DNA of 61,487 nt. It comes from Vulcanococcus limneticus LL (GTDB lineage Bacteria > Cyanobacteriota > Cyanobacteriia > PCC-6307 > Cyanobiaceae). Location of the stretch: assembly GCF_002252705.1 (NCBI RefSeq), contig NZ_NQLA01000015.1:1-61487 (forward strand). The letters run 5' to 3'. The notes below the pieces were generated by a model that did not search any database, was not told where the DNA came from, and saw nothing but the letters and a program-made list of their open reading frames with translations. Both the position numbers and the translations under genes were made by a program. Of the stretch, positions 1 to 61,487 are shown one piece after another; the first letter of the stretch is position 1; each line of letters starts with the position of its first letter.

Positions 1-119
1 CGGCGGAAGAGATGTCGGGCATCGCCAGCGGTGAGACCCACCGACCTAAACCGATGCTGACAGGGGCGCGGATGACACCGTGGACAGACTTTTAGGCGGC
101 CCTGACCTCCACCCGCACC

Positions 120-267
120 CTCGACCGGACCCTCGGCATCTCTGGGCTTGGCGCTACGAGAGCGACGAAGGCGAGCGGCCGATGGCGATCCGCTGGCGGT
201 TGAAGCGGGAGATCCCGGCGGCGTGGCTGCCAGGATGTTCCTCGCCATCCCTGGCGTTGGCGGTTTA
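120..267 (+). pseudogene. DUF3427 domain fragment, copy A
   Basis: This is a short in-frame remnant of a DUF3427 domain, the C-terminal domain of DEAD/DEAH helicases often found in defence islands. The residues YESDEGERPMAIRWRLKREI match the conserved end of the family (usually SHEGERP followed by xTWRL). It is nearly identical at DNA level to 1265-1397, including the tail that reads ctcgccatccctggcgttgg. No start, helicase motor or upstream domain is visible, so it is a relic. It may continue from sequence outside the window. Confidence 0.6.
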
Positions 268-306
268 GCGTCATCCCAGGCCACGCCTAAGAGCTCACTG
301 CCGGCC

Positions 307-603
307 ATGGAGGTCAGTTCCGAAACGTTGATCAACCGGTTGCGCCTGCACGCGCCCGTCTGGAGTGAGCGTTTCGGCGTGCGCAGCCTGCGGATCTTCG
401 GCTCCTGGGCCCGCGGCACGGCAAGTCCCGGGAGCGATGTGGATCTGCTGGTGGCCTTCGACGGCCTGGCCACGGCCAGACGCTTCTATGGCCTTCAGCT
501 GTTCCTGGAAGACCTTCTCCAACAACCTGTCGATCTGGTGACGGAACAGGCACTCCGGCAGGAGTTCAGGCCTGCGGTGGAGGCGGATGCCATCACCCTC
601 TGA
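307..603 (+). CDS. mntA: MNT-type nucleotidyltransferase antitoxin
   Basis: A 98-residue minimal nucleotidyltransferase, the usual antitoxin partner of HepT. In known MntA-HepT pairs the MNT protein AMPylates HepT and silences it. The catalytic signature is clear: GSWARGT, then a short spacer, then DVDLLV, giving the GSxxxG and DxD motifs. Start ATG 307 is chosen because it directly precedes the conserved fold; a longer open frame upstream reads into the DUF3427 relic. Its end overlaps the following toxin gene by 17 bases, a typical operon arrangement. The pair sits between two DUF3427 remnants. Confidence 0.85.
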
Positions 604-943
604 CGGCAATCCGAAACGCGATTGGCGCCTCCATGCACAGGATATTGATCGCTTTGCCCATCGCGCCGTGAGCTACTGCGCAGATCTGAACCGTGCGCAG
701 TTCGAGACGAATCAACTGTTGCAGGACGCCGTTCTTCGCAACATCGAGCAGATCGGCGAAGCTGCCACGCGCATCCCAGAGGAAGTGAGGCATGCTCATC
801 CCGAGATCCCCTGGCGAGAGATCATCGCGATGCGCAATCAACTCATCCACGCCTACCTGGGGGTCGATCTTGATGTGGTGTGGGACGTGGTGCAGGTGGA
901 ATTGCCGCAGCTGATCCTTCAGCTGAAGGCTGTTCTGTCCTGA
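587..943 (+). CDS. hepT: HepT-like HEPN ribonuclease toxin
   Basis: A 118-residue HEPN-domain protein of the HepT/DUF86 family, a metal-independent RNase that acts as a toxin. The diagnostic Rx4HxY motif is present as RNQLIHAY near residue 85, preceded by the typical NIEQIGEAA helix. It overlaps the end of the MNT antitoxin gene and both key motifs are intact, so the module looks functional. A relic of a DUF3427 domain begins 15 bases after its stop. Confidence 0.88.
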
Positions 944-957
944 CGGGCAGCCTGTTC

Positions 958-1440
958 ATGCAGGTCTGCGGAGCCGCCAACCAACGCGAAGGCGTTCTCG
1001 CTCACCAGCCCAGCGCCCCGGATCTGCTGTTGATCATCCTGCACAAAAGCGAAGCCCTCTTCTCCCCCTCCACCCGCAACCGCGACCTGGCCCTCGGGCC
1101 CTCCCTGTTCCGCTGGGAGAGCCAGAGCACCACCACCGCCGCCTCCGCCACCGGGCAGCGCACCATCCATCACGAGGCGAGCGGCTCACGGGTGCTGTTG
1201 TTTGTGCGGGAGCAGCGCAAGCAGGGCACGGTGACCGAGCCGTTCGTGTGCCTGGGGTTTCCGCGGTACGAGAGCCACGAAGGCGAGCGGCCGATGGCGA
1301 TCCGCTGGCGGCTGGAGCGGGAGATCCCGGCGGCGTGGCTGCACGGCTGTTGTGTGGCACACCAGCTGTTCCTCGCCATCCCTGGCGTTGGCGGTTTGAG
1401 GCCCGCCAGACTTCCTCAAAAGGGCTTGGCCACACCATGA
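958..1440 (+). pseudogene. DUF3427 domain fragment, copy B
   Basis: This is the longest and best preserved of three DUF3427 remnants. From ATG 958 an uninterrupted frame of 160 codons carries the family landmarks in order: REGVL-like segment, DLLLIILHKSEALFSPSTR, ALGPSLFRWESQSTT, GQRTIHH, VLLFVREQRK and ESHEGERP. Only the C-terminal domain is present; helicase motifs and the PLD-like nuclease usually found in such proteins are absent. The stop overlaps the hicB start as ATGA, so the fragment could still be translated and coupled to HicB. It is called a relic because of the missing domains and the two decayed sister copies. Confidence 0.65.
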
Positions 1441-1634
1441 GCTATCGCATTCGTCTCCTGGAAACGGATGAAGGCTGGGCCGTGAGCTGTCTGGATCTGC
1501 CCGGGTGCCATTCCCAGGGGGAGAGCCGCGATGAGGCCCTGGCAAACATCCGTGAGGCCATCGCCCTCTGGCTTGAGGTGGAGGCCGAGGAGGCTGGCGT
1601 GAAGAGCGTGGAAACGCTCGAACTGGCGCTCTAA
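1437..1634 (+). CDS. hicB: HicB-family antitoxin
   Basis: A 65-residue protein with the partial RNase H-like HicB fold: SYRIRLLETDEGWAVSCLDLPGC followed by SQGESRDEALANIREAI, the classic sequence of the family. It lacks a C-terminal DNA-binding domain, so it is the short form. The start ATG 1437 overlaps the stop of the upstream DUF3427 fragment, and its TAA stop overlaps the hicA ATG as TAATG, indicating translational coupling to the toxin gene. With hicA frameshifted it may be an orphan antitoxin. Confidence 0.85.
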   Translation: MSYRIRLLETDEGWAVSCLDLPGCHSQGESRDEALANIREAIALWLEVEAEEAGVKSVETLELAL

Positions 1635-1848
1635 TGCCCCGGCTGCCGGGGATCAGCCAGAAGCAGGCCGTGCGGGTGTTCCAGAAGCTCGGCTATCGCG
1701 TCGTGCGGGAATCCGGCCACCTGATCATGAGCAATGGGGCACCACGCGTCTCGTGATTCCGCGCCACGACCCGATCAACGCCATCGCCATGGGCGCCATC
1801 GCCCGGGATGCAGGTCTGACTCCTGAGCAGTTCCGCCAGCTGCTGTGA
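1634..1848 (+). pseudogene. hicA: HicA-family toxin gene, frameshifted
   Basis: The N-terminal half reads as a HicA mRNA interferase (MPRLPGISQKQAVRVFQKLG, then SGHLIM with the catalytic His) but the frame stops at 1756 after 40 codons. The missing C-terminal half continues in another frame from about 1741 (TTRLVIPRHDPINAI to the TGA at 1846-1848). A single-base loss near the GGGGCACC run at 1735-1743 would explain it. Rejoined, the product would be about 71 residues, a normal HicA size. It is either a real inactivating mutation or a sequencing error. Confidence 0.75.
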
Positions 1849-1849
1849 T

Positions 1850-2340
1850 GGCCGAGGGCGAGCCGAACTGCACCGGCTGCCCTGGACCCTGCCCATCCCG
1901 GTGCGCGTGCACGGTCGCGACAGCCGCGCCGAGATCGAAGCCGCCCACTGCTGCGCAGAAGCCTGCGGCTATGGCGTGCTCACCGCCGACGCCCCCTGGA
2001 TCCACCGCGAAGGCGTGCTCTGGCACCAGAGCAGCGCCAGCGACCTGCTGTTCATCACCCTGCGCCTACCTGGCCGCAGGCCAGCGTGCCGGAGGCACTA
2101 GAGCGAAGCCCTCTTCGCCCCCTCCACCCGCGCCCGCGACCTGGCCCTCGGCCCCTCCCTGTTCCACTGGGAGAGCCAGAGCAGCGCCGGCAGGGCACGG
2201 TCACCGAACCGATCGTGGGCCTGGGGTTTGCGCGGTACAAGAGCCACGAGGGGGAGCGACCGCAGGCAACTTGCTGGCGGCTGGAGCGGGAAATCCCGGC
2301 GATGTGGCTGCCGGCAGGGTTCCATCCGATGGCCTCCGTC
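1850..2340 (+). pseudogene. DUF3427 domain fragment, copy C (several frames)
   Basis: This third relic extends further upstream than the others. It starts in one frame with LPWTLPIPVRVHGRDSRAEI and IHREGVL, then DLLFITL, and continues in a different frame after an insertion-like break near 2070-2105 with SEALFAPSTRARDLALGPSL and FHWESQS. The GQR/VLLFVRE part is deleted around 2178-2190, and the last piece resembles YKSHEGERPQATCWRLEREI at 2235-2300. Multiple frame changes and the internal deletion make it clearly non-functional. It ends about 100 bases before the cyclase gene. Confidence 0.65.
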
Positions 2341-2429
2341 CTGACGGCGGCCTCGATGGGGGCCGTGGAGGAAGGGTAACAATCACTACAACCAAGTGCA
2401 ATCGGCCGACTAGGGTTATCTGAGGCCTT

Positions 2430-4610
2430 TTGATGGTCCAACTTCTGGTGTGGATGCAGCGCCTCTCCAGGGGTTCGGTGAATCGGCTGAGCATCAAATC
2501 GAAGCTGATCCTGATGCTTCTGCTGGTGAGCGGCTTCTCCACGCTGTTCTCGGCCGCCCTGGGTTATCGCAGCGGCCAGATCAATCTCACCAATCGGGTC
2601 TTCAATCAGCTCACCAGCGTGCGGGCCTCGAAGGCCTATCAGATCGAATCCTATTTCCGCAACATCCAGAATCACACCCAGACACTCAGTGAAGACCTGT
2701 CGATCGTCGCTGCCGTCCAGCAGTTCGACGCGGCCTATCAACAGCTGAACACGGTCCCTGAACCGGCCGCCGCAGGCCCGGCCGTTGAGACCTACTACCG
2801 CCGGCAGTTCCTGCCGCGACTCGACCGGATCCATGCCGGCACCCCCAATCTGGCGGCCTATCTGCCCGTAGAACGGGCCACCCGCCATCTCCAGTACAAC
2901 TACATCGCCGCCAATCCCAATCCCGTCGGCAAGAAACAGCAGCTCGTGGCCGCCAACGACGGCAGCACCTATTCGCAGGTGCATGGCCGCTATCACCCGA
3001 TCTTTCGCAACATCGTGGCCAGGTTCGGCTACTACGACATGTTCCTGCTCAATCCCAAGGGACAGATCGTCTACACCGTATTCAAGGAGACCGACTACGC
3101 CACCAACCTCTTCACCGGCCCCTACAGGGACACCAATCTCGCCCAGCTGGTGCGGCAGGTGATCAGCGCCCGGGAAAAGGGCTTCACCCAGCTGGTCGAC
3201 TTCGCCGCCTACGCCCCCTCCTACGGCACCCCCGCCTCCTTCATCGCCGCCCCCATCTACGACGGCTCCCGGCTGGTGGGCGTGCTCGCCTTCCAGATGC
3301 CCGTCGACGAGATCAACAACGTGATGACCGGCAACCAGGACTGGCAGCAGGACGGCCTGGGGCAATCCGGCGAGACGATCCTGGTGGGCCACGACAGGCT
3401 CATGCGCTCGGCCTCGCGCTTCTACCTGCAGAACCCCAGGGCCTATCTGGCCCAGCTCCAATCCCGCGGGTTCAAGGAGGAGTCCATCAACCGGCTGCGC
3501 CAGTACGGCACCACGATCCTGCAGCAGCCGGTCTCCACCCCCGCCGTGACCAGCGCCATCGCCGGTGGCAGCGGCACCCGCCAGGTGGTCGACTACCGCG
3601 GCGTGCCGGTGCTCAGTTCCTACGCGCCGCTGCAGATCCAGGGCTTCGACTGGGTGATCCTGGCCCAGATGGACCTGGCGGAGGCCTACGCCCCGATCCA
3701 CGCCTTCCAGCGCCAGATCCTGATCACGGTGACCCTGCTGATCCTGCTGGTGACCGTGCTGGCCATGGCGCTGGCCCACCTGTTCGTCAGACCGGTGCAG
3801 CAGCTGATCGACAGTGCCCGCCGGGTCTCCTCCGGCGAACTCACCAGCATTCCCGCCCTCAACTCCGGCGATGAGTTCGGCGAACTGGGCCAGTCCTTCA
3901 ATGCGGTGGTGCACAGCCTCCAGACCCAGACGGCCCTGGTGGATCAGAAGAACCGCGAGAACGAGAAACTGCTGTTCAGCGTCTTCCCCGCCGCCATCGC
4001 CCGGCGGCTGCAGCGGGGGGAGACCCAGATCGCCGAGGACGTCACCAACGTGGCGGTGCTGTTCGCCGATCTCAAGGGGTTCTCCAGGCTCGTCTCCAGC
4101 CTCAGTGCCCATGAATCGCTGGCGGTGCTCAACGATCTGGTGGCGTCCTTCGATGATCTGGCCGCCCGGTTCGGCCTGGAGAAGGTGAAGACGATCGGCG
4201 ACAGCTATCTGGCGGTGTGCGGCCTCTCGGTGCCCTATCTCGACCACGACAAGCGGGCGCTCGACTTCGCCATCGAGATGCTCGGCATCCTGCGGCGCTT
4301 CAACCTCGAGCGCGGCTTCCAGCTGGGCATCCAGATCGGGATCCACTCCGGCGACATCGTGGCCGGCATCGTCGGCAAGAGCCGGGTCGTGTACGACGTC
4401 TGGGGTGAGACCGTGAAGCAGGCCCACGCCCTCAGCCAGGCCTGTCCCTCCGGCGGCGTGCTCGTCTCCGAGGTGGTGCATCACCGCCTCGAAGACCTCT
4501 ACCCCTTCGAGCGCACCACCACCGGCGGCGAGCCCCAGCCGGCCCGTGAGGCCTGGCGGCTCAGCGGTGCCGCCGTGGCCTCCGCCGGCGAGAGCCTGGC
4601 GAATCCATGA
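2430..4610 (+). CDS. Membrane class III nucleotide cyclase (sensor-HAMP-cyclase), possibly inactive
   Basis: A 726-residue protein with an N-terminal membrane segment (about residues 22-45), a large extracytoplasmic sensor region, a second membrane segment (about 425-450), a HAMP linker starting RPVQQLI and a C-terminal class III cyclase domain (about 535-700). Metal-binding Asp residues are present (VLFADLKGFSRL and KTIGDSYLA) and the Lys/Asp pair typical of ATP-specific enzymes can be seen (VKTIGD, VYDVWG). The usual transition-state motif VNxAxR is replaced by VKQAHA, so both the Asn and the Arg are missing. Start is TTG 2430 or ATG 2433. Its stop overlaps the start of the channel gene by ATGA. 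Confidence 0.85.
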   Translation: MMVQLLVWMQRLSRGSVNRLSIKSKLILMLLLVSGFSTLFSAALGYRSGQINLTNRVFNQLTSVRASKAYQIESYFRNIQNHTQTLSEDLSIVAAVQQFDAAYQQLNTVPEPAAAGPAVETYYRRQFLPRLDRIHAGTPNLAAYLPVERATRHLQYNYIAANPNPVGKKQQLVAANDGSTYSQVHGRYHPIFRNIVARFGYYDMFLLNPKGQIVYTVFKETDYATNLFTGPYRDTNLAQLVRQVISAREKGFTQLVDFAAYAPSYGTPASFIAAPIYDGSRLVGVLAFQMPVDEINNVMTGNQDWQQDGLGQSGETILVGHDRLMRSASRFYLQNPRAYLAQLQSRGFKEESINRLRQYGTTILQQPVSTPAVTSAIAGGSGTRQVVDYRGVPVLSSYAPLQIQGFDWVILAQMDLAEAYAPIHAFQRQILITVTLLILLVTVLAMALAHLFVRPVQQLIDSARRVSSGELTSIPALNSGDEFGELGQSFNAVVHSLQTQTALVDQKNRENEKLLFSVFPAAIARRLQRGETQIAEDVTNVAVLFADLKGFSRLVSSLSAHESLAVLNDLVASFDDLAARFGLEKVKTIGDSYLAVCGLSVPYLDHDKRALDFAIEMLGILRRFNLERGFQLGIQIGIHSGDIVAGIVGKSRVVYDVWGETVKQAHALSQACPSGGVLVSEVVHHRLEDLYPFERTTTGGEPQPAREAWRLSGAAVASAGESLANP

Positions 4611-6076
4611 GCACCCCTGTGCCGCTCTGGATCTGGGGGATCGGCCTCACCATCGGCTTCCCCCTGCTCACGATCCTGCTGGGCGAGCTGATCCATCGCC
4701 TCAGGCGACGCGGCCGCGCCATCGCCGCCACGGTGCGCCTCCTGCGGGACGTGCTGCTGCCGATGCTCGTGCTGCTGCTCTTCCTGCAGCACCTGCTCCA
4801 GGTGGATCCCGCCAGCAGCCTGTTCAAGACCATCGAGACGGTGTTCTGGGTGTGCGTGATCCACGCCGCCCTCTCCCTGCTCAACGTGATCCTGTTCGAG
4901 CAGGCCGAAGCCGACACCTGGCGCTCGCGGGTGCCCAAGCTGCTGATCGATCTGGCCCGCCTGTTCCTGATCCTGCTCGGCACCGCCTTCGTGCTGGCCA
5001 CCGTCTGGAATGCCGATCTGGCGGGCCTGGTCACCGCCCTGGGGGTCAGTTCGATCGTGATCGGCCTGGCCCTGCAGGACACCCTCGGCAGCGTGATGTC
5101 GGGCATCGCCCTGCTGTTCGAGCGGCCCTTCACGGTGGGCGACTGGCTGGAGGTCGGCGGGGTGGTGGGCCAGGTGATCGACATCAACTGGCGTGCCGTG
5201 CGCCTGCTCACCCTGGAGCAGGAGATGGTGGTGATCCCCCACAAGCTGATCAGCAGCGAGGTGATCCGCAACTTCACCAAGCCCACGCCGATCCACGCCG
5301 AACGCATCCGCATCGGCTTTTCCTACAACGATCCCCCCAACCTCGCCCGCCAGGTGCTCAAGAGCACGGCGTTGGAAACCAAGGGCATCCTGCTGGATCC
5401 GGAACCCGATGTCTTCACCCTCGACTACGACGAATCAGCCGTGTCGTATGAAGTGAAGTTCTTCATCCGCGACTATGGCGAGATTGAGCAGATCCGCGAA
5501 CGCTTCATGACGCGCGTGTGGTATGCCGCCAAACGCAACAACCTCTCCATCCCCTTCCCGATCCGCACGGTCTACAACTTCCACGGGCCCACCAGCCAGC
5601 AGAAGGGGCTCGCCAAGAAGTTCAGCGAAAGCCTGCAGGCAATCCCCTCCTACGTGCCGATCAATCGCGAAGAGAGCAGCCTCACGCCGGCCTCCTCCGG
5701 CATCGCGCTCCAGCATTTCGCCGCCGGGGAGAAGGTGATCCGCCAGGGCCAGCTGGGCCATGATCTCTACATCATCGTGGCTGGCCAGGCCCTGATGTCA
5801 CGGCGTGATGGATCCGGTGAAGAGCTCGAACTGCTGTCGCTCCGAAGCGGCGAGTTCTTCGGCGAGATGAGCCTCTTCTCCGGTGAACCCAGCGCCGTGA
5901 CGATCGCCGCCAGCAACGACCTGGAAGTGATGAAGATCTCGGCCACAGTGGTGAACCAGATGATCGATCGCCAGCCCAGCTTCGCCCGCGAGATCGGCCA
6001 GATCCTCGAGAGCCGCCGCCTCACCATCCAGGACACCACCCAGGCCCAGCGGCCATCAACACCGGACAGCCGCTGA
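4607..6076 (+). CDS. MscS-type channel with cyclic-nucleotide-binding domain (bCNG family)
   Basis: A 489-residue inner-membrane protein with several N-terminal membrane helices, an MscS pore and beta-domain segment (GLALQDTLGSVMSGIALLF, then RPFTVGDWLEVGG, and IPHKLI with NFTKP) and a C-terminal CNB domain (about 365-470, GEFFGEMSLFSGEPSAVTIA). The order matches the bacterial cyclic-nucleotide-gated (bCNG) channels known from cyanobacteria. The phosphate-binding Arg expected after GEP is Ser here, so cAMP affinity is doubtful. Coupled by ATGA to the upstream cyclase, which suggests a sensor-channel operon in osmotic or ionic signalling. Confidence 0.88.
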   Translation: MSTPVPLWIWGIGLTIGFPLLTILLGELIHRLRRRGRAIAATVRLLRDVLLPMLVLLLFLQHLLQVDPASSLFKTIETVFWVCVIHAALSLLNVILFEQAEADTWRSRVPKLLIDLARLFLILLGTAFVLATVWNADLAGLVTALGVSSIVIGLALQDTLGSVMSGIALLFERPFTVGDWLEVGGVVGQVIDINWRAVRLLTLEQEMVVIPHKLISSEVIRNFTKPTPIHAERIRIGFSYNDPPNLARQVLKSTALETKGILLDPEPDVFTLDYDESAVSYEVKFFIRDYGEIEQIRERFMTRVWYAAKRNNLSIPFPIRTVYNFHGPTSQQKGLAKKFSESLQAIPSYVPINREESSLTPASSGIALQHFAAGEKVIRQGQLGHDLYIIVAGQALMSRRDGSGEELELLSLRSGEFFGEMSLFSGEPSAVTIAASNDLEVMKISATVVNQMIDRQPSFAREIGQILESRRLTIQDTTQAQRPSTPDSR

Positions 6077-6103
6077 GGCCACACCCCAGCCCCTCCCTAC
6101 CCC

Positions 6104-7663
6104 ATGGCGCCCAGAACGCTCACCAGACCCCACACGGCAGGGCTGCTGGCCCTGGCGCCGCTGCTGATGGCGGCGAGCCTCCCGCCGGCGGGGCTGCCCG
6201 GCTACGCCCCAGGCACGGGGGTGGATGCGGCCGCCGCGCGGCGCATCAGCCGCTGGGCCCTGGCCGAATACGCCGTGCCCGGTGCCGCCATCGCCCTGGT
6301 GCAGGACGGCCGGCTGACGCTGGTGGAGGGCTTCGGGGTGCGCGATCTGGCCAGCGGCGCCCCCACCACCGCGGACACGGTGTTCCAGCTGGCCAGCGTG
6401 TCGAAGACCTTCACCGCCGCCACGGTGGCCGCCCTGGTGGATCGTAAGAAGCTGGGCTGGGAGCAGCCGATGGTGTCGCTGCTGCCGGGCTTCCGCCTCC
6501 AGGACGCCTACGCCGGCCAGTGGGTGAACGCCCGGGATCTGCTCAGCCACCGCGCCGGCTTTCCCGCCTTCTTCGGCGACCTGTTCGATCACCTCGGCTA
6601 CGGCGACGCCGACGTGCTGCGCCGGATCCGCTACGTGGAGCCCGCCACCTCCTTCCGCGACCGTCCCGCCTACTCCAACATCGGCTTCTTCCTCGCCGGT
6701 GAGCTGGCGGCCCAGGCCGGCGGCCAGCCCTTCCCGGAACTCACCCGCTCCCTGATCGTCGAGCCCCTGGCCATGACCCGAACGGGCGTGGCTAGCCGCC
6801 TGATCGGTGACGGCAGCAACCCCGACGCACTCACCGACATCAGCCGCTCCCATGCCGTGGTGAACGGGCGCCTGCAGGTGGTGCCCCCCAACCTCAGCGC
6901 CCTGTTCATCGCCGCGGGCGGCTTCGCCAGCAACGCCACTGACCTGGGCCGCTTCATCACCCTGCTGGCCCGCGGCGGCGAGATCGACGGCCGGCGCGTG
7001 CTCTCGGAAGCGGCCGTGAAGGCGATGTTCGAGCCGGTGATCGCCGAGGAGCCGGGCTTCGCCGAGTTCCCCCCCATCGATGCCCACTCCGGCTTCGACT
7101 ACTCCCCCGGCTGGGGGGTGTACCACTACAACGGCCTGAAGGTGCTGGAGAAGGGCGGCGCCCTCGATGGCGTGCGCACCCTGCTGGTGGTGGTGCCTCA
7201 GAAGCGCTTCGCCGTGGCGATCCTGGCCAACCGCAACCTCACGGCCCTGCCGGAGGCGGTGCGGGCGGCCCTGCTGCAGCAGGCCTTCGGCCGCCCCGGC
7301 GAGGCCGACCTGCAGCCGGCGATCCGCGCCAAGGCCCAGGACATCGAGCGTCTGCTGCTGGCCGCCGAGCCCAGGCCCGCCGACGCCAAGCCACCGGCCC
7401 GGCCCCTGGCGGCCTACACCGGCACCTACCGCAACGACCTGTGGGGCACCTGGACCGTGGCCGAACGCGACGGCGCCCTTGAAGTGCAGGCGGGACCGGC
7501 CCGCTACCGCGCCCCGCTGACCCCCTGGAACGGCGAGACCTTCGCGTTGCGCTGGCCCGGGGTGCTCTCCTCACCGGTGCAGGTGCCGTTCCGCCGCGAT
7601 GCCGCCGGCAGGATGAGCGGCTTCGACTACCTCGGCTACGGCTTCCGCCGCGTGGTGCCCTGA
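6104..7663 (+). CDS. Exported serine hydrolase of the beta-lactamase/AmpC-like class
   Basis: A 519-residue protein with an N-terminal signal-like segment (LLALAPLLMAASLPP) and a class C beta-lactamase/penicillin-binding fold. The nucleophile motif SxxK appears as SVSK in FQLASVSKTF, and the second motif YxN as YSN in PAYSNIGFFLAGE. A third motif region reads KGGALDG in place of the usual HxG. A C-terminal beta-rich domain of about 100 residues follows (TYRNDLWGTW). Members act as esterases, D-aminopeptidases or carboxypeptidases; the substrate cannot be read from sequence. It starts 27 bases after the channel gene and could be co-transcribed with it. Confidence 0.82.
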   Translation: MAPRTLTRPHTAGLLALAPLLMAASLPPAGLPGYAPGTGVDAAAARRISRWALAEYAVPGAAIALVQDGRLTLVEGFGVRDLASGAPTTADTVFQLASVSKTFTAATVAALVDRKKLGWEQPMVSLLPGFRLQDAYAGQWVNARDLLSHRAGFPAFFGDLFDHLGYGDADVLRRIRYVEPATSFRDRPAYSNIGFFLAGELAAQAGGQPFPELTRSLIVEPLAMTRTGVASRLIGDGSNPDALTDISRSHAVVNGRLQVVPPNLSALFIAAGGFASNATDLGRFITLLARGGEIDGRRVLSEAAVKAMFEPVIAEEPGFAEFPPIDAHSGFDYSPGWGVYHYNGLKVLEKGGALDGVRTLLVVVPQKRFAVAILANRNLTALPEAVRAALLQQAFGRPGEADLQPAIRAKAQDIERLLLAAEPRPADAKPPARPLAAYTGTYRNDLWGTWTVAERDGALEVQAGPARYRAPLTPWNGETFALRWPGVLSSPVQVPFRRDAAGRMSGFDYLGYGFRRVVP

Positions 7664-7686
7664 GCGGCCATCACGACCAACGGCCG

Positions 7687-9480
7687 TCAGGACGAACAGC
7701 TGTAGTGCGACACCCCCCCGGCGTTGAAGAACTCCCTCGGCTTCAGGCGGTCGTACATGGCTGCCAGCTCCGGTGACAGTTCGTCGTAGGGATGGCGGAA
7801 CACCTCCTGCAGCTCCCTGACCAGGCTGAAATCACCCAGCGCCGCCTGCTCGTAGGCGGGGGCGATCAGCCATTCGCGCCAGGTGATGGCCGGATTCACG
7901 CGTTGCATCGCGGCGGAGGTCTCGCTCAGGTCGCCGTTGGCCGTGAGCTGATCCCGCCAGCGCTGCAACCACGGGCTCCAGCGCGCCTCCAGCTCGGCGC
8001 TGATCGGCAGGTAGAAGCTCTCCGCCAGGGTGGCGACCTGCTCGGGCAGACCGGCGCCAGGGTCGCCGGCCAGGGCCGAGAGCCGGCGGAAGACGATCGT
8101 GTAGTCGGCCCGGGACTCCACCAGCAGCTGCAGCAGCTCGTTCACCAGCGCGGCGTCGTAGCGGCTCAGACCGAGCTTGCGGGCCCACATCGCCTCGATC
8201 TCCTGCTGCATCGCGCCTGCAAAGCCGTCGTGGATCGCATCCAGCCGCGCCAGGGCCTCGCTGTTGTCTTCGAGCAGCGGCCGCAGGGCGGACCAGAACA
8301 TCTGGTAGTTGGCTTCCGCCGCCGCCGGTTGGTTGAAGAAGCAGAAGTGCTCGCCGCCGCCGGTCCAGGGCTGGAAGCGCGGATCGAACAGTTCGCAGAA
8401 GCCGAAGGGGCCGTAGTCGAGGGTGTAGCCGCCGGCGGCGCAGTTGTCGCTGTTGAAATTGCCCTGGCAATAGCCCACGCGGATCCAGTTCGCCACCAGG
8501 GCGGTGAGTCGCCCGCGAAACAACGCCGCCAGCTCCAGCACCTGCTCGCTGAACCCCAGGCTCGGATCGATCTCCGGCCGGTAGTTCCGCTCGATCAGGT
8601 GCGCCACGATCACCCGCAGCTCGTTCAGCGCCTCCGGATGGGCCTGGCTGCGGGCGCGGCGGGCGAACAGCTCCAGCTGGCCCACCCGCAGGAACGACGG
8701 CGCCACCCGGGTGGTGATCGCCGCCGGGTTGTCGACCATCACGTCGGGATCGAACGAGCGGGAGTCGGGCGAATACCAGGGCCGGCGCACCGTTTCCGCC
8801 CGCGACATGTAGAGCGTGAGCGAGCGGGAGGTGGGCACCCCCAGGGCGTGCATCAACTCCTGGGCCAGGAATTCGCGCACGCTGGAGCGCAGCACGGCGC
8901 GGCCATCGGCGCCGCGGCAGTAGGGCGTGGGGCCGCCGCCTTTGAGTTGCAGTTCCCAGCGCCGGCCGTTGAACACCCCTTCGAACACGGAGATGGCCCG
9001 GCCATCGCCGTAGCCGTTGCCCGTGCCGAACGGACACTGCTGGATGTATTCGGTGCCGTAGATCGAGAGGGCATAGCCGGTGGCCCAGCCGAACGGACGC
9101 ATCGGCTCCTGCGCCACCGTGATGTCGCCGGAGAACAGCCGGGTGAAGGCCCCGTCGTGGGCCAGGGCCTCGCTCAGGCCCAGCTCGCTGAAAAGGCGGC
9201 TGCTGTGCGCCACATACTCCGGCGCTGGAAGCGGCGTGGGCGTCACCGGCACGTAGTGCCCGGAGAACACCGGGCGCGGCCGGTGGTCGTGGCCATCCGC
9301 GCTGGCCTGCGGATCCGGATGGAGGGAATCCAGCAGGGAGTAATGGGCCCGCTGGGCAAACGCCGCGAAGCTGGCGATCGGCACGGTGGTGGACGCGGCT
9401 GTCGGCGCGTCTGCTTTCACGTCGGGCGTCACGTCTGGCGTCACGTCGGGCGTCACGGCTGTCGTCGGGGCTGTCGTCAC
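7687..9480 (-). CDS. selO: Protein adenylyltransferase SelO (YdiU/UPF0061)
   Basis: A pseudokinase-fold enzyme that transfers AMP to proteins, linked in other bacteria to redox stress. Characteristic segments include SGHYVP, LGRA-region equivalents around [58 protein letters not shown] and DYGPFGF. The chain ends in HYSCSS, the terminal Cys-containing tail seen in bacterial members (eukaryotic SelO has selenocysteine there). The GTG start at 9480 includes a repetitive TPDV-rich leader; GTG 9384, just before [10 protein letters not shown], would remove it and give a more typical length. Confidence 0.9.
9417..9464. repeat. 12-bp tandem repeat at the selO 5' end
   Basis: Three near-identical 12-base units (tcacgtcgggcg, with one base change in the middle unit) are followed by a degenerate fourth. 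On the minus strand they encode the repeated TPDV/DVTP residues of the longest possible SelO N-terminus. Because the unit is a multiple of three, length changes here would keep the frame. If translation begins at GTG 9384, the repeat is untranslated leader. Confidence 0.8.
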
Positions 9481-9596
9481 GGGTCCCTCGGGTTGGCGCG
9501 GCCTGGGCAGGGCCCTGACGCGGAGGGCACCATCCTGGCGAGCCGGGCGCCATCGCTGGCTGGCGCGCCGGTGCAGGGGCGCTGCGGCGTGGGGCG

Positions 9597-9905
9597 TCAG
9601 CCGTGGCTCAGGGGCTGAATCGCCTGCAAGGCCTCGCCAAGATTCAAACGCGCCACTTTGAGGTCGTGAGTGGCCTGCATCCGCAGCCAGAAACCCTCAC
9701 TGAGCCCGAAAAACCGGCACAGGCGCAGATCCGTGTCGGCCGTGATCGATCGACGGCCCTTCACGATGGCGTTGATCCGGCTCTCCGGCACACCCAGCGC
9801 CAGGGAGAGACGGTATTGGCTCACGCCCATCGGACGCAGGAACTCCTCCAGCAGCACCTCTCCGGGAGGCACCAGCTCAGTGGTAGTCAACAATTTCGAC
9901 CTCAT
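9597..9905 (-). CDS. higA: HigA-family antitoxin (XRE-type helix-turn-helix)
   Basis: A 102-residue DNA-binding antitoxin. It shows the HigA consensus: [20 protein letters not shown], then [18 protein letters not shown] with the helix-turn-helix, and [20 protein letters not shown]. Start ATG 9905 (MRSKLL) is preferred; a longer frame runs upstream inside the toxin gene. It overlaps the end of higB by 29 bases, the usual toxin-first order of this family. By family analogy it neutralises HigB and represses the operon. Confidence 0.88.
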
Positions 9906-10155
9906 CGGCGCCGGCTTCAGACCAAACGAAGCAGAGGCGGAACTGGTCGTTGATGCGGATGCTGTGCTGGCCATGCCGGTCTCCCCGAAGCTGCTCCAGA
10001 CGATTGCCTGGCGGGATCAGCAGATCGTTGAGGCAACCTGCGGCATCGAGGATGGCCAGCTTGCGGTAGGCAACCCTGGCAAAGCTGCCAAACCGCCCGA
10101 CGGACCTGCCCTCAAAGAGAGCTCGCGTGTCGCGGCAGCGAAACGACCTGATCAC
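9877..10155 (-). CDS. higB: HigB-family toxin (RelE/ParE superfamily mRNase)
   Basis: A 92-residue toxin with the HigB-1 family sequence MIRSFRCRDTRALFEG at the start, AYRKLAILDAA, then PPGNRLEQLRGDRHGQHSIR and the terminal FRLCFVW plus VEIVDYH. Members cleave mRNA at ribosomes. It is the first gene of the higBA pair and all family segments are present, so the module looks intact. Its promoter and operator must lie between 10156 and the stop of the M20 peptidase gene at 10202, in about 46 bases. Confidence 0.88.
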   Translation of the reverse strand: MIRSFRCRDTRALFEGRSVGRFGSFARVAYRKLAILDAAGCLNDLLIPPGNRLEQLRGDRHGQHSIRINDQFRLCFVWSEAGADEVEIVDYH

Positions 10156-10201
10156 CCACGAACAATACCCCCGTTCCGCGTGCCTATGCCAGCCGTGTGT
10201 A

Positions 10202-11508
10202 TCAGCCGTGGCCGCCGGGCGTGGCGGCCGGGGAGGGCGTGGTCGGCGGTGGCAGAGCAGACAGCGTCTCCAGCAGCCGCACCACCAGATAGAGGCGCGC
10301 CGGCAAGCTGCCGAGATCCATCCACTCCTCGGGGCTGTGCAGGCCGCCGCCCACTACGCCCAGGCCCTCCAGCACGGCGGGGCTGGAGCTGCCGGGCTGG
10401 AAGGCATGGCCGGCATCGGTGCCGAACCCCATCGCGATGGCCGGCAGCGGCAACTGCAGCTCGCGGAAGATCGCTTCGGCCTGGCGCACCAGCGCTTCGG
10501 AGGCCGGATTGCGGGGGAAGGACGGTCGCCGCGGCGTAAGCGCGAGCGTGGTGGTGGTGCCCGGGATGTGGGGGCGGCCAATGGTGCGCTGCACCTGCTC
10601 CCGCACCCGCTCCAGTTCGGGTGGATCGGTGTAGCGCATGTCGGCGGTGGCGCTGGCCTCGGCGGGAATCACGTTGGGGCGCTCGCCGCTGCGCAGCACC
10701 GTCCAGTTCACCGTGGTGCCCCGGGCCGGATCCCCCAGGGTCTGCAGGGCCAGGACCTGATGGGCCAGCTCCACCGCTGCGTTGCGGCCGCTGTCGGGAT
10801 CGGCGCCGGCATGGGCCGAGCGGCCCTGCACCTTGAGGTTGAGCAAGGCGATGCCCTTGGTGCTGTCGATCACGCCGTTCTGCGGGCTCGGCTCGAACGA
10901 GAGCACCACCGCATGCCGCCGGGCCAGCCCGGCGATCAGCCGGGCCGATCCGGGGGAGCCGACCTCCTCATCCGGATTGAACAGCACCGTGATCGGGGCG
11001 TGGTTGCGGCCGTGGCGTGCCCGCAGCAGCTCCAGGGCCTGCAGGATCATCACCACCCCGCCCTTGGCATCCGCCACACCCGGCCCGCGGGCCCGCCCCG
11101 CCGCGATCCGGAAGGGCCGGCGGCGCGCCTCCCCCGTGGGAAACACCGTGTCGGTGTGCACCATCAACAGGATGGCCCGATCTCCGCGGCCCGACAGATG
11201 GCCCACCAGGATCTCGCCGGCGCTGGGCTGGGCCGGATGGCGTTCCACCCGCGCCCCGAGCCGCAGCAGCCGCTGCTCCAGGTGGGCGGCCATCCGCTCC
11301 AGCCCCTGCCGCTGGCCGCTGCCGCTGTCGATCGCCACCAGGCTTTCCAGCTCCGCCAGGAAGGGTTGCACCCGCGCCTGGCTCTGGCGCAGCAACGCCG
11401 CATCCCCGCCGGCCTCGCGGGCCGCGGGGGGAGGCATCGCCAGGCCAGGGGGCAGTGGCGCCAACACTCCCGCCGGCAGGGCCAGCAGGGCAACCAGGCG
11501 CAGGAGCC

Positions 11509-11512
<4 letters not shown>
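10202..11512 (-). CDS. Secreted M20-family metallopeptidase (carboxypeptidase G2-like)
   Basis: A 436-residue zinc peptidase with a signal-like N-terminus ([20 protein letters not shown]). Metal-binding and catalytic landmarks are MVHTDTVFP (His and Asp), [13 protein letters not shown] (Asp), [11 protein letters not shown] (catalytic Glu-Glu) and a late [10 protein letters not shown] with LHSPEEWMD. The dimerisation domain lies between GRSAHAG and NVIPAEA. The start is GTG 11512, overlapping the SOD stop as GTGA. The long open frame continues upstream into the SOD gene in another frame and is not real coding sequence. Substrate unknown; likely N-acyl or glutamyl amino acids. Confidence 0.85.
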
Positions 11513-12249
<737 letters not shown>

Positions 12250-12361
12250 CGATCGAGACCGGCCACAGGGAGACGGTCAGCCTGCCGGATCCGCAGCGGC
12301 GCTGGCGCTGGGGGCAGTGCTTCTGGGTAGGGTCGGCCCCACGGCCCGCTGCAGGCAGCCC

Positions 12362-12571
12362 ATGAACCCCACCCTCAAAGGCGTCCTCTACGTGAGCGTG
12401 TGGGTGCTGCTCTGGGGCACCGCCGCCTCCCTGGCCGACACGGTGCTGCTGACCCGCGGCGCCTACGACGCCGGCACGGCGGGCCAGGCGGTCACCTTCA
12501 CCACCTACGGCCTCGCGGCGGTGGTGCTGGCCGTGCGCCTGGCCGGCCGCTTCCTCAAGGCGGAGCCGTAG
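12362..12571 (+). CDS. Small membrane protein, 69 aa
   Basis: A 69-residue protein with two predicted membrane helices (about residues 7-27 and 45-63) and a short loop. It is not assigned to a named family. ATG 12362 is the first in-frame start and codon use resembles neighbours. It lies head-to-head with the sodA gene, about 110 bases away, so the two may share a promoter region. Confidence 0.6.
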   Translation: MNPTLKGVLYVSVWVLLWGTAASLADTVLLTRGAYDAGTAGQAVTFTTYGLAAVVLAVRLAGRFLKAEP

Positions 12572-12579
12572 GCCGCGCT

Positions 12580-12690
12580 CAGCCGTTCAGGCGGGGCCTG
12601 GTGGAACTGGCTCTGCTTTGCCTCGAGCGAACCGAAGCGGCTGGTGATCGTCGCCAGGCGCTGCTCAGGCTGGTCCTGGCCCTGCAGCAC
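12580..12690 (-). pseudogene. Superoxide dismutase gene fragment
   Basis: A minus-strand remnant matches the middle of the neighbouring sodA. It reads EQRLATITSRFGSLEAKQSQ, compared with [20 protein letters not shown] in the intact gene. DNA similarity is strong over about 90 bases (for example tcgagcgaaccgaagcgg against tccagcgaaccgaagcgc). There is no start, no metal ligands and no rest of the fold, so it is a relic of a duplicated or second SOD gene. Confidence 0.65.
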
Positions 12691-12755
12691 AAGGGGCGCC
12701 TGGCCGGGCTCGACACCCCGGGGATGGCCTGACCACGAAAACTGGGACTAGCGAA

Positions 12756-13037
12756 CTATTGGCTCAGCAAATTGAAGGCTTCGGCAGCTCGCTCTTCTGG
12801 ACGACCAGAGAAGCCGCCAGCTTCAGGGACATGGGGCATGAGCACTTCGGCAACGAAGCGATCACTGGACTCCTTGGATTCCCAGATGGCAATGATGCGC
12901 ACACCACCCTCTGTGTTCCCAGCTTTGTGATAGATCTGGCCCTCAGGCAGGCCACCTTCGGGATGCACAGCAGCGACTTCAGCCCAGTACTGCTCTTCCG
13001 TTGCCCCTGGCCAGAAATGCGTGAGGATATAGGCCAC
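12756..13037 (-). CDS. Conserved 93-aa protein, dimeric alpha-beta barrel type
   Basis: A 93-residue protein beginning VAYILTHFWPGATEEQY and containing WESKESSDRFVAEVLMP near the end. This pattern resembles small monooxygenase-like (ABM/EthD-type) stress proteins of unknown function found in bacteria. GTG 13037 is chosen because similarity to that type begins there; the frame extends upstream without a convincing start. No operon partner is evident; it converges with the preceding plus-strand remnants. Confidence 0.6.
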   Translation of the reverse strand: MAYILTHFWPGATEEQYWAEVAAVHPEGGLPEGQIYHKAGNTEGGVRIIAIWESKESSDRFVAEVLMPHVPEAGGFSGRPEERAAEAFNLLSQ

Positions 13038-13129
13038 CGGCCAGAGGCAGTTTTGCCTGCTGACGCTAGCGGCGATGCACTCACCCTTGCCATGCGTGAC
13101 TGTTTGTCTCTGGCCACCTTCGTCCCAGG

Positions 13130-13701
13130 CTCTTGACCCCCTACCGGTGCAGGTCCACGGCCCCGGCATGTTTCAGGTCTGGACGCGGCGCAGCGGCGCG
13201 AGTGCAGGCATCAAGCTGTTGCTGCTCCATGGCGGGCCAGGCTGCAGCCACGAGACTTTCGAAGTGTTCGACCGCTGCCTGCCTGAAGCGGGCATCGAGC
13301 TGTAGTTCTACGACCAGCTGGGCTCGCATCCCAGCAGCCAGCCTGATCACGAGGATCTCTGGGAGATCAACCGGTTTGTGCAGGAGGTGGAACAGGTTCG
13401 CCAGGCCCTTGGCCTGGATGCGAGCAATGTCGTGCTGCTCGGCCACTCCTGGGGCGGAATCCTGGCGATGGAGTATGCACTGCTGCACCAGCAACAGCTC
13501 AAGGGGCTGCTGATCCCGCACCCCATGGATCCCGTCGTGATGGCAGCCATGGCAGAGGCCCTGCCGAAGGCGCGTCATCTCCATGGCCCCGAGGGACGTC
13601 CCATGGCACTGGTCGACGATCCGGCGGTGGTCATGCGCGGCTTGATCGACTTTCTGCACCCGGTGGATCGAGGCACGGTCGCCGCCCCCACCGCGCGTTA
13701 G
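13130..13701 (+). pseudogene. Prolyl aminopeptidase-like gene, broken
   Basis: The first part reads like a proline iminopeptidase of the alpha/beta hydrolase fold: GMFQVW, LLLLHGGPGCSHETFEVFD, then an in-frame TAG at 13303-13305 where the family has a Tyr before YDQLG. It continues FYDQLGSHP and LLGHSWGGILAMEYALLHQQ with the nucleophile Ser, then jumps after LKGLLI to an end that resembles the family C-terminus (DDPAVVMRGLIDFL). The lid domain, catalytic Asp region and about 130 residues are missing. With a nonsense codon and a large internal deletion the gene is dead. Confidence 0.8.
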
Positions 13702-13736
13702 ACCGAATCACACCCGCCGGCCGGAAGGGCAGCGCC

Positions 13737-15719
13737 ATGGCCATCCGCTTCGGCAGCGACCTCTGCGCTGATCCGGTCGCCGCCGGGCAGCGCGAGTGGC
13801 TGATCAGCAACGGCCTGGGCAGCTACGGCAGCGGCACCGTGGCCGGCCCGCGCACCCGCAGCTACCACGGCCTGCTGGTGGCGGCCCTGGGCGCCCCGGC
13901 CGACCCCTGCACCCGCACCCTGCTGGTGGCCGGCCTGGAGGAGGGCCCGGCGCTCAACCAACGCTCGATGGTGGCCTTCACCCTGGAGGGCAGCGTGCCC
14001 TGCTGGCGCTACGCCATCGGCGATGCCCTGCTGGAGAAACGCCTCTGGATGCAGCCCGGCGCCCACACCACCACCGTGCACTACCGCCTGCTGCAGGCCA
14101 GCCGGCCGCTGGAGCTGCAGATCGCCGTGCTGGTGCACGCCCGCTCCCACCACGGCTACAGCCAAGAGCCGACGATCGACCTGCGGGCCGTGCCCCGGGG
14201 CGTGCAGCTCCGGCCCGACGTGGCCGGCGTGCCGCCCTTCGTGGTGCTCAGCGATCGGGGTCGCACCGAGCTGGCCGCCCCAGGCGATTGGGGCGAGGTG
14301 GCACTCAGCGCCGAGCGGGAGCGGGGCCTCCCCAGCCACGACCGCCCGCTGCGGGCCTGCCGGATCACGGTGGCGCTGAGCAGCGAGGCCCCCACCTTCA
14401 CCCTGGTGGCCAGCACCGAGGCCGCTCCGCCCCTGGATGGGGAGCGCAGCCTGCAGGAACGCTGCCGCCACGACGACGCGCTGCTGCAGCAGTGGCAGGC
14501 GGCCCAACCGCACCTGGCGGACCGCGCCCCCGCCTGGGTGCGGCAGCTGGTGCAGGCCGCCGATCAGTTCGTGGTGGCCCGCACCGGCGCGGGCGAGGGG
14601 GAGGCGGGCCAGACGCTGCTGGCGGGCTACCCCTGGTTCGGCGACTGGGGGCGCGACACGATGATCAGCCTCAGCGGCCTCACCCTGGCCACCGGCCGCC
14701 CCGCCATCGCCGCCCGGATCCTGCGCACCTACGCCGCTCACCTCAGCGCCGGCATGCTGCCCAACCGCTTCCCCGAAGGCGGCGAGCCCCTGGGCGAGCA
14801 CGACTACAACACCGTTGACGCCACCCTCTGGTACGTCGAGGCGCTGCGTCGCTACCACGAGGCCACCGGCGACACAGCCCTGATCCGCGAACTGTTCCCG
14901 CACCTGCGGCAGATCGTGGAAGCCCATTGCCGCGGTACCCGCCACGGCATCCGCCGCGATCCGGTCGATGGCCTGCTCAGCGCCGGCGCCGAGGGGCTGC
15001 AGCTCACCTGGATGGACGCCAAGGTGAACGGCGAGGTGATCACGCCCCGCCGCGGCAAGCCGGTGGAAGTGAACGTTCTCTGGTACTGCGCCCTGCGCTG
15101 CCTGGCCCGCTTCGCGCCGCTGTGCGGGGAAGCCGCCGAGCCCTACGCGGCGCTGGCCGAGCAGGCGCGCGTGGGCTTTCAGCGCTTCTGGAACCCGCAG
15201 ACGGGCTGCTGCTTCGACGTGCTCGATGGCCCAGGCGGCAACCATGAAGCCGCCGTGCGGCCCAATCAGCTGCTGGCGGTGGCGCTCACGGATCAGCTGC
15301 TCAGTGCGCAGCAGGCCCGCCAGCTGCTGGAGATCTGCGGCCAGCGGCTGCTCACGCCAATGGGGCTGCGCAGCCTCGATCTGCGGGATCCGCGCTACGT
15401 GGGCCACTACGGCGGCGGGCCCGTGGCGCGGGATCAGGCCTACCACCAGGGCACGGTGTGGGGCTGGTGGCTCGGGCCCTGGGCCCTGGCCCAGGCCCGC
15501 GTGCAGGGATCGCCCCAGCCGGCGTTGCAGTGGCTGGAGGCCATCGGCGATCACCTGGCCGCCGCCGGGCTCGGCAGCGTCAGCGAGATCTTCGATGGCG
15601 ATCCGCCCCATGCGCCCCGCGGCTGCATCGCCCAGGCCTGGTCTGTCGCGGAAGTGCTGCGCGCCTGGACGGAGCTCTCGATGATGCAGGTTCAGGCGCA
15701 AGCCCCGGAGCCACGCTGA
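13737..15719 (+). CDS. Glycogen debranching enzyme / amylo-alpha-1,6-glucosidase (GH133 type)
   Basis: A 660-residue enzyme with an N-terminal bacterial GDE domain (REWLISNGLGSYGSGTVAG, RSYHGLLVAAL) and a C-terminal (alpha/alpha)6 glucosidase domain from about residue 260. Core motifs are AGYPWFGDWGRDTMISLSGL, PNRFPE, YNTVDATLWYVEAL, LTWMDAK and HQGTVWGWWLGPWA, with the acidic catalytic residues in the GRDT and DAK regions. It should remove alpha-1,6 branches from glycogen or limit dextrins. The stop overlaps the start of the GH57 gene as TGATG, so the two enzymes are made together for alpha-glucan turnover. Confidence 0.9.
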   Translation: MAIRFGSDLCADPVAAGQREWLISNGLGSYGSGTVAGPRTRSYHGLLVAALGAPADPCTRTLLVAGLEEGPALNQRSMVAFTLEGSVPCWRYAIGDALLEKRLWMQPGAHTTTVHYRLLQASRPLELQIAVLVHARSHHGYSQEPTIDLRAVPRGVQLRPDVAGVPPFVVLSDRGRTELAAPGDWGEVALSAERERGLPSHDRPLRACRITVALSSEAPTFTLVASTEAAPPLDGERSLQERCRHDDALLQQWQAAQPHLADRAPAWVRQLVQAADQFVVARTGAGEGEAGQTLLAGYPWFGDWGRDTMISLSGLTLATGRPAIAARILRTYAAHLSAGMLPNRFPEGGEPLGEHDYNTVDATLWYVEALRRYHEATGDTALIRELFPHLRQIVEAHCRGTRHGIRRDPVDGLLSAGAEGLQLTWMDAKVNGEVITPRRGKPVEVNVLWYCALRCLARFAPLCGEAAEPYAALAEQARVGFQRFWNPQTGCCFDVLDGPGGNHEAAVRPNQLLAVALTDQLLSAQQARQLLEICGQRLLTPMGLRSLDLRDPRYVGHYGGGPVARDQAYHQGTVWGWWLGPWALAQARVQGSPQPALQWLEAIGDHLAAAGLGSVSEIFDGDPPHAPRGCIAQAWSVAEVLRAWTELSMMQVQAQAPEPR

Positions 15720-17200
15720 TGAGTCCCCACGCCCTGCCACCGATCGCCGGCCGCGAAGCCGAGATCCTGGCCCTGGTGCAGCAGAATGAGCCGCTGGTGC
15801 TGCCGGAAACCGCCCTCGATCTGGCCCAGATCCGCTCCGGCTTTGCCTGCGCGCTGCACATGCATCAGCCCACGATCCCCGCCGGGGCCCAGGGGGAACT
15901 GATCTCCCATCTCCAATACATGGTGGAGCACCCAGGCGAGGGCGATAACCACAACGCCGAAGCCTTCGCCCAGTGCTATCGGCGCCTGGCCGACCTCCTG
16001 CCCCAGCTGATCGCCGAGGGCTGCAACCCGCGGATCATGCTGGATTACTCCGGCAATCTGCTCTGGGGCGTCGAGCAGATGGGTCGCCGCGACATTGTGG
16101 AGGCGCTGCAGCAGCTGGCCTGTGATCCGGCGCTGCAACCCCATGTGGAGTGGCTCGGCACCTTCTGGAGCCATGCCGTGGCCCCCTCCACGCCGATCCC
16201 CGATCTGAAGCTGCAGATCCTGGCCTGGCAGCACCATTTCGAGGCCCTGTTCGGGCCTGAGGCCCTGCAGCGGGTGAAGGGCTTCTCCCCGCCGGAGATG
16301 GCCCTGCCCAACCACCCCGACACGCTCTACGAATTCGTGAAGGCCCTGCGGGAGTGCGGCTACCGCTGGCTGCTGGTGCAGGAACACAGCGTGGAGAACC
16401 TCGATGGCTCCGCCCTGGGCCACGAGCAGCGCTACATCCCCAATCAGCTGGTGGCGCGCAACACCAGGGGTGAAACGGTGAGCATCACCGCCCTGATCAA
16501 AACCCAGGGCTCCGACACGAAGCTGGTGGGGCAGATGCAGCCGTATTACGAAGCCCTGGGACTGAACCGGGTGGCGCTGGGTGGCACCACCATTCCGGCC
16601 CTCGTGTCCCAGATCGCCGATGGCGAGAACGGCGGCGTGATGATGAACGAATTCCCCCAGGCCTTCATCCAGGCCCACCGGCGCATCGCCGCCGAGGCTG
16701 GTGGCCGCACCGGCACGGTGGCCATGAATGGAACGGAGTATCTGGAGCTGCTGGAGGCCGCAGGGGTGGATGCTGCCGACTTTCCCCGGATTCAGGCCGT
16801 GCAGCAGCACAGGCTCTGGCAACAGCTGGACCGCCCCGCCACACCTGAAGCAGTGCGGGCCGCGATCGCCGAGCTCCAGGCCCACGACCCCGGCTTCTCG
16901 ATGGCCGGCGCCTCCTGGACCAACAACCTCAGCTGGGTGGAGGGCTACGCCAACGTGCTCGAGCCGATGATCGGCCTCAGCGCCGCCTTTCACCAGCGCT
17001 TCGACCCCCTGGTGGCCGCCGACCCCGCGGTGACCCGCAGCGAGCCCTACCAGCGGGCCCTGCTGCAGCTGCTGCTGCTGGAAACCAGCTGCTTCCGCTA
17101 CTGGGGCCAGGGCACCTGGACCGACTACGCCAGCGAGATCCACCGGCGCGGGGTGGCGCAGCTGGAGGCGGCGCCGGGGCTCAGCCTGCCCCGGGCGTAG
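15719..17200 (+). CDS. Glycoside hydrolase family 57 protein
   Basis: A 493-residue GH57-type enzyme. The N-terminal catalytic barrel shows CALHMHQPTIP (conserved HxHQP), LDYSGNLLWG, EWLGTFWSHAVAPSTP, the PPEMALP segment that carries the likely Glu, and LLVQEHSVENLDG. Family members are alpha-amylases, 4-alpha-glucanotransferases, amylopullulanases or branching enzymes; the exact specificity cannot be settled here. ATG 15719 overlaps the debranching gene stop. Its end overlaps the convergent doxX gene by 20 bases. Confidence 0.87.
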   Translation: MSPHALPPIAGREAEILALVQQNEPLVLPETALDLAQIRSGFACALHMHQPTIPAGAQGELISHLQYMVEHPGEGDNHNAEAFAQCYRRLADLLPQLIAEGCNPRIMLDYSGNLLWGVEQMGRRDIVEALQQLACDPALQPHVEWLGTFWSHAVAPSTPIPDLKLQILAWQHHFEALFGPEALQRVKGFSPPEMALPNHPDTLYEFVKALRECGYRWLLVQEHSVENLDGSALGHEQRYIPNQLVARNTRGETVSITALIKTQGSDTKLVGQMQPYYEALGLNRVALGGTTIPALVSQIADGENGGVMMNEFPQAFIQAHRRIAAEAGGRTGTVAMNGTEYLELLEAAGVDAADFPRIQAVQQHRLWQQLDRPATPEAVRAAIAELQAHDPGFSMAGASWTNNLSWVEGYANVLEPMIGLSAAFHQRFDPLVAADPAVTRSEPYQRALLQLLLLETSCFRYWGQGTWTDYASEIHRRGVAQLEAAPGLSLPRA

Positions 17201-17855
17201 CGCGCAGGGAAGGCGTCAGGCCCATGCTCGCGGCAGTGCTCTCAGCGCCCTCCTGCTGCCGCAGTTCATCCCCCAGAAGTTCGCGGGCAATGCCCGCATC
17301 AAAGGAGTAGCGCCCGGGCCCCAGCAGCAGCAGGCCGACACTGCCGCCCAGATAGAGCACCACCAGCTCCAGCACGTAGATGTTGAGCCCGCTGGTGAGG
17401 ATGTGGTGGTAGCCCGCCACCGCCATCGTGCCGCTCAGCGCCAGGGCCCCCAGCGGTGTGAACAGGCCGAAGATCAGCAGCCAGGAGCCCAGGATTTCCG
17501 CGTAGCCCGCCGCGTAGGCCATCAGCAGCGGGAAGGGCAGGTGCAGCGCCGCCACGTAGTTGGTAGCGAAGCCCTGGGGATCGGCGAGCTTGTCCTGGCC
17601 GTGGTGGATCATCATCACGCCGATGGCCAGCCGCAGCAGCAGCAGGCCCAGGCTCTGCAGCCGGCCCTGGCCCAGGAGGTAGCCGCGCAGGCCCTGCCGC
17701 AGGCCGGCCGGCAGGCGCCAGGCGGCCCCGGAAGCCCACGGCTCCGCGGCCGACGCGGCAGCCGGCGCCGGGGCGGCCTCGCCCCTCAGCAGGCCAATGG
17801 TGAGCGTGGAGGCGCAGATGCCCGCCAGGATCTCCAGGGGCAGGGGAATGGCCAT
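17181..17855 (-). CDS. DoxX-family membrane protein
   Basis: A 224-residue integral membrane protein of the DoxX family: the signature LGLLLLRLAIGVMMIHHGQDK is followed by membrane segments containing AYAAGYAEILGSWLLIFGLF, PLGALALSGTMAVAGYHH and LELVVLYLGGSVGLLLLGPG. DoxX proteins are linked to respiratory or redox stress functions in some bacteria. ATG 17855 is chosen; a longer frame upstream adds an unrelated low-complexity leader. The tail overlaps the GH57 gene on the other strand. Confidence 0.85.
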   Translation of the reverse strand: MAIPLPLEILAGICASTLTIGLLRGEAAPAPAAASAAEPWASGAAWRLPAGLRQGLRGYLLGQGRLQSLGLLLLRLAIGVMMIHHGQDKLADPQGFATNYVAALHLPFPLLMAYAAGYAEILGSWLLIFGLFTPLGALALSGTMAVAGYHHILTSGLNIYVLELVVLYLGGSVGLLLLGPGRYSFDAGIARELLGDELRQQEGAESTAASMGLTPSLRATPGAG

Positions 17856-17949
17856 GGCCGAGTCGTCAGTGCAGACACTCTGGCAAGCCTCGTAACGGAA
17901 CGTGAAGAAGCTGAGAGCACGCCTGGGGGCCGCGGCGGGCGAAGGCTGC

Positions 17950-18615
17950 CTACCAGGGCAGCACCTCGCCGTTGGCATGCCAGAAGGTGCCGGAGCTCTC
18001 CAGCGTGAGCGCGTCGATGCGGGCCAACAGCCCCCGTACCGCCTCCTCCGGGCTGATCCCCTGCGGGTTGAAGCTGATCATGCGCGTGCGCACCAGGCCA
18101 GGGTGCAGGATCGCCACGGCGATGCCGCGGGGCCGCAGGTCGATCGCCAGGGATCGGCCCGCCATGTTCAGCGCCACCTTCGACATCCGGTAGCCGTAGG
18201 AGCCGCCGGAGCCGTTGTCGTCGATCGAGCCCATGCGGCTCGTCATCAGGATCAGCTTGGCTCCGCTCGGCAGCTGATCCAGCAGGGCCCGGGTGAGCCG
18301 CAGCGGCGCCAGGGCGTTCACCTCGAACTGGCGCCGCACGCTCTCCACGTCCAGGTCCTCCAGGCTCGTGGCTTCGAGGATGCCGGCATTGAGGATCAGG
18401 CCATCGATCGGCAGCCCATCCAGCCGCTCCACCAGGTGGGTGATGGCGGCCTCGCTGGTGAGCTCCACGCCCGCCTCGAGGCGCACCCCCAGGGCCTCCA
18501 GCTCGGGCGAGGCCGTGCGGCAGACGGCGATCACCGTTTCCCCCCGCGCCTGCAGCTGGCGGCAGTACTCCAGACCGATGCCGCCGCTGGCACCGGTGAC
18601 CAGATACGTGGACAT
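17950..18615 (-). CDS. Short-chain dehydrogenase/reductase
   Basis: A 221-residue classical SDR. It has the nucleotide-binding TGASGGIG motif near the N-terminus, LNAG in the middle, Ser in TSRMGS and the catalytic YRMSK pair (YxxxK). The end reads SSGTFWHANGEVLPW, a C-terminus typical of a small clade of bacterial SDRs. ATG 18615 (MSTYLVTG) is the start; the open frame upstream has no such sequence. Substrate unknown. It follows the DUF389 gene by 50 bases on the same strand. Confidence 0.88.
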   Translation of the reverse strand: MSTYLVTGASGGIGLEYCRQLQARGETVIAVCRTASPELEALGVRLEAGVELTSEAAITHLVERLDGLPIDGLILNAGILEATSLEDLDVESVRRQFEVNALAPLRLTRALLDQLPSGAKLILMTSRMGSIDDNGSGGSYGYRMSKVALNMAGRSLAIDLRPRGIAVAILHPGLVRTRMISFNPQGISPEEAVRGLLARIDALTLESSGTFWHANGEVLPW

Positions 18616-18665
18616 GGCGGTCAGACCCAGGGTGGCCCCCATCCTCCAGCGCCCCGGGCCCGGCT

Positions 18666-19682
18666 TCAGCCGGCTCCCGTGGCCAGCTCCAGCGTGCGGG
18701 ATTCGACCACCTTCACCCGCAGCGTGCGGCCGAACAGGCTGCCGCGCGCGCGCTCCTCGAGGGTGTTGAGCGGCGGCAGGGGCCCCTCGCCCAGCAGCAG
18801 CAGGTTCACCGATCCATCCGCCGTCTCGGCGTCCACCGCGTGGATCCGGTAGTCCGAGCCCTGCAGCCACGTGGCGGCCAGGGCCTGGGTGCGGGCCGCC
18901 ACCTTGTTGGTGATGATCAGGCTGTAACTGGTGAGCGAGAGCGGGATCGCGATCACCACCAGAGCCACCAGGGCAATCCCCAGCGAGCGGCGCCGGGCCC
19001 GCGGATCGAACGGGGAGAGGGCCGCCCGCCGGAATCCCATCAGTGAAAACACAAGGGAGCCCGTCAGCAGGATGGCCACATAGTTCGTGCCAAACAACAG
19101 CAGGCTGCCGGAGGCCAGGCCGGGTTCACCCAGGGCGAACAGGATCCCCGCATTGGCCAGCGGAGGCACCAGCGACACGGCGATCGCAACGCCGGGCAGG
19201 GTGTCGGACACATCCCGTCTGGCCAGGGCGAAGGCTCCGGCCAGGCCGGTCACGAACGCCGCCATCAGGTCGAGCAGATGGGGTGCGGTGCGCACCATGA
19301 TCTGCTGGATCGCCTCCGGCTGCTTCACCTGGGCGATCGGGAGCGCCAGGAGAAAACCCACGGCCACGGCCGTTGCGATGCCGGCCACACTCACGAGCAG
19401 GGTGCTGACAATGGCCCGGCGATCGCCGATGCTGACGCTGAACGCCAGCCCCATGATCGGCAGCATCAGGGGCGCCACGATCATCGCCCCGATCACCACC
19501 GCCAGCGAATCCCCCAGCAGGCCGTAGGTGGCGATGCTCGAGGCCAGCACCAGCAGGCAGAGAAACTTCAACACATTCGGCCATAATTTTGGCCCGTGAA
19601 AGACCAACACCTCCCTGACCCGTTCGACCTCATCCAGGCCCACCGGGCCCCCGTGCAACATCTCACCGACTGAGCGGGCCAT
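18666..19682 (-). CDS. DUF389 (TIGR00341-type) integral membrane protein
   Basis: A 338-residue polytopic membrane protein of the DUF389 family. The consensus block is clear: YGLLGDSLAVVIGAMIVAPL followed by MLPIMGLAFSVSIGD, and later ALARRDVSDTLPGVAIAVSL with VPPLANAG. About seven membrane helices are followed by a C-terminal soluble tail. Function is unknown; transport is often guessed. A 7-bp inverted repeat (gtctgtc, 9 bases, gacagac at 19694-19716) lies just upstream of its start. Confidence 0.88.
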   Translation of the reverse strand: MARSVGEMLHGGPVGLDEVERVREVLVFHGPKLWPNVLKFLCLLVLASSIATYGLLGDSLAVVIGAMIVAPLMLPIMGLAFSVSIGDRRAIVSTLLVSVAGIATAVAVGFLLALPIAQVKQPEAIQQIMVRTAPHLLDLMAAFVTGLAGAFALARRDVSDTLPGVAIAVSLVPPLANAGILFALGEPGLASGSLLLFGTNYVAILLTGSLVFSLMGFRRAALSPFDPRARRRSLGIALVALVVIAIPLSLTSYSLIITNKVAARTQALAATWLQGSDYRIHAVDAETADGSVNLLLLGEGPLPPLNTLEERARGSLFGRTLRVKVVESRTLELATGAG

Positions 19683-19789
19683 GGCCTGTTGAGGTCTGTC
19701 AATGGCACCGACAGACTGACAGGCGGTTGACCAGATTCAGCCCAATTCAGACCCCTGGGTTCACAGGCATTCACCAGGGTGATGACCCC

Positions 19790-19863
19790 GTTCGCTCCGC
19801 CCGCGTCTGCAGCCTCCGCAGCCCATCCTCAGGGGTGTAGCCCTGCGGGTTGATGGCCACCTT
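19790..19863 (-). pseudogene. Short-chain dehydrogenase C-terminal fragment
   Basis: In one minus-strand frame this stretch reads KVAINPQGYTPEDGLRRLQT, closely parallel to MISFNPQGISPEEAVRGLLA in the intact SDR at 17950-18615. An in-frame stop (TAG) precedes it and no other part of the SDR fold is nearby. It appears to be a remnant of an SDR gene once placed behind the TetR regulator, and it overlaps the last codons of that regulator in another frame. Confidence 0.45.
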
Positions 19864-20482
19864 CTAGATCCGCACGCCGTGGCGAGCCGCTGGCTCCGAT
19901 CCTGTGCAGCTCCATGTGGGCGTCCAGGAGTTCATGGGCGCGTCGCAGGCGCTCGGGGTCGTTGGTCTTGGCGACCCAGGAGGCCAGGGCATTCAGGGAT
20001 CCGCTCAGCTGGTAGGTGAAGCCCTCCACATCCACGGTCTGGAGCATGCCGTCCTGGACGGCCTTCTCGATTTCCTGCAGGAGCAGGCTGAAGCCGGGCC
20101 TGTCGAGCTCCGCCAGGGTGTCGACGGAGAGAAAGGCGGGGGCTTCGATGAACAGCAGCCGGCGCAGATCCTCCCGCGCCGCGCTGTCCAGGCAGGCGTG
20201 GCATCCCACCACAAGGCGGTCCCAGGTGGAGGGCAACGGGGCAATCCTGGCCCTGATGTCGCCCGTGATCTCGTCGAGCACCTCGGCGATCACCGCGGCA
20301 AGCACCGCCTGCTTGTCCTGGAACTGGTGGTAGAGGGCGCCCCGGGTGACCCCGAGCCCGCGGATGAGTTCCTCGGTGCCGGTGGCCGCGTATCCCTGGG
20401 CGGCGAACAGGTGACGCGCGCGCTCCAGGATGGCGCGGCGGGTCCGCTGGGTCTGCTCCGCCTTGCTCAGGCCCGAGGCCAC
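19829..20482 (-). CDS. TetR-family transcriptional regulator
   Basis: A 217-residue regulator with an N-terminal TetR helix-turn-helix: TRRAILERARHLFAAQGYAA, then GTEELIRGLGVTRGALYHQF and DKQAVLAAVIAEV. The C-terminal ligand domain is variable (LFIEAPAFLS). Start is GTG 20482. The last 13 residues run into an SDR gene relic and may be an altered tail. It is divergent from a putative dehydrogenase gene; two palindromic sites lie in the 94-base gap, so it very likely represses that gene and itself. Confidence 0.87.
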   Translation of the reverse strand: MASGLSKAEQTQRTRRAILERARHLFAAQGYAATGTEELIRGLGVTRGALYHQFQDKQAVLAAVIAEVLDEITGDIRARIAPLPSTWDRLVVGCHACLDSAAREDLRRLLFIEAPAFLSVDTLAELDRPGFSLLLQEIEKAVQDGMLQTVDVEGFTYQLSGSLNALASWVAKTNDPERLRRAHELLDAHMELHRIGASGSPRRADLEGGHQPAGLHP

Positions 20483-20497
20483 GGCTCCAATTCCAGA

Positions 20498-20516
20498 GAT
20501 TCAGACAGTATGGATC
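20498..20516. promoter_or_regulatory. Degenerate TetR operator
   Basis: The 19-base sequence gattcagacagtatggatc matches the perfect palindrome at 20542-20560 at 15 of 19 positions and keeps the cagac core of the half-site. It lies 15 bases upstream of the regulator's GTG, where it would serve autorepression. Confidence 0.55.
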
Positions 20517-20540
20517 TTGACGGGGCCGGGGCGACGCTTT

Positions 20541-20561
20541 AGATACAGACTGTCTGTATCT
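20541..20561. promoter_or_regulatory. Perfect palindromic TetR operator
   Basis: A 21-base perfect inverted repeat with half-site agatacagac around a central t at 20551. It is placed 15 bases before the GTG of the downstream dehydrogenase-like gene, just ahead of its ggagg ribosome binding site. Size and symmetry are those of a TetR-family operator. Confidence 0.8.
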
Positions 20562-20576
20562 GTTGGAGGCGCGCCC

Positions 20577-21650
20577 GTGCCCTCAAAGTCGGAGGCCGTC
20601 CTGATCGCCGGCGGCTACGGCGTCGTCGGTGAGCAGATCGCCGCCTGTCTGCGCCGGAGGTATCCCGAATTGCCCCTGGTTCTGGCCGGCCGGTCGCGAT
20701 CCAGGGGCGAAGCAGTGGCAGCCAGGCTTGGCCACGCCACCGCCACGGTGATGGACGTGACCCGCCCACACCCCCTGGGCGAGCCCATCCCCAGGGCCGT
20801 GGTCGGAGCCGTGAACGATCCCGGCGATCACCTGCTCAAGGACGCGATCCGCCTCGGGGTGCCCATCGTGGACATCACCCGATGGACGGCACGGTTGCGC
20901 GCCAGGGCCGTGGCGGGCCTGGCGCCCCGATCGCCGGTTCTGCTGGCCTCGGGCTGGATGGCCGGACTCGCCTCAGTCGCCGCCGTGGCGGCCTCGCGAC
21001 CACTCCAGCTGGTCGAGAGCATTGCCATCAGCGTTCTCTACGCCCTGCAGGACAGGGCCGGGCCGAATTCCGCGGCCTACATGGATCGCCTGGCCACCCC
21101 GTTCGAGGTGATGCAGGCCGGAGCCCGGCAGACGGTGCTCCCCTTCACTGACCCGCGCCGGATCACCTTTCCGGATGGACAGGAGGCCAGGGTCTACCGC
21201 TTCGACACGCCGGACCAGCTGCTGTTGCCCCGCTCGACGGGCGCGGCCAGCGTGGCGGCCCGCATCGGCTTTGACAGCGCGGCAACGACGCGGATCCTGG
21301 CGCTGCTCGTCCGTTCCGGGCTGTGGAAGCGGATCAGCGGCGAGCGCTTCACCGACCTGCGCCGGGCCCTGCTCTTTCATCCCGGGCCCGGGGCCAGCCA
21401 TCAGATCGTGGTCGACGCTGATGGCCTGGACCCGTCCGGTGAAGCCAGGTCGGTGCGTGCCACGCTCAGCGATCCCCTGGGCCAGACCCATCTGACGGCC
21501 GTAGGAGCGCTGGTGCAGCTGGAGCGACTGCTGGGCCTCGATGGGGCTGCACCGCCGCCGCCGGGTCTGGCCTACCCCGACAGCGCCCCCCAGATCCAGG
21601 CGGCCCGCCGCACCCTGGAGAGATTCGGAGTGTCGATGACCCTGGCCTGA
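20577..21650 (+). CDS. Saccharopine dehydrogenase-like NAD(P)-binding protein
   Basis: A 357-residue protein with an N-terminal Rossmann segment (AVLIAGGYGVVGEQIAACL) and the general layout of saccharopine dehydrogenase-like oxidoreductases (GVPIVDITRW, LASGWMAG). Start is GTG 20577 with ggagg at 20565-20569. Catalytic activity and substrate are not identifiable. Divergent from the TetR gene and preceded by a strong operator, it is probably the regulator's main target, perhaps induced by a small hydrophobic compound. Confidence 0.8.
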   Translation: MPSKSEAVLIAGGYGVVGEQIAACLRRRYPELPLVLAGRSRSRGEAVAARLGHATATVMDVTRPHPLGEPIPRAVVGAVNDPGDHLLKDAIRLGVPIVDITRWTARLRARAVAGLAPRSPVLLASGWMAGLASVAAVAASRPLQLVESIAISVLYALQDRAGPNSAAYMDRLATPFEVMQAGARQTVLPFTDPRRITFPDGQEARVYRFDTPDQLLLPRSTGAASVAARIGFDSAATTRILALLVRSGLWKRISGERFTDLRRALLFHPGPGASHQIVVDADGLDPSGEARSVRATLSDPLGQTHLTAVGALVQLERLLGLDGAAPPPPGLAYPDSAPQIQAARRTLERFGVSMTLA

Positions 21651-21760
21651 GGCCGTGCTGCACGGCTGCGGCTCCGGATTCCGCCCTGCGGTGGACTCTG
21701 CTCAGGCCCCTGGCGGCCGCAGAGCGCCTACGGGATCGTGAGGCCCCGGACCCCACCCAT

Positions 21761-23230
21761 GTGAACGTCGACCAGCTGCAGCGCCTCTTCACGGCACCCC
21801 TGTTTCCCCTGGGCCGCCAGAACCTCTCGCTGCTCTGGATCCTGGAGGTGCTGCTCCTGCTGCTGGCCGTGAGCCTGGCGGCACGCTGGCTCAAGCGCCT
21901 GCTGGCCGGCCGGGTGCTGCTCTGGTTCGCCCTGTCTGAGGGGCGTCGTGAGGCGCTGGCCACCCTCGCCTCACTGGCCCTGGCCGCCCTCGGGTACGTG
22001 GTGGTGGCCCAGGGGATGGGGCTCGACTTCGGGGCCCTGGCGGTGATCTTCGGGGCCCTGGGGGTGGGGGTGGGCTTCGGGCTGCAGGAGCTCACCCGCA
22101 ACCTCAGCAGCGGCCTCACCCTGCTGATGGAGGGCAAGCTCAAGGTGGGCGACCTGATCGAATTCGGCAGCACCGGCGGCTTCATCCGGGAGATCTCGAT
22201 CCGCTCCACCGTGATCCGCACCTTCCAGGGCGCCGAGATCGTGGTGCCCAATTCGGCGATCACGAGCGGGCCCGTGAAGAACCTCAGCTACTTCTCCCGC
22301 GATGGGCGGGTGGATGTGGCGGTGACCGTGGCCCATGGCAGTGATGCCCTGGCCGTGACCGAGGTGCTGCTGGAGGCGGCGCTGGCCGAGCCCACCGTGC
22401 TGCCGGATCCACCGCCGAAGGTGCTGCTGCACGGCCTCGGAGAGCGGGGGCTGCAGTTCGAACTCTGGGTGTGGACCTCGGCGATCCACGCCGGAGTCAG
22501 CCTGCGCAGTTCCCTCAACTACGCCATCGACCACGGACTCCGGGAGCGGGGCATCGACCTGGCCGGGACCCTGCAGCAGATCCAGCTGCTCTCCCCCGGC
22601 CGCAGTGCGGAGCAGCAGGCCCCGATGGCACCCGACCGGCCGCCGCTGCGCGGGGCCCTGCCCGATCACCCCTGCTTTAACGGCCTGGATCCGCGGGGTC
22701 TGCGGGAGCTGGTGGGCAGTGGTGCCCGCCGCAGCGTGCCGGCGGGCACGGTGCTGATTCGCCAGGGCGAGGCGGGTCGCGCCTTCCACCTGGTGCTGAG
22801 CGGGGCCGTGGACGCCATCCATGAAACGGAACGGGTGAGCCGGCGCCTGTTCACCTTCGCCGCGGGCGAGTTCTTCGGTGAACTGCCGCTGCTGCTGCAG
22901 GTGCCCTACCCCACCACGATGATCGCCACCCAGGACACCACCCTGTTCGTGGTTCCCAGCGGCAGCTTCCGCTCCCTGCTGGCCTCCCGGCCTGAATTTG
23001 CCGACACCGTGGCCCGGGAGGTGGCCCGTCGCAACGACGTGCTGAGCAGCTACGAGGGCTGCCTGCGCCAGCGCGGGCTGCTCGACGATGCCGACCTGAG
23101 TCACCCGCTGCAGTGGTTCCGCGAGAAGCTGCGGCGGGTGCTCACGGGGCAGTCGTCGGTGGTCCCAGCTGGGCAGGCAGCCGCACGGATCGAACAGATC
23201 GAGACGCCGCAGAGCAGAGTGGACCCTTGA
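21761..23230 (+). CDS. Second MscS-type channel with CNB domain (bCNG family)
   Basis: A 489-residue membrane protein with three or more N-terminal helices, an MscS core (DFGALAVIFGALGVGVGFGL, QELTRNLSSGLTLLMEGKL, VVPNSAITSGPVKN) and a C-terminal CNB domain (GRAFHLVLSGAVDAI, GEFFGELPLLLQVPYPTTMI). Its MscS part differs from the channel at 4607, being closer to canonical MscS. The Arg normally found in the phosphate cassette is Tyr. Start GTG 21761. There is no cyclase gene beside it; a 48-residue membrane protein gene follows at once. Confidence 0.87.
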   Translation: MNVDQLQRLFTAPLFPLGRQNLSLLWILEVLLLLLAVSLAARWLKRLLAGRVLLWFALSEGRREALATLASLALAALGYVVVAQGMGLDFGALAVIFGALGVGVGFGLQELTRNLSSGLTLLMEGKLKVGDLIEFGSTGGFIREISIRSTVIRTFQGAEIVVPNSAITSGPVKNLSYFSRDGRVDVAVTVAHGSDALAVTEVLLEAALAEPTVLPDPPPKVLLHGLGERGLQFELWVWTSAIHAGVSLRSSLNYAIDHGLRERGIDLAGTLQQIQLLSPGRSAEQQAPMAPDRPPLRGALPDHPCFNGLDPRGLRELVGSGARRSVPAGTVLIRQGEAGRAFHLVLSGAVDAIHETERVSRRLFTFAAGEFFGELPLLLQVPYPTTMIATQDTTLFVVPSGSFRSLLASRPEFADTVAREVARRNDVLSSYEGCLRQRGLLDDADLSHPLQWFREKLRRVLTGQSSVVPAGQAAARIEQIETPQSRVDP

Positions 23231-23243
23231 GCGGGAGCGAACG

Positions 23244-23390
23244 GTGAAAGAGATCAGTCCTGGGGAGCTGCTGCTCCGGATCGCCGGCCGCTTCGCGGCG
23301 GTGTCGGGCGTGATCGCCTTGGTGATCTGGCTCACCTGGGTGATGCTCGATGTGAAGAGCATGCAGTCGGGCTTCACGCTCCCCTACTGA
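23244..23390 (+). CDS. Small single-span membrane protein, 48 aa
   Basis: A 48-residue protein starting at GTG 23244, 13 bases after the bCNG channel stop, with a likely ribosome site (gggagcga). It has one hydrophobic helix (FAAVSGVIALVIWLTWVMLD). Position suggests co-expression with the channel, maybe as an accessory subunit. No family recognised. Confidence 0.5.
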   Translation: MKEISPGELLLRIAGRFAAVSGVIALVIWLTWVMLDVKSMQSGFTLPY

Positions 23391-23456
23391 GCCCCCCTAC
23401 CGAAGCGGGGCCCACCGCCGCCACTGGAGGCAGACCCTGGCCCGCGACCCTCGGGC

Positions 23457-23876
23457 TCAGCCCACAAAGCGCCGGTAGAGCCAGCGCACGAAGCCGCCCA
23501 GCACGGGCACCGGCGCAAAGGTGGGCCCCACGAAATCGAAGTAATCGCGGTGATCCACGATCCTGCCTTCAGCGTTGAACAGCAGACGGGTGGTGCCGGA
23601 GTAGATGAACTCGATGCCCTTGATCTTCAGGCCCATCTCCCACTCCACGAAGGCCGTGCTGCCGTCGATCGCGATGGCCCCGGGGGTCACGTAGACGTCG
23701 TCGCAGCGGCGCAGCAGACCCTCCTGGGCCGCCAGGTAGGCGGCGAGGCCGTGCGTCTCCTGGGTGGGGTCCTGGAAGTGCACGTCGTCGGTGTAGGCCG
23801 CCCGCCACTGGGCTTCAGTCGGGGCCGGAGCGCCGTAGGGCTTGGTGAACAGGGCCTTCAGGCTGGTGGAGTCCAC
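23457..23876 (-). CDS. NTF2/SnoaL-like fold protein
   Basis: A 139-residue protein with the pattern of a nuclear transport factor 2-like domain: W-rich start with YTDDVHFQDPTQETHGLAAY, a central FVEWEMGLKIKGI strand, and GRIVDHRDYFDF near the end. Such proteins bind small hydrophobic ligands or act as isomerases; no catalytic role can be assigned. It runs on the minus strand and ends 66 bases from the small membrane protein gene. Confidence 0.75.
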   Translation of the reverse strand: MDSTSLKALFTKPYGAPAPTEAQWRAAYTDDVHFQDPTQETHGLAAYLAAQEGLLRRCDDVYVTPGAIAIDGSTAFVEWEMGLKIKGIEFIYSGTTRLLFNAEGRIVDHRDYFDFVGPTFAPVPVLGGFVRWLYRRFVG

Positions 23877-23906
23877 GCAGGGCGCCGGGGAGAAAGGCCG
23901 TTCAGC

Positions 23907-24353
23907 CTATGGATGGGCCCCGGCCGGCGGCGGCGCTGGGGTGACCTCCGGATCCAGCGGCAACCCGCGCAGGGCCAGGGCGCCGCGGCGGGCGAGCAGC
24001 AGCAGCGGGTAGAGGCGCCGGGCCCGCGAGGGGGTGGCCAGCAGGGGGGCGAGCAGCTGCAGCAGGGCGGCGGAAGGCGTCATCTGGGCACAAAGCCACT
24101 GGATCGCCGCGGCACCGTGCAGCACCTGCTCACCCACCAGCAGCACGGCACCATCCGTGAGGGCGTAACCGCGCTGGGCCAGCTGGCGCCGCAGGGCGTG
24201 GTCGGCGCGGCCATCGCGGATCTGCAGGCCAGGGATGCCGCTGCGCAGTTCGCTGAGCTGGGCGAAGTGGCGGCAGAACAGGCAGCCGCCATCGAACACC
24301 AGCACGGGGGCCGGTGGGGTGGGGAGCTGGCCGGGTTCCGAGGGATGAGCCAT
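23907..24353 (-). CDS. DCC-family thiol-disulfide oxidoreductase-like protein (DUF393)
   Basis: A 148-residue protein of the DCC1-like family, defined by a DxxC motif and a CxxC redox pair. Here the block reads VLVFDGGCLFCRHF. It continues with LTDGAVLLVGEQVLHGAAAI, also typical. The start ATG 24353 (MAHPSEP) gives the usual length; an open frame continues upstream without similarity. Divergent from aroB, with 121 bases between starts. Confidence 0.82.
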   Translation of the reverse strand: MAHPSEPGQLPTPPAPVLVFDGGCLFCRHFAQLSELRSGIPGLQIRDGRADHALRRQLAQRGYALTDGAVLLVGEQVLHGAAAIQWLCAQMTPSAALLQLLAPLLATPSRARRLYPLLLLARRGALALRGLPLDPEVTPAPPPAGAHP

Positions 24354-24474
24354 GGCCCCACTCTGACGGGGGCGTTCTGGAAGCGGGGGACGACCGACGG
24401 GCCCAACCCCCTCAGGCCACCGCCGTAGCCTCAGCCCAGCCTGCCGACCTGCCGCCCTGGCCGCTCCCACCGCC

Positions 24475-25641
24475 ATGACCGCCACCCCCACCGCGATCCG
24501 CACCATCCGGGTGGAGCTCAGCGCCAACCCCTACCCGATCGCCATCGGTGCCGGCAGCCTGGCCCAGCTGGGGGAGCAGATCCGGGGCCAGGGCATCAAG
24601 GCCGGCACCAAGGTGCTGGTGGTCACCAACCCCGTGGTGAACGAGCACTACGGCGCCACCGCCCTGCAGAGCCTCAGCGCCGCGGGCCTGGAGGCGTCGC
24701 TGCTGGTGATCGAGGCCGGCGAAGACCAGAAGACCCCCGCCACCGTGGGCCTGATCCACGACGCGGCCTTTGAGCGCCGGCTCGAGCGCAGCTCACTGAT
24801 CGTGGCCCTCGGCGGCGGCGTGGTGGGCGACATGGCGGGCTTCGCGGCCGCCACCTGGCTGCGGGGCATCGCCGTGGTGCAGGTGCCCACCACCCTGCTG
24901 GCGATGGTGGACGCCGCCATCGGCGGCAAGACCGGCGTGAACCACCCGGGCGGCAAGAACCTGATCGGCGCCTTCCACCAGCCCAGGCTGGTGCTGATCG
25001 ACCCGGACACCCTGGCCACCCTGCCGGAGCGGGAGTTCCGGGCGGGCATGGCGGAGGTGATCAAGTACGGGGTGATCGGGGATGGGGCGCTGCTGGCCGA
25101 GCTCGGGGCCGCCGCCCATCGGGACCCAGCTTCCGGCCTCGCCAGCCAGGCGGCGGTGGGGCCCGCGCTGCTGCAGACCCTGCTGGAGCGCTCCGCCGCC
25201 GCCAAGGCCGAGGTGGTGGCCGCCGATGAGCGGGAGGGCGGCCTGCGGGCGATCCTCAACTACGGCCACACCCTCGGCCACGTGGTGGAAACCCTCTGCG
25301 GCTACGGCACCTACCTGCACGGCGAGGCCGTGGCCCTGGGCATGCGCGCCGCCGGCGAACTCAGCCTGGCCCTGGGCCTCTGGAGCCAGGCCGAGCACGA
25401 CCAGCAACAGCGCCTGATCGCCGCCGCCGGCCTGCCCCTGGCCTGGCCGGCCCTCGATCCCGAGGCCGTGCTCGCCTGCCTGCAGGGCGACAAGAAAGTG
25501 CGCGACGGCAAGGTGCGCTTCGTGCTGCCCCTCAGCCCCGAGGCCGGTGCCCAGACGGGCGGCGCGGTCTACGGCAGCGTGATCATCCGCGACGACGTGG
25601 AGGCGGCCACGATCCGCGAGGTGCTGGCCAGGCTGGCCTGA
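24475..25641 (+). CDS. aroB: 3-dehydroquinate synthase
   Basis: A 388-residue AroB, the second step of the shikimate pathway, converting DAHP to 3-dehydroquinate with NAD and zinc. The NAD/substrate region reads [20 protein letters not shown], then [19 protein letters not shown]. Zinc ligands sit in AEVIKYG (Glu), NYGHTLGH (His) and [10 protein letters not shown] (His). Length is normal. Its last 73 bases overlap the 3' end of a minus-strand gene. Confidence 0.96.
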
Positions 25642-26015
25642 GCTCCCCCCTCCAGCTCCGGCAGGAACTGCTCCAGAAAGGCCGCCAGCGGCATCGGCCC
25701 GCAGCGGCGCTGCCAGCCGCCGCAGCCGGGGTAGAGGCGCCAGCACTCCAGCTGCAGGGCCTGGCGACGCCTGGGGCAGTGGCGCAGCCGGTAGCGGTAG
25801 AGAGCCAGGGTGTCCTGCTCGGGGGCAGCCACGGGCTGGGCCTGGGGCTGGCAGATCCGAAAGCCCTCCAGCAGCTCCGCCGGGCCGCCCGCCAGTTCCA
25901 GGGCCTCCACGTAGCAGCAGGCCGCCGCTCCTGGATCCACCACATGCGGCAGATGCAGGTGCAGGGGCGCCCCGCCGGCGAAACCGTGGAAGCTGTGCAG
26001 GGATCCAGGGGCCAT
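25569..26015 (-). CDS. Conserved-looking protein of unknown function, 148 aa
   Basis: A 148-residue protein starting at ATG 26015 ([15 protein letters not shown]). It contains [22 protein letters not shown] and a Cys/Trp-rich stretch ([19 protein letters not shown]) before an acidic [11 protein letters not shown] segment. The last 25 codons overlap aroB on the opposite strand, so the final part may be read through weakly conserved sequence. I do not recognise the family. It is placed 53 bases after the methyltransferase stop and is probably co-transcribed. Confidence 0.5.
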
Positions 26016-26068
26016 GGGGGCAGCCGCAACACTGCTCACCAGTGCCCACCCCGTTCCAGCCGCTGCCG

Positions 26069-27457
26069 CTAGGCCAGCGGCGGCTCCCGCAGGAACAGGG
26101 GCAGCTCCGGGTCGGGGCCGGCGGCAGGACTGGCGGCGGCGGCAGGGCCCGCCGCCGGGGGAACCGGCTGGGCAGAGACGGGACCGCGGCGGAAGGCCAG
26201 CCAGCGGAAATCGCCCAGGGCCGCGGGATCCACCAGCCGCAGCAGGGCCTCGCGCCGGGCCAGCAGGGTTCCGAGGCTCCACTCCGCCGACGACACCGCC
26301 ACGCCCGCCTGCCACTCCAGCCCCACCGGGTCCGCAGGCGAAACGCCGGCGGCCTGCACCTGCTGCAGCCCATGCAGCCGCTGGGCCAGACCCAGGGCCA
26401 GCAGGGCCTCCCCCTGGCGGCACTGGCCGATCGGCTGCCAGCCGCTGGCGCGGGCCGCCGCCTGCAGGCTCTCGATGCAGAGGTGGGCCGTGAGGTCCCA
26501 GTGGCCGGGCTCCCGCAGGGGATCGCCGCTGGCCCGCTGGCCCCGGTAGGCCATCAGGGTGCCGTCGGCGCGGGAGGGGGCGTAGTAGCGCCAGGCCTCC
26601 AGGGCGTAGTCGATCACCAGCAGCGGGCCGCGGGCCAGGGCGGCGCCGCAGGCCGCCAGCCAGGGCTGCAGCTGCGGATGCAGCTCCGTGCTCCAGCCGG
26701 GCGGGCGCTGGGGGCCGGGGCCCAGGAGCCCGAGGGCTTCGAGTTGCGGGCTGGCCTCCGGGCCCAGGGGCTCGCCGGGCTCCAGCCGCAGGGCGCCCTG
26801 GTGGAGCGCCACCCGCTGGCGGCGCCAGAGGGCTCCGTCCCAGGTGATCCGCTCCACCGCCAGGGCATCGAGCACCTCGTGGGCCAGCACCACCCCCCGC
26901 AGCGGCGCCGCCGCCAGCGCCTCGAAGCTGCTCCAGCGGCAGGGCAGCGGGGCGCCGGCCAGGCGCTGGCGCTGGCGAGCCGCCATGCCCGCGTTGGGCT
27001 CCACCAGCACCAGTTCGGTGCGGGCGGCCAGCTCGGGCCAGCCGGCGGCGAGCTGTTCGGCCAGGTCGCGGGCCAGGCTGCCCTCGCCGGGGCCGGCCTC
27101 GATCAGGGCCAGCGGCCGCTGGGTCGGATCGCCAGCGGATGCATCCTCCGGCAGGTCGGCGGCGAGCTCCCCCAGCCACTGGGCGATCTGGGGGGCCAGC
27201 AGGGCGGCGAAGTCGGGGCCGAGGGAGGGGGAGGTGGCGAAGTCGCCGCCGGGGCCCACCTGCAGGCGGCCGCTGCCGTAGGCGCCGTGCTCCGGGTCGT
27301 GCAGGGCCCAGGCCATGTAGGTGGCGAAGGGCACCGAGCCACCGGCCGCCGCCAGGCGCTCGGCCAGCCAGACGGGCACGGCAGTGGCCCCCTCCCCTGG
27401 CGCAGCGTTGGGGGAGGGGGCGGTGGAGGCCGCGGGGCTGGGGCTTGGGAACTCCAC
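26069..27457 (-). CDS. SAM-dependent methyltransferase, MidA/NDUFAF7 family (DUF185)
   Basis: A 462-residue protein of the MidA/NDUFAF7 group, arginine methyltransferases that in mitochondria modify a complex I subunit. Family landmarks: PFATYMAWALHDPEHGAY, GDFATSPSLGPDFAALLAPQ, LIEAGPGEGSLARDL (SAM site), VLAHEVLDAL, and YALEAWRYY. In cyanobacteria it may act on the NDH-1 complex, but this is inference. It is divergent from the TPM protein gene with a 50-base gap holding both promoters. Confidence 0.88.
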   Translation of the reverse strand: MEFPSPSPAASTAPSPNAAPGEGATAVPVWLAERLAAAGGSVPFATYMAWALHDPEHGAYGSGRLQVGPGGDFATSPSLGPDFAALLAPQIAQWLGELAADLPEDASAGDPTQRPLALIEAGPGEGSLARDLAEQLAAGWPELAARTELVLVEPNAGMAARQRQRLAGAPLPCRWSSFEALAAAPLRGVVLAHEVLDALAVERITWDGALWRRQRVALHQGALRLEPGEPLGPEASPQLEALGLLGPGPQRPPGWSTELHPQLQPWLAACGAALARGPLLVIDYALEAWRYYAPSRADGTLMAYRGQRASGDPLREPGHWDLTAHLCIESLQAAARASGWQPIGQCRQGEALLALGLAQRLHGLQQVQAAGVSPADPVGLEWQAGVAVSSAEWSLGTLLARREALLRLVDPAALGDFRWLAFRRGPVSAQPVPPAAGPAAAASPAAGPDPELPLFLREPPLA

Positions 27458-27507
27458 GGCGGCGCGGCGGGCTCGGTGAGAATGCTGGCCACTCTGGAAC
27501 AGTCGCC

Positions 27508-28455
27508 ATGGGCCCGCGGGAACAGAACCGGGAGCAGCACGCTGGCCCAGACACCGGGGCCGGGGACGGCCAGGGCCGCCTGGCTCAAGGCCCCCGGGAT
27601 CTGGGCTCGCGCCTGCGGCGCCTCGGCCGTCGCGCCCGGGCCCTGACCCTGGGCCTCTGCCTGGCCCTGGCGCTGCTGCTCGGCGCCCCGGCGGGCCCAG
27701 GCCTGCCCGGCGGCCCCGCCCACGCCTACGACAACCCCGACCTGCTGCCCGACCACCCCACCCCGGTGATCGACCTGGCCAAGGCCCTCACCGACGGCCA
27801 GCGCTCCGCCCTCGAGGCCAAGCTCAACGCCATCGAGGCCGATACGGGCTGGAAACTGCGGGTGCTGACCCAGTACGACCGCACGCCGGGGCTGGCGATC
27901 AAGGAGTTCTGGGGGCTGGATGAGCGCAGCCTGGTGCTGGTGGCCGATCCCCGTGGCGGCAACCTGCTCAACTTCAACGTGGGCGATGCCCTGTTCGCCC
28001 TGATGCCGCGCACCTACTGGGTGGAGCTGCAGACCCGCTTCGGCAACCAGTACTACGTGCGCGACCACGGCGAGGACGGCGCCATCACCGACGCCCTCGA
28101 CGCCGTGGCGGTGTGCCTGGAGCGCGGCGGCTGCCAGGTGGTGCCCGGCCTGCCCCAGGAACAGTGGCTGCTCACCCTGATCACCTCGATGATCGGCGGC
28201 CTGGTGGTGGGCTTCGCCGCCTACCCGCGCAAGCCCGAGCACAAGGTGGAGTGGACCTGGGTGCTGCTGCTCTCACCCCTGTGGGTGATCCTGTTCGGCG
28301 TGTTCGGCCTGGGGCCGGTGGTGACGCGCACCAGCGACCTGCTGCCAGTGGCCCGCAATGTGCTGGGCTTTGCCGGCGCCATCGCGGTGGCCTACCTGAT
28401 CGCCCAGAACACGGTGGGCAAGGCGCGCCTGGCGGATGGGGGCGGCGAGGGCTGA
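27508..28455 (+). CDS. TPM-domain thylakoid protein, Psb32-like
   Basis: A 315-residue protein with an N-terminal export signal (LTLGLCLALALLLGAPAG), a TPM domain (PTPVIDLAKALTDGQRSALE, LNAIEADTGWKLRVLT) and C-terminal membrane helices (VLLLSPLWVILFGVFGLG and later). The order matches Psb32-type proteins implicated in photosystem II protection and repair in cyanobacteria. Start ATG 27508 is chosen; the frame is open upstream but that stretch is antisense to the methyltransferase gene. Confidence 0.8.
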   Translation: MGPREQNREQHAGPDTGAGDGQGRLAQGPRDLGSRLRRLGRRARALTLGLCLALALLLGAPAGPGLPGGPAHAYDNPDLLPDHPTPVIDLAKALTDGQRSALEAKLNAIEADTGWKLRVLTQYDRTPGLAIKEFWGLDERSLVLVADPRGGNLLNFNVGDALFALMPRTYWVELQTRFGNQYYVRDHGEDGAITDALDAVAVCLERGGCQVVPGLPQEQWLLTLITSMIGGLVVGFAAYPRKPEHKVEWTWVLLLSPLWVILFGVFGLGPVVTRTSDLLPVARNVLGFAGAIAVAYLIAQNTVGKARLADGGGEG

Positions 28456-28486
28456 GGCTCCGCGCCCCCGATCAGCCCCCAGCCGA

Positions 28487-29353
28487 TCAGTTGCCGACCT
28501 GGCGCAGGGCGCACTCCAGGCTGCCGTCGCTGCAGGGGAGTGCCGGGGGCGGCGTAGGAACGGCGGCCAGGCTCGGATCCACCAGACCCTGGCCGGCCCG
28601 CAGCTGGGCCAGGTTGTCCTCGTAGAAGCGGCGCAGGGCGTCGTAGCGCTTCACGGGCTGGCCGTAGAAGCTGCGGCCAGCGAGGGTGGGGAAGGAAGCC
28701 CACTCGGGGGCGAGCTTGGCGGCCAGCTCGGGCGTGAAGGAGCCCTGGTCGGCCAGGGGCAGGCCGCCGCGGCGATGCACCAGCAGCAGGGCGGCCTGGT
28801 CCTGCACCTCGGGGCCGAAGCCCTGCAGGCCGAGCATGCGGCTGGCCATCGACCAGGTGAACGGCATGAACTGGTAGGCGCCGGCGGCGGCACTGGCGTA
28901 GCCGCCGGAGCGGATCACGCGGTCGGGGTGGCGCTCCAGGCCGGGGGCCAGGCCGCCGCCGAACATGATCCGGTAGCCGATGTCCTGGCCATTGGCCCAG
29001 GTGCCCTCCGCGTAGCGGATCGTGTTGAGCAGGGCCCGGCGCTCAGGCGTGATCGGGTAGGGCCCGCTGAAGCGGCTGCCGGTGGTGGACGGCATGGAAG
29101 GCGGTGCGGCCAGGGGATCCGGGCCGGCATCGAGCATGGCCAGCCGGGGTGCCGGGACCTGCAGCTGGAAGCTGGAGCGCACCTGCTCCTGGGGCGCGGC
29201 CTCCGATGCGGCCTGGGCAGGAGCGGCCAGGGGCAGGGCAAGGGCGGCGGCACAGCCTCCGATCAGTCCGACACGGCCCACTCGGGAGCGACGGGATCGG
29301 GCGATGGGGGCGCAGGAGAGGAGGGATAGCAAACCGTTCGAAGCAGAGGACAT
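28487..29353 (-). CDS. Exported muramidase-like protein (GH104/lysozyme type)
   Basis: A 288-residue protein with signal sequence (LIGGCAAALALPLAAPAQA) and a lysozyme-like domain in which the catalytic Glu lies in LLNTIRYAEGTW. Later segments GGYASAAAGAYQFMPFTW and GPEVQDQAALLLVHRRGG resemble phage-lambda-R/GH104 lytic enzymes. ATG 29353 is used; further in-frame codons upstream to 29410 exist. Likely a cell-wall remodelling enzyme. A C-terminal Pro-rich tail ends in a Cys pair (LPCSDGSLECAL). Confidence 0.8.
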   Translation of the reverse strand: MSSASNGLLSLLSCAPIARSRRSRVGRVGLIGGCAAALALPLAAPAQAASEAAPQEQVRSSFQLQVPAPRLAMLDAGPDPLAAPPSMPSTTGSRFSGPYPITPERRALLNTIRYAEGTWANGQDIGYRIMFGGGLAPGLERHPDRVIRSGGYASAAAGAYQFMPFTWSMASRMLGLQGFGPEVQDQAALLLVHRRGGLPLADQGSFTPELAAKLAPEWASFPTLAGRSFYGQPVKRYDALRRFYEDNLAQLRAGQGLVDPSLAAVPTPPPALPCSDGSLECALRQVGN

Positions 29354-29758
29354 TCCGCGAAGCGTCAGGCCAAAGCCGGCACCAGGGACTGGTACCGCGA
29401 TGGGAAGCACATTGGGGAGCCGGGATCAACAGGCAGGCCTTGAGAAGAGGGGCCGGGGCCTGGGTCACCCACCTCAGCGGGCGAAGGAACAATGGACCAT
29501 TGATCAGGAGAGCTGGGTCTCTGCTAGCGATGAGACGGAAAGAACCCGTCAGACAGCGAGCGAAAGATCAGCCGGGCCGATTTAGTCAATTGGTTGGGGA
29601 GAGTTTGTCAAATCAACCCGCCAAAGGAATCGTGTTAGTGACAGTCACACAAGTGTCTACCTGTATTCAAAACTACCAAGTTGGGTTCAGGTCACAAGCT
29701 GCAGTGCAGTTATCGATGGCTTCACAACCATCTTTGGGGATCAATTCAGTAATGCTGA
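29354..29758. other. 405-base gap with an AT-rich stretch
   Basis: No coding frame with plausible content was found between the muramidase and glycosyltransferase genes. The second half (about 29590-29760) is much richer in A/T than the surroundings and contains short palindromes such as gtgacagtcac at 29637-29647. It could hold the muramidase promoter, a small RNA, or foreign sequence; nothing specific is recognised. Confidence 0.4.
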
Positions 29759-30826
29759 TCATTCAGGCGCGTAAGAGAGCAACACATCGGCTGCTTCCCC
29801 CTCCCCACCGGCCGCCAGGGGGCCTTCTGTGGGGGGAGTCAGGGGCAGGTCGAGCTGCCAGTCCCCCGCCAGCAACTGCTCCCGACTCAGCAGGCGGTGC
29901 GGGCCATGGCGCTCCAGGGCGTCGCTGAGCACCTGGGCCTCGGCGAAGCCGTCGCGGCGCACCAGGTGGATGCCCACCCCCTGGGTGAGGGCCTCGCAGA
30001 AGCTGCTGTAGCCCGGCTTGGTGAGCAGGCGCCCGCAGAGGGGCAGCAGATCCAGCGGGCGCAGCCCCGGGGGCAGGGCCAGAGCGTTGGCCGCCTGGCC
30101 GGCCAGCAGCGGGTCGGCCACCAGGAAGCGGTGCTCCGGCCAGCGGGCGAACAGGGCCGCATCGAGGCGAAAACCCAGGCCGCCGAACCCCACCAGCACC
30201 ACCGCCTCGCGCTCGCTGGGCAGGTCGAGCTGGCGCCGCAGCGCCTCCCGATCGCCGCGGGGCCGGCCGGCGGTGAGCCCCACAGGGTGCACCGGCAGAT
30301 CCCAGGGCATGGCCATGGCGAAGGGGCAGCGGATCAGGGCCGTGCCGCGCCGGTAGAGCGCCGTGCAGCGCTCCGCCCAGGCCCCGAAGGGGCCCCCCAT
30401 GGGCCCGTAGATGGCATCCCAGCCGAAATTGCCCATCCACACCAGGGGGGCCCCCAGCGCAGCGGCCAGTTCGGCGGCGGCGGGTCCCACGTCCGCCAGC
30501 ACCAGCACCGGCTCGCCCTGCTGGCGCAGCCAGGCGGCCTCGGCGGCGATCTGGCCCGGGAGACTGCACTCCAGATCCGCCAGGGCCGCCAGGGTGGCGG
30601 GGGCATCGGCGCCGAGGGCATCGGCCTGGATCACCCCCACCTCCCAGCGACAGGGGCGCCGCTCGTAGGGCACCGGGCCGAAGGCGGCCGCCAGGAACGG
30701 CTCCGGCAGGGGGGTGGAGAGCACCAGGCGCCAGTCGGGGCGGCGGGCGTGCAGGGCGGCGAGCACCGCCGCCACCCGGGAGCCATGGCCGTAGCCGTGG
30801 CCGCTGATGCAGGCGTAGAGGATCAC
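29759..30826 (-). CDS. Glycosyltransferase-like protein (GT-B fold)
   Basis: A 355-residue protein that begins with ISGHGYGHGSRVAAVLAAL, the N-terminal motif of MurG-like/GT28 proteins and of the front half of plant arabinokinase. The nucleotide-sugar half contains LVGFGGLGF and LLTKPGYSSFCEALTQGVG, where the KPGYSS segment is typical. Substrate unknown. It follows the phosphoesterase gene by 12 bases and is probably co-transcribed with it. Confidence 0.8.
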   Translation of the reverse strand: MILYACISGHGYGHGSRVAAVLAALHARRPDWRLVLSTPLPEPFLAAAFGPVPYERRPCRWEVGVIQADALGADAPATLAALADLECSLPGQIAAEAAWLRQQGEPVLVLADVGPAAAELAAALGAPLVWMGNFGWDAIYGPMGGPFGAWAERCTALYRRGTALIRCPFAMAMPWDLPVHPVGLTAGRPRGDREALRRQLDLPSEREAVVLVGFGGLGFRLDAALFARWPEHRFLVADPLLAGQAANALALPPGLRPLDLLPLCGRLLTKPGYSSFCEALTQGVGIHLVRRDGFAEAQVLSDALERHGPHRLLSREQLLAGDWQLDLPLTPPTEGPLAAGGEGEAADVLLSYAPE

Positions 30827-30838
30827 GGCGATGGCAGC

Positions 30839-31783
30839 TCAGCAGGGCGCCAGGGCCGGCAGCGGAGCCCGCTGCTCGTGGAGCAGCTGGCGGTAGAGCA
30901 GGTCACCGGCGGGGGAGTACCAGCGGTGGCTCACCTCCAGCAGCTCCCCATCGCGGAGCACCACCCAGCTGAAGTGGCGCAGGCTGCGGCCGCGGTCGTC
31001 CTGGTCGTGGCGGGGCACGCAGGCCGTATTGAGATACGAGGTGCCGGCCCGGTCGCGGCAGAAGCTGAGCCGATCCCCCTGGCCGCGCCGCAGCCGGTGG
31101 TGCATGTGCCCAAACACCACCAGCGGCACCGGCCGCACCCGGCGGATGCGATCGATCGCCAGGCTCAGGTCCTGGTCGCCCCAGTCGCGGGCGGGGGCCT
31201 TCCAGTCGCGGCCGCAGGGGTCGGCGGGGCCGCTGCCCAGGCCGCTGGGGCCGCAGTGGGCCAGCAGCACCAGGGGCAGCAGCGGATCGGCCGCCAGGGC
31301 CGCCGCTGTGATGCGCGACACCGAGTCCTCCAGGGTCACCGGGCCGAACACCGCATGGGCGCCATGGTTGAGGTGGTAGCCCCCACCGGCGCTGGCGGGA
31401 CGGCCCCCCACCACCGCCAGCCCCGGCGGCCGCAGCTCCCGCAGGCCCCAGCCGCAGTGGCGGTCCCCCAGCAGATCCAGCTGGCGGCGCAGGGTGTGGC
31501 CGGTGGGGTCGCGGCCGGTGTCGTGGTTGCCGAGGATGCAGGCCGTGGGCAGGGTCAACCGCGCCAGGCGGGCGGGGATGCGCTGCTGGCCGTCGCTGAG
31601 GTCGCCCACCACCAGCAGGGCATCGGGGGCGATCAGCTCCAGCAGGGCCTCATCGCTGGCATCCCACTGGCCGTGAAGATCACCGGCGATCGCGATCTGG
31701 ATGGGCCGGCCAGGCTCGGGTCCAGGTTCGGTTGCTGTGCCGGTCGCCGCCAACCCGATCCCTAGGCTTGCCCCATCCTGCAT
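30839..31783 (-). CDS. TIGR04168-type metallophosphoesterase
   Basis: A 314-residue calcineurin-like phosphoesterase of the type found in cyanobacteria and plants. Metal-binding motifs: [36 protein letters not shown] and [11 protein letters not shown]. The chain ends with residues resembling the cyanobacterial group ([14 protein letters not shown]). ATG 31783 lies 105 bases from the preferred nadA start on the other strand. Substrate not known. Confidence 0.85.
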
Positions 31784-31888
31784 CGCAGAGGGTCCGGATT
31801 GGTTTTCGCGGCAGCCCAGAACACGCCAGACGGTGCTCCAGGCAGCACTGGTTCTGCAAGCGGTGGGGCTTCGGGCCAGGGAGCCACG

Positions 31889-32848
31889 GTGAACTCGGGC
31901 AGGGTGGCGCCGCCCTGCCCACCCCCTGCGGAACTGGCCGCTGCCATCGCCGCGCTCAAGCGCGAGCGCAAGGCCGTGATCCTGGCGCACTACTACCAGG
32001 ACCCCGCCATCCAGGACGTGGCCGATTTCATCGGCGACTCCCTGGAACTCTCCCGCAAGGCCGCCGCCACCGACGCGGAGGTGATCGTGTTCTGTGGCGT
32101 GCACTTCATGGCGGAGACCGCCAAGATCCTCAGCCCCGATAAAACCGTGCTGCTACCGGATCTCGAAGCCGGCTGCACCCTGGCTGACGCCTGCCCCGCC
32201 GATGGCTTCGCCGCCTTCCGGGCTGAGCACCCCGATCACATCGTGGTGAGCTATATCAACTGCTCCGCGGCGGTGAAGGCCCAGAGCGACCTGATCTGCA
32301 CCAGCAGCAACGCGGTGGATCTGGTGAACCAGCTGCCCGCCGACCGTCCGATCCTGTTTGCCCCAGATCAGAACCTGGGCCGCTGGGTGCAACGCCAGAG
32401 CGGCCGCGAGCTCACCCTCTGGCCCGGAAGCTGCATCGTGCACGAGACATTCAGCGAGCAGGCCCTGCTGCAACTGAAACTGGAGCATCCGCAGGCCGAG
32501 GTGCTCGCCCACCCGGAATGCCAGCAGCACCTGCTCGATCTGGCCGACTTCATCGGCTCCACCAGCAAACTGCTGCACCGGGCCGAGGCCAGCCCCGCCC
32601 CCAGCTTCATCGTGCTCACCGAGCCCGGAATCCTGCACCAGATGCGCAAGGCGGTGCCGGGAAAACAGTTCTACGAGGTGCCGGGCGCCGATGGCTGCAG
32701 CTGCAACGCCTGCCCCTACATGCGCCTCAACACCCTGGAGAAGCTGTGGCGCTGCCTGCAGACGATGCAGCCCGAGATCGTGATGGATGAGAACCTGCGC
32801 CAGCGGGCCCTGGCACCGATCCAGAAAATGCTGGAGATGAGCCGCTGA
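31889..32848 (+). CDS. nadA: Quinolinate synthase
   Basis: NadA condenses iminoaspartate and dihydroxyacetone phosphate to quinolinate in NAD synthesis. The [4Fe-4S] ligands are visible in [21 protein letters not shown]-type contexts, and [17 protein letters not shown] near the end; substrate segments include [11 protein letters not shown] and [13 protein letters not shown] 31889 with agggag ahead is preferred, giving 319 residues and leaving room for a divergent promoter; a TTG at 31799 would add a 30-residue low-complexity leader. Confidence 0.93.
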
Positions 32849-32929
32849 CGGAGGGTCCGGTCGACACCTTCAGGGAACGATTCCATCGTTTTGATCCCGT
32901 TACCATGCCGGAAACCGGGTGCCAAGCGG

Positions 32930-33154
32930 ATGGAGTTCCACGGAAGCCTGAACGAGCTGCAGGATCTCCTCGAGACCCTGGACGTTCAGTGCCACTGGGA
33001 ACACAAGGGCGCCTTTGAGGTGGCCGTGATCGACGACGGAGTCAGCAACCTGAAGCTGAACTGGTGGCCCCAGACCGGGGTGCTGCAGCTGGTGGGCGAT
33101 CCGGAGCAGCGGCTGCCGCTGCTGGACAGGCTCAGCCAGGCCCTGGCGGGCTGA
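32930..33154 (+). CDS. Small conserved cyanobacterial-type protein, 74 aa
   Basis: A 74-residue acidic protein (MEFHGSLNELQDLLETLDVQ at the start, LNWWPQTGVLQLVGD further on). No membrane segment or known motif. It stands 81 bases after nadA and 15 before the exonuclease gene, probably the first gene of that repair operon or a bystander. Function unknown. Confidence 0.65.
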   Translation: MEFHGSLNELQDLLETLDVQCHWEHKGAFEVAVIDDGVSNLKLNWWPQTGVLQLVGDPEQRLPLLDRLSQALAG

Positions 33155-33169
33155 GCCCGTCGCCTTCCC

Positions 33170-34300
33170 ATGCCCCTGCCCCCCGGCAGCCTGCTGGAGC
33201 TCACCCCCCAGGGGCTCTACTGCCCCGCCGCCGCCGCCTGGATCGACCCCTGGCGCCCGGTACCCCGGGCCCTGATCAGCCACGCCCACGCCGACCACGC
33301 CCGCCCCGGCTGCGGCGAGTATTGGGCGATCGGCAGCAGCGAGGGCATCCTGCGCCGGCGGCTCGGCGCCGCCATCCGCCTGCTGCCGGTGGAGTACGGC
33401 CAGCTGCACCGCATCGGCGACGCGCGCGTGTCGTTCCATTCAGCCGGGCACGTGCTCGGCAGTGCCCAGATCCGCCTGGAGGCCGGCGGTGAGAGCTGGC
33501 TGGTGAGCGGCGACTACAAGCGCTGCGCCGACCCCAGCTGCGCACCGTTCGAGCCGGTGGGCGCCGATGTGTTCATCACCGAGGCCACCTTTGGCCTGCC
33601 GATCTACCGCTGGCGGGACGGCGCGGCGGTGGCGGCCGAGATCCTGGCCTGGTGGCAAGGGGCGCCGGAGCAAACCTCGATCCTCTTCTGCTATGCCTTC
33701 GGCAAGGCCCAGCGGGTGCTGGCGGAGCTGGCCGCCCTTGGGGTGGGCCAACCGGGCCAGCCCGGAGCCGAGGGCCGCGAGATTCTGCTGCACGGGGCCG
33801 TGCAGGCCCTGATGGAGCCCTACCGCCAGGCCGGCGTGGTGCTGCCGCCCGCACGGCCTGTCAGCGAGCTGCCCCGGGGAGAGTCGCTGGCCGGGCGGCT
33901 GGTGATCGCACCGCCCGCGGCCCAGGGCTCGCCCTGGATGCGGCGCTTCAAGCAGCCCCAGACGGCCTTCGTGAGCGGCTGGATGGCCGTGCGCGGCGCC
34001 CGCCGCCGCCGCGGCACCGAGCGCGGCTTCGTGCTCTCCGACCACGCCGACTGGCCGGGGCTGCTCCAGAGCGTGAGGCAGAGCGGCGCCCGCCAGGTGT
34101 ACGTGACCCACGGCAACAGCGACGGCCTGGCCCGCTACCTGCGGGAGGTGGAGGCGATCAGCGCCGAGCCGCTGGAGGGGGACTTCAACGCCCAGCGTGG
34201 CGGCGAGCGCCTGGACGGAGAGGAGCCGGCGGCCCAGCCCGCAGCCACCTTGTCAAAGGATGGCGAGGGCGCACGGGCCTCCGTGACCGGTGCTAGCTAA
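33170..34300 (+). CDS. Ligase-associated DNA exonuclease (MBL/beta-CASP type)
   Basis: A 376-residue metallo-beta-lactamase-fold nuclease of the TIGR04122 group that travels with an ATP-dependent DNA ligase and an Lhr helicase. The metal-binding motif is SHAHADHARPG; further His/Asp ligands are in HSAGHVLGSAQ and SGDYKR. The beta-CASP-type part contains SWM and DHADWPGL with the late His VTHGN. The protein probably trims DNA ends in a ligase-dependent repair pathway. The C-terminal 40 residues are low complexity. Confidence 0.9.
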   Translation: MPLPPGSLLELTPQGLYCPAAAAWIDPWRPVPRALISHAHADHARPGCGEYWAIGSSEGILRRRLGAAIRLLPVEYGQLHRIGDARVSFHSAGHVLGSAQIRLEAGGESWLVSGDYKRCADPSCAPFEPVGADVFITEATFGLPIYRWRDGAAVAAEILAWWQGAPEQTSILFCYAFGKAQRVLAELAALGVGQPGQPGAEGREILLHGAVQALMEPYRQAGVVLPPARPVSELPRGESLAGRLVIAPPAAQGSPWMRRFKQPQTAFVSGWMAVRGARRRRGTERGFVLSDHADWPGLLQSVRQSGARQVYVTHGNSDGLARYLREVEAISAEPLEGDFNAQRGGERLDGEEPAAQPAATLSKDGEGARASVTGAS

Positions 34301-34329
34301 TCCCAGTTCCCCACGCACCTGTGAGAACC

Positions 34330-34452
34330 ATGCAAGTTCTGGTGTTCGCCTCGGCCGTGGCCCCCAAGGGCCTGCCCGTGATCCTGCCCGCCCTGGCCGG
34401 CGCCGGGCTGCTGGTGCTGCTCTCGCAGCTGTTCGTGCCCAAGCAGTCCTGA
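34330..34452 (+). CDS. Putative small membrane protein, 40 aa
   Basis: An open frame from ATG 34330 encodes 40 residues with one hydrophobic helix (PVILPALAGAGLLVLLSQLF) and a basic end. It sits alone between the exonuclease and ligase genes. Its codon use and membrane profile make it plausible, but no family is recognised. Confidence 0.4.
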   Translation: MQVLVFASAVAPKGLPVILPALAGAGLLVLLSQLFVPKQS

Positions 34453-34483
34453 ACCCGCCCGCGGCGCATCCGCTCCCTGCCCC

Positions 34484-36241
34484 ATGCGCCGCTTCACAGC
34501 ACTCTTCGGCGAGCTGGATGCCCGCAGCGGCACCACCGCCCGGGTGGAAACCCTGGCCGCCTACTTCGCCACCGCCGACCCCGCCGATGCCGCCTGGGCC
34601 CTGCACCTGCTCCTCGGCAAGCAGCGCAGGCGCCTGATCACCGGCCGTCGCCTGCGCCAGATCGCCCTCGAGGGCAGCGCCCTGCCGGAGTGGCTGTTCG
34701 ACGACTGCTACGCCCATGTCGGCGACACGGCCGAAACCATCGCCCTGCTCTGGCAGCAGCTGGAGCCCGAGACGAGCCATGGCACAGCCGATGGCGACCC
34801 CGAGGAGTCGTTGCTTGACCAACCCCTGCACCGCTGGCTGGGGGAGCTGCTGCCGGCCGCCGCCGCCCTGGAGGGGGCCGAGCAGGCCCAGGCCGTGCGC
34901 CGCCTCTGGCAGGGCCTGGAGCCCGGCGCCCTGCTGGTGGCCAACAAGCTGCTCACGGGCGGGTTCCGACTGGGGGTGGCCCAGGGCCTGGTGCTCCGCG
35001 CCCTCAGCCAGGTGAGCGGCCTGGAGCCGGCGCTGCTGGCCCATCGGCTGATGGGTGGCCTGCAGCTCGGCGGGCCCCAGCGGGACAGCGCCCAGTCCAG
35101 CGCGGCGGCCTGGAACGCGCTCCTGGCCCCAGCGGGCGGTGTCGACGGCCCGATCAGCCGCCCCTACCCGTTCTGCCTGGCCTCCCCCGTGGAGCCCGAG
35201 CCAGGCGCCCCGCCCCTGCCCGGCCCAGCCAGCGACTGGCTGGTGGAGTGGAAGTGGGATGGCATCCGCGGCCAGCTGATCCGCCGCGGCGGCGAGGGCT
35301 TCCTGTGGAGCCGCGGCGAGGAGCTGATCAACGCCGCCTTCCCCGAGCTGATCGCCGCCGCCGGCGCCCTGCCCTGCGGCACCGTGCTCGACGGCGAGGT
35401 GCTGGTGTGGCCCGAGGGCGCCGAGCGCCCGGCCCCCTTCGCCCAGCTGCAGCGCCGCCTGGGCCGCCGGGCCCCGGGCCGCGCGCTCCTGGCCGAAGCT
35501 CCGGCGGTGTTCATGGCCTACGACCTGCTCGAGCGGGACGGCGAGGACTGGCGCCCCAGGCCCCTGAGCCAGCGCCGCGCCGCCCTGGACTGCCTGCTCC
35601 ATGGGGCCCCGGCGGCGGCAACCGCGCCTGAAGCCGGGCTCCTGCGCCTCTCCCCGCTGCTATCCCTGCCCGCCTGGGACAGCCTGGAGTCCCTGCGCCA
35701 GCAGGCCCGCGCCGCCGGGGCCGAGGGGCTGATGCTCAAGGCCGCCGCCTCCCCCTACCGGGTGGGCCGGCGGCGCGGCGACTGGTGGAAGCACAAGCTG
35801 GAGCCCCTGCGGCTCGATGCGGTGCTGGTGTACGCCCAGGCGGGGAGCGGCCGCCGCGCCAACCTGTTCACCGACTACACCTTCGCCCTCTGGAGCGAGC
35901 CGCCCCGGCCGGGGGAGCCCGCGCCGGCGCTGGTGACCTTCGCCAAGGCCTACTCCGGCCTCGACGACGGCGCGATTGCGGAGCTGGATCGCTGGATCCG
36001 TAGCCATACGATCGATCGATTCGGGCCGGTGCGCGCGGTGGAGCCCCTACAGGTGTTCGAGCTGGCCTTCGAGGGCCTGCAGCCCTCGCGGCGCCACCGC
36101 AGCGGCATCGCCGTGCGCTTCCCCCGCATCGCCCGCTGGCGCCGTGACAAGCCCGCTCAGGAAGCAGACACGCTGGCTTCGGCCCTGGCCCTGCTCCAGT
36201 CCCCGGAAGCCCCTGAGGCCAGCGGCGACGTGGCGCCCTGA
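34484..36241 (+). CDS. ATP-dependent DNA ligase
   Basis: A 585-residue ATP-dependent DNA ligase of the ligase-associated repair cluster. After an N-terminal DNA-binding region the nucleotidyltransferase motif I reads VEWKWDGIRGQL with the AMP-accepting Lys (KxDGxR). Other motifs: LDGEVLVW, FMAYDLLERDG, AEGLMLK and WWKHKLEP. The OB-fold domain follows. The stop overlaps the ATG of the LysR-type gene (TGATG). Cyanobacteria also use NAD-dependent LigA for replication, so this enzyme is probably for repair. Confidence 0.93.
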   Translation: MRRFTALFGELDARSGTTARVETLAAYFATADPADAAWALHLLLGKQRRRLITGRRLRQIALEGSALPEWLFDDCYAHVGDTAETIALLWQQLEPETSHGTADGDPEESLLDQPLHRWLGELLPAAAALEGAEQAQAVRRLWQGLEPGALLVANKLLTGGFRLGVAQGLVLRALSQVSGLEPALLAHRLMGGLQLGGPQRDSAQSSAAAWNALLAPAGGVDGPISRPYPFCLASPVEPEPGAPPLPGPASDWLVEWKWDGIRGQLIRRGGEGFLWSRGEELINAAFPELIAAAGALPCGTVLDGEVLVWPEGAERPAPFAQLQRRLGRRAPGRALLAEAPAVFMAYDLLERDGEDWRPRPLSQRRAALDCLLHGAPAAATAPEAGLLRLSPLLSLPAWDSLESLRQQARAAGAEGLMLKAAASPYRVGRRRGDWWKHKLEPLRLDAVLVYAQAGSGRRANLFTDYTFALWSEPPRPGEPAPALVTFAKAYSGLDDGAIAELDRWIRSHTIDRFGPVRAVEPLQVFELAFEGLQPSRRHRSGIAVRFPRIARWRRDKPAQEADTLASALALLQSPEAPEASGDVAP

Positions 36242-37145
36242 TGCTGAGCGTCGACAAACTGGCCGCCCTGGATCTCAGCCAGTGGCTCCGCTCCGGCCAG
36301 AAGGCGGGCCAGCGGCTCCACATCAACCAGGCGACCGTGAGCCGGCGGGTGCAGCACGCCCTGAGGGTGTTCGAGCTGGGGCTGCTGAAGCGCGAGCAGG
36401 AATGGGAGCTGCAGGGCTCAGAGCAGAGCCTGGCGCTGCTGGCCCTGGAGCGGCACGTGCACCAGACGGCCCGCTGGGGCGGCCACGCCCCACTGCGGAT
36501 CGAGGGCACCTACTGGAGCGGCCCGCTGCTGCTCACCCCGGCGCCGGAGGGCTGGCTGGGCGGCCGCCACGACACCGTGGGCGTGCAGCGGCCGCAGCAG
36601 TGGCTGCGGGATCGGGTGATCGACGCCTGGCTCACCGGTGGCCCCGACTGGCCCGAGGCCGATGACCCCGAGCTCTGCACCCTGCAGCTCTGCACCATGC
36701 CCGTGCATCTGGTGGTAGCGCCGGAGCATCCGCTGCTGCTGCAGCTGGAGCGGGGCGAACCGCTCAGCTGGGACGATGTGGCCGCCTTCCATCGCTGGCC
36801 CTGCCGCCCGGTACCTACCCCAAGGTGGAGGCCAGCCTGCGGGCCCTGGGCCTGTGGAGCAGCCCCACCCGTATGACCCGCTACCGGCGCGAGCGCTGGG
36901 AGGGCAAGGGCGAACAGGACCTCCTGGTGGCCTACGCCACGGTGCTCAGCGAGCAGGTGGCGGGGCGACTGGTGCGGCTGCCGATGCAGCTGCCGATCAG
37001 CAGCGGCGAGGCGCTGGTGGTGCGGCGCGAATGGGCCGACCACCCGCGCACCCTGGCCCTGGCGGACCTGCTGCGCCAGCGGCTAGGGCCCTGGGCCCTC
37101 ACCCATGGCGAACTGGTGATGACGCCGCCGCCTTCGGGCCCATGA
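36241..37145 (+). pseudogene. LysR-type regulator gene with a single frameshift
   Basis: The first frame (36241-36876) gives a LysR-like start with a helix-turn-helix (LHINQATVSRRVQHALRVFE) and part of the effector domain, then runs off into unrelated residues. The expected continuation (LALPPGTYPKVEASLRALGL, then ARRERWEG-like sequence and FAYATVLSEQV-type text) is found one frame away, from about 36798 to 37145. One missing base near the ggccctgcc at 36798-36806 would explain it. Rejoined length is about 300 residues, normal for LysR proteins. It lies inside the ligase-helicase operon and overlaps both neighbours by a few bases. Confidence 0.75.
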
Positions 37146-39739
37146 AGCAACTGGCGCCGATCGAGGCCTGGTTTGCCCAGCAGGGCTGGCGGCCGCTGCC
37201 GTTCCAGCGCCGGAGCTGGCGCGCCCACCTGCGCGGCGAGAGCGGCCTGATCCAGGTGCCCACCGGCTCCGGCAAGACCTACGCCGCCGTGATGGGCCCG
37301 ATCGCGAACCTGCTGGCCGAGGCCGGAGTAACGGAGCGGGGCAGCGGCCAGGGGCTCACCCCCGGCATCCGCCTGCTGGTGCTCACCCCCCTGCGGGCCC
37401 TCAGCCGCGACCTCGCCCTGGCGCTGCAGCAGCCGATCGAGGCCATGGACTGGCCGATCCGGGTGGGGATCCGCCACGGCGACACGACCACCAGCGAGCG
37501 CACCCGCCAGCTGCGCAGCCCGCCCCAGATCCTGATCACCACGCCGGAGTCGCTGGCGCTGCTGCTCAGCAATGCCAAGGCCCCGCAGCTGTTCGGCCAG
37601 CTGCAGGCGGTGGTGCTCGACGAGTGGCACGAGCTGATGGGCAGCAAGCGCGGCAGCCAGGCCGAGCTGTGCCTGGGCTGGCTGCGGGCCCTGCGGCCCA
37701 TGCTGCGCACCTGGGCCCTCAGCGCCACCATCGGCAACCTCGAGGAGGCGGCCCAGGTGGCCGTGGGGGTGGGGACGGTGCCCACGCTCATCACGGCGCC
37801 GCTGCGGCGCGGCACCGCCATCCGCAGCCTGCTGCCCGAGGCCATCGACGGCTTCCCCTGGGCCGGCCACCTGGGCCTGCGGATGTACGAAGAGCTGGTG
37901 GCCGCCCTCGATCCGGCGATCACCACCCTGCTGTTCACCAACACCCGCAACCAGGCGGAGCGCTGGCACCAGTGCCTGCGCTTCGCCTGCCCGGAGCTGG
38001 AGGGGGCCCTGGCCCTGCACCACAGCGCCATTGACCGCGCCGAGCGGGAGGCGATCGAGGCGGGCGTCAAGGCCGGGCAGCTGCGCTGGGTGGTGGCCAC
38101 CAGCTCCCTGGATCTGGGGGTGGACTTCCAGCCGGTGGAGCGGGTGGTGCAGATCGGCTCGGCCAAGAACCTGGCGCGGCTGTTGCAGCGGGCCGGCCGC
38201 TCGGCCCACACGCCCGGCGGCACTGCCCAGGTGCTGTTCATGCCCACCAACGCCCTGGAGCTGCTGGAGGTGAGCGCCATTCGGCGCGGCCTGGCCGAGG
38301 GCCTGGTGGAAACGCGCCGGCCGCCGGGGCTGCCGCTGGATGTGCTGCTGCAGAACCTGGTGAGCCTGGCCTGCGGGCCGGGCTTCGTGCCGGAGCGGGA
38401 GCTGCGGGTGGTGCGGAGCTGCTGGAGCTACCGCCACCTCAGCGACGCCGACTGGGCCTGGTGCCTGCGCTTCCTGGAGCAGGGCGGCGAATGCCTGGGG
38501 GCCTACCCGCGCTACCGCAAGCTGCAGCGGGCAGCCCTGGCGCCCGGCGGCCAGATCGATCGCGATGCCACCCCGGCGCCGGGTGACCCCTTCGCCTACG
38601 TGGTGCGCGAGGCCGCCATCGCCCGGCTGCACCGGCTGAACATCGGCACGATCACAGCCGATCGGGCCGTGACGGTGCGGTTCGTGCGCGGAGCGGTGCT
38701 GGGCCACGTGGAGGAGGCCTTCATCGGCCGGCTCAAACCGGGGGACGTGTTCTTCTTCGCCGGTCGCCAACTGGAGTTCGTGCGGCTGCGGCAGATGACG
38801 GCCCAGGTGAAGGCCACCACCCGAAAGAGCAGCACCGTGCCGGCCTGGGCCGGGGGCCAGCTGGCCCTCTCGGACCTGCTTAGCCGCCAGCTGCGCCAGG
38901 AACTGCACCGCTGCGCCGAGGCCATCGGCCGGGGCGGCGAGGGCCTCGGCGGCGGCCAGAGCGACGGCGATCCCCCGGCCGGCCTCGACAGCCCCGAGCT
39001 GCGCGCCCTCGAACCGCTGCTGCGCCGCCAGGCCGACCTCTCGCGACTGCCCCGCAGCGACGAGCTGCTGGTGGAGCTCTGCGAGAGCCGTGAGGGCAGC
39101 CACCTGTTCGCCTACCCCTTGGAGGGGCGCTTCGTGCACGAGGGCCTGGGCTTCCTGTGGGCCTGGCGCCTGGCCCGCCACCGACCCAGCACGATCACGG
39201 TGTCGGTGAACGACTACGGCTTGGAACTGTTAGCCCCCCGGGGCTACCCCTTCGCCGAGCTGCTGGAGCTCCACGGCGAGATGTTGCTGGATCAGCAGCG
39301 GCTGGAGGCCGACCTGGAGCAGGCGGTGAACCTCTCGGAACTCTGCCGCCGCCGCTTCCGCGCCATCGCCCAGATCAGCGGCCTGGTGCACAACGGCCTG
39401 CCCGGCCAGGCCAAGGGTGGCGGTCAGTCGCAGGGAGGTCAGCTGCAGATCAGTGCCGCCCTGCTGTTCGACGTGTTCCAGAAGCACGAGCCCGGCCACC
39501 GGCTGCTGGCACAGGCGCGGCGGGAGGTGATCGAGCAGCAGCTGGAGCTGCCGCGGCTGGCGGCCGCCCTTCAGCGCCTGGCGGACAGCCGCTGGCAGCT
39601 GGAGACGCCGCGGCGGCCGGGTCCCCTGGCCTTTCCTCTGCTGGTGGAACGCCTCAACAGCCGGCTGAGCAACGAATCGCTGCTGGAGCGGGTGCAGCGG
39701 CTGGTGCGGGAGGCCCAGCGGGCCGAGGGGGTGGGCTGA
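37142..39739 (+). CDS. Ligase-associated Lhr-type DNA helicase
   Basis: An 865-residue superfamily 2 helicase of the Lhr core type. Motif I is VPTGSGKTYAAV, motif II VVLDEWHELM (DEWH), motif III LSATIGN, motif V/VI includes ATSSLDLGVDF and LLQRAGRSAHTP. The C-terminal half is the Lhr-specific extension. ATG 37142 is chosen: the open frame upstream to 36776 lies over the regulator gene in another frame. ATGA overlap couples it to the regulator tail. Such helicases act with the ligase and exonuclease in DNA-end repair. Confidence 0.93.
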   Translation: MKQLAPIEAWFAQQGWRPLPFQRRSWRAHLRGESGLIQVPTGSGKTYAAVMGPIANLLAEAGVTERGSGQGLTPGIRLLVLTPLRALSRDLALALQQPIEAMDWPIRVGIRHGDTTTSERTRQLRSPPQILITTPESLALLLSNAKAPQLFGQLQAVVLDEWHELMGSKRGSQAELCLGWLRALRPMLRTWALSATIGNLEEAAQVAVGVGTVPTLITAPLRRGTAIRSLLPEAIDGFPWAGHLGLRMYEELVAALDPAITTLLFTNTRNQAERWHQCLRFACPELEGALALHHSAIDRAEREAIEAGVKAGQLRWVVATSSLDLGVDFQPVERVVQIGSAKNLARLLQRAGRSAHTPGGTAQVLFMPTNALELLEVSAIRRGLAEGLVETRRPPGLPLDVLLQNLVSLACGPGFVPERELRVVRSCWSYRHLSDADWAWCLRFLEQGGECLGAYPRYRKLQRAALAPGGQIDRDATPAPGDPFAYVVREAAIARLHRLNIGTITADRAVTVRFVRGAVLGHVEEAFIGRLKPGDVFFFAGRQLEFVRLRQMTAQVKATTRKSSTVPAWAGGQLALSDLLSRQLRQELHRCAEAIGRGGEGLGGGQSDGDPPAGLDSPELRALEPLLRRQADLSRLPRSDELLVELCESREGSHLFAYPLEGRFVHEGLGFLWAWRLARHRPSTITVSVNDYGLELLAPRGYPFAELLELHGEMLLDQQRLEADLEQAVNLSELCRRRFRAIAQISGLVHNGLPGQAKGGGQSQGGQLQISAALLFDVFQKHEPGHRLLAQARREVIEQQLELPRLAAALQRLADSRWQLETPRRPGPLAFPLLVERLNSRLSNESLLERVQRLVREAQRAEGVG

Positions 39740-39757
39740 CGCCCCGGAGTCCGCCGC

Positions 39758-39787
39758 GCATTGATGCAACTTCTGCATTGATGCAAC
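39758..39787. repeat. Direct repeat upstream of a GGDEF gene
   Basis: The 13-base word gcattgatgcaac occurs at 39758-39770 and 39775-39787, seventeen bases apart, followed by a partial third unit (tgcattc). The spacing is less than two helical turns, as for tandem protein-binding sites. It lies between the helicase stop and the diguanylate cyclase start and could be a regulatory site for the latter. Confidence 0.45.
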
Positions 39788-39889
39788 GTTTGCATTCAGG
39801 CCCGTTGTCTTCAACGTCTCCCTACGACGCAGACCCGGCTCGCTGCAGCTGGTGTAGAACCACATCACAACCTCAGAAGAGGTAGGCGC

Positions 39890-41941
39890 GTGCCGCCACC
39901 GGCCCTCCAGCCACCAACCAATGCAGCGCGGCGGCAGTTGGCCTCGTGGCAGGCACGGCTGAAGGGCAACACCCGCGGCGCCATCGCTGGCTGGAGGCAG
40001 AGGGTGCCCCGACCTACGATCCATGCCCTGCCCTGGTTGGTGCTGGCCCTGGGCCTGGTGATCACCGGGCTGGTGTGCGAGGGGCAGAGGCGCCTCGGCA
40101 GCGCCGAACACGAGCGCATCGAGCGCGACCTCGCCGACGACATCACCAGGGCCATCGAGGCCAAGTTCACCAGCACCGAGGCGGTGCTCGCGGCGGTGAC
40201 GGGCCTGATGCAGGCCTCCGAAGGCGTCACGCTCAACGAATTTCAGCGGTTCTACCGCTCCCTCGCCCTCTCCCCTTCAACCCTCAACGGGATCCAGGGG
40301 GTGGGTTACGCCAAGGTGATCCCGCCGGGCGGCATCCCGGCCCTCGAAGCCCTGGCCCGCCGCCAGGGGCTGGAAGACTTCCGGGTGCGCCCGCCTGGCC
40401 CCCGCCCCCTCACCAGCGCGATCCTCTACCTCGAGCCCCTGGACTGGCGCAATCAGCGCGCCATCGGCTTCGACATGTATTCCGAGCCCACCCGCCGCGA
40501 GGCAATGCGCTGGGCCGCCATCACGGGCGACGCCGCCCTCACCGGCCCGGTGCGCCTGCTGCAGGAGGCGGGCCGCAGCATCCAGCCCGGCACCCTGATC
40601 TACCTGCCGATCTACGGCCGGGAGCCTCGGTCCGAAGCCGAGCGCCTGCGCCATCTGCAGGGATGGGCCTATGCGCCCCTGCGGATGGCGGACCTGCTGC
40701 GCACCACCCTGGTCTCGATCGACCACCCGATCCTGTCGCGCACCGGCGTGCTGGTGTACGACGGCGAGAAGCCCCTGACCCGTGCCCTGCTGTTCGACAG
40801 CCAGCACCTGCACGGATCCCGGCTGCTGCAACACCCCACCTGGCGCACCCTGCGGGTCGTGAACCGCGACTGGCTGATCGGCGTCCAGCTGCCGCCGGGT
40901 CAGATCAGCCCCAACGGCTTCAGCAGCACCCTGGTGTTCATCGGCCTGCTGGGACTCACCATCAGCCTGGCAGCGGCCCTGGGCATGCGGGCTCTGGTGG
41001 ACAACCAGCTCGCCCTGCAGCGGGCGCTGCGGCTGGCGGAGCAGGCCGGCCGGGAGCAGGCCCTGGCCGCCACCGTGTTCGAGAACAGTCCGGTGGCGAT
41101 CGTGGTGACCGACGCCAACGGCTTCGTGCTCACCACCAACGAGGCCTTCAGCCAGCTCAGCGGCTACTCCCGCCTGGAGGCCCATGGCCGCAAGACCAAC
41201 CTGCTCAAGTCGGGCCGGCACGACGAGGCCTTCTACCGCGAGCTCTGGGACAGCATCATTGGACTGGGCCATTGGCACGGCGAGATCTGGAACCGCCACC
41301 GCAATGGCCAGATCCGGCGCCATGAGCTGAGCATCTCCGCCGTGCTTGACGAGAGCCTCCAGATCACCAGCTTCGTGGGGATGCTGCGCGACATCACCGA
41401 ACGCCACGAGCAGGATGAGGCGGTGCGCCACCAGGCCACCCACGACTACCTCACGGGGCTGCCGAACCGGGCCCTGCTGATGGAGCAGCTGACCCAGGCC
41501 CTGGCGATGGGCCGCCGTTACCAGCACCAGGTGGCCGTGCTGTTCATGGACATCAACGGCTTCAAGCCGGTGAACGACACCCACGGCCACAGCGTCGGCG
41601 ACCGGCTATTGCAGCTGGTGGCTACACGGCTGCGGCAGAAGCTGCGCGAATCGGACATCCTCTGCCGCCAGGGAGGCGACGAGTTCGTGGTGCTGATCCC
41701 CAACGCACCGGACCTCGTCCAGCTGAAGCAGCTGGCCCTGATCCTGCGCGAAACGGCGGGCCAGCCCTATCCGGAGCTGCCGGCAACGGTGGCGGTGTCA
41801 CTCAGCATCGGCATCGCCCGCTGGCCCGACCATGCCCTCGATGCCGACAGCCTGCTCAACGCTGCCGACACCGCGATGTACCGGGCCAAACACGGCGGGG
41901 CCGGATTTATCGACATGGCCCCTGAGCTGCCGCCCGCCTGA
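39890..41941 (+). CDS. CHASE-PAS-GGDEF diguanylate cyclase
   Basis: A 683-residue membrane protein. A first membrane helix (ALPWLVLALGLVITGLVC) is followed by a CHASE-type sensor (about residues 75-330), a second helix (STLVFIGLLGLTISLAAAL), a PAS domain (FENSPVAIVVTDANGFVLTT, GYSRLEAHG) with a PAC stretch, and a GGDEF domain beginning THDYLTGLPNRALL with active loop RQGGDEFVVL. No I-site RxxD can be pinned down with certainty. It should make cyclic di-GMP in response to an extracellular ligand. Start GTG 39890. Confidence 0.9.
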   Translation: MPPPALQPPTNAARRQLASWQARLKGNTRGAIAGWRQRVPRPTIHALPWLVLALGLVITGLVCEGQRRLGSAEHERIERDLADDITRAIEAKFTSTEAVLAAVTGLMQASEGVTLNEFQRFYRSLALSPSTLNGIQGVGYAKVIPPGGIPALEALARRQGLEDFRVRPPGPRPLTSAILYLEPLDWRNQRAIGFDMYSEPTRREAMRWAAITGDAALTGPVRLLQEAGRSIQPGTLIYLPIYGREPRSEAERLRHLQGWAYAPLRMADLLRTTLVSIDHPILSRTGVLVYDGEKPLTRALLFDSQHLHGSRLLQHPTWRTLRVVNRDWLIGVQLPPGQISPNGFSSTLVFIGLLGLTISLAAALGMRALVDNQLALQRALRLAEQAGREQALAATVFENSPVAIVVTDANGFVLTTNEAFSQLSGYSRLEAHGRKTNLLKSGRHDEAFYRELWDSIIGLGHWHGEIWNRHRNGQIRRHELSISAVLDESLQITSFVGMLRDITERHEQDEAVRHQATHDYLTGLPNRALLMEQLTQALAMGRRYQHQVAVLFMDINGFKPVNDTHGHSVGDRLLQLVATRLRQKLRESDILCRQGGDEFVVLIPNAPDLVQLKQLALILRETAGQPYPELPATVAVSLSIGIARWPDHALDADSLLNAADTAMYRAKHGGAGFIDMAPELPPA

Positions 41942-41972
41942 AACGAGGCGAGGGGCCGACTGCCGCCTGGGT

Positions 41973-42053
41973 TCAGGTGCGCTCCAGCCGGCGCACGATC
42001 ACGGCCATCAGTGCCAGGGAGCCGGCCAGGGCGATCAGCAGGGCGATGGTCAT
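41973..42053 (-). CDS. Possible 26-aa single-span membrane peptide
   Basis: A minus-strand frame from ATG 42053 encodes 26 residues, hydrophobic then basic (MTIALLIALAGSLALMAVIV and a RRLERT end). The layout resembles small subunits of membrane complexes, but none is recognised. Its length makes chance possible; it lies in the short gap between the GGDEF gene and the next gene. Confidence 0.3.
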   Translation of the reverse strand: MTIALLIALAGSLALMAVIVRRLERT

Positions 42054-42091
42054 CGGCTCGAAGCAGAGATGGGCTGATTATCCCCAGGCGC

Positions 42092-42319
42092 TCAGCCCTG
42101 GGGCAGCGGGCCGGCCTCAGGGCTGCGGCGCCGCAGCAACGCCGTCACCGTGAGCAGGGGGTCGGCGGCTCCGGGGCTGGCCAGCAGCCACTCCGCCATC
42201 TCCATGCGGAGGGCGTAGGCCTCTTCGAACAGCTGGTCGCGCTCAAGGCTCTCCAGCCGGTGCTCAATGCCAAGCAGGGTCTCGGAGGGGAGCTGGTGAA
42301 GCTGGCGGCGCTGGGCCAT
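42092..42319 (-). CDS. Small hypothetical protein, 75 aa
   Basis: A 75-residue, partly helical protein (MAQRRQLHQLPSETLLGIEH, then FEEAYALRMEMAEWLLASPG). ATG 42319 is used; an alternative ATG 42391 would add 24 residues but overlap the divergent gamma-glutamylcyclotransferase-like gene. No family recognised. Confidence 0.5.
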   Translation of the reverse strand: MAQRRQLHQLPSETLLGIEHRLESLERDQLFEEAYALRMEMAEWLLASPGAADPLLTVTALLRRRSPEAGPLPQG

Positions 42320-42380
42320 GGCGGTGTGCCCGTTGGGTCCAGGAGAATCCTGATCGAGCACGGCCAGTTCCGGGTAGCTG

Positions 42381-42893
42381 ATGGCACACAACCAGCACCT
42401 GGATGCAGAAGCTGCATCCAGGCCCAGCGAATCGCTCGCCCTTGAACCGGTGGACGCCGACCCACTCGCCGGGGAACCGGTGTTCGTCTACGGCACCCTC
42501 AAGCGCGGCCACCGCAACCACCACTGGCTGGCGGGGGCCAGCTTCCTGGGCGAGCGGCAGCTGGGCGGTGCCCAGCTGTTCGACCTGGGACCCTTCCCCA
42601 TGGCGGTTGCTGGCGCTGGCGCCAGTGCGACCCCAGCCGCTTCAGCCGCGGCCGCTGGGGAGGCGACGGCGGAGGGGGAGGCGGGTAACACCACCGCAGG
42701 GATCCACGGCGAGCTTTACCGCGTCAGCGCCAAGGGCCTGGCCCAGCTCGATCTGCTGGAAGGTTGCCCCCGCCTCTACGGGCGCCACTGGCTGCAACTC
42801 CTGGATGGCAGCCATGCCTGGGTCTACCTCGGCCGCCCACGGCAAGTGCGCCATGCCCAGCTGCTGGCCGATGGCCTCTGGCGCCTCCACTGA
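42381..42893 (+). CDS. Gamma-glutamylcyclotransferase-like protein (AIG2/GGCT fold)
   Basis: A 170-residue protein with the conserved FVYGTLKRGHRNHHWL motif at residue 34 that marks the GGCT fold. The region LAGASFLGERQLGG and the LDLLEGCPRLYGRH element (with the usual acidic residue in LLEG) complete the pattern. An Ala-rich insert of about 35 residues interrupts the middle. The fold releases 5-oxoproline or binds related ligands; activity is not assured. Start ATG 42381. Confidence 0.8.
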   Translation: MAHNQHLDAEAASRPSESLALEPVDADPLAGEPVFVYGTLKRGHRNHHWLAGASFLGERQLGGAQLFDLGPFPMAVAGAGASATPAASAAAAGEATAEGEAGNTTAGIHGELYRVSAKGLAQLDLLEGCPRLYGRHWLQLLDGSHAWVYLGRPRQVRHAQLLADGLWRLH

Positions 42894-42995
42894 GGGGGCA
42901 GAGACCCCTCGCAGCTGTTAGATCACACTGTCCACTGCCCTCGATCGTGCCAGGGCCCGGCAGTGCGAAATCGTCGGCGGGCACTCAGCTGAAGG

Positions 42996-43190
42996 TCAGC
43001 GCTGCAACAGCCAGCGCAGGAACGAAAGGCCGATGATCAGCCCAATGCCGGCGTTCCAGAACCAGGAGCGCCGCTTGATCAGCCTCTGCACTCCAGGTGG
43101 CAGACGATCGCCCCACTGCTGCTGCACCAGGACCCCCAGCAGCAGCAAGGCGATCGGAAGACCGATCGCCAGCGCCAGTTCCCGCAGCAT
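42996..43190 (-). CDS. Small membrane protein, 64 aa
   Basis: A 64-residue protein with two hydrophobic helices (ALAIGLPIALLLLGVLV and WFWNAGIGLIIGLSFLRWLL) joined by a basic loop. Start ATG 43190. Not recognised; the composition is like other small thylakoid or inner-membrane proteins. Confidence 0.5.
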   Translation of the reverse strand: MLRELALAIGLPIALLLLGVLVQQQWGDRLPPGVQRLIKRRSWFWNAGIGLIIGLSFLRWLLQR

Positions 43191-43726
43191 GCCCCCGTCC
43201 CCCTAGACGTGCACCGTATCCCGATTCCGCCCACCCCGCCCGCCTGAGCGTCGATGCCCTTGCAGCCCGGTCAATCGACAGGTGTGTCAAATGCTCTGAG
43301 TTCCCCAGGCGTTGGCCATTGGGTTGGGTCAGGCAAGGTGCAACAGCCCATGAAACGAGCCACAGCGCCACCTGCCGGTATCGAGAGGGCCTGGCTTGCT
43401 CGTCCTAGATCGAGAGGCCCAAGCAGCAACAACTTGAATCGATCTCTGCTGACTTGCATTTTGAAAACCGTGTGCAACCCAGAATCTCCAGACTGATGCG
43501 AGCTCACCTCGATGGAAACCAAAGAGAAGAGATTCCGCATAACAACTGCCCAACAGACCAGATGCCGGCCACCAGTTCACATCGAACGGGCATCTCCATC
43601 TGCTCCATCCCGTCGGTGAGCAGGCCAACGGCCCTGCCCGAAGATTCGGCGCTCGATACCGCCAGTGGACACGCCACGCTGGGCCCACCTCTCCCGGGGG
43701 GCCCTTGTCGCGGAGTCACCAACCCG
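43191..43726. other. 536-base gap without a recognised gene
   Basis: Open frames here lack plausible protein features. The frame of the next gene stays open upstream to 43454, but its residues look random. The middle, about 43420-43560, is less GC-rich than its surroundings. No RNA gene, repeat or terminator was recognised. Confidence 0.4.
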
Positions 43727-44029
43727 ATGCGCATCGACCTGGATGGCAGCAAGCTGCAAAGCGGCAGGAACCACTCCGTCACACTCTGCTTCGGCGCGGC
43801 CCTGGCCCTGGCCAGCGCCCTCACCCCCCCGCCCTCGCGTGCCGGCGACCTGAACCGCGACTGCCTCCGCTGGGCCAGCGCCAGCGGCACCGCCCGCATC
43901 GAGCTGGCCAACCAGCTGGGGGCCGAGCACCTGCTCACCAAGAACACCCGGCTGGCCGAATCCGACCCCTCCAAGCCCTTGGAGCTCTACCGCTTCGGCG
44001 ACCTGCAACGCCTCTGCCGCGGCGCCTAG
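43727..44029 (+). CDS. Small secreted protein, 100 aa
   Basis: A 100-residue protein with a signal-like segment (SVTLCFGAALALASALTPP then SRAGDL) and a short mature part with two Cys residues (NRDCLRWASASGTARIE and FGDLQRLCRG). Start ATG 43727. Not recognised. The last four bases overlap the stop of the minus-strand polyferredoxin gene. Confidence 0.55.
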   Translation: MRIDLDGSKLQSGRNHSVTLCFGAALALASALTPPPSRAGDLNRDCLRWASASGTARIELANQLGAEHLLTKNTRLAESDPSKPLELYRFGDLQRLCRGA

Positions 44030-46302
44030 ACCGCCACCAGCCAGCGACCGGCGGCGGCCAGCAGCACCGCCAGCAGAGCCGCCCCGCCCCAGGCCAGCCG
44101 GCTCGACTGCAGCAGCCGGCGCAGCAGCACCATCGCCCCCACCAGGCCGGTGAGCACGGCCACGCTCTGGCAAAAGGCGATCACGTGGGGATCGGCGCGC
44201 CAGGCCGGCAGGGCAGCCGCCCAGCCCGGTGCCAGCGGCGCAAAGCTCACGGGCAGCAAGCTGCCGGCCTCGGCCATGCCCACGGGCAGGTGCCGCGCCA
44301 GCAGCAGCGCCCAGATCAGGGGCAGCAGGCCATAGAGCGTGCGCCGGAGCCGCACGCTGGAAAAGACCAGCCTGGCCAGCAGGAACAGGGCCGAGGGGAT
44401 TGCCAGGGCCAGGGTGGCAAAGGCCAGCCGCGGCAACAGCGGCCCGGCACCGAGACTCGCCGGGGCCAGCGGCAGCCAGCCCAGCAGCTTCGACCAGTGG
44501 TGCAGGCAGATGTCGCCCGCGAGCACCAGGATCAGGCCGGGCTCCCCCACCGGTGGGGCCATGTCGCGCTGCAGATCGGCGGCGGGCGGACGCAGGCTCA
44601 GCTGCACCGAGCGATGGGGGCAGGCCTGGGCGCAGGTGAGGCAGAGCACGCAGTTGCGGTTGTCGGCCAGGTGGGCCGGGTGGGTGCCGAGGGGACAGCC
44701 GGCGGTGGCCAGACCCTCGCCATCGGCGGGGCCGCCCTTGAAGCAGGCATAGGTGGTGCAGCTGCCGCTGCAGGTGCCCGCCTGGGCCCGCAGCTCCAGG
44801 ATCGACAGCTTGGCGAACAGGCCGTTCATGCCGCCCACCGGGCAGAGGTAGCGACACCAGAAGCGCTTCTCGAACCGCAGCGAGCCCAGCACGGCGCCGG
44901 CGGTGATCAGCAGCAGCAGGCAGCTGCTCAGCCAGGCGGTGTTGAGCAGGTCCGCCGTCTCCTCCCACAGCAGGATCGCCGCGAAGCCCGCCGCCAGGAT
45001 CGGCGAAGCCCAGGCGTCGCTGTTGCCCCGGGGCCAGGCGGCCGGCTGCCAGCCCAGGCGCCGGGCCAGGCGCTGTGTGATCTCGCCCCACACCATGAAC
45101 GGGCAGAAGGAGCACCACAGCCGCCCCACCAGCGGATAGGTGAACAGGATCAGGGGCCACCACCAGGCCCAGAACAGGTTGAGGGCGCCGTTGTGGGCCC
45201 GGTCCTGGGGGCCGAGCCACAGCCAGAGGTTCACCAGCACGAACACCCAGCTCACCAGGCCGAACAGCAGGCCGTTCCACAGCCGCGGCGAGCGCATCCA
45301 GTCGCGCAGCTGGGGCTTCCAGCGCCAGAGGTCGAAGCGCAGTCGCTGCTGGCGGGGGGTGGTCCAGAACACGTCCTCCGGCAGCTCGCGCAGTTCGGGC
45401 CTGACCTGGCGGGCCTGCTGCAGGGCCCGGTAGATCAGTACCTCCAGCTCGCGAATGTTGTTGGGGAAGTCGTAGCTCTGCAGGCGCTTCACCGCCGCCT
45501 CGGGCACCTCCGGCGGCTGCTCCCAGCCCAGCTTGCGGCTGCGCTGGCGCACCCCGTAGCGGATCCACTCGCCCAGGTCCTGGCGGCGCACCCGCAGCGG
45601 CGGCACCCGAATCAGGGTGCAGAGCCGGTCGAAGCTCGGCTGGGCCGCCTCGCTGGTGAAGAACAGCCGCCCCTGGAACTGCCGCGCCGGGCCCGTGCCG
45701 CCCGGCGGCGTCCAGCGGCCGCTGCGGGCCAGCTCCAGCAAAGCGGGCACCAGGGCGACGGGCACCTGGTCGAGCTTGTCGATCAGCAGCGAGCCGGCGC
45801 CGAGGGTGTCGAGCAGGGCGTCCTCGCCGGCGCCGCTGGCGCTGCCGAACAGGTCACTGCCGTCAGCGTCGAGCAGGGCGCCATCGAAGCGCACCAGCAG
45901 CTGGTGGCGGGCGGGCGAGCCGAAGTGGATCAGGGCGGCGAGGTTGTCCTTCTCCAGGCCCGGCTCCCCCACCAGCAGCACCGGGCCGGCGGCGGGATCC
46001 TCGGCGGCGCGGCGGATCGCCTCCCGCAGGTTGCGGGCATAGCGGCTACTGCCCACCACGCCGCGGCGGGTGCGTCCCACCGCATGGGGCGCCAGCCGGC
46101 GGAAGGCCTCGGGCAGGGCGGAGGCGGCGGAGCTGCCGGCGTCGCGGGCCTCGTCGGCATCGGGGCCCTCGCCGGGGTTCGCCTCAGCGGGGGTGGCCGC
46201 TGGGGAGTTCACCTCTGGGGGAGCAACGCCATCCCGGGCGGCGTCTGCGGCGTTGGTGCTCAGCTGCGGCTCCGGCACCGGCCCCTCGCGGTTCAACGCC
46301 AT
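44026..46302 (-). CDS. Fusion of sigma-54-activator-like AAA+ domain with NosR/NirI-type membrane polyferredoxin
   Basis: A 758-residue protein in two parts. The front (about residues 70-310) is an AAA+ domain of the NtrC type: Walker A-like LLVGEPGLEKDNLAALIHFG, Walker B-like GSLLIDKLDQV and PNNIRELEVLIYRAL. The loop that carries GAFTGA in sigma-54 activators is replaced by GSASGAGED. The rear has at least five membrane helices and Cys motifs for iron-sulfur clusters: CSFCPF, CRYLCPVGG, and CVLCLTCAQACP, as in NosR/NirI proteins. Cyanobacteria lack sigma-54, so the AAA+ part has presumably another role. ATG 46302 is preferred; the frame extends to 46410 over the start of the divergent GST gene. 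Confidence 0.82.
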   Translation of the reverse strand: MALNREGPVPEPQLSTNAADAARDGVAPPEVNSPAATPAEANPGEGPDADEARDAGSSAASALPEAFRRLAPHAVGRTRRGVVGSSRYARNLREAIRRAAEDPAAGPVLLVGEPGLEKDNLAALIHFGSPARHQLLVRFDGALLDADGSDLFGSASGAGEDALLDTLGAGSLLIDKLDQVPVALVPALLELARSGRWTPPGGTGPARQFQGRLFFTSEAAQPSFDRLCTLIRVPPLRVRRQDLGEWIRYGVRQRSRKLGWEQPPEVPEAAVKRLQSYDFPNNIRELEVLIYRALQQARQVRPELRELPEDVFWTTPRQQRLRFDLWRWKPQLRDWMRSPRLWNGLLFGLVSWVFVLVNLWLWLGPQDRAHNGALNLFWAWWWPLILFTYPLVGRLWCSFCPFMVWGEITQRLARRLGWQPAAWPRGNSDAWASPILAAGFAAILLWEETADLLNTAWLSSCLLLLITAGAVLGSLRFEKRFWCRYLCPVGGMNGLFAKLSILELRAQAGTCSGSCTTYACFKGGPADGEGLATAGCPLGTHPAHLADNRNCVLCLTCAQACPHRSVQLSLRPPAADLQRDMAPPVGEPGLILVLAGDICLHHWSKLLGWLPLAPASLGAGPLLPRLAFATLALAIPSALFLLARLVFSSVRLRRTLYGLLPLIWALLLARHLPVGMAEAGSLLPVSFAPLAPGWAAALPAWRADPHVIAFCQSVAVLTGLVGAMVLLRRLLQSSRLAWGGAALLAVLLAAAGRWLVAV

Positions 46303-46399
46303 TGTGATGGACCCATGGCCGCCAGGCCCCCCCGGGCCCCGGCGGCCATGGGTCCCCTTGGGCCCGGCGGGATGATGGCCACCGCTCCCCTGCTTCCCG

Positions 46400-46978
46400 A
46401 TGGCCCTCACCCTCTACGGCGGCCTGCGCAGCCGCGCCTCGATGCCGCGCTGGTACATGGCGGAAAAGGGCATCAGCTTCAGCTGGACCGTGCTGGATCT
46501 GGAGGCCGGTGAGCACCGCGCCGAGCCCTTCCTGGCCATCAACCCCTTCGGCAAGGTGCCGGCCCTGGTGGATGAGGATCCCGCCCTGCCGGGCGGCCGG
46601 CTGCAGCTGTTCGAGAGCGGCGCGATCCTGCTGTATCTGGCGGAGCGCTACGGCAGCGAGCTCGGCAGCCCGGCCGAGCGGGCCCTGGCCGAGCAGTGGG
46701 TGCTGTTCGCCAACGCCACCCTGGCCACCGCCCTGTTCGTGCCCAGCAGCCGCGAGCGGGAATTCCCGCGCCTGCTGGAGGTGCTTGACGGCCTCCTGGC
46801 CCAGGGGCCGCTGCTGGGCGATGGCTGGAGCGTGGCCGATTGCGCCGTGCACGCCCACCTGGCCTACCTGCCGATCTTCTTCCCCCAGATCGACCTCAGC
46901 CCCTGGCCCCACGTTCAGGCCACCATCGCCGCCACCCAGGCCCGGCCCGCCTACCGGGCGGTGATGGGCCTGGCCTGA
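46400..46978 (+). CDS. Glutathione S-transferase family protein
   Basis: A 192-residue GST. The thioredoxin-like N-terminal domain reads LTLYGGLRSRASMPRWYMAE with Ser/Arg in the active-site region, then NPFGKVPALVDED and LFESGAILLYLAERYG, where ESxAIL binds the glutathione gamma-glutamyl group. The C-terminal helical domain has GDGWSVADCAVHAHLAYL. Divergent from the polyferredoxin gene; the pdeM gene follows in ten bases. Confidence 0.88.
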   Translation: MALTLYGGLRSRASMPRWYMAEKGISFSWTVLDLEAGEHRAEPFLAINPFGKVPALVDEDPALPGGRLQLFESGAILLYLAERYGSELGSPAERALAEQWVLFANATLATALFVPSSREREFPRLLEVLDGLLAQGPLLGDGWSVADCAVHAHLAYLPIFFPQIDLSPWPHVQATIAATQARPAYRAVMGLA

Positions 46979-46988
46979 GCGGATCGCC

Positions 46989-47642
46989 GTGCTGGTCTGG
47001 CAGGGAACCGAGCTGGAGCTGCTGCCGCAGCGGGCGCTCTGGCTTCCGGGCGAGCGCCTGCTGCTGCTGGCGGACCTGCACCTGGGCAAGGCCGAGAGCG
47101 TCCAGGCCCAGGGTGTGCCACTGCCCAGCGACGGCGACGGCGCCACCCTCAACCCGCTGCTGGAGCTGGCCCACCGCCTGCGGCCGGCCGAGGTGCTGGT
47201 GCTCGGCGACCTGATCCACAGCCGCCTGGGCCTGACGGCGGAGCTGCGCGCGAAGCTGGCGGCCCTGCCGGAGCTGCTGGGCTGCAGCTTCGGACTGATC
47301 GGGGGGAACCACGAGCGGGGCAGTTGGATCGAGGGGCTTCCGGCCCAGCCCTCCCAGCGGCGCGGCCCGCTGTGGCTGAGCCACGAACCGGAGCCGCCGG
47401 GCGCCCCTGGCCTGCTCAACGTCTGCGGGCACCTGCACCCGGTGGCGCTGCTGGGGGGAGGAAGGGCGCGCCGACCCGGCGCCGACCGGCTGCGGCTGCC
47501 CTGCTTCGCCCTGGACCCGCAGGCGCCGCGGCTGCTGCTGCCCTCCTTCGGCCGGCTCACGGGCGGCCACCCCTGCCCGCCCGGGTTGCGGCGCTGGGTG
47601 GTGGCGGAGGGCTCCGTGCTGGAGCTGCCTGCCGGAACCTGA
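46989..47642 (+). CDS. pdeM: Ligase-associated phosphoesterase PdeM
   Basis: A 217-residue calcineurin-like phosphoesterase of the PdeM type that in many bacteria is encoded with the ligase-exonuclease-helicase set. Metal motifs: LLADLHLGKAES, VLGDLIHSRLG, GGNHERG, SHEPEPPG and CGHLHPVALLGG. Start GTG 46989. Here it is detached from its partners (33170-39739) by about 7 kb and lies behind a GST gene. Confidence 0.88.
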   Translation: MLVWQGTELELLPQRALWLPGERLLLLADLHLGKAESVQAQGVPLPSDGDGATLNPLLELAHRLRPAEVLVLGDLIHSRLGLTAELRAKLAALPELLGCSFGLIGGNHERGSWIEGLPAQPSQRRGPLWLSHEPEPPGAPGLLNVCGHLHPVALLGGGRARRPGADRLRLPCFALDPQAPRLLLPSFGRLTGGHPCPPGLRRWVVAEGSVLELPAGT

Positions 47643-47654
47643 GGGCGCTCCAGG

Positions 47655-49250
47655 TTGCTCGTAGATTTTTGGGATCGCGGCCGATCCGGGGCTGTCCCGA
47701 GCGGTAGTCCCCCAAGCCAACCGAGCACCCTGGATCAAGCCACGCTGCCCTCCCCGCGCGCCACGCAGACCGCCCCCCGACGCCGGCCCCCATGGCGGCG
47801 CAAGCGCTGGCTGAGCCTGGGGATTCCAGCCGGCACCCTGGCGGTGCTGGTGGCGATCGCCCCGCCCCTGCCGGAGAAGCGGCTCCTGGCCGACGCCACG
47901 CCCCTCGCCAGGGGCGAGGACGTGTTCCGCTACGCCACGGACGACGCCGTGTTCGCCCTGGACTTCGATCCCCGCAAGGTGCGCCTCGACCTGCTGGAGG
48001 GCTGGGACCGGGAAGCCGACGCGTACGCCGACAGCGCCGCCCTGGCCTATGTGAGCGGGCCGATGTATGAGCGGCACGTCAACAACAGCGGCCAGGAGAT
48101 CACCGTTCCCCTCGGCGACATCAAGCTCGGGGAACGGGTCTGGCGGGGGCGCAACCGCACCGCCGCCCGCCAGCGGGCCTTCGTGGGCATCCGCCACGAC
48201 GGTCGGGTGGACTTCGGCTACGGCGAGCTGACCCCGGAGCGGGCCGTCCGCTACGACAGCTTCATCGGCGGCCTGCACAGCCTCTACAACGACCTCGAAT
48301 CGCCCCCCAGCGAGTACCGCGGCGCCTACAGCATCTCGGTGGGGCAGCAGATCCGCTACTACCTGCCGCGGATCCGCATGGTGATCGGCCTGCGCGGCGA
48401 CGGCCGCCTGGAGGTGCTGATGAGCCGGGAGGGGCTGACCCTGGAGCAGACCCGGGCCCTGGCCCGCGAGCGGGGCCTGCGGGCCGCCTACCTACCCGAC
48501 CACGCCTCCAAGAGCCGGCTAATCGTCCCGGGGGTGAAGGACTTCAGCGAGGCGGACGCCAACTGGATCAGCGGCGGTGCCACCAGCTTCGTGCACGTGC
48601 CCTATCTGCTGCGCCTCAGCCGCCGCAGCGTGCCGCTCCAGGGCGACCTGCTGGCCAGCCTGACGCCCCGCCTCGGCGCCAGAAACTGCGGCAACCCCCT
48701 CCAGTGCGGCCAGACCCTCGGCGGCCAACTGCTGGATCGGGCCCTGGCGGGCTTCAACCGGCTCATGGAGGAGGGGATCCAGCCGGTGGCGCGGCTGATC
48801 TGGGCGCCGCTGGGGCCGAAGGATCCCCAGAGGCTGGGGGTGCGCGCGCCGCTGCGGGAACCGCCGATCACCGCCGACCCGATGGCCCTGCGGGAACTGC
48901 AGAACCAGGGAGAGGACCGAAGCCCGGTGGAGGCGCCGCTGGCCCCGGATCTGCCGCCACCACTGCTGCTGCAGGAGGGTCAGAGCCTGCCGCAGGATCC
49001 CGAGGCCGTCACGCCCGAGCCGGGCCCCGGCGCCCAGCCCGGCACCAGCGAGGTGGCACCGGAGCCCCCGGGGGCTGACCAGACTCCCGCCCCAGACAGC
49101 GCCAGCGGCGCTCCAGGGACAGCCGCTGGCGCCCTGCTCAAACCACCGGCGCCACTGCTGCCACCGCCACGGCTGCCAACGCCGCCGTTGCCAGCACCCC
49201 AGTTGACAGCCCCGCCGCCCGTGGCGCCTCAGCGGGCAGTGGCGCGCTAG
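47655..49250 (+). CDS. Membrane-anchored protein of unknown function with Pro-rich tail
   Basis: A protein of up to 531 residues. After a basic stretch (RRRPPWRRKRW) comes a membrane anchor (SLGIPAGTLAVLVAIAPPL), then a region of about 320 residues with no named domain that I recognise (RYATDDAVFALDFD, VSGPMYERHVNNSGQE, GVKDFSEADANWISGGATSF). The last 130 residues are Pro/Ala-rich. The start is uncertain: TTG 47655 is the first codon of the open frame and no better one is seen. Likely periplasmic side. It could be co-transcribed with pdeM. Confidence 0.7.
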   Translation: MLVDFWDRGRSGAVPSGSPPSQPSTLDQATLPSPRATQTAPRRRPPWRRKRWLSLGIPAGTLAVLVAIAPPLPEKRLLADATPLARGEDVFRYATDDAVFALDFDPRKVRLDLLEGWDREADAYADSAALAYVSGPMYERHVNNSGQEITVPLGDIKLGERVWRGRNRTAARQRAFVGIRHDGRVDFGYGELTPERAVRYDSFIGGLHSLYNDLESPPSEYRGAYSISVGQQIRYYLPRIRMVIGLRGDGRLEVLMSREGLTLEQTRALARERGLRAAYLPDHASKSRLIVPGVKDFSEADANWISGGATSFVHVPYLLRLSRRSVPLQGDLLASLTPRLGARNCGNPLQCGQTLGGQLLDRALAGFNRLMEEGIQPVARLIWAPLGPKDPQRLGVRAPLREPPITADPMALRELQNQGEDRSPVEAPLAPDLPPPLLLQEGQSLPQDPEAVTPEPGPGAQPGTSEVAPEPPGADQTPAPDSASGAPGTAAGALLKPPAPLLPPPRLPTPPLPAPQLTAPPPVAPQRAVAR

Positions 49251-49718
49251 TCAGTCGGCGGCGGCCAGGGCCCGCACCACGTCGCCGCGGGTGAGAACGC
49301 CCACCGGGCGGCGCTGGGCATCGAGCACAAACAGGCGCTGGGTGCTGCTGGCGTGGAGCTGGCGCGCCGCCGCAGGCAGGCTGGTTTCGGGGCTGCAGGT
49401 GTGGGGATGGTGGCCCATCACATCGCCCACGCTGCTGCCGAGCACCTGATGCACCTGCTTGTCCCACTCCAGCGGATTGCGCAGGTAGATCACCGCATCG
49501 AGCAGCAGCACGTAGGGGCCGGCGTCGAAGCCGCCCTCACGCACCATCAGGTCCTGCTCGGTCAGCTCGCCCACCAGGGCGCCGCTGGCATCGAGCACCG
49601 GCAGACCACTGATGTGGTGCTCGCTGAGCAGCTTCACCGCCTCCTGCAGGGGCGTGTCCACGGCGACGCTGAGCACCGGCGCGGTCATCACCTCGGCCAC
49701 GCTCCGTTCCACCACCAT
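49251..49718 (-). CDS. Twin CBS-domain protein
   Basis: A 155-residue protein composed of two CBS repeats: VAEVMTAPVLSVAVDTPLQE with HHISGLPVLDASGALVGELT, then GDVMGHHPHTCSPETSL with RLFVLDAQRRPVGVLTRGDV. A conserved spacer (LLLDAVIYLRNPLEWDKQVH) is inserted between them, typical of cyanobacterial and plant types. These domains sense adenosine nucleotides. The stop abuts the stop of the preceding gene on the opposite strand. Confidence 0.88.
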   Translation of the reverse strand: MVVERSVAEVMTAPVLSVAVDTPLQEAVKLLSEHHISGLPVLDASGALVGELTEQDLMVREGGFDAGPYVLLLDAVIYLRNPLEWDKQVHQVLGSSVGDVMGHHPHTCSPETSLPAAARQLHASSTQRLFVLDAQRRPVGVLTRGDVVRALAAAD

Positions 49719-49844
49719 CGCTCGTCCGCTGCTGGGGCCATTGTCGCCCGCGGGGTGGGCGAAAGAATGGGTGTCGCAAGGCCCTGTTGCCGTTCGCCCC
49801 GGACCGCTGCCGGTGCCGCCCCTCCCCCGCCGTTCCAAACCCCA

Positions 49845-50387
49845 ATGTCGATCAGCCGCCGCAGCGCCGATGCCCTCACCATCGGACGGGCCGTGCTGGG
49901 CCTGCCGCTGCTGCTGGCCCTGGCGGCCGGCTGGCAGGGCCTGGCCTGGTGGCTGCTGCTGCTGGGGGGCATCAGCGACGCAGCCGATGGCTGGCTGGCC
50001 CGCCGAGCCGGTGGCGGCTCGGTATGGGGAGCGCGGCTCGATCCCCTCACCGACAAGATCCTGATCAGCGCGCCACTGCTCTGGCTGGCCGCCCAGGACA
50101 GCCTGCCCCTCTGGGCGGTGTGGCTGCTGCTGGCCAGGGAACTGCTGATCTCGGGCTGGCGGGCCGGCCAGGGCAGCGGCGGGCCCGCCTCCTGGAGCGG
50201 CAAGGCGAAGACGATCCTGCAATTCGCCGCACTCTTGCTGCTGCTTTGGCCCAGCGGCTGGGGCGGAACGCTGACGATCGGCGGCGCCGCCCTCGTGGGG
50301 CTGCTGCACGGGCTGGGCTGGCTGCTGTTCTGGCCGTCGCTGCTGCTGGCCCTCAGCTCAGCCCTGGGGTATCTGCGCCAGCGCTGA
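49845..50387 (+). CDS. pgsA: CDP-alcohol phosphatidyltransferase (PgsA type)
   Basis: A 180-residue membrane enzyme of phospholipid synthesis, probably CDP-diacylglycerol-glycerol-3-phosphate 3-phosphatidyltransferase. The catalytic signature DxxDGxxARxxxxxxxxGxxxDxxxD is complete, from SDAADGWLARRAGG to GARLDPLTDK. Several membrane helices follow. ATG 49845 is chosen; the open frame continues upstream in antisense to the CBS gene. The end overlaps the minus-strand GGDEF-EAL gene by 30 bases. Confidence 0.88.
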   Translation: MSISRRSADALTIGRAVLGLPLLLALAAGWQGLAWWLLLLGGISDAADGWLARRAGGGSVWGARLDPLTDKILISAPLLWLAAQDSLPLWAVWLLLARELLISGWRAGQGSGGPASWSGKAKTILQFAALLLLLWPSGWGGTLTIGGAALVGLLHGLGWLLFWPSLLLALSSALGYLRQR

Positions 50388-52928
50388 AGTGTCGGGGAAG
50401 TCGAACCCCCGGCCGTCGAGCCGCTCCAACAGCTCCGCTTCCGGCATCGGCCGCGCCAGCAGGAAGCCCTGGAAGCGCTGCACCCCCAGGGCCCGCAGCG
50501 CCTCCAGCACCTCAGCGCTATCCACCCCCTCGGCCACCAGCTCCAGATCGAGGCTGCCGGCCATCGTCGTGATCAACGACACGATCTGGGAGGCGTAGTC
50601 GTCGCGCAGCATCGCCTGGGCGAAGGAGCGATCGATCTTCAACTCATCGGGCCTCAGCCGGCTGATGAGCACCAGCGAGGAATAGCCGGTGCCGAAGTCG
50701 TCGAGGGAGAGGGAGATGCCCTGCTCGCGCAACTGGCGAAGGTTGCGCTCCACCGCCGGCCCCGGCTCCAGCACCGACTGCTCGGTGAGCTCCACCGTGA
50801 GGCAGGAGCTGGGCAGGTGGATCTGCTCAAGGCGCGCCAGCAGGCGCGACACCAGCTCGGGATCGAGGAGCTTGCTGGGGTGGAGGTTTAGGGCGAGGCG
50901 GATCGAGGCGTCGCGGGCGTGGATGCGGCGGAAGCCCTCCAGGGCGAGCCGCAGCAATTCCTCGCCGAGGAACACCATGTCGCGGTGCTGCTCGGCGAGG
51001 GCCAGGAAGGTCTCGGTGGGGATCACCCCGAGCTGGGGATGGGTCCAGCGGGCCAGGGCCTCCACGGCATGCACCTGGCCGGAGGGCCCGAAGATGGGCT
51101 GGAACAGCATGGTCAGCTGCTGGTCCTGGATCGCCTGGATCAGGTCCACATAGAGCTGGTAGCTGTTGAGATCGGCGCTGTCATGCTGGCGATCGAACAC
51201 CACGATCTGGCGGTGGCGCTTGCCCTTGGCCCGCACCATGGCCAGATCGGCGCACTTCAGCGCCTCACTGCCATCATCCTGGGCCGAATCCAGCAGGTGC
51301 ACGCCCAGGCTGATGCTGATGGTGAGCTCCAGGCCCTCCAGCGGGAGGGGCGTGCGGAAGGCGGACAGCAGGGTCTCGGCCCACTGGCCCAGGGCCTGGC
51401 GCTGCAGCTCGATGGGCTTGCCCTGCAGGGACTGCAGGTCGTGCAGGATGGCCATCTCATCGCCGCCGTAGCGGGCCAGGAAGTCACCGGGGGGGATCAG
51501 GCGCTGCAGGCGGGCGGCCACGGCCTTGAGCACCGCATCGCCGGTGCGGTGCCCATAGCTGTCGTTGATCGCCTTGAAGCGATCGATATCCACAAACAGG
51601 ATCGCGTGGCGGGCCGTGACCGCCACGCCGATGCCCTCCGCTCCCGGGGAGCTGGCGGGGCCTCCGCCCTGGCGTGAGTGATCCAGTTCGAGCTGCAGGT
51701 GCTCGATGAAGTAGCGGCGGTTCGGCAGGCCGGTGAGCGGATCGAGCAGGGCCAGGGCCTTGGCCCGCACCAGCACAGCCTGAAAGCGGGAGATCAGCCG
51801 CTGCATACGCTCCTCCAGCACCTGGCCGGCGGCGCCACCGCGGCCGGCCGGTGTGTCGTCGTCCGGCCCGGGGGCGGCCTGCATCAGGCGGGCCAGGACC
51901 CGATCCGAGCGGTTGGCGGCCAGGTTGGGCATGCCCACGCCGTCGAGCAGGCTCTCGAGCTCGGCGCTGAGCCGCCGGATGCGGGTATTGCCGCGGCGCT
52001 CGATCTGCCGTTGCTGCAGCCGCACCCGCCGCCGCTCCAGCATCAGCAACATGCGCACGCTCAGCGCCAACGCGAGCACCAGAGCCGCCAGGGCCAGATC
52101 GCGCCCCAGCAGCTCCAGGGCGGGCCCCTGAGCCGACGGTTGGCGCAGCATCAGCTGCCGCCCCCCGGGCCCATAGACCGGGTCCGGGAAGCCAAGGGGT
52201 TCCAGCCCGGGGGGAAGGTCCTGCGCCGACGCACCTACCGCAGTCGGCCTGACCGCCCACGCGAAATCCCGGGAGAGTCGGTACACCTGGGTGTTGATCG
52301 CGGGCCCGAGTTCCAGGGTGTGCAGGGGCACGAAGAACAGCATCACGGCCGGAGCGCCCAGCGTCTTGGCGCTGTTGGTCACGCGGGTGGCCGCCCCGAG
52401 GTAGTCGAAGCCTCTGGCATCGCGGCAGGCCAGCAGCCTGACCTGTTTCAGGGCTTCCAGGGCCGCCAGGTTCGGGCGGGCACAGCTCAGCAGTGACCGG
52501 TGCAAGGCACGCGGATCCCCGTCGCCGCCGCGGATGAACAGCACGCGGCCGCTGTCATGTACCACGGCCATGACGCGCCCGATCTCCAGCACGGACGTGG
52601 GCTCGATGGGCTCAGGCAGCGGACCGGGCGTGGGTTGCAGCACGTAGTCGCGAATCTGATCCCACTGGCCCCAGTCCCGCGCCACCCGGCTGGCGGAGGC
52701 CAGGGTGGCCAGCACCACGGCCAGGGGCTCACGCCGCTCGGCGCTCAGGCGCTGGCCCGTCTCCAGGAAGCGGGAACGCCCATGCAGAGCCAGCAGCGGC
52801 ACCAACGCCAGACCTGCCACGGCCAATCCAATCCGCAGGGTGCTGGCGCCCAGAACCAGGCGCTCTTCCTTCCCCCAGGAGCGGAGGGCTTTGAGAGCTG
52901 CCTTCGGCAATAGTGAGTAATTAAACAC
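50358..52928 (-). CDS. Membrane GGDEF-EAL protein (c-di-GMP turnover)
   Basis: An 856-residue protein with two membrane helices (about residues 28-50 and 270-300) flanking a sensor region with a CHASE4-like opening (ATLASASRVARDWGQWDQIR). The GGDEF domain starts LDPLTGLPNRRYF and has RYGGDEMAIL, with Met instead of Phe in the motif. The EAL domain has HAVEALARW, NLHPSKL, SLDDFGTGYSSL, KIDRSF and AEGVDSAE, so it keeps residues for phosphodiesterase action. The net activity could be breakdown or synthesis. Its promoter lies within 52929-52967 or in the upstream epimerase gene. Confidence 0.9.
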   Translation of the reverse strand: MFNYSLLPKAALKALRSWGKEERLVLGASTLRIGLAVAGLALVPLLALHGRSRFLETGQRLSAERREPLAVVLATLASASRVARDWGQWDQIRDYVLQPTPGPLPEPIEPTSVLEIGRVMAVVHDSGRVLFIRGGDGDPRALHRSLLSCARPNLAALEALKQVRLLACRDARGFDYLGAATRVTNSAKTLGAPAVMLFFVPLHTLELGPAINTQVYRLSRDFAWAVRPTAVGASAQDLPPGLEPLGFPDPVYGPGGRQLMLRQPSAQGPALELLGRDLALAALVLALALSVRMLLMLERRRVRLQQRQIERRGNTRIRRLSAELESLLDGVGMPNLAANRSDRVLARLMQAAPGPDDDTPAGRGGAAGQVLEERMQRLISRFQAVLVRAKALALLDPLTGLPNRRYFIEHLQLELDHSRQGGGPASSPGAEGIGVAVTARHAILFVDIDRFKAINDSYGHRTGDAVLKAVAARLQRLIPPGDFLARYGGDEMAILHDLQSLQGKPIELQRQALGQWAETLLSAFRTPLPLEGLELTISISLGVHLLDSAQDDGSEALKCADLAMVRAKGKRHRQIVVFDRQHDSADLNSYQLYVDLIQAIQDQQLTMLFQPIFGPSGQVHAVEALARWTHPQLGVIPTETFLALAEQHRDMVFLGEELLRLALEGFRRIHARDASIRLALNLHPSKLLDPELVSRLLARLEQIHLPSSCLTVELTEQSVLEPGPAVERNLRQLREQGISLSLDDFGTGYSSLVLISRLRPDELKIDRSFAQAMLRDDYASQIVSLITTMAGSLDLELVAEGVDSAEVLEALRALGVQRFQGFLLARPMPEAELLERLDGRGFDFPDTSALAQIPQG

Positions 52929-52967
52929 ACCTACTTTACCCGCTTCTGGTTAGTTGGCGGCAATCGC

Positions 52968-53891
52968 TCAACCCGTCCCCAGGAGCGCCGCATCGCCGCT
53001 GAAGTCCACCGGCGTGGGCTCGCGGAGGGCGTAGTCGTTGGCGTAGCTGTCGGCCAGGGAGCGCTCCACGTCGTAGCGGGGCGTCCAGGCCAGCTCCCGC
53101 TGCACCCGCGTCACATCGGTAAGGAAGTGGGCCAGCCGCAGCGGGAAGGCCTTGCGGGCCTTGGGATCGAGGCCAGCCGGATCGAAGCTGCGGATCTCCA
53201 CCGCCGCCGGATCCTTGCCGCAGGCCCGGGCGGCGGCATGCACCAGGCCGCGGAAGCTGATGCCCTGCACGCTGCTGCAGTTGTAGATACGGTTGACGGC
53301 CGCATCCACGCCGATGCTCAGGGCCATGGCCTCGGCCAGGTCGGCCACGTGCCCCAGCTGGGTGATGGTGCTGCCGTCGCCCGGCAGGGGCACGGGCCGG
53401 CCGGCCGTGATGCGATCGAAAAACCAGCTCTCCACCGGGTTGTAGTTGCCGGCGCCCACGATGTAGGTGGGCCGGAAGCTGGTGAAGGGGATCTTCTCGG
53501 CGTACAGCCAGGCCTCGGTGTCGAGCTTGCCGCTGTGGCGGCTCTGGGGGTCGGTGGGGGAGTCTTCGCTGAGGGGCCACAGCTCGCTGTCGGCGTAGAC
53601 GCCGGCGGAGCTGACATACACGAAGCGGTGCGCCGGCGCGCCGGTGCGCTCCAGCACGGCACGCGAATCGTCCAGGTTGCGGCCAGAGCTGTCGACGATC
53701 ACATCGAAGCGGCGGCCCGCCAGGGCGGCCAGACCCTCGGCGCTGCCGCGATCGCCCTGGAGGTGCTCCACGCCGGCGGGCACGGGGTTGCGGCCGCGGG
53801 TGAACAGGGTGAGGTCGTGACCCTCCGCCAGCAACCGCGCCACCAGGGGCTTGCCCACGAAGCGGGTACCGCCCATCACCAGGATCTTCAC
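52968..53891 (-). CDS. NAD-dependent epimerase/dehydratase-like protein (CSP41/Rap38 type)
   Basis: A 307-residue protein starting at GTG 53891 (VKILVMGGTRFVGKPLVARL), an extended-SDR nucleotide-binding fold with GGTRFVG. The mid-part reads FVYVSSAGVY and RPTYIVGAGNY, and the C-terminal half has RIYNCSSVQGISFRGLV. The similarity is to the cyanobacterial and plastid CSP41/Rap38 RNA-binding group, in which the SDR fold lacks its usual active-site role. It is divergent from the Coq4-like gene. Confidence 0.82.
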   Translation of the reverse strand: MKILVMGGTRFVGKPLVARLLAEGHDLTLFTRGRNPVPAGVEHLQGDRGSAEGLAALAGRRFDVIVDSSGRNLDDSRAVLERTGAPAHRFVYVSSAGVYADSELWPLSEDSPTDPQSRHSGKLDTEAWLYAEKIPFTSFRPTYIVGAGNYNPVESWFFDRITAGRPVPLPGDGSTITQLGHVADLAEAMALSIGVDAAVNRIYNCSSVQGISFRGLVHAAARACGKDPAAVEIRSFDPAGLDPKARKAFPLRLAHFLTDVTRVQRELAWTPRYDVERSLADSYANDYALREPTPVDFSGDAALLGTG

Positions 53892-53981
53892 GCCGGCGCC
53901 TTGAGGAACTGGGCGCCATTCAAACCGCCGACGCCGACCCTGCCGCCGACCCACAGTGGGGATCTCTGCCCACCTGGACCG

Positions 53982-54683
53982 ATGTCGCGCTTCAGCGAGC
54001 TGCTGCGCTCCCTCAACAACCTCAAGCTGCTGGGCGCCATCGGCCGCAGCGGCGGTGATCTGGCCAGCGTGGCCGATCTGGTGGACAACTTCCTCGACAG
54101 TCCCCAGATGGGCGACTGCCTGCGCCGCTTCCGCGCCGTGCCCGGCGGCGCCGAGCTGCTGGAGGGCCGCTACCCGCCCCTCCAGCCCGACATCGACGCC
54201 CTGATCCAGTTGCCCGCAGGCAGCCTGGGCCGCCACTACGCCGAGCTGATCCGCCAGCTGAACTACGACCCCGAATTCTTCCGCCCCCGCCCGATCGACA
54301 CCGAGGCCCGCTGGCTCACCCAGCGGATCGCCACCACCCATGACATCCACCACGTGGTGAGCGGCTTCGGCACCGAAGCGGCCGGCGAGAGCGGCGTGCT
54401 GGCGATCACCGCCACCCAGATCGGCTTCCCCGCCTACGTGCTGCTCACGACCGCCAGCCAGCTGGCCAGCTTCCGCCTGCAGCTGGACCGCTTCGAGGGC
54501 CTGAGCCGGGCGATGGCCCATGGGGCGGCGATCGGCCGCAGTGCCCAGTGCCTGGCGGCGGTGCGCTGGGAGGAGGGCTGGGAGCGGCCCCTGGGCGAGT
54601 GGCGCCAGGAGCTGGGCATCGCCGAGCCAGCGGATCGGGAGGTCTATGGGCTGCGCAGCCAGGGGTTGCTGGTGGAGGAGTGA
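53982..54683 (+). CDS. Coq4-family protein
   Basis: A 233-residue protein with the zinc-type motif of Coq4 (HDxxH followed 11 residues later by E): THDIHHVVSGFGTEAAGESG. Other family segments are GGAELLEGRYPPL and IGFPAYVLLTTASQLASF. In respiratory eukaryotes and proteobacteria Coq4 works in ubiquinone ring modification; cyanobacteria make plastoquinone instead, so its role here is unknown. Start ATG 53982. It is followed after 4 bases by the Trp-rich protein reading frame. Confidence 0.83.
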   Translation: MSRFSELLRSLNNLKLLGAIGRSGGDLASVADLVDNFLDSPQMGDCLRRFRAVPGGAELLEGRYPPLQPDIDALIQLPAGSLGRHYAELIRQLNYDPEFFRPRPIDTEARWLTQRIATTHDIHHVVSGFGTEAAGESGVLAITATQIGFPAYVLLTTASQLASFRLQLDRFEGLSRAMAHGAAIGRSAQCLAAVRWEEGWERPLGEWRQELGIAEPADREVYGLRSQGLLVEE

Positions 54684-54687
54684 GGCC

Positions 54688-54966
54688 ATGCCCCCGCGCC
54701 TCGGCAACGCCTGGACCGCCCAGCCCGCCGCCCTTGAGACCACGGGCGGCTACCGCCACTTCCAGCTCCTGGGTCAGCGGGGCCGCGGCCCCACCCGGGC
54801 GGTGGAACTGGAGGCGGTACTGGAGCGGGGCTTCCGGCTGCTGGTGCCCCTGGTGCAGCTGCGCGATCGCCAGTTGTGGCAACCGGGCTGGCAGCGGATC
54901 GCCGGGCTGGAGCCCGCCGACATGCCGGCAGCGGGCCTTCAAGATGGACCCAGCCAAGCGATCCCC
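54688..54966 (+). CDS. TIGR02450-like Trp-rich protein, in frame with hisA
   Basis: From ATG 54688 the frame reads NAWTAQPAALETTGGYRHFQ, then VLERGFRLLVPLVQLRDRQL and WQPGWQRIAGL, a pattern that matches short cyanobacterial Trp-rich proteins (TIGR02450). There is no stop before the HisA start at 54967 and the two are in the same frame, so the full product of the open frame would be a 350-residue fusion. In relatives as I know them these are separate proteins. Either the stop codon was lost here or HisA is translated from its own ATG inside the frame. Confidence 0.6.
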
Positions 54967-55740
54967 ATGCAGATCATCCCCGCCATCGACCTGCTCGGCG
55001 GCCAGTGCGTGCGCCTGCACCAGGGGGATTACGGCCAGGTGACCCGCTTCAGCGACGACCCCCTGGCCCAGGCCCTGGACTGGCAGCGCCAGGGGGCCCA
55101 GCGCCTGCACCTGGTGGATCTCGATGGCGCCAAGACCGGCCAGCCCGTCAACGACGCGGTGGTGAAGGCGATCACCGCGGCCCTCGGCATCCCCGTGCAG
55201 CTGGGCGGCGGCGTGCGCAGCCTGGCGCGGGCCGAGGAGCTGCTGGCCTGCGGCCTCAACCGGGTGATCCTGGGCACGGTCGCGATCGAGCAGCCCGAGC
55301 TGGTGCGGCAGCTGGCGGCACGGCACCCGGGCCGGATCGTGGTGGGCATCGATGCAAAGGACGGCCTGGTGGCCACCCGCGGCTGGATCGAGACCAGCAC
55401 GGTGCAGGCCACGGAATTGGCCAGGAGCTTTGAAGACGCCGGCGTGGCGGCGATCATCAGCACCGACATCGCCACCGACGGCACCCTGGCGGGCCCCAAC
55501 CTGGGGGCGCTGCGGGCCATGGCGGAGGCCAGCACGATCCCGGTGATCGCATCCGGCGGCATCGGCAGCCTGGAGGACATCCTCTCGCTGCTGTCGATCG
55601 CGCCCCTGGGGGTGGAGGGGGTGATCGTGGGCCGTGCCCTCTACGACGGCGCCGTGGACCTGGCCGAGGCGATCGCCGCCGTGGGGCCCGGGCGACTCCA
55701 GGACGCAGTCATTCCGCCTAGCGGTTCTATAACGGTGTAA
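54967..55740 (+). CDS. hisA: Phosphoribosylformimino-5-aminoimidazole carboxamide ribotide isomerase
   Basis: HisA is a (beta/alpha)8 isomerase in histidine synthesis. From ATG 54967 the sequence is MQIIPAIDLLGGQCVRLHQG with the catalytic Asp, followed by LHLVDLDGAK, QLGGGVRS, GIDAKDG and the second catalytic Asp in STDIATDGTLAGPN, ending with SGGIGSLED and the glycine-rich VIVGRALYDG. The 257 residues are a normal full-length HisA. It is in the same frame as the upstream Trp-rich segment. A Fur-family gene follows after 15 bases. Confidence 0.95.
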   Translation: MQIIPAIDLLGGQCVRLHQGDYGQVTRFSDDPLAQALDWQRQGAQRLHLVDLDGAKTGQPVNDAVVKAITAALGIPVQLGGGVRSLARAEELLACGLNRVILGTVAIEQPELVRQLAARHPGRIVVGIDAKDGLVATRGWIETSTVQATELARSFEDAGVAAIISTDIATDGTLAGPNLGALRAMAEASTIPVIASGGIGSLEDILSLLSIAPLGVEGVIVGRALYDGAVDLAEAIAAVGPGRLQDAVIPPSGSITV

Positions 55741-55755
55741 AGCCTCAGCCGGATC

Positions 55756-56247
55756 GTGCCCGCCACCCACCTGCCTTCGGCTGCCGGCAGTGCCGCTGTG
55801 AGTCCCAACGGCGGCGGCCCAGGCAGCGCCAGCCATCCCGGCGCCGACGGCGCCTACCTGCGCTGCCGCGAGCTGGGCATGCGCCTGAGCCGCCAGCGGC
55901 GCATGGTGCTGGATCTCCTGTGGTCGGAGAAGGCCCACCTCAGCGCCCGGGACATCTTCGAGAAGCTCAATGCCCAGGGCCGCAACATCGGCCACACCTC
56001 CGTGTACCAGAACCTGGAGGCCCTGCAGAGCGCCGGCGTGATCGAGTGCCTGGATCGGGCCAGCGGACGCCTCTACGGCTACCGCAGCGACCCCCACAGC
56101 CACCTCACCTGCGTGGAATCCGGCGCCATCCAGGACCTGGACGTGGAACTGCCCCCCGGACTGATCGCCCGGATCGAAGATCTCACCGGTTTCACGATCG
56201 AGAGCTACACGCTGCACCTGAGCGGCCGCCCCCGCGCCGGCGGCTGA
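55756..56247 (+). CDS. Fur-family transcriptional regulator
   Basis: A 163-residue regulator with a winged helix characteristic of Fur proteins: RLSRQRRMVLDLLWSEKAHL, then SARDIFEKLNAQGRNIGHTS, VYQNLEALQSAGVIE. The regulatory-metal region has YRSDPHSHLTC, but the usual CxxC zinc sites are reduced: after HLTCVESG there is no second Cys. A variable 30-residue leader precedes the fold. Start GTG 55756. It may respond to metal or to another signal. Confidence 0.85.
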   Translation: MPATHLPSAAGSAAVSPNGGGPGSASHPGADGAYLRCRELGMRLSRQRRMVLDLLWSEKAHLSARDIFEKLNAQGRNIGHTSVYQNLEALQSAGVIECLDRASGRLYGYRSDPHSHLTCVESGAIQDLDVELPPGLIARIEDLTGFTIESYTLHLSGRPRAGG

Positions 56248-56287
56248 ACCCGACCGGACCGGCAGAACCCCAGCGGGCAGCCGGGCC

Positions 56288-58000
56288 GTGAGCTGGAGAA
56301 CTGGCTGCGGCCTCGTTACGTTGGGCGCCAGAGAACCCCTCCGGCAGCGCACCGTGCCCCAGGCCCAGGCCTCACCCCAGCTTCTGCTGCTCGCCGAACC
56401 TCTGGTGCGCGAGGGCCTGAGCGGACTGCTCGGCGGCGCCGGCTACCGCCTTGCCCTGCGCATCGAGGAGCTGGTGGGCGCACCGGCCTTGGTGGTATGG
56501 GATGTGGCCGCCACCCTGCCGGCCGCCACCCTGCTGCGGGAACTGGAGCAGCTGCGGGGCCGCTGGCCCGGCGCCGGCCTGCTGCTGCTGCTGGCCGCCG
56601 ATGCTCCCTACCCCAGCACCTGGCTGCTGCAGCTGCCGGTGGAGGGCCTGCTGCAGCAGGGCGAACCGGAGGAGCTGACACGGGCCGTCGCCACCCTGCT
56701 GGCGGGTGGACGCGTGGTGGAACTGCGCCCGCTGGGGGGGCCGCGCGCCGCGGCTGAACCCGAGGCCCTGCCGGGGGCGGTGGGCCTGGGCCAGTGGCTG
56801 CTGCAGAGCGGCCTGGCCCAGATCGAGGCCGAACGGCGCCGTTGCCACCAGTGGCTGGAGCTGGCCGATCGCGGCGGCCTGGCCCGGCTGCTGCTGCGGG
56901 GTCGGCTGCGGGAACTGGCGGCGGCCCGGCGGCTGCTGCTGTGGCTGTGGGGCCCGATCGCGATGGCCTGGCCCGAGGTGCTGCCGGACCCGGCCCCCGC
57001 GGCTCCCCTACCCCTGCCTCCCACGGCCTCCAGCACCGCGATCACCCTGCGCCAGCGCACGGCAGAAGGGGTGTGGCAGGCAATCCAGGAGCGGCTGATG
57101 GCCGCCAGCAGCGGCGAGCTCACCAATGCCAGCGGCCAGCTGCTGGCCCTGGAGGGCCTCAGCCCCGTGCACCGCCGCGACCTGCTGCTGGCCCTGATCA
57201 GCCAGCTGGATCTGCTGGTGCTGCGGCTGCGCCAGGAGCAGCTGCGGGGCGAGGCGCTGCAGGAGCGCTGGCTGCAGCTGCAACCGGATCTACGCCGTCT
57301 GGCCCTGCGGGCCATGGCGGGGGAATACGTGCAGTTGCCCCAGGAGGGCAGCCTGCTGCCGGTGGCCGACACCCTCAGCGCCAGCACCGACCTGCAGATC
57401 AGCGATCCGGAGTTGCCGACGCCGCTGCCGATGCTGGCGGCCCTGGTTCAGGCCCAACCACTGCTGGTGGAAGGGCGCCTGCTGGCGCCCGATGAACCGC
57501 TGGCCCTGCTGCAGCTCGAGGCGCTGATCGCCAACTGGCTGATCCGCAGCGCCGAACTGATCAGCGCCGAACTGCTGGCCTGCTGCAGCACCTGGCCGGA
57601 GCTCCGCCGCTACCTGCTCTGTGCCGATCTGCTGGCCACCCGCAACCTGGAGCGGCTGCGCAACCAGCTCAATGCCCAGCAGCGCTGGAGCAGCGTGTTT
57701 GAGCGGCCGGTGCAGCTCTACGAGAGCCAGCGGCTGCTCTACCGGCTGGAGGGCGGCACGATCGTGACTGTGCAGCTCACCGAACCCCGCGATGCGGAAC
57801 TCCGCCAGCTGGGCTGGCTCCAGCAGCTGGTGACCCTGGCCCTGGAGGCCCGCGATGCCCTGGCCCCGCAGGTGCATGGCGCCCTGCGCCGCATCGGGGA
57901 TCTGGTGGTGGTGGTGCTCACCCAGGTGATCGGCCGGGCCATCGGCCTGATCGGCAGGGGCATCGTCCAGGGAATGGGCCGCAGCTTCGGGCGCAGTTAG
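56288..58000 (+). CDS. DUF3685 protein
   Basis: A 570-residue, Leu-rich, largely helical protein of the DUF3685 family, which is typical of cyanobacteria and plastids. The C-terminal region has TWPELRRYLLCADLLATRNL, NQLNAQQRW, the segment EARDALAPQVHGALRRIGDL, and the terminal VVVLTQVIGRAIGLIGRGIV. A response-regulator-like N-terminal half (LLLAEPLVREGLSGLL) is also visible. Function unknown. GTG 56288 is taken; GTG 56354 is an alternative. Confidence 0.78.
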   Translation: MSWRTGCGLVTLGAREPLRQRTVPQAQASPQLLLLAEPLVREGLSGLLGGAGYRLALRIEELVGAPALVVWDVAATLPAATLLRELEQLRGRWPGAGLLLLLAADAPYPSTWLLQLPVEGLLQQGEPEELTRAVATLLAGGRVVELRPLGGPRAAAEPEALPGAVGLGQWLLQSGLAQIEAERRRCHQWLELADRGGLARLLLRGRLRELAAARRLLLWLWGPIAMAWPEVLPDPAPAAPLPLPPTASSTAITLRQRTAEGVWQAIQERLMAASSGELTNASGQLLALEGLSPVHRRDLLLALISQLDLLVLRLRQEQLRGEALQERWLQLQPDLRRLALRAMAGEYVQLPQEGSLLPVADTLSASTDLQISDPELPTPLPMLAALVQAQPLLVEGRLLAPDEPLALLQLEALIANWLIRSAELISAELLACCSTWPELRRYLLCADLLATRNLERLRNQLNAQQRWSSVFERPVQLYESQRLLYRLEGGTIVTVQLTEPRDAELRQLGWLQQLVTLALEARDALAPQVHGALRRIGDLVVVVLTQVIGRAIGLIGRGIVQGMGRSFGRS

Positions 58001-58063
58001 ACCGCCCCAACCCAGTCCCAGACGGCCGCGCGTCACAATGGCGGCACCGTCCGGCCTGTCCCG

Positions 58064-58660
58064 TTGATCCCCGGTTTCCTGGTCAGCCCTGTGATCCGCC
58101 CCCTGGCCCGTCCCCTGCTGCGGGGCCTGGGCCTGGCCCTCGCCCTGCTGCTCTGCTGGGCCCTGCCCGCACAACCCGCCTGGGCCGCCCGCGACACCAA
58201 CAGCTACGACGGCAACATCTATGCCCTTTACGCCGGCAACGGCTCGCTGGTGCCGCCCCGCAGCAGCCTGGCCGATTCCCTGGCCGAACATCGCCCGGTG
58301 GTGCTGGCCTACTTCCTCGACGACGCCGCGGTGAGCAAGCAGAACGCCGTGGTGTTCAACGAACTGCAGCGACTCTGGGGCCGCAGCGTGGAGCTGATCC
58401 TGGTGACCACCGACCCGCTGCAGGGCCGCCCCGACCCTGGCCCTGGGGCGCCAGGCCACTACTGGAAGGGGGTGATTCCCCAGGTGGTGGTGTTCGGCAC
58501 CGATGGCCAGCCGGTGCTCAACGCCACCGGGCCGGTGGACATCAACGCCATCAACGTTGCCCTCACCGAGGTGACGGGCCTCAAGCCCCAGGGCGACTCC
58601 AAGTCCAGCGTCAGCCGCGAGGTGAATGAGCTGAACAGCGAGATCGTGTTCTCCAACTGA
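58064..58660 (+). CDS. Thioredoxin-like thylakoid protein, photosystem I accumulation factor family
   Basis: A 198-residue protein with a signal/anchor (LGLALALLLCWALPAQPAWA) and a thioredoxin-type fold (VVLAYFLDDAAVSKQNAVVF, then VIPQVVVFGTDGQPVLNATG) but no CxxC pair. It resembles the Slr1796-type thylakoid protein reported to support photosystem I accumulation. The start TTG 58064 is the first of the frame; the next candidate is GTG 58091 (VIRPL). Confidence 0.75.
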   Translation: MIPGFLVSPVIRPLARPLLRGLGLALALLLCWALPAQPAWAARDTNSYDGNIYALYAGNGSLVPPRSSLADSLAEHRPVVLAYFLDDAAVSKQNAVVFNELQRLWGRSVELILVTTDPLQGRPDPGPGAPGHYWKGVIPQVVVFGTDGQPVLNATGPVDINAINVALTEVTGLKPQGDSKSSVSREVNELNSEIVFSN

Positions 58661-58834
58661 CCATTTTCTCCTGCTGATCACAATCTTCTGATGATCCCGA
58701 ACAGCTGTTGATCGCGATCTCCGGTTGATCCTCTGCTCCAACTGAAACCAGCCGGCCCCAGCGGCCGCCCAACGCCGCTTCCACCACCGCGCCAGCCGCT
58801 GCTGCCCACGGCGCCCATCAGCGACCCACCTGCC
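58661..58834. other. Intergenic region before fumC with TGATC repeats
   Basis: A 174-base gap. The first part contains the word tgatc several times (58675, 58693, 58709, 58728) in AT-richer context, followed by a CG-rich part. It probably contains the fumC promoter; no specific site is recognised. Confidence 0.35.
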
Positions 58835-60217
58835 ATGAGCCCTGCCACCCGGATCGAAACCGACAGCCTCGGTGCCGTGGCGGTGCCGGCGGAGCACTAC
58901 TGGGGGGCCCAGACCGAGCGCTCGATCCACAACTTCCCCTTCGGCCAGCGCATGCCGCTGCCGGTGGTGCACGCCTTCGGCCAGCTCAAGGCCGCCTGCG
59001 CCGAGGTGAACCGCGATCTGGGCAAGCTCGATCCAGGCCTCTGCGCGGCGATCGTGGCGGCTGCCGAGGAGGTGGCCTCGGGCGCCCTGGATGCCGAATT
59101 CCCGCTGAAGGTGTGGCAGACGGGCTCGGGCACCCAGAGCAACATGAACGCCAACGAGGTGATCGCCAACCGGGCGATCGAGGCCCTCTGCGGCGAGCTC
59201 GGTAGCAAGCGGCCGGTGCATCCCAACGACCATGTGAATCTGAGCCAGTCGAGCAACGACACCTTTCCGGCGGCGATGCATGTGGCGGTGGTACTGGAGC
59301 TGGAGCGCCAGCTGCTGCCGGCGCTGCAAGGGCTGATGGGGGCCCTGCAGGCCAAGGCCACGGCCTATGCGGAGATCATCAAGATCGGCCGCACCCACCT
59401 GCAGGATGCGGTCCCGCTGAGTCTGGGCCAGGAATTCGGCGGCTACGTGGCCCAGCTGCGCCTGGGCCTCGACGCGATCGACGCCAGCCTGCCGGCCGTG
59501 CGCGAGCTGGCCATCGGCGGCACGGCGGTGGGCACGGGCCTCAATGCGCCGCCGGGCTTCGGCGAGCTGGTGGCGAAGCGGTTGGGCGAGCGACTGGGCA
59601 CGGCCTTCAGCAGCGCCCCCAACAAGTTCCAGGCCCTCGCCGGCCATGAGGGGCTGGCCATGGCCCATGGAGCCCTCACGGTGCTGGCCGGCAGCCTGAT
59701 GAAGATCGCCAATGACATCCGCTGGCTGGGCAGCGGCCCCCGCTGCGGTCTGGGCGAGCTGGTGCTGCCGGAGAACGAACCGGGCTCCTCGATCATGCCG
59801 GGCAAGGTCAATCCCACCCAGTGCGAGAGCCTCACGATGGTGGCCGTGCAGGTCATGGGCAACAACACCGCCGTGCAACTGGCCGCCAGCCAGGGCAATT
59901 TCGAGCTGAACGTGTTCAAGCCCGTGATCGCCCACAACGTGCTCGAGAGCATCGAGCTGCTGGCCGGAGCCTGCCTCACCTTCCGCGAGCACTGCATCGA
60001 GGGCCTACAGGCGAACGTGGCCCGCATCGAGACGCTGCTGGATCAGAGCCTGATGCTGGTGACGGCGCTCACCCCCGCCATCGGCTACGACCGCGCCTGC
60101 GCCATCGCCAAGCACGCCCACAACCACCAGCTCAGCCTCAAGGAGGCCGCCCTGGTGCTTGGCGAGATCAGCGCCGAGGACTTCGACCAGTGGGTCCAGC
60201 CCCAGCAGATGGTGTGA
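58835..60217 (+). CDS. fumC: Fumarate hydratase class II
   Basis: A 460-residue class II fumarase that interconverts fumarate and malate. The superfamily signature is [16 protein letters not shown]; other active-site blocks are [30 protein letters not shown] and [12 protein letters not shown]. Length is normal. It is monocistronic or followed at 73 bases by the PAS-STAS gene. Confidence 0.95.
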
Positions 60218-60290
60218 TTTGGGCAGCCATGGGCGGCATGGCTACGGTTCCGGGGAAGCACCTGAACGCCTGAGACCAGGCAGAGCAACC

Positions 60291-61403
60291 ATGGCCAAGG
60301 GCATGGCGACAGAAGAGGCGAAGCTGCTGATGGGGGCGATTTCCAGATCGCTCGCCATTGCCACCTTCTCCCTGGATGGCGAGATTCTCTCCGCCAACCA
60401 GAAGTTTCTGGAGATCATGGGCTACGAGCTGGGGGAAGTGGTCGGCCAACACCACAGGATTTTCGTCGATCCCAACTACGCCCAGTCGGAAGACTATCAG
60501 GAGTTCTGGAAGAGCCTGACCAGCGGCAAAAGCACAACCTCCGAATTCAAGAGATTCGGCAAGGGCGGACGCGAGATCTGGCTGCAAGGCATCTACATGC
60601 TGGCAACAGACAGTGCCGGTCAGCCGGTGAAGATTGTCAAGGTGGCCTCAGACGTCACCTCCAGCAAGCTGATCGCCACCTACAACGAGGGAATGATCGC
60701 CGGCATCGAGCAGGCGATGGCCGTGATCGAGTTCAAGAAGGACGGAACCATCATCTCGGCCAACCAGAACTTTCTCAATCTCACCGGCTACTCCCTGTCG
60801 GAGATCACGGGCCGGCACCACAGCATGTTCGTGGAGCGCGACTATGCCCACTCCGAGGAGTATGCGGAGCACTGGCGCAGGCTAGAGGCCGGCGAAGTCT
60901 TGCAGGGGAGATACAGAAGAGTCAATAAAAATGGTGCAGAGATATGGCTGCAGGCCACCTACACGCCCATTCTCAGTCCGGATGGCGAAGTCATCAAAAT
61001 CGTCAAGTTCGCCTACGACGTCACCACAGCCGTTCACCAGGCCGAACAACTGGAGCAGGCCCTCGAGGCCTCCCACAACGCTAAGGAACTGGAAATCGAG
61101 CTCGCCAAGGCCAACGAAGCGGAACGGGCCAGGAAGGAAATGGATCTCGCTATCCAGGAACTCTCCACCCCGGTCACGCCGATCTGGGATCAGATCCTGT
61201 TGCTGCCCCTGGTGGGCATTCTCGATTCGACCCGTGCCGCCTCCATCATGACGAAGTCACTGGAGATGATCTCCCAGACGCGAGCACGGATCTTCGTGCT
61301 GGACATCAGCGGTGTGGCCACGGTGGACACGGCCGTGGCCAACCAGCTGATCAAGATCACCAAGGCCACCCAGCTGATGGGCTGTGAGGCCAGGGCTGCC
61401 TAA
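60291..61403 (+). CDS. PAS-PAS-STAS protein (RsbR-like), short C-terminus
   Basis: A 370-residue soluble sensor. Two similar PAS-PAC units follow each other: FSLDGEILSANQKFLEIMGY with KVASDVTSSK, and FKKDGTIISANQNFLNLTGY with KFAYDVTTAVH. A coiled segment (KELEIELAKANEAERARKEM) leads to a STAS domain (LSTPVTPIWDQILLLPLVG, DSTRA, FVLDISGVATVDTAVANQLI). Such proteins are stressosome-type (RsbR-like) signal proteins. The STAS domain ends early, at QLMGCEARAA, about 30-40 residues short of a complete one, so it may be truncated or frameshifted. Confidence 0.85.
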   Translation: MAKGMATEEAKLLMGAISRSLAIATFSLDGEILSANQKFLEIMGYELGEVVGQHHRIFVDPNYAQSEDYQEFWKSLTSGKSTTSEFKRFGKGGREIWLQGIYMLATDSAGQPVKIVKVASDVTSSKLIATYNEGMIAGIEQAMAVIEFKKDGTIISANQNFLNLTGYSLSEITGRHHSMFVERDYAHSEEYAEHWRRLEAGEVLQGRYRRVNKNGAEIWLQATYTPILSPDGEVIKIVKFAYDVTTAVHQAEQLEQALEASHNAKELEIELAKANEAERARKEMDLAIQELSTPVTPIWDQILLLPLVGILDSTRAASIMTKSLEMISQTRARIFVLDISGVATVDTAVANQLIKITKATQLMGCEARAA

Positions 61404-61411
61404 AAGTGTGA

Positions 61412-61487
61412 TCAGGTCTTGGTGTCGGCCGTCATCACCCCTCCCAGGGCCAGCATCCCCTTGATGTCGTAGGCCAGCTCGCGAAAG
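61412..61487 (-). CDS. C-terminal end of an unidentified gene
   Basis: On the minus strand the window ends inside a frame whose last residues read FRELAYDIKGMLALGGVMTA and DTKT before the stop at 61412-61414. The part seen is too short for identification. It converges on the PAS-STAS gene with a gap of 8 bases. Confidence 0.4.
   Translation of the reverse strand, partial: FRELAYDIKGMLALGGVMTADTKT

Follow-up and report, generated by a model that had tools for sequence, protein, structure and literature searches.

In the cyanobacterium Vulcanococcus limneticus LL (contig NZ_NQLA01000015.1, assembly GCF_002252705.1), a gene for a class III cyclase-like protein overlaps a gene for a channel with a cyclic-nucleotide-binding domain (CNB), and both proteins lack residues that such a signalling route would use. 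This raises the question of how the first protein could act on the second. The window analysed here is the whole stretch of 61,487 nt, in which the pair is laid out as follows:

2433–4610, + strand: pseudo-cyclase gene, 725 aa, with ATG at 2433 (the listed open reading frame, 2430–4610, starts from TTG at 2430)
2568–3692, + strand: dCache-like sensor, residues ~46–420 (Pfam dCache_1 under the cut-off; strands and helices in the model)
3771–3923, + strand: HAMP domain, residues 447–497 (Pfam)
4035–4499, + strand: cyclase-homology domain (CHD, Guanylate_cyc), residues 535–689 (Pfam, E 2.1e-38)
4416–4430, + strand: degenerate transition-state motif VKQAHA, with K662 for Asn and A666 for Arg (homologue alignment)
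4607–6076, + strand: MscS-type channel gene with a C-terminal CNB, 489 aa (open reading frame and Pfam)
5078–5551, + strand: MscS beta and alpha/beta domains, residues 158–315 (Pfam MS_channel_2nd and MS_channel_3rd)
5711–5971, + strand: CNB, residues 369–455 (Pfam cNMP_binding, E 1e-18)
5891–5893, + strand: Ser429 where the phosphate cassette would have its Arg (alignment with homologues)

The TGA stop codon of the first gene (4608–4610) shares bases with the ATG of the second (4607–4609), confirming the ATGA overlap from which the original prediction, made from the sequence alone, had started. In its putative membrane topology, the first protein runs from an N-terminal transmembrane segment (TM) through the periplasmic dCache-like sensor, a further TM and the HAMP domain to the CHD. 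Its AF2 model (mean pLDDT 85.2) has the class III cyclase-homology fold in the CHD (against 1azs_A: Z 26.0, rmsd 2.5, 186 aligned). The structure matches of the whole model were taken up by this domain and hardly probed the sensor fold, for which a sequence search (E up to 1) returned no solved relative; invariant positions were seen in the sensor region across 73 homologues. The second protein, with MscS domains followed by a CNB, has the architecture of the bCNG channels; its model matches MscK (7uw5, Z 17.3), and the predicted CNB fold is intact (match to 4muv, Z 17.6). The earlier description of a cyclic-nucleotide-gated-type channel is compatible with this, the actual type being MscS (bCNG-like) and not a P-loop CNG channel.

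For the role of each catalytic and cassette position we assume what holds for mammalian adenylyl cyclase and PKA. Aligned with its homologues and also with adenylyl cyclase 9, the window cyclase reads DKDDKA at the six catalytic positions against the canonical DKDDNR: both metal Asp (D546, D590) and the Lys/Asp base pair (K586, D655) are retained, and K662 and A666 stand in place of the Asn and Arg of VNxAxR. Judged from these residues and the model, the protein would count as a class III cyclase by its fold and not by its catalytic residues. In the channel, Ser429 replaces the Arg that the phosphate-binding cassette of bCNG channels has, and the Glu (E420) is retained. Every residue claim of the original prediction is confirmed by this alignment.

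Spread and linkage of the gene pair

A channel of the same subfamily lies directly downstream, on the same strand, in 110 of 130 homologous cyclase open reading frames, with a gap of ≤100 nt in 99 of these pairs. Within the 130 frames there are 124 distinct CHD cores, and within the 110 paired frames 105, some genomes having come from both collections and two frames being pieces of one gene (L167). The channel stands upstream of the cyclase at L228, as does a channel fragment at L229, and each genome with one of the 7 unlinked cyclases has a channel elsewhere. Among 388 genomes of the cyanobacterial class, 77 carry both genes, 5 only the cyclase, 2 only the channel and 304 neither (co-occurrence tested by Fisher, with kinship ignored). 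The pair is also found in planctomycete and actinobacterial genomes, and is a conserved module.

Searches through two phyla scored the best few candidates per genome, the other listed matches being without most or all of the CHD. In 299 genomes from the phylum of G540 (the L100 genome, a MAG labelled as a proteobacterium), the sole full-length match besides the centre was an intact orphan cyclase, L297; the 199 genomes from the phylum of G543 (a planctomycete MAG, L104) gave no full-length match besides the centre. L297 and five cyclases on rhizobial plasmids (L290–L294) form the sister group, and L290–L294 are 37.7 to 39.0% identical to the window protein over 91 to 94% of its length. These six orphans share its dCache-HAMP-CHD architecture but, unlike it, keep all six catalytic residues (6/6) and have no channel within the fetched flanks.

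Loss of catalytic and cassette residues

After near-duplicate CHDs (>93% alike) had been taken out, 92 of 93 family CHDs were found to lack at least one of the six catalytic residues, and 7 lack all six. The lost residues vary between lineages, and none of the six is kept throughout the 93 rows: 48 rows have lost the first metal Asp and 41 the second, and the fewest changes on the tree are 15 for the first metal position, 8 for Lys, 6 for the second metal position, 5 for the base Asp, 10 for Asn and 7 for Arg. A dCache-HAMP protein without a CHD (L233) was excluded from this tree, and its 27 canonical rows, selected for reading DKDDNR, cannot tell what share of unpaired CHDs is intact. The combined loss of Asn and Arg seen in the window is typical of its own clade, but other clades lost metal Asp residues instead; the Synechococcus lacustris type (L095) is a member lacking them. 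Thirty open reading frames read DKDDNA, many cyanobacterial members being without the Arg alone, and one paired cyclase (L188) retains all six residues. Unpaired control CHDs keep the residues in 32 of 40 cases, a count biased to canonical domains because the control loci were picked by similarity or best Pfam score (one of them, L116, offered no complete CHD). In eight pairs from the window's clade, the dN/dS of the CHD is 0.03 to 0.15, indicating purifying selection. A globin match at the C-terminus of three members would suit a signal relay.

For the channels, 12 of the 110 paired sequences were excluded because the match ended early; 7 were cut off or garbled, and the other 5 (L099, L200, L204, L205, L207) have no Arg at the Ser place either. 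With the reverse-order channel of L228 added, 99 remained, and the cassette Arg is absent in 98 of them, Ser standing there in 90. Glu420 is conserved in 76 and lost in 23, and the cassette is hard to make out in actinobacterial and planctomycete pairs. An Arg occurs within three columns in 10 of the 99, so that a shift of the motif could explain few of the losses. Of the 18 unpaired MscS-CNB paralogues that were usable (L056 was excluded for a misread frame), 17 keep the Arg; the paired channels differ from the unpaired paralogues at numerous conserved positions, among them E27, T78, R118 and W134. The original prediction of joint divergence would have failed if close relatives kept the residues or if the motif had moved to nearby columns; neither proved to be the case, so the prediction is supported, and the observation behind it, itself confirmed, was if anything put too modestly.

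A proposed receptor-channel mechanism and its alternatives

The recurrence of the residue-poor pair in several bacterial groups suggests that a sensor works the channel by touch, without a messenger. We think it probable that the two genes encode a module in which a pseudo-cyclase receptor gates an MscS channel by direct contact. The first protein would be a receptor in the membrane, with a dCache sensor on the periplasmic side, a HAMP relay and a CHD that has ceased to make cyclic nucleotide; the second would be an MscS-type channel with a CNB that has ceased to bind a cyclic phosphate. Signals from the periplasm would pass through the HAMP domain to the pseudo-cyclase dimer, and the dimer would gate the channel by direct contact, the old cyclase and CNB folds being reused as a docking and transmission pair. 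The gene coupling, the co-occurrence, the residue losses, the retained predicted folds and, for the window's clade, the purifying selection are results of the analysis; the inactivity, the contact and its surfaces, and the direction of the signal are inferred. The original prediction had offered either a shared unusual ligand or protein-protein regulation, and the evidence leans to the second: which catalytic residues are gone depends on the lineage, unlike what a common new nucleotide chemistry would predict. Decay specific to lineages, in genes under purifying selection, is easier to reconcile with a contact-gating pseudo-cyclase receptor than with a shared odd nucleotide. Several points count against the contact model: a dimeric receptor would presumably meet a heptameric channel with a mismatch of symmetry, the strong conservation of Ser429 leaves room for some ligand of the CNB, and L188 has all six catalytic residues.

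Mutual information with APC over 98 pairs (effective 57.7) gave no coevolution enrichment for a CHD-CNB contact (60 among the top 1000 vs 68.9 expected). Pairings of the CHD with TM3 and with the MscS body were in excess, as were those of the first TM of the cyclase, and the best inter-protein score lay above every intra-protein score, which points to common descent and not to contact. A single open reading frame over both genes in Leifsonia aquatica (L096) was rejected as a fusion that would prove contact: it misses one base compared with L099, within a run rich in C close to the end of the cyclase, and was kept out of the evidence since it may reflect a frameshift or an error.

The alternative that survives best, though we regard it as unlikely, is a CNB that binds a neutral, non-phosphate ligand, e.g., a nucleoside, with the pseudo-cyclase as a co-regulator or as a sensor of that ligand in its old nucleotide pocket. 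The conservation of Ser429 (90/99) and Glu420 (76/99) would fit, a trypanosome PKA structure (6flo, Z 16.3) is among the fold matches of the CNB, and excerpts of a study of the trypanosomatid PKA regulatory subunit describe a CNB without the cassette Arg (Thr318 stands at its place) that binds nucleosides such as inosine and not cAMP; changes of the kind that would turn Ser429 into Arg restored cyclic-nucleotide binding in the trypanosome kinase (PMC10959531). However, the loss of Glu420 in 23 of 99 channels and the barely recognisable cassette of actinobacterial and planctomycete pairs speak against this reading.

Less probable still, at roughly one chance in ten by our estimate, is that the cyclases are active with slow or altered chemistry, using another NTP or making another product that the channel reads. 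In the window clade the two metal Asp are retained together with the Lys/Asp base pair, and the complete L188 and the 30 DKDDNA frames point the same way, but 48 and 41 of 93 rows lack the first and the second metal Asp, after at least 15 and at least 6 changes on the tree, not one of the six residues is universal, and 98 of 99 channels miss the Arg to hold any cyclic phosphate.

A signal in the reverse direction, from a tension-sensing channel to a receptor that serves as regulated output or brake, is very unlikely: the channel domain is MscS-like and one published bCNG channel is said, in the title of a paper, to be tension-gated, but the sensor-like domain with its invariant positions across 73 homologues resembles an input, and a dead CHD leaves no output function. 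Least probable of all is a heterodimer in which another CHD protein supplies the missing residues, as in C1 and C2 of mammalian adenylyl cyclase, for the three further CHD proteins above the Pfam cut-off in the same genome are distant (54.7 to 72.6 bits vs 135.4 for the window protein) and the losses hit the metal half or the base/transition-state half depending on lineage, so that no constant partner half would fit.

Returning to contact gating, we put at about even the chance of its broader form, a widespread two-gene bacterial ligand-gated channel in which a pseudo-cyclase opens an MscS channel via a dead CNB without a second messenger, a messenger pathway having turned mechanical by independent loss of chemistry at both ends.

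Relation to known systems

The window channel has its MscS pore and C-terminal CNB in common with bCNG channels (MscS superfamily) and differs from them in the missing cassette Arg and in the cyclase-like partner encoded alongside. The anti-phage Pycsar systems likewise pair a class III cyclase-like protein with a neighbouring CNB effector, which may be one that acts on membranes, and they require a working cyclase. In the window a CNB effector does stand beside the cyclase, though its effector domain is an MscS channel, and the cyclase is no intact PycC-type enzyme, having lost residues and reaching at best a weak PADLOC match to PycC, of 39.6 bits across the CHD. The PADLOC TIR-effector matches of the channel are weak and run through the CNB stretch only.

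In excerpts of the KCNH literature (EAG/ERG/ELK), a CNB-homology domain without direct cyclic-nucleotide regulation makes a regulatory contact with another cytoplasmic domain (PMC7515569). This is the feature shared with the module proposed here; unlike the window pair, KCNH channels belong to another pore family, the partner is the PAS domain of the channel itself, and an intrinsic ligand motif is described as filling the CNB-homology pocket. The trypanosomatid PKA regulatory subunit, as excerpted, shares with the window channel a CNB without the cassette Arg, but is a nucleoside binder that regulates a kinase.

Among titles and abstract starts of openly licensed papers, we found none on this pair of genes or on an MscS-CNB channel combined with a catalytically dead cyclase, which, given this range of sources, is weak evidence of novelty. 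Enzyme domains turned signal relays are already known; in this case both ends of one pathway, sender and receiver, would have lost their chemistry, in a gene pair kept across phyla. Messenger-free gating of the channel is directly testable, with the intact orphan sister lineage as a built-in control. The labels 'adenylate cyclase' and 'cyclic-nucleotide-gated channel' would mislead for a pair that is common in cyanobacteria (77 of 388 sampled genomes).

Upstream of the pair, the window holds a nucleotidyltransferase, a HepT-like gene and a HicB-like match; the nucleotidyltransferase and HepT-like gene were seen again at 1 other of 12 compared homologous loci (L063), 3 kb further off.

The cyclase and channel genes of the window

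According to the original prediction, the cyclase stop overlaps the channel start, and the ORF listing of the sequence bears this out:

2430-4610, cyclase ORF, with an ATG at 2433
4607-6076, channel ORF, ATGA being common to its start and the cyclase end

Pfam assigned dCache (sub-threshold), HAMP and Guanylate_cyc domains to the cyclase and MscS beta, MscS C-terminal and cNMP_binding domains to the channel. AlphaFold2 models based on homologue alignments had mean pLDDT values of 85.2 for the cyclase (73 rows) and 80.1 for the channel (66 rows). In structure comparisons, the model of the cyclase-homology domain (CHD) matched the adenylyl cyclase catalytic domain 1azs_A (Z 26.0, rmsd 2.5, 186 aligned), and the channel model matched the cyclic-nucleotide-binding (CNB) domain 4muv (Z 17.6, rmsd 3.1, 115 aligned) and MscK 7uw5 (Z 17.3, rmsd 7.8, 316 aligned). 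The six catalytic positions, the roles of which we take to be those in the mammalian cyclase (first metal Asp, base Lys, second metal Asp, base Asp, Asn and Arg), read D546, K586, D590, D655, K662 and A666 in alignment with homologues, i.e., DKDDKA versus the canonical DKDDNR, and the channel has Ser429 where Arg is expected in its phosphate cassette, FGEMSLFSGEPSAVT. Both proposed losses, that of Asn/Arg with the metal Asp and Lys/Asp pairs kept and that of the CNB Arg, were thus recovered. Upstream in the window, overlapping nucleotidyltransferase and HepT-like genes (148-943, Pfam) are likely to form a toxin-antitoxin pair, and an ORF at 1248-1634 has a HicB-like antitoxin match.

Linkage and co-occurrence of the two genes

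Within the GTDB family of the host, 12 of 201 genomes contained a total of 13 full-length cyclase homologues, three with an in-frame stop and all adjoined by a channel homologue. In an all-against-all comparison, only the cyclase and the channel were common to all 13 loci, with a few neighbours common to two or three. At L072 (genome G069), an in-frame TAG follows the first part of the cyclase gene and the channel is open.

A scan of named genomes yielded 45 loci, which, by the organism names in the sequence records, include Cyanobium, Synechococcus, Leptolyngbya, Argonema, Leifsonia, Humibacillus, Micropruina, planctomycete MAGs and a MAG labelled proteobacterium; 86 more stretches (L149-L234) were taken around cyanobacterial-class cyclase matches. 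The merged set held 130 ORFs scoring >300 bits against the cyclase profile, 110 of which had a same-strand downstream channel (≤100 nt away in 99). The other 20 comprised nine at contig ends, seven unlinked (each with a channel elsewhere in the genome), two with an upstream channel or channel fragment (L228, L229), one doubtful fusion (L096) and one ORF that is not a cyclase (L233). At L096 (5809-9513, Leifsonia aquatica), cyclase and channel form one ORF through a one-base difference from L099. Among 388 cyanobacterial-class genomes, the cyclase was found in 82 (E ≤ 1e-80) and the channel in 79 (E ≤ 1e-100), with both in 77, only the cyclase in five and only the channel in two (Fisher p 1.8e-72, kinship ignored). 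One cyclase-only genome (G389) is that of L233 and the matches in the other four lie at contig ends; both solitary channels are near contig ends, and the contig of one (G257) seems to be the one on which L116, with its cyclase fragment, lies.

Residue loss in sender and receiver

Residue loss is general in the CHDs of this cyclase family, but not uniform. Of the six catalytic residues, the 93 non-redundant family CHDs kept six in 1, five in 25, four in 25, three in 14, two in 11, one in 10 and none in 7. A single paired cyclase has the full set (L188 1290-3518, genome G494), and its channel still has Ser for Arg; another CHD gene lies ~2.3 kb past that channel on the opposite strand. From 46 loci with a CHD, six were family members and the other 40 served as controls: 32 had DKDDNR, seven had other base residues, which we take to be those of class IIIb cyclases (one also without Asn), and one (L112) was missing Arg. 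A tree separated the 93 family CHDs from 27 canonical CHDs, which had been chosen because intact (SH-aLRT 99). The minimum changes, counted blind to loss or regain on a rapidly built tree in which some branches are long, were 15 for the first metal Asp, 8 for the base Lys, 6 for the second metal Asp, 5 for the base Asp, 10 for Asn and 7 for Arg. The 13 same-family loci formed three clades: Asn and Arg were lost in the window's clade (seven); Gln replaced the first metal Asp and Arg was lost in the second (three); both metal Asp and Arg were lost in the third (three), with base Asp changed to Glu and base Lys to Arg. CHD dN/dS was 0.03 to 0.15 (eight pairs, window's clade), so this is not a decaying gene in that clade. 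Globin matches were observed at the C-terminus of three members, each keeping at most one of the six residues (L224 3325-6066, minus strand; L227 1463-4090, plus strand; L229 3380-5938, minus strand, just below the Pfam cut-off).

Among 99 paired channels, 90 have Ser at the Arg column and one has Arg (L101, the rest of whose cassette is unlike the canonical one); Arg occurred ≤3 columns away in 10 of the 99. Aligned homologues show loss on both sides, with 92/93 family CHDs lacking at least one catalytic residue and 98/99 paired channels lacking Arg. Unpaired MscS-CNB paralogues numbered 19; for three of them, the 1.5 kb flanks contained weak matches to the cyclase profile, at 15 to 21 bits. 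With L056 set aside as misread, 17 of 18, including the window channel's own paralogue L002, kept Arg; L003, in the window, has Tyr. In the window, the second channel of MscS type with a CNB domain by Pfam spans 21761-23230, and Tyr takes the place of Arg in its cassette, PYPTTM; the cyclase profile had no match within 15000-30000.

A full-length cyclase homologue occurs on plasmids of Sinorhizobium, Ensifer and Pararhizobium: 33 plasmid records had a match, which in 19 covered ≥80% of the query. No channel-profile match was present in the 5 kb flanks of five of these (L290-L294) or in the 1.5 kb flanks of L297, and each of the six retained DKDDNR. On the tree, the six are sister to the 93 family CHDs, with support of 90 for the join, 100 for the six themselves and 99 for the 93. 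A channel search of plasmids matched nothing but Azospirillum, at 25 to 27% identity. As far as plasmids and these flanks show, loss therefore goes with having a channel partner and not with the architecture.

A proposed relay role for the cyclase fold

The CHD fold as a relay rather than an enzyme would fit best, and direct contact with the channel would be the simplest link. In KCNH channels, a nucleotide-free CNB-like domain can have a regulatory contact with a second domain (PMC7515569). A coevolution test gave no support for CHD-CNB contact. Positions conserved in pairs and not in controls include E509 and N510 (before the CHD), C596, S599, R608 (98%) and W708 in the cyclase and many in the channel, Ser429 among them. 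The conservation of this Ser in paired channels leaves room for a neutral ligand of the channel CNB, for which trypanosome PKA (PMC10959531) offers a precedent. As to the original choice between a shared non-canonical ligand and a sensor fold with protein-protein regulation, a shared new nucleotide would be expected to predict one consistent active-site substitution, but the lineages differ in whether metal, base or transition-state residues have failed, which argues for the relay role instead.

The component parts are already known, and what may be new, going by openly licensed literature, is a conserved gene pair in which both partners show the loss; the literature searched, with most subscription journals outside its reach, yielded no report of it. 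The dCache-HAMP sensor half of the cyclase also matched methyl-accepting chemotaxis proteins in plasmid records H34-H43 (Salinivibrio, Cereibacter, Leisingera, Pseudoalteromonas), and the sensor is thus common to several outputs.
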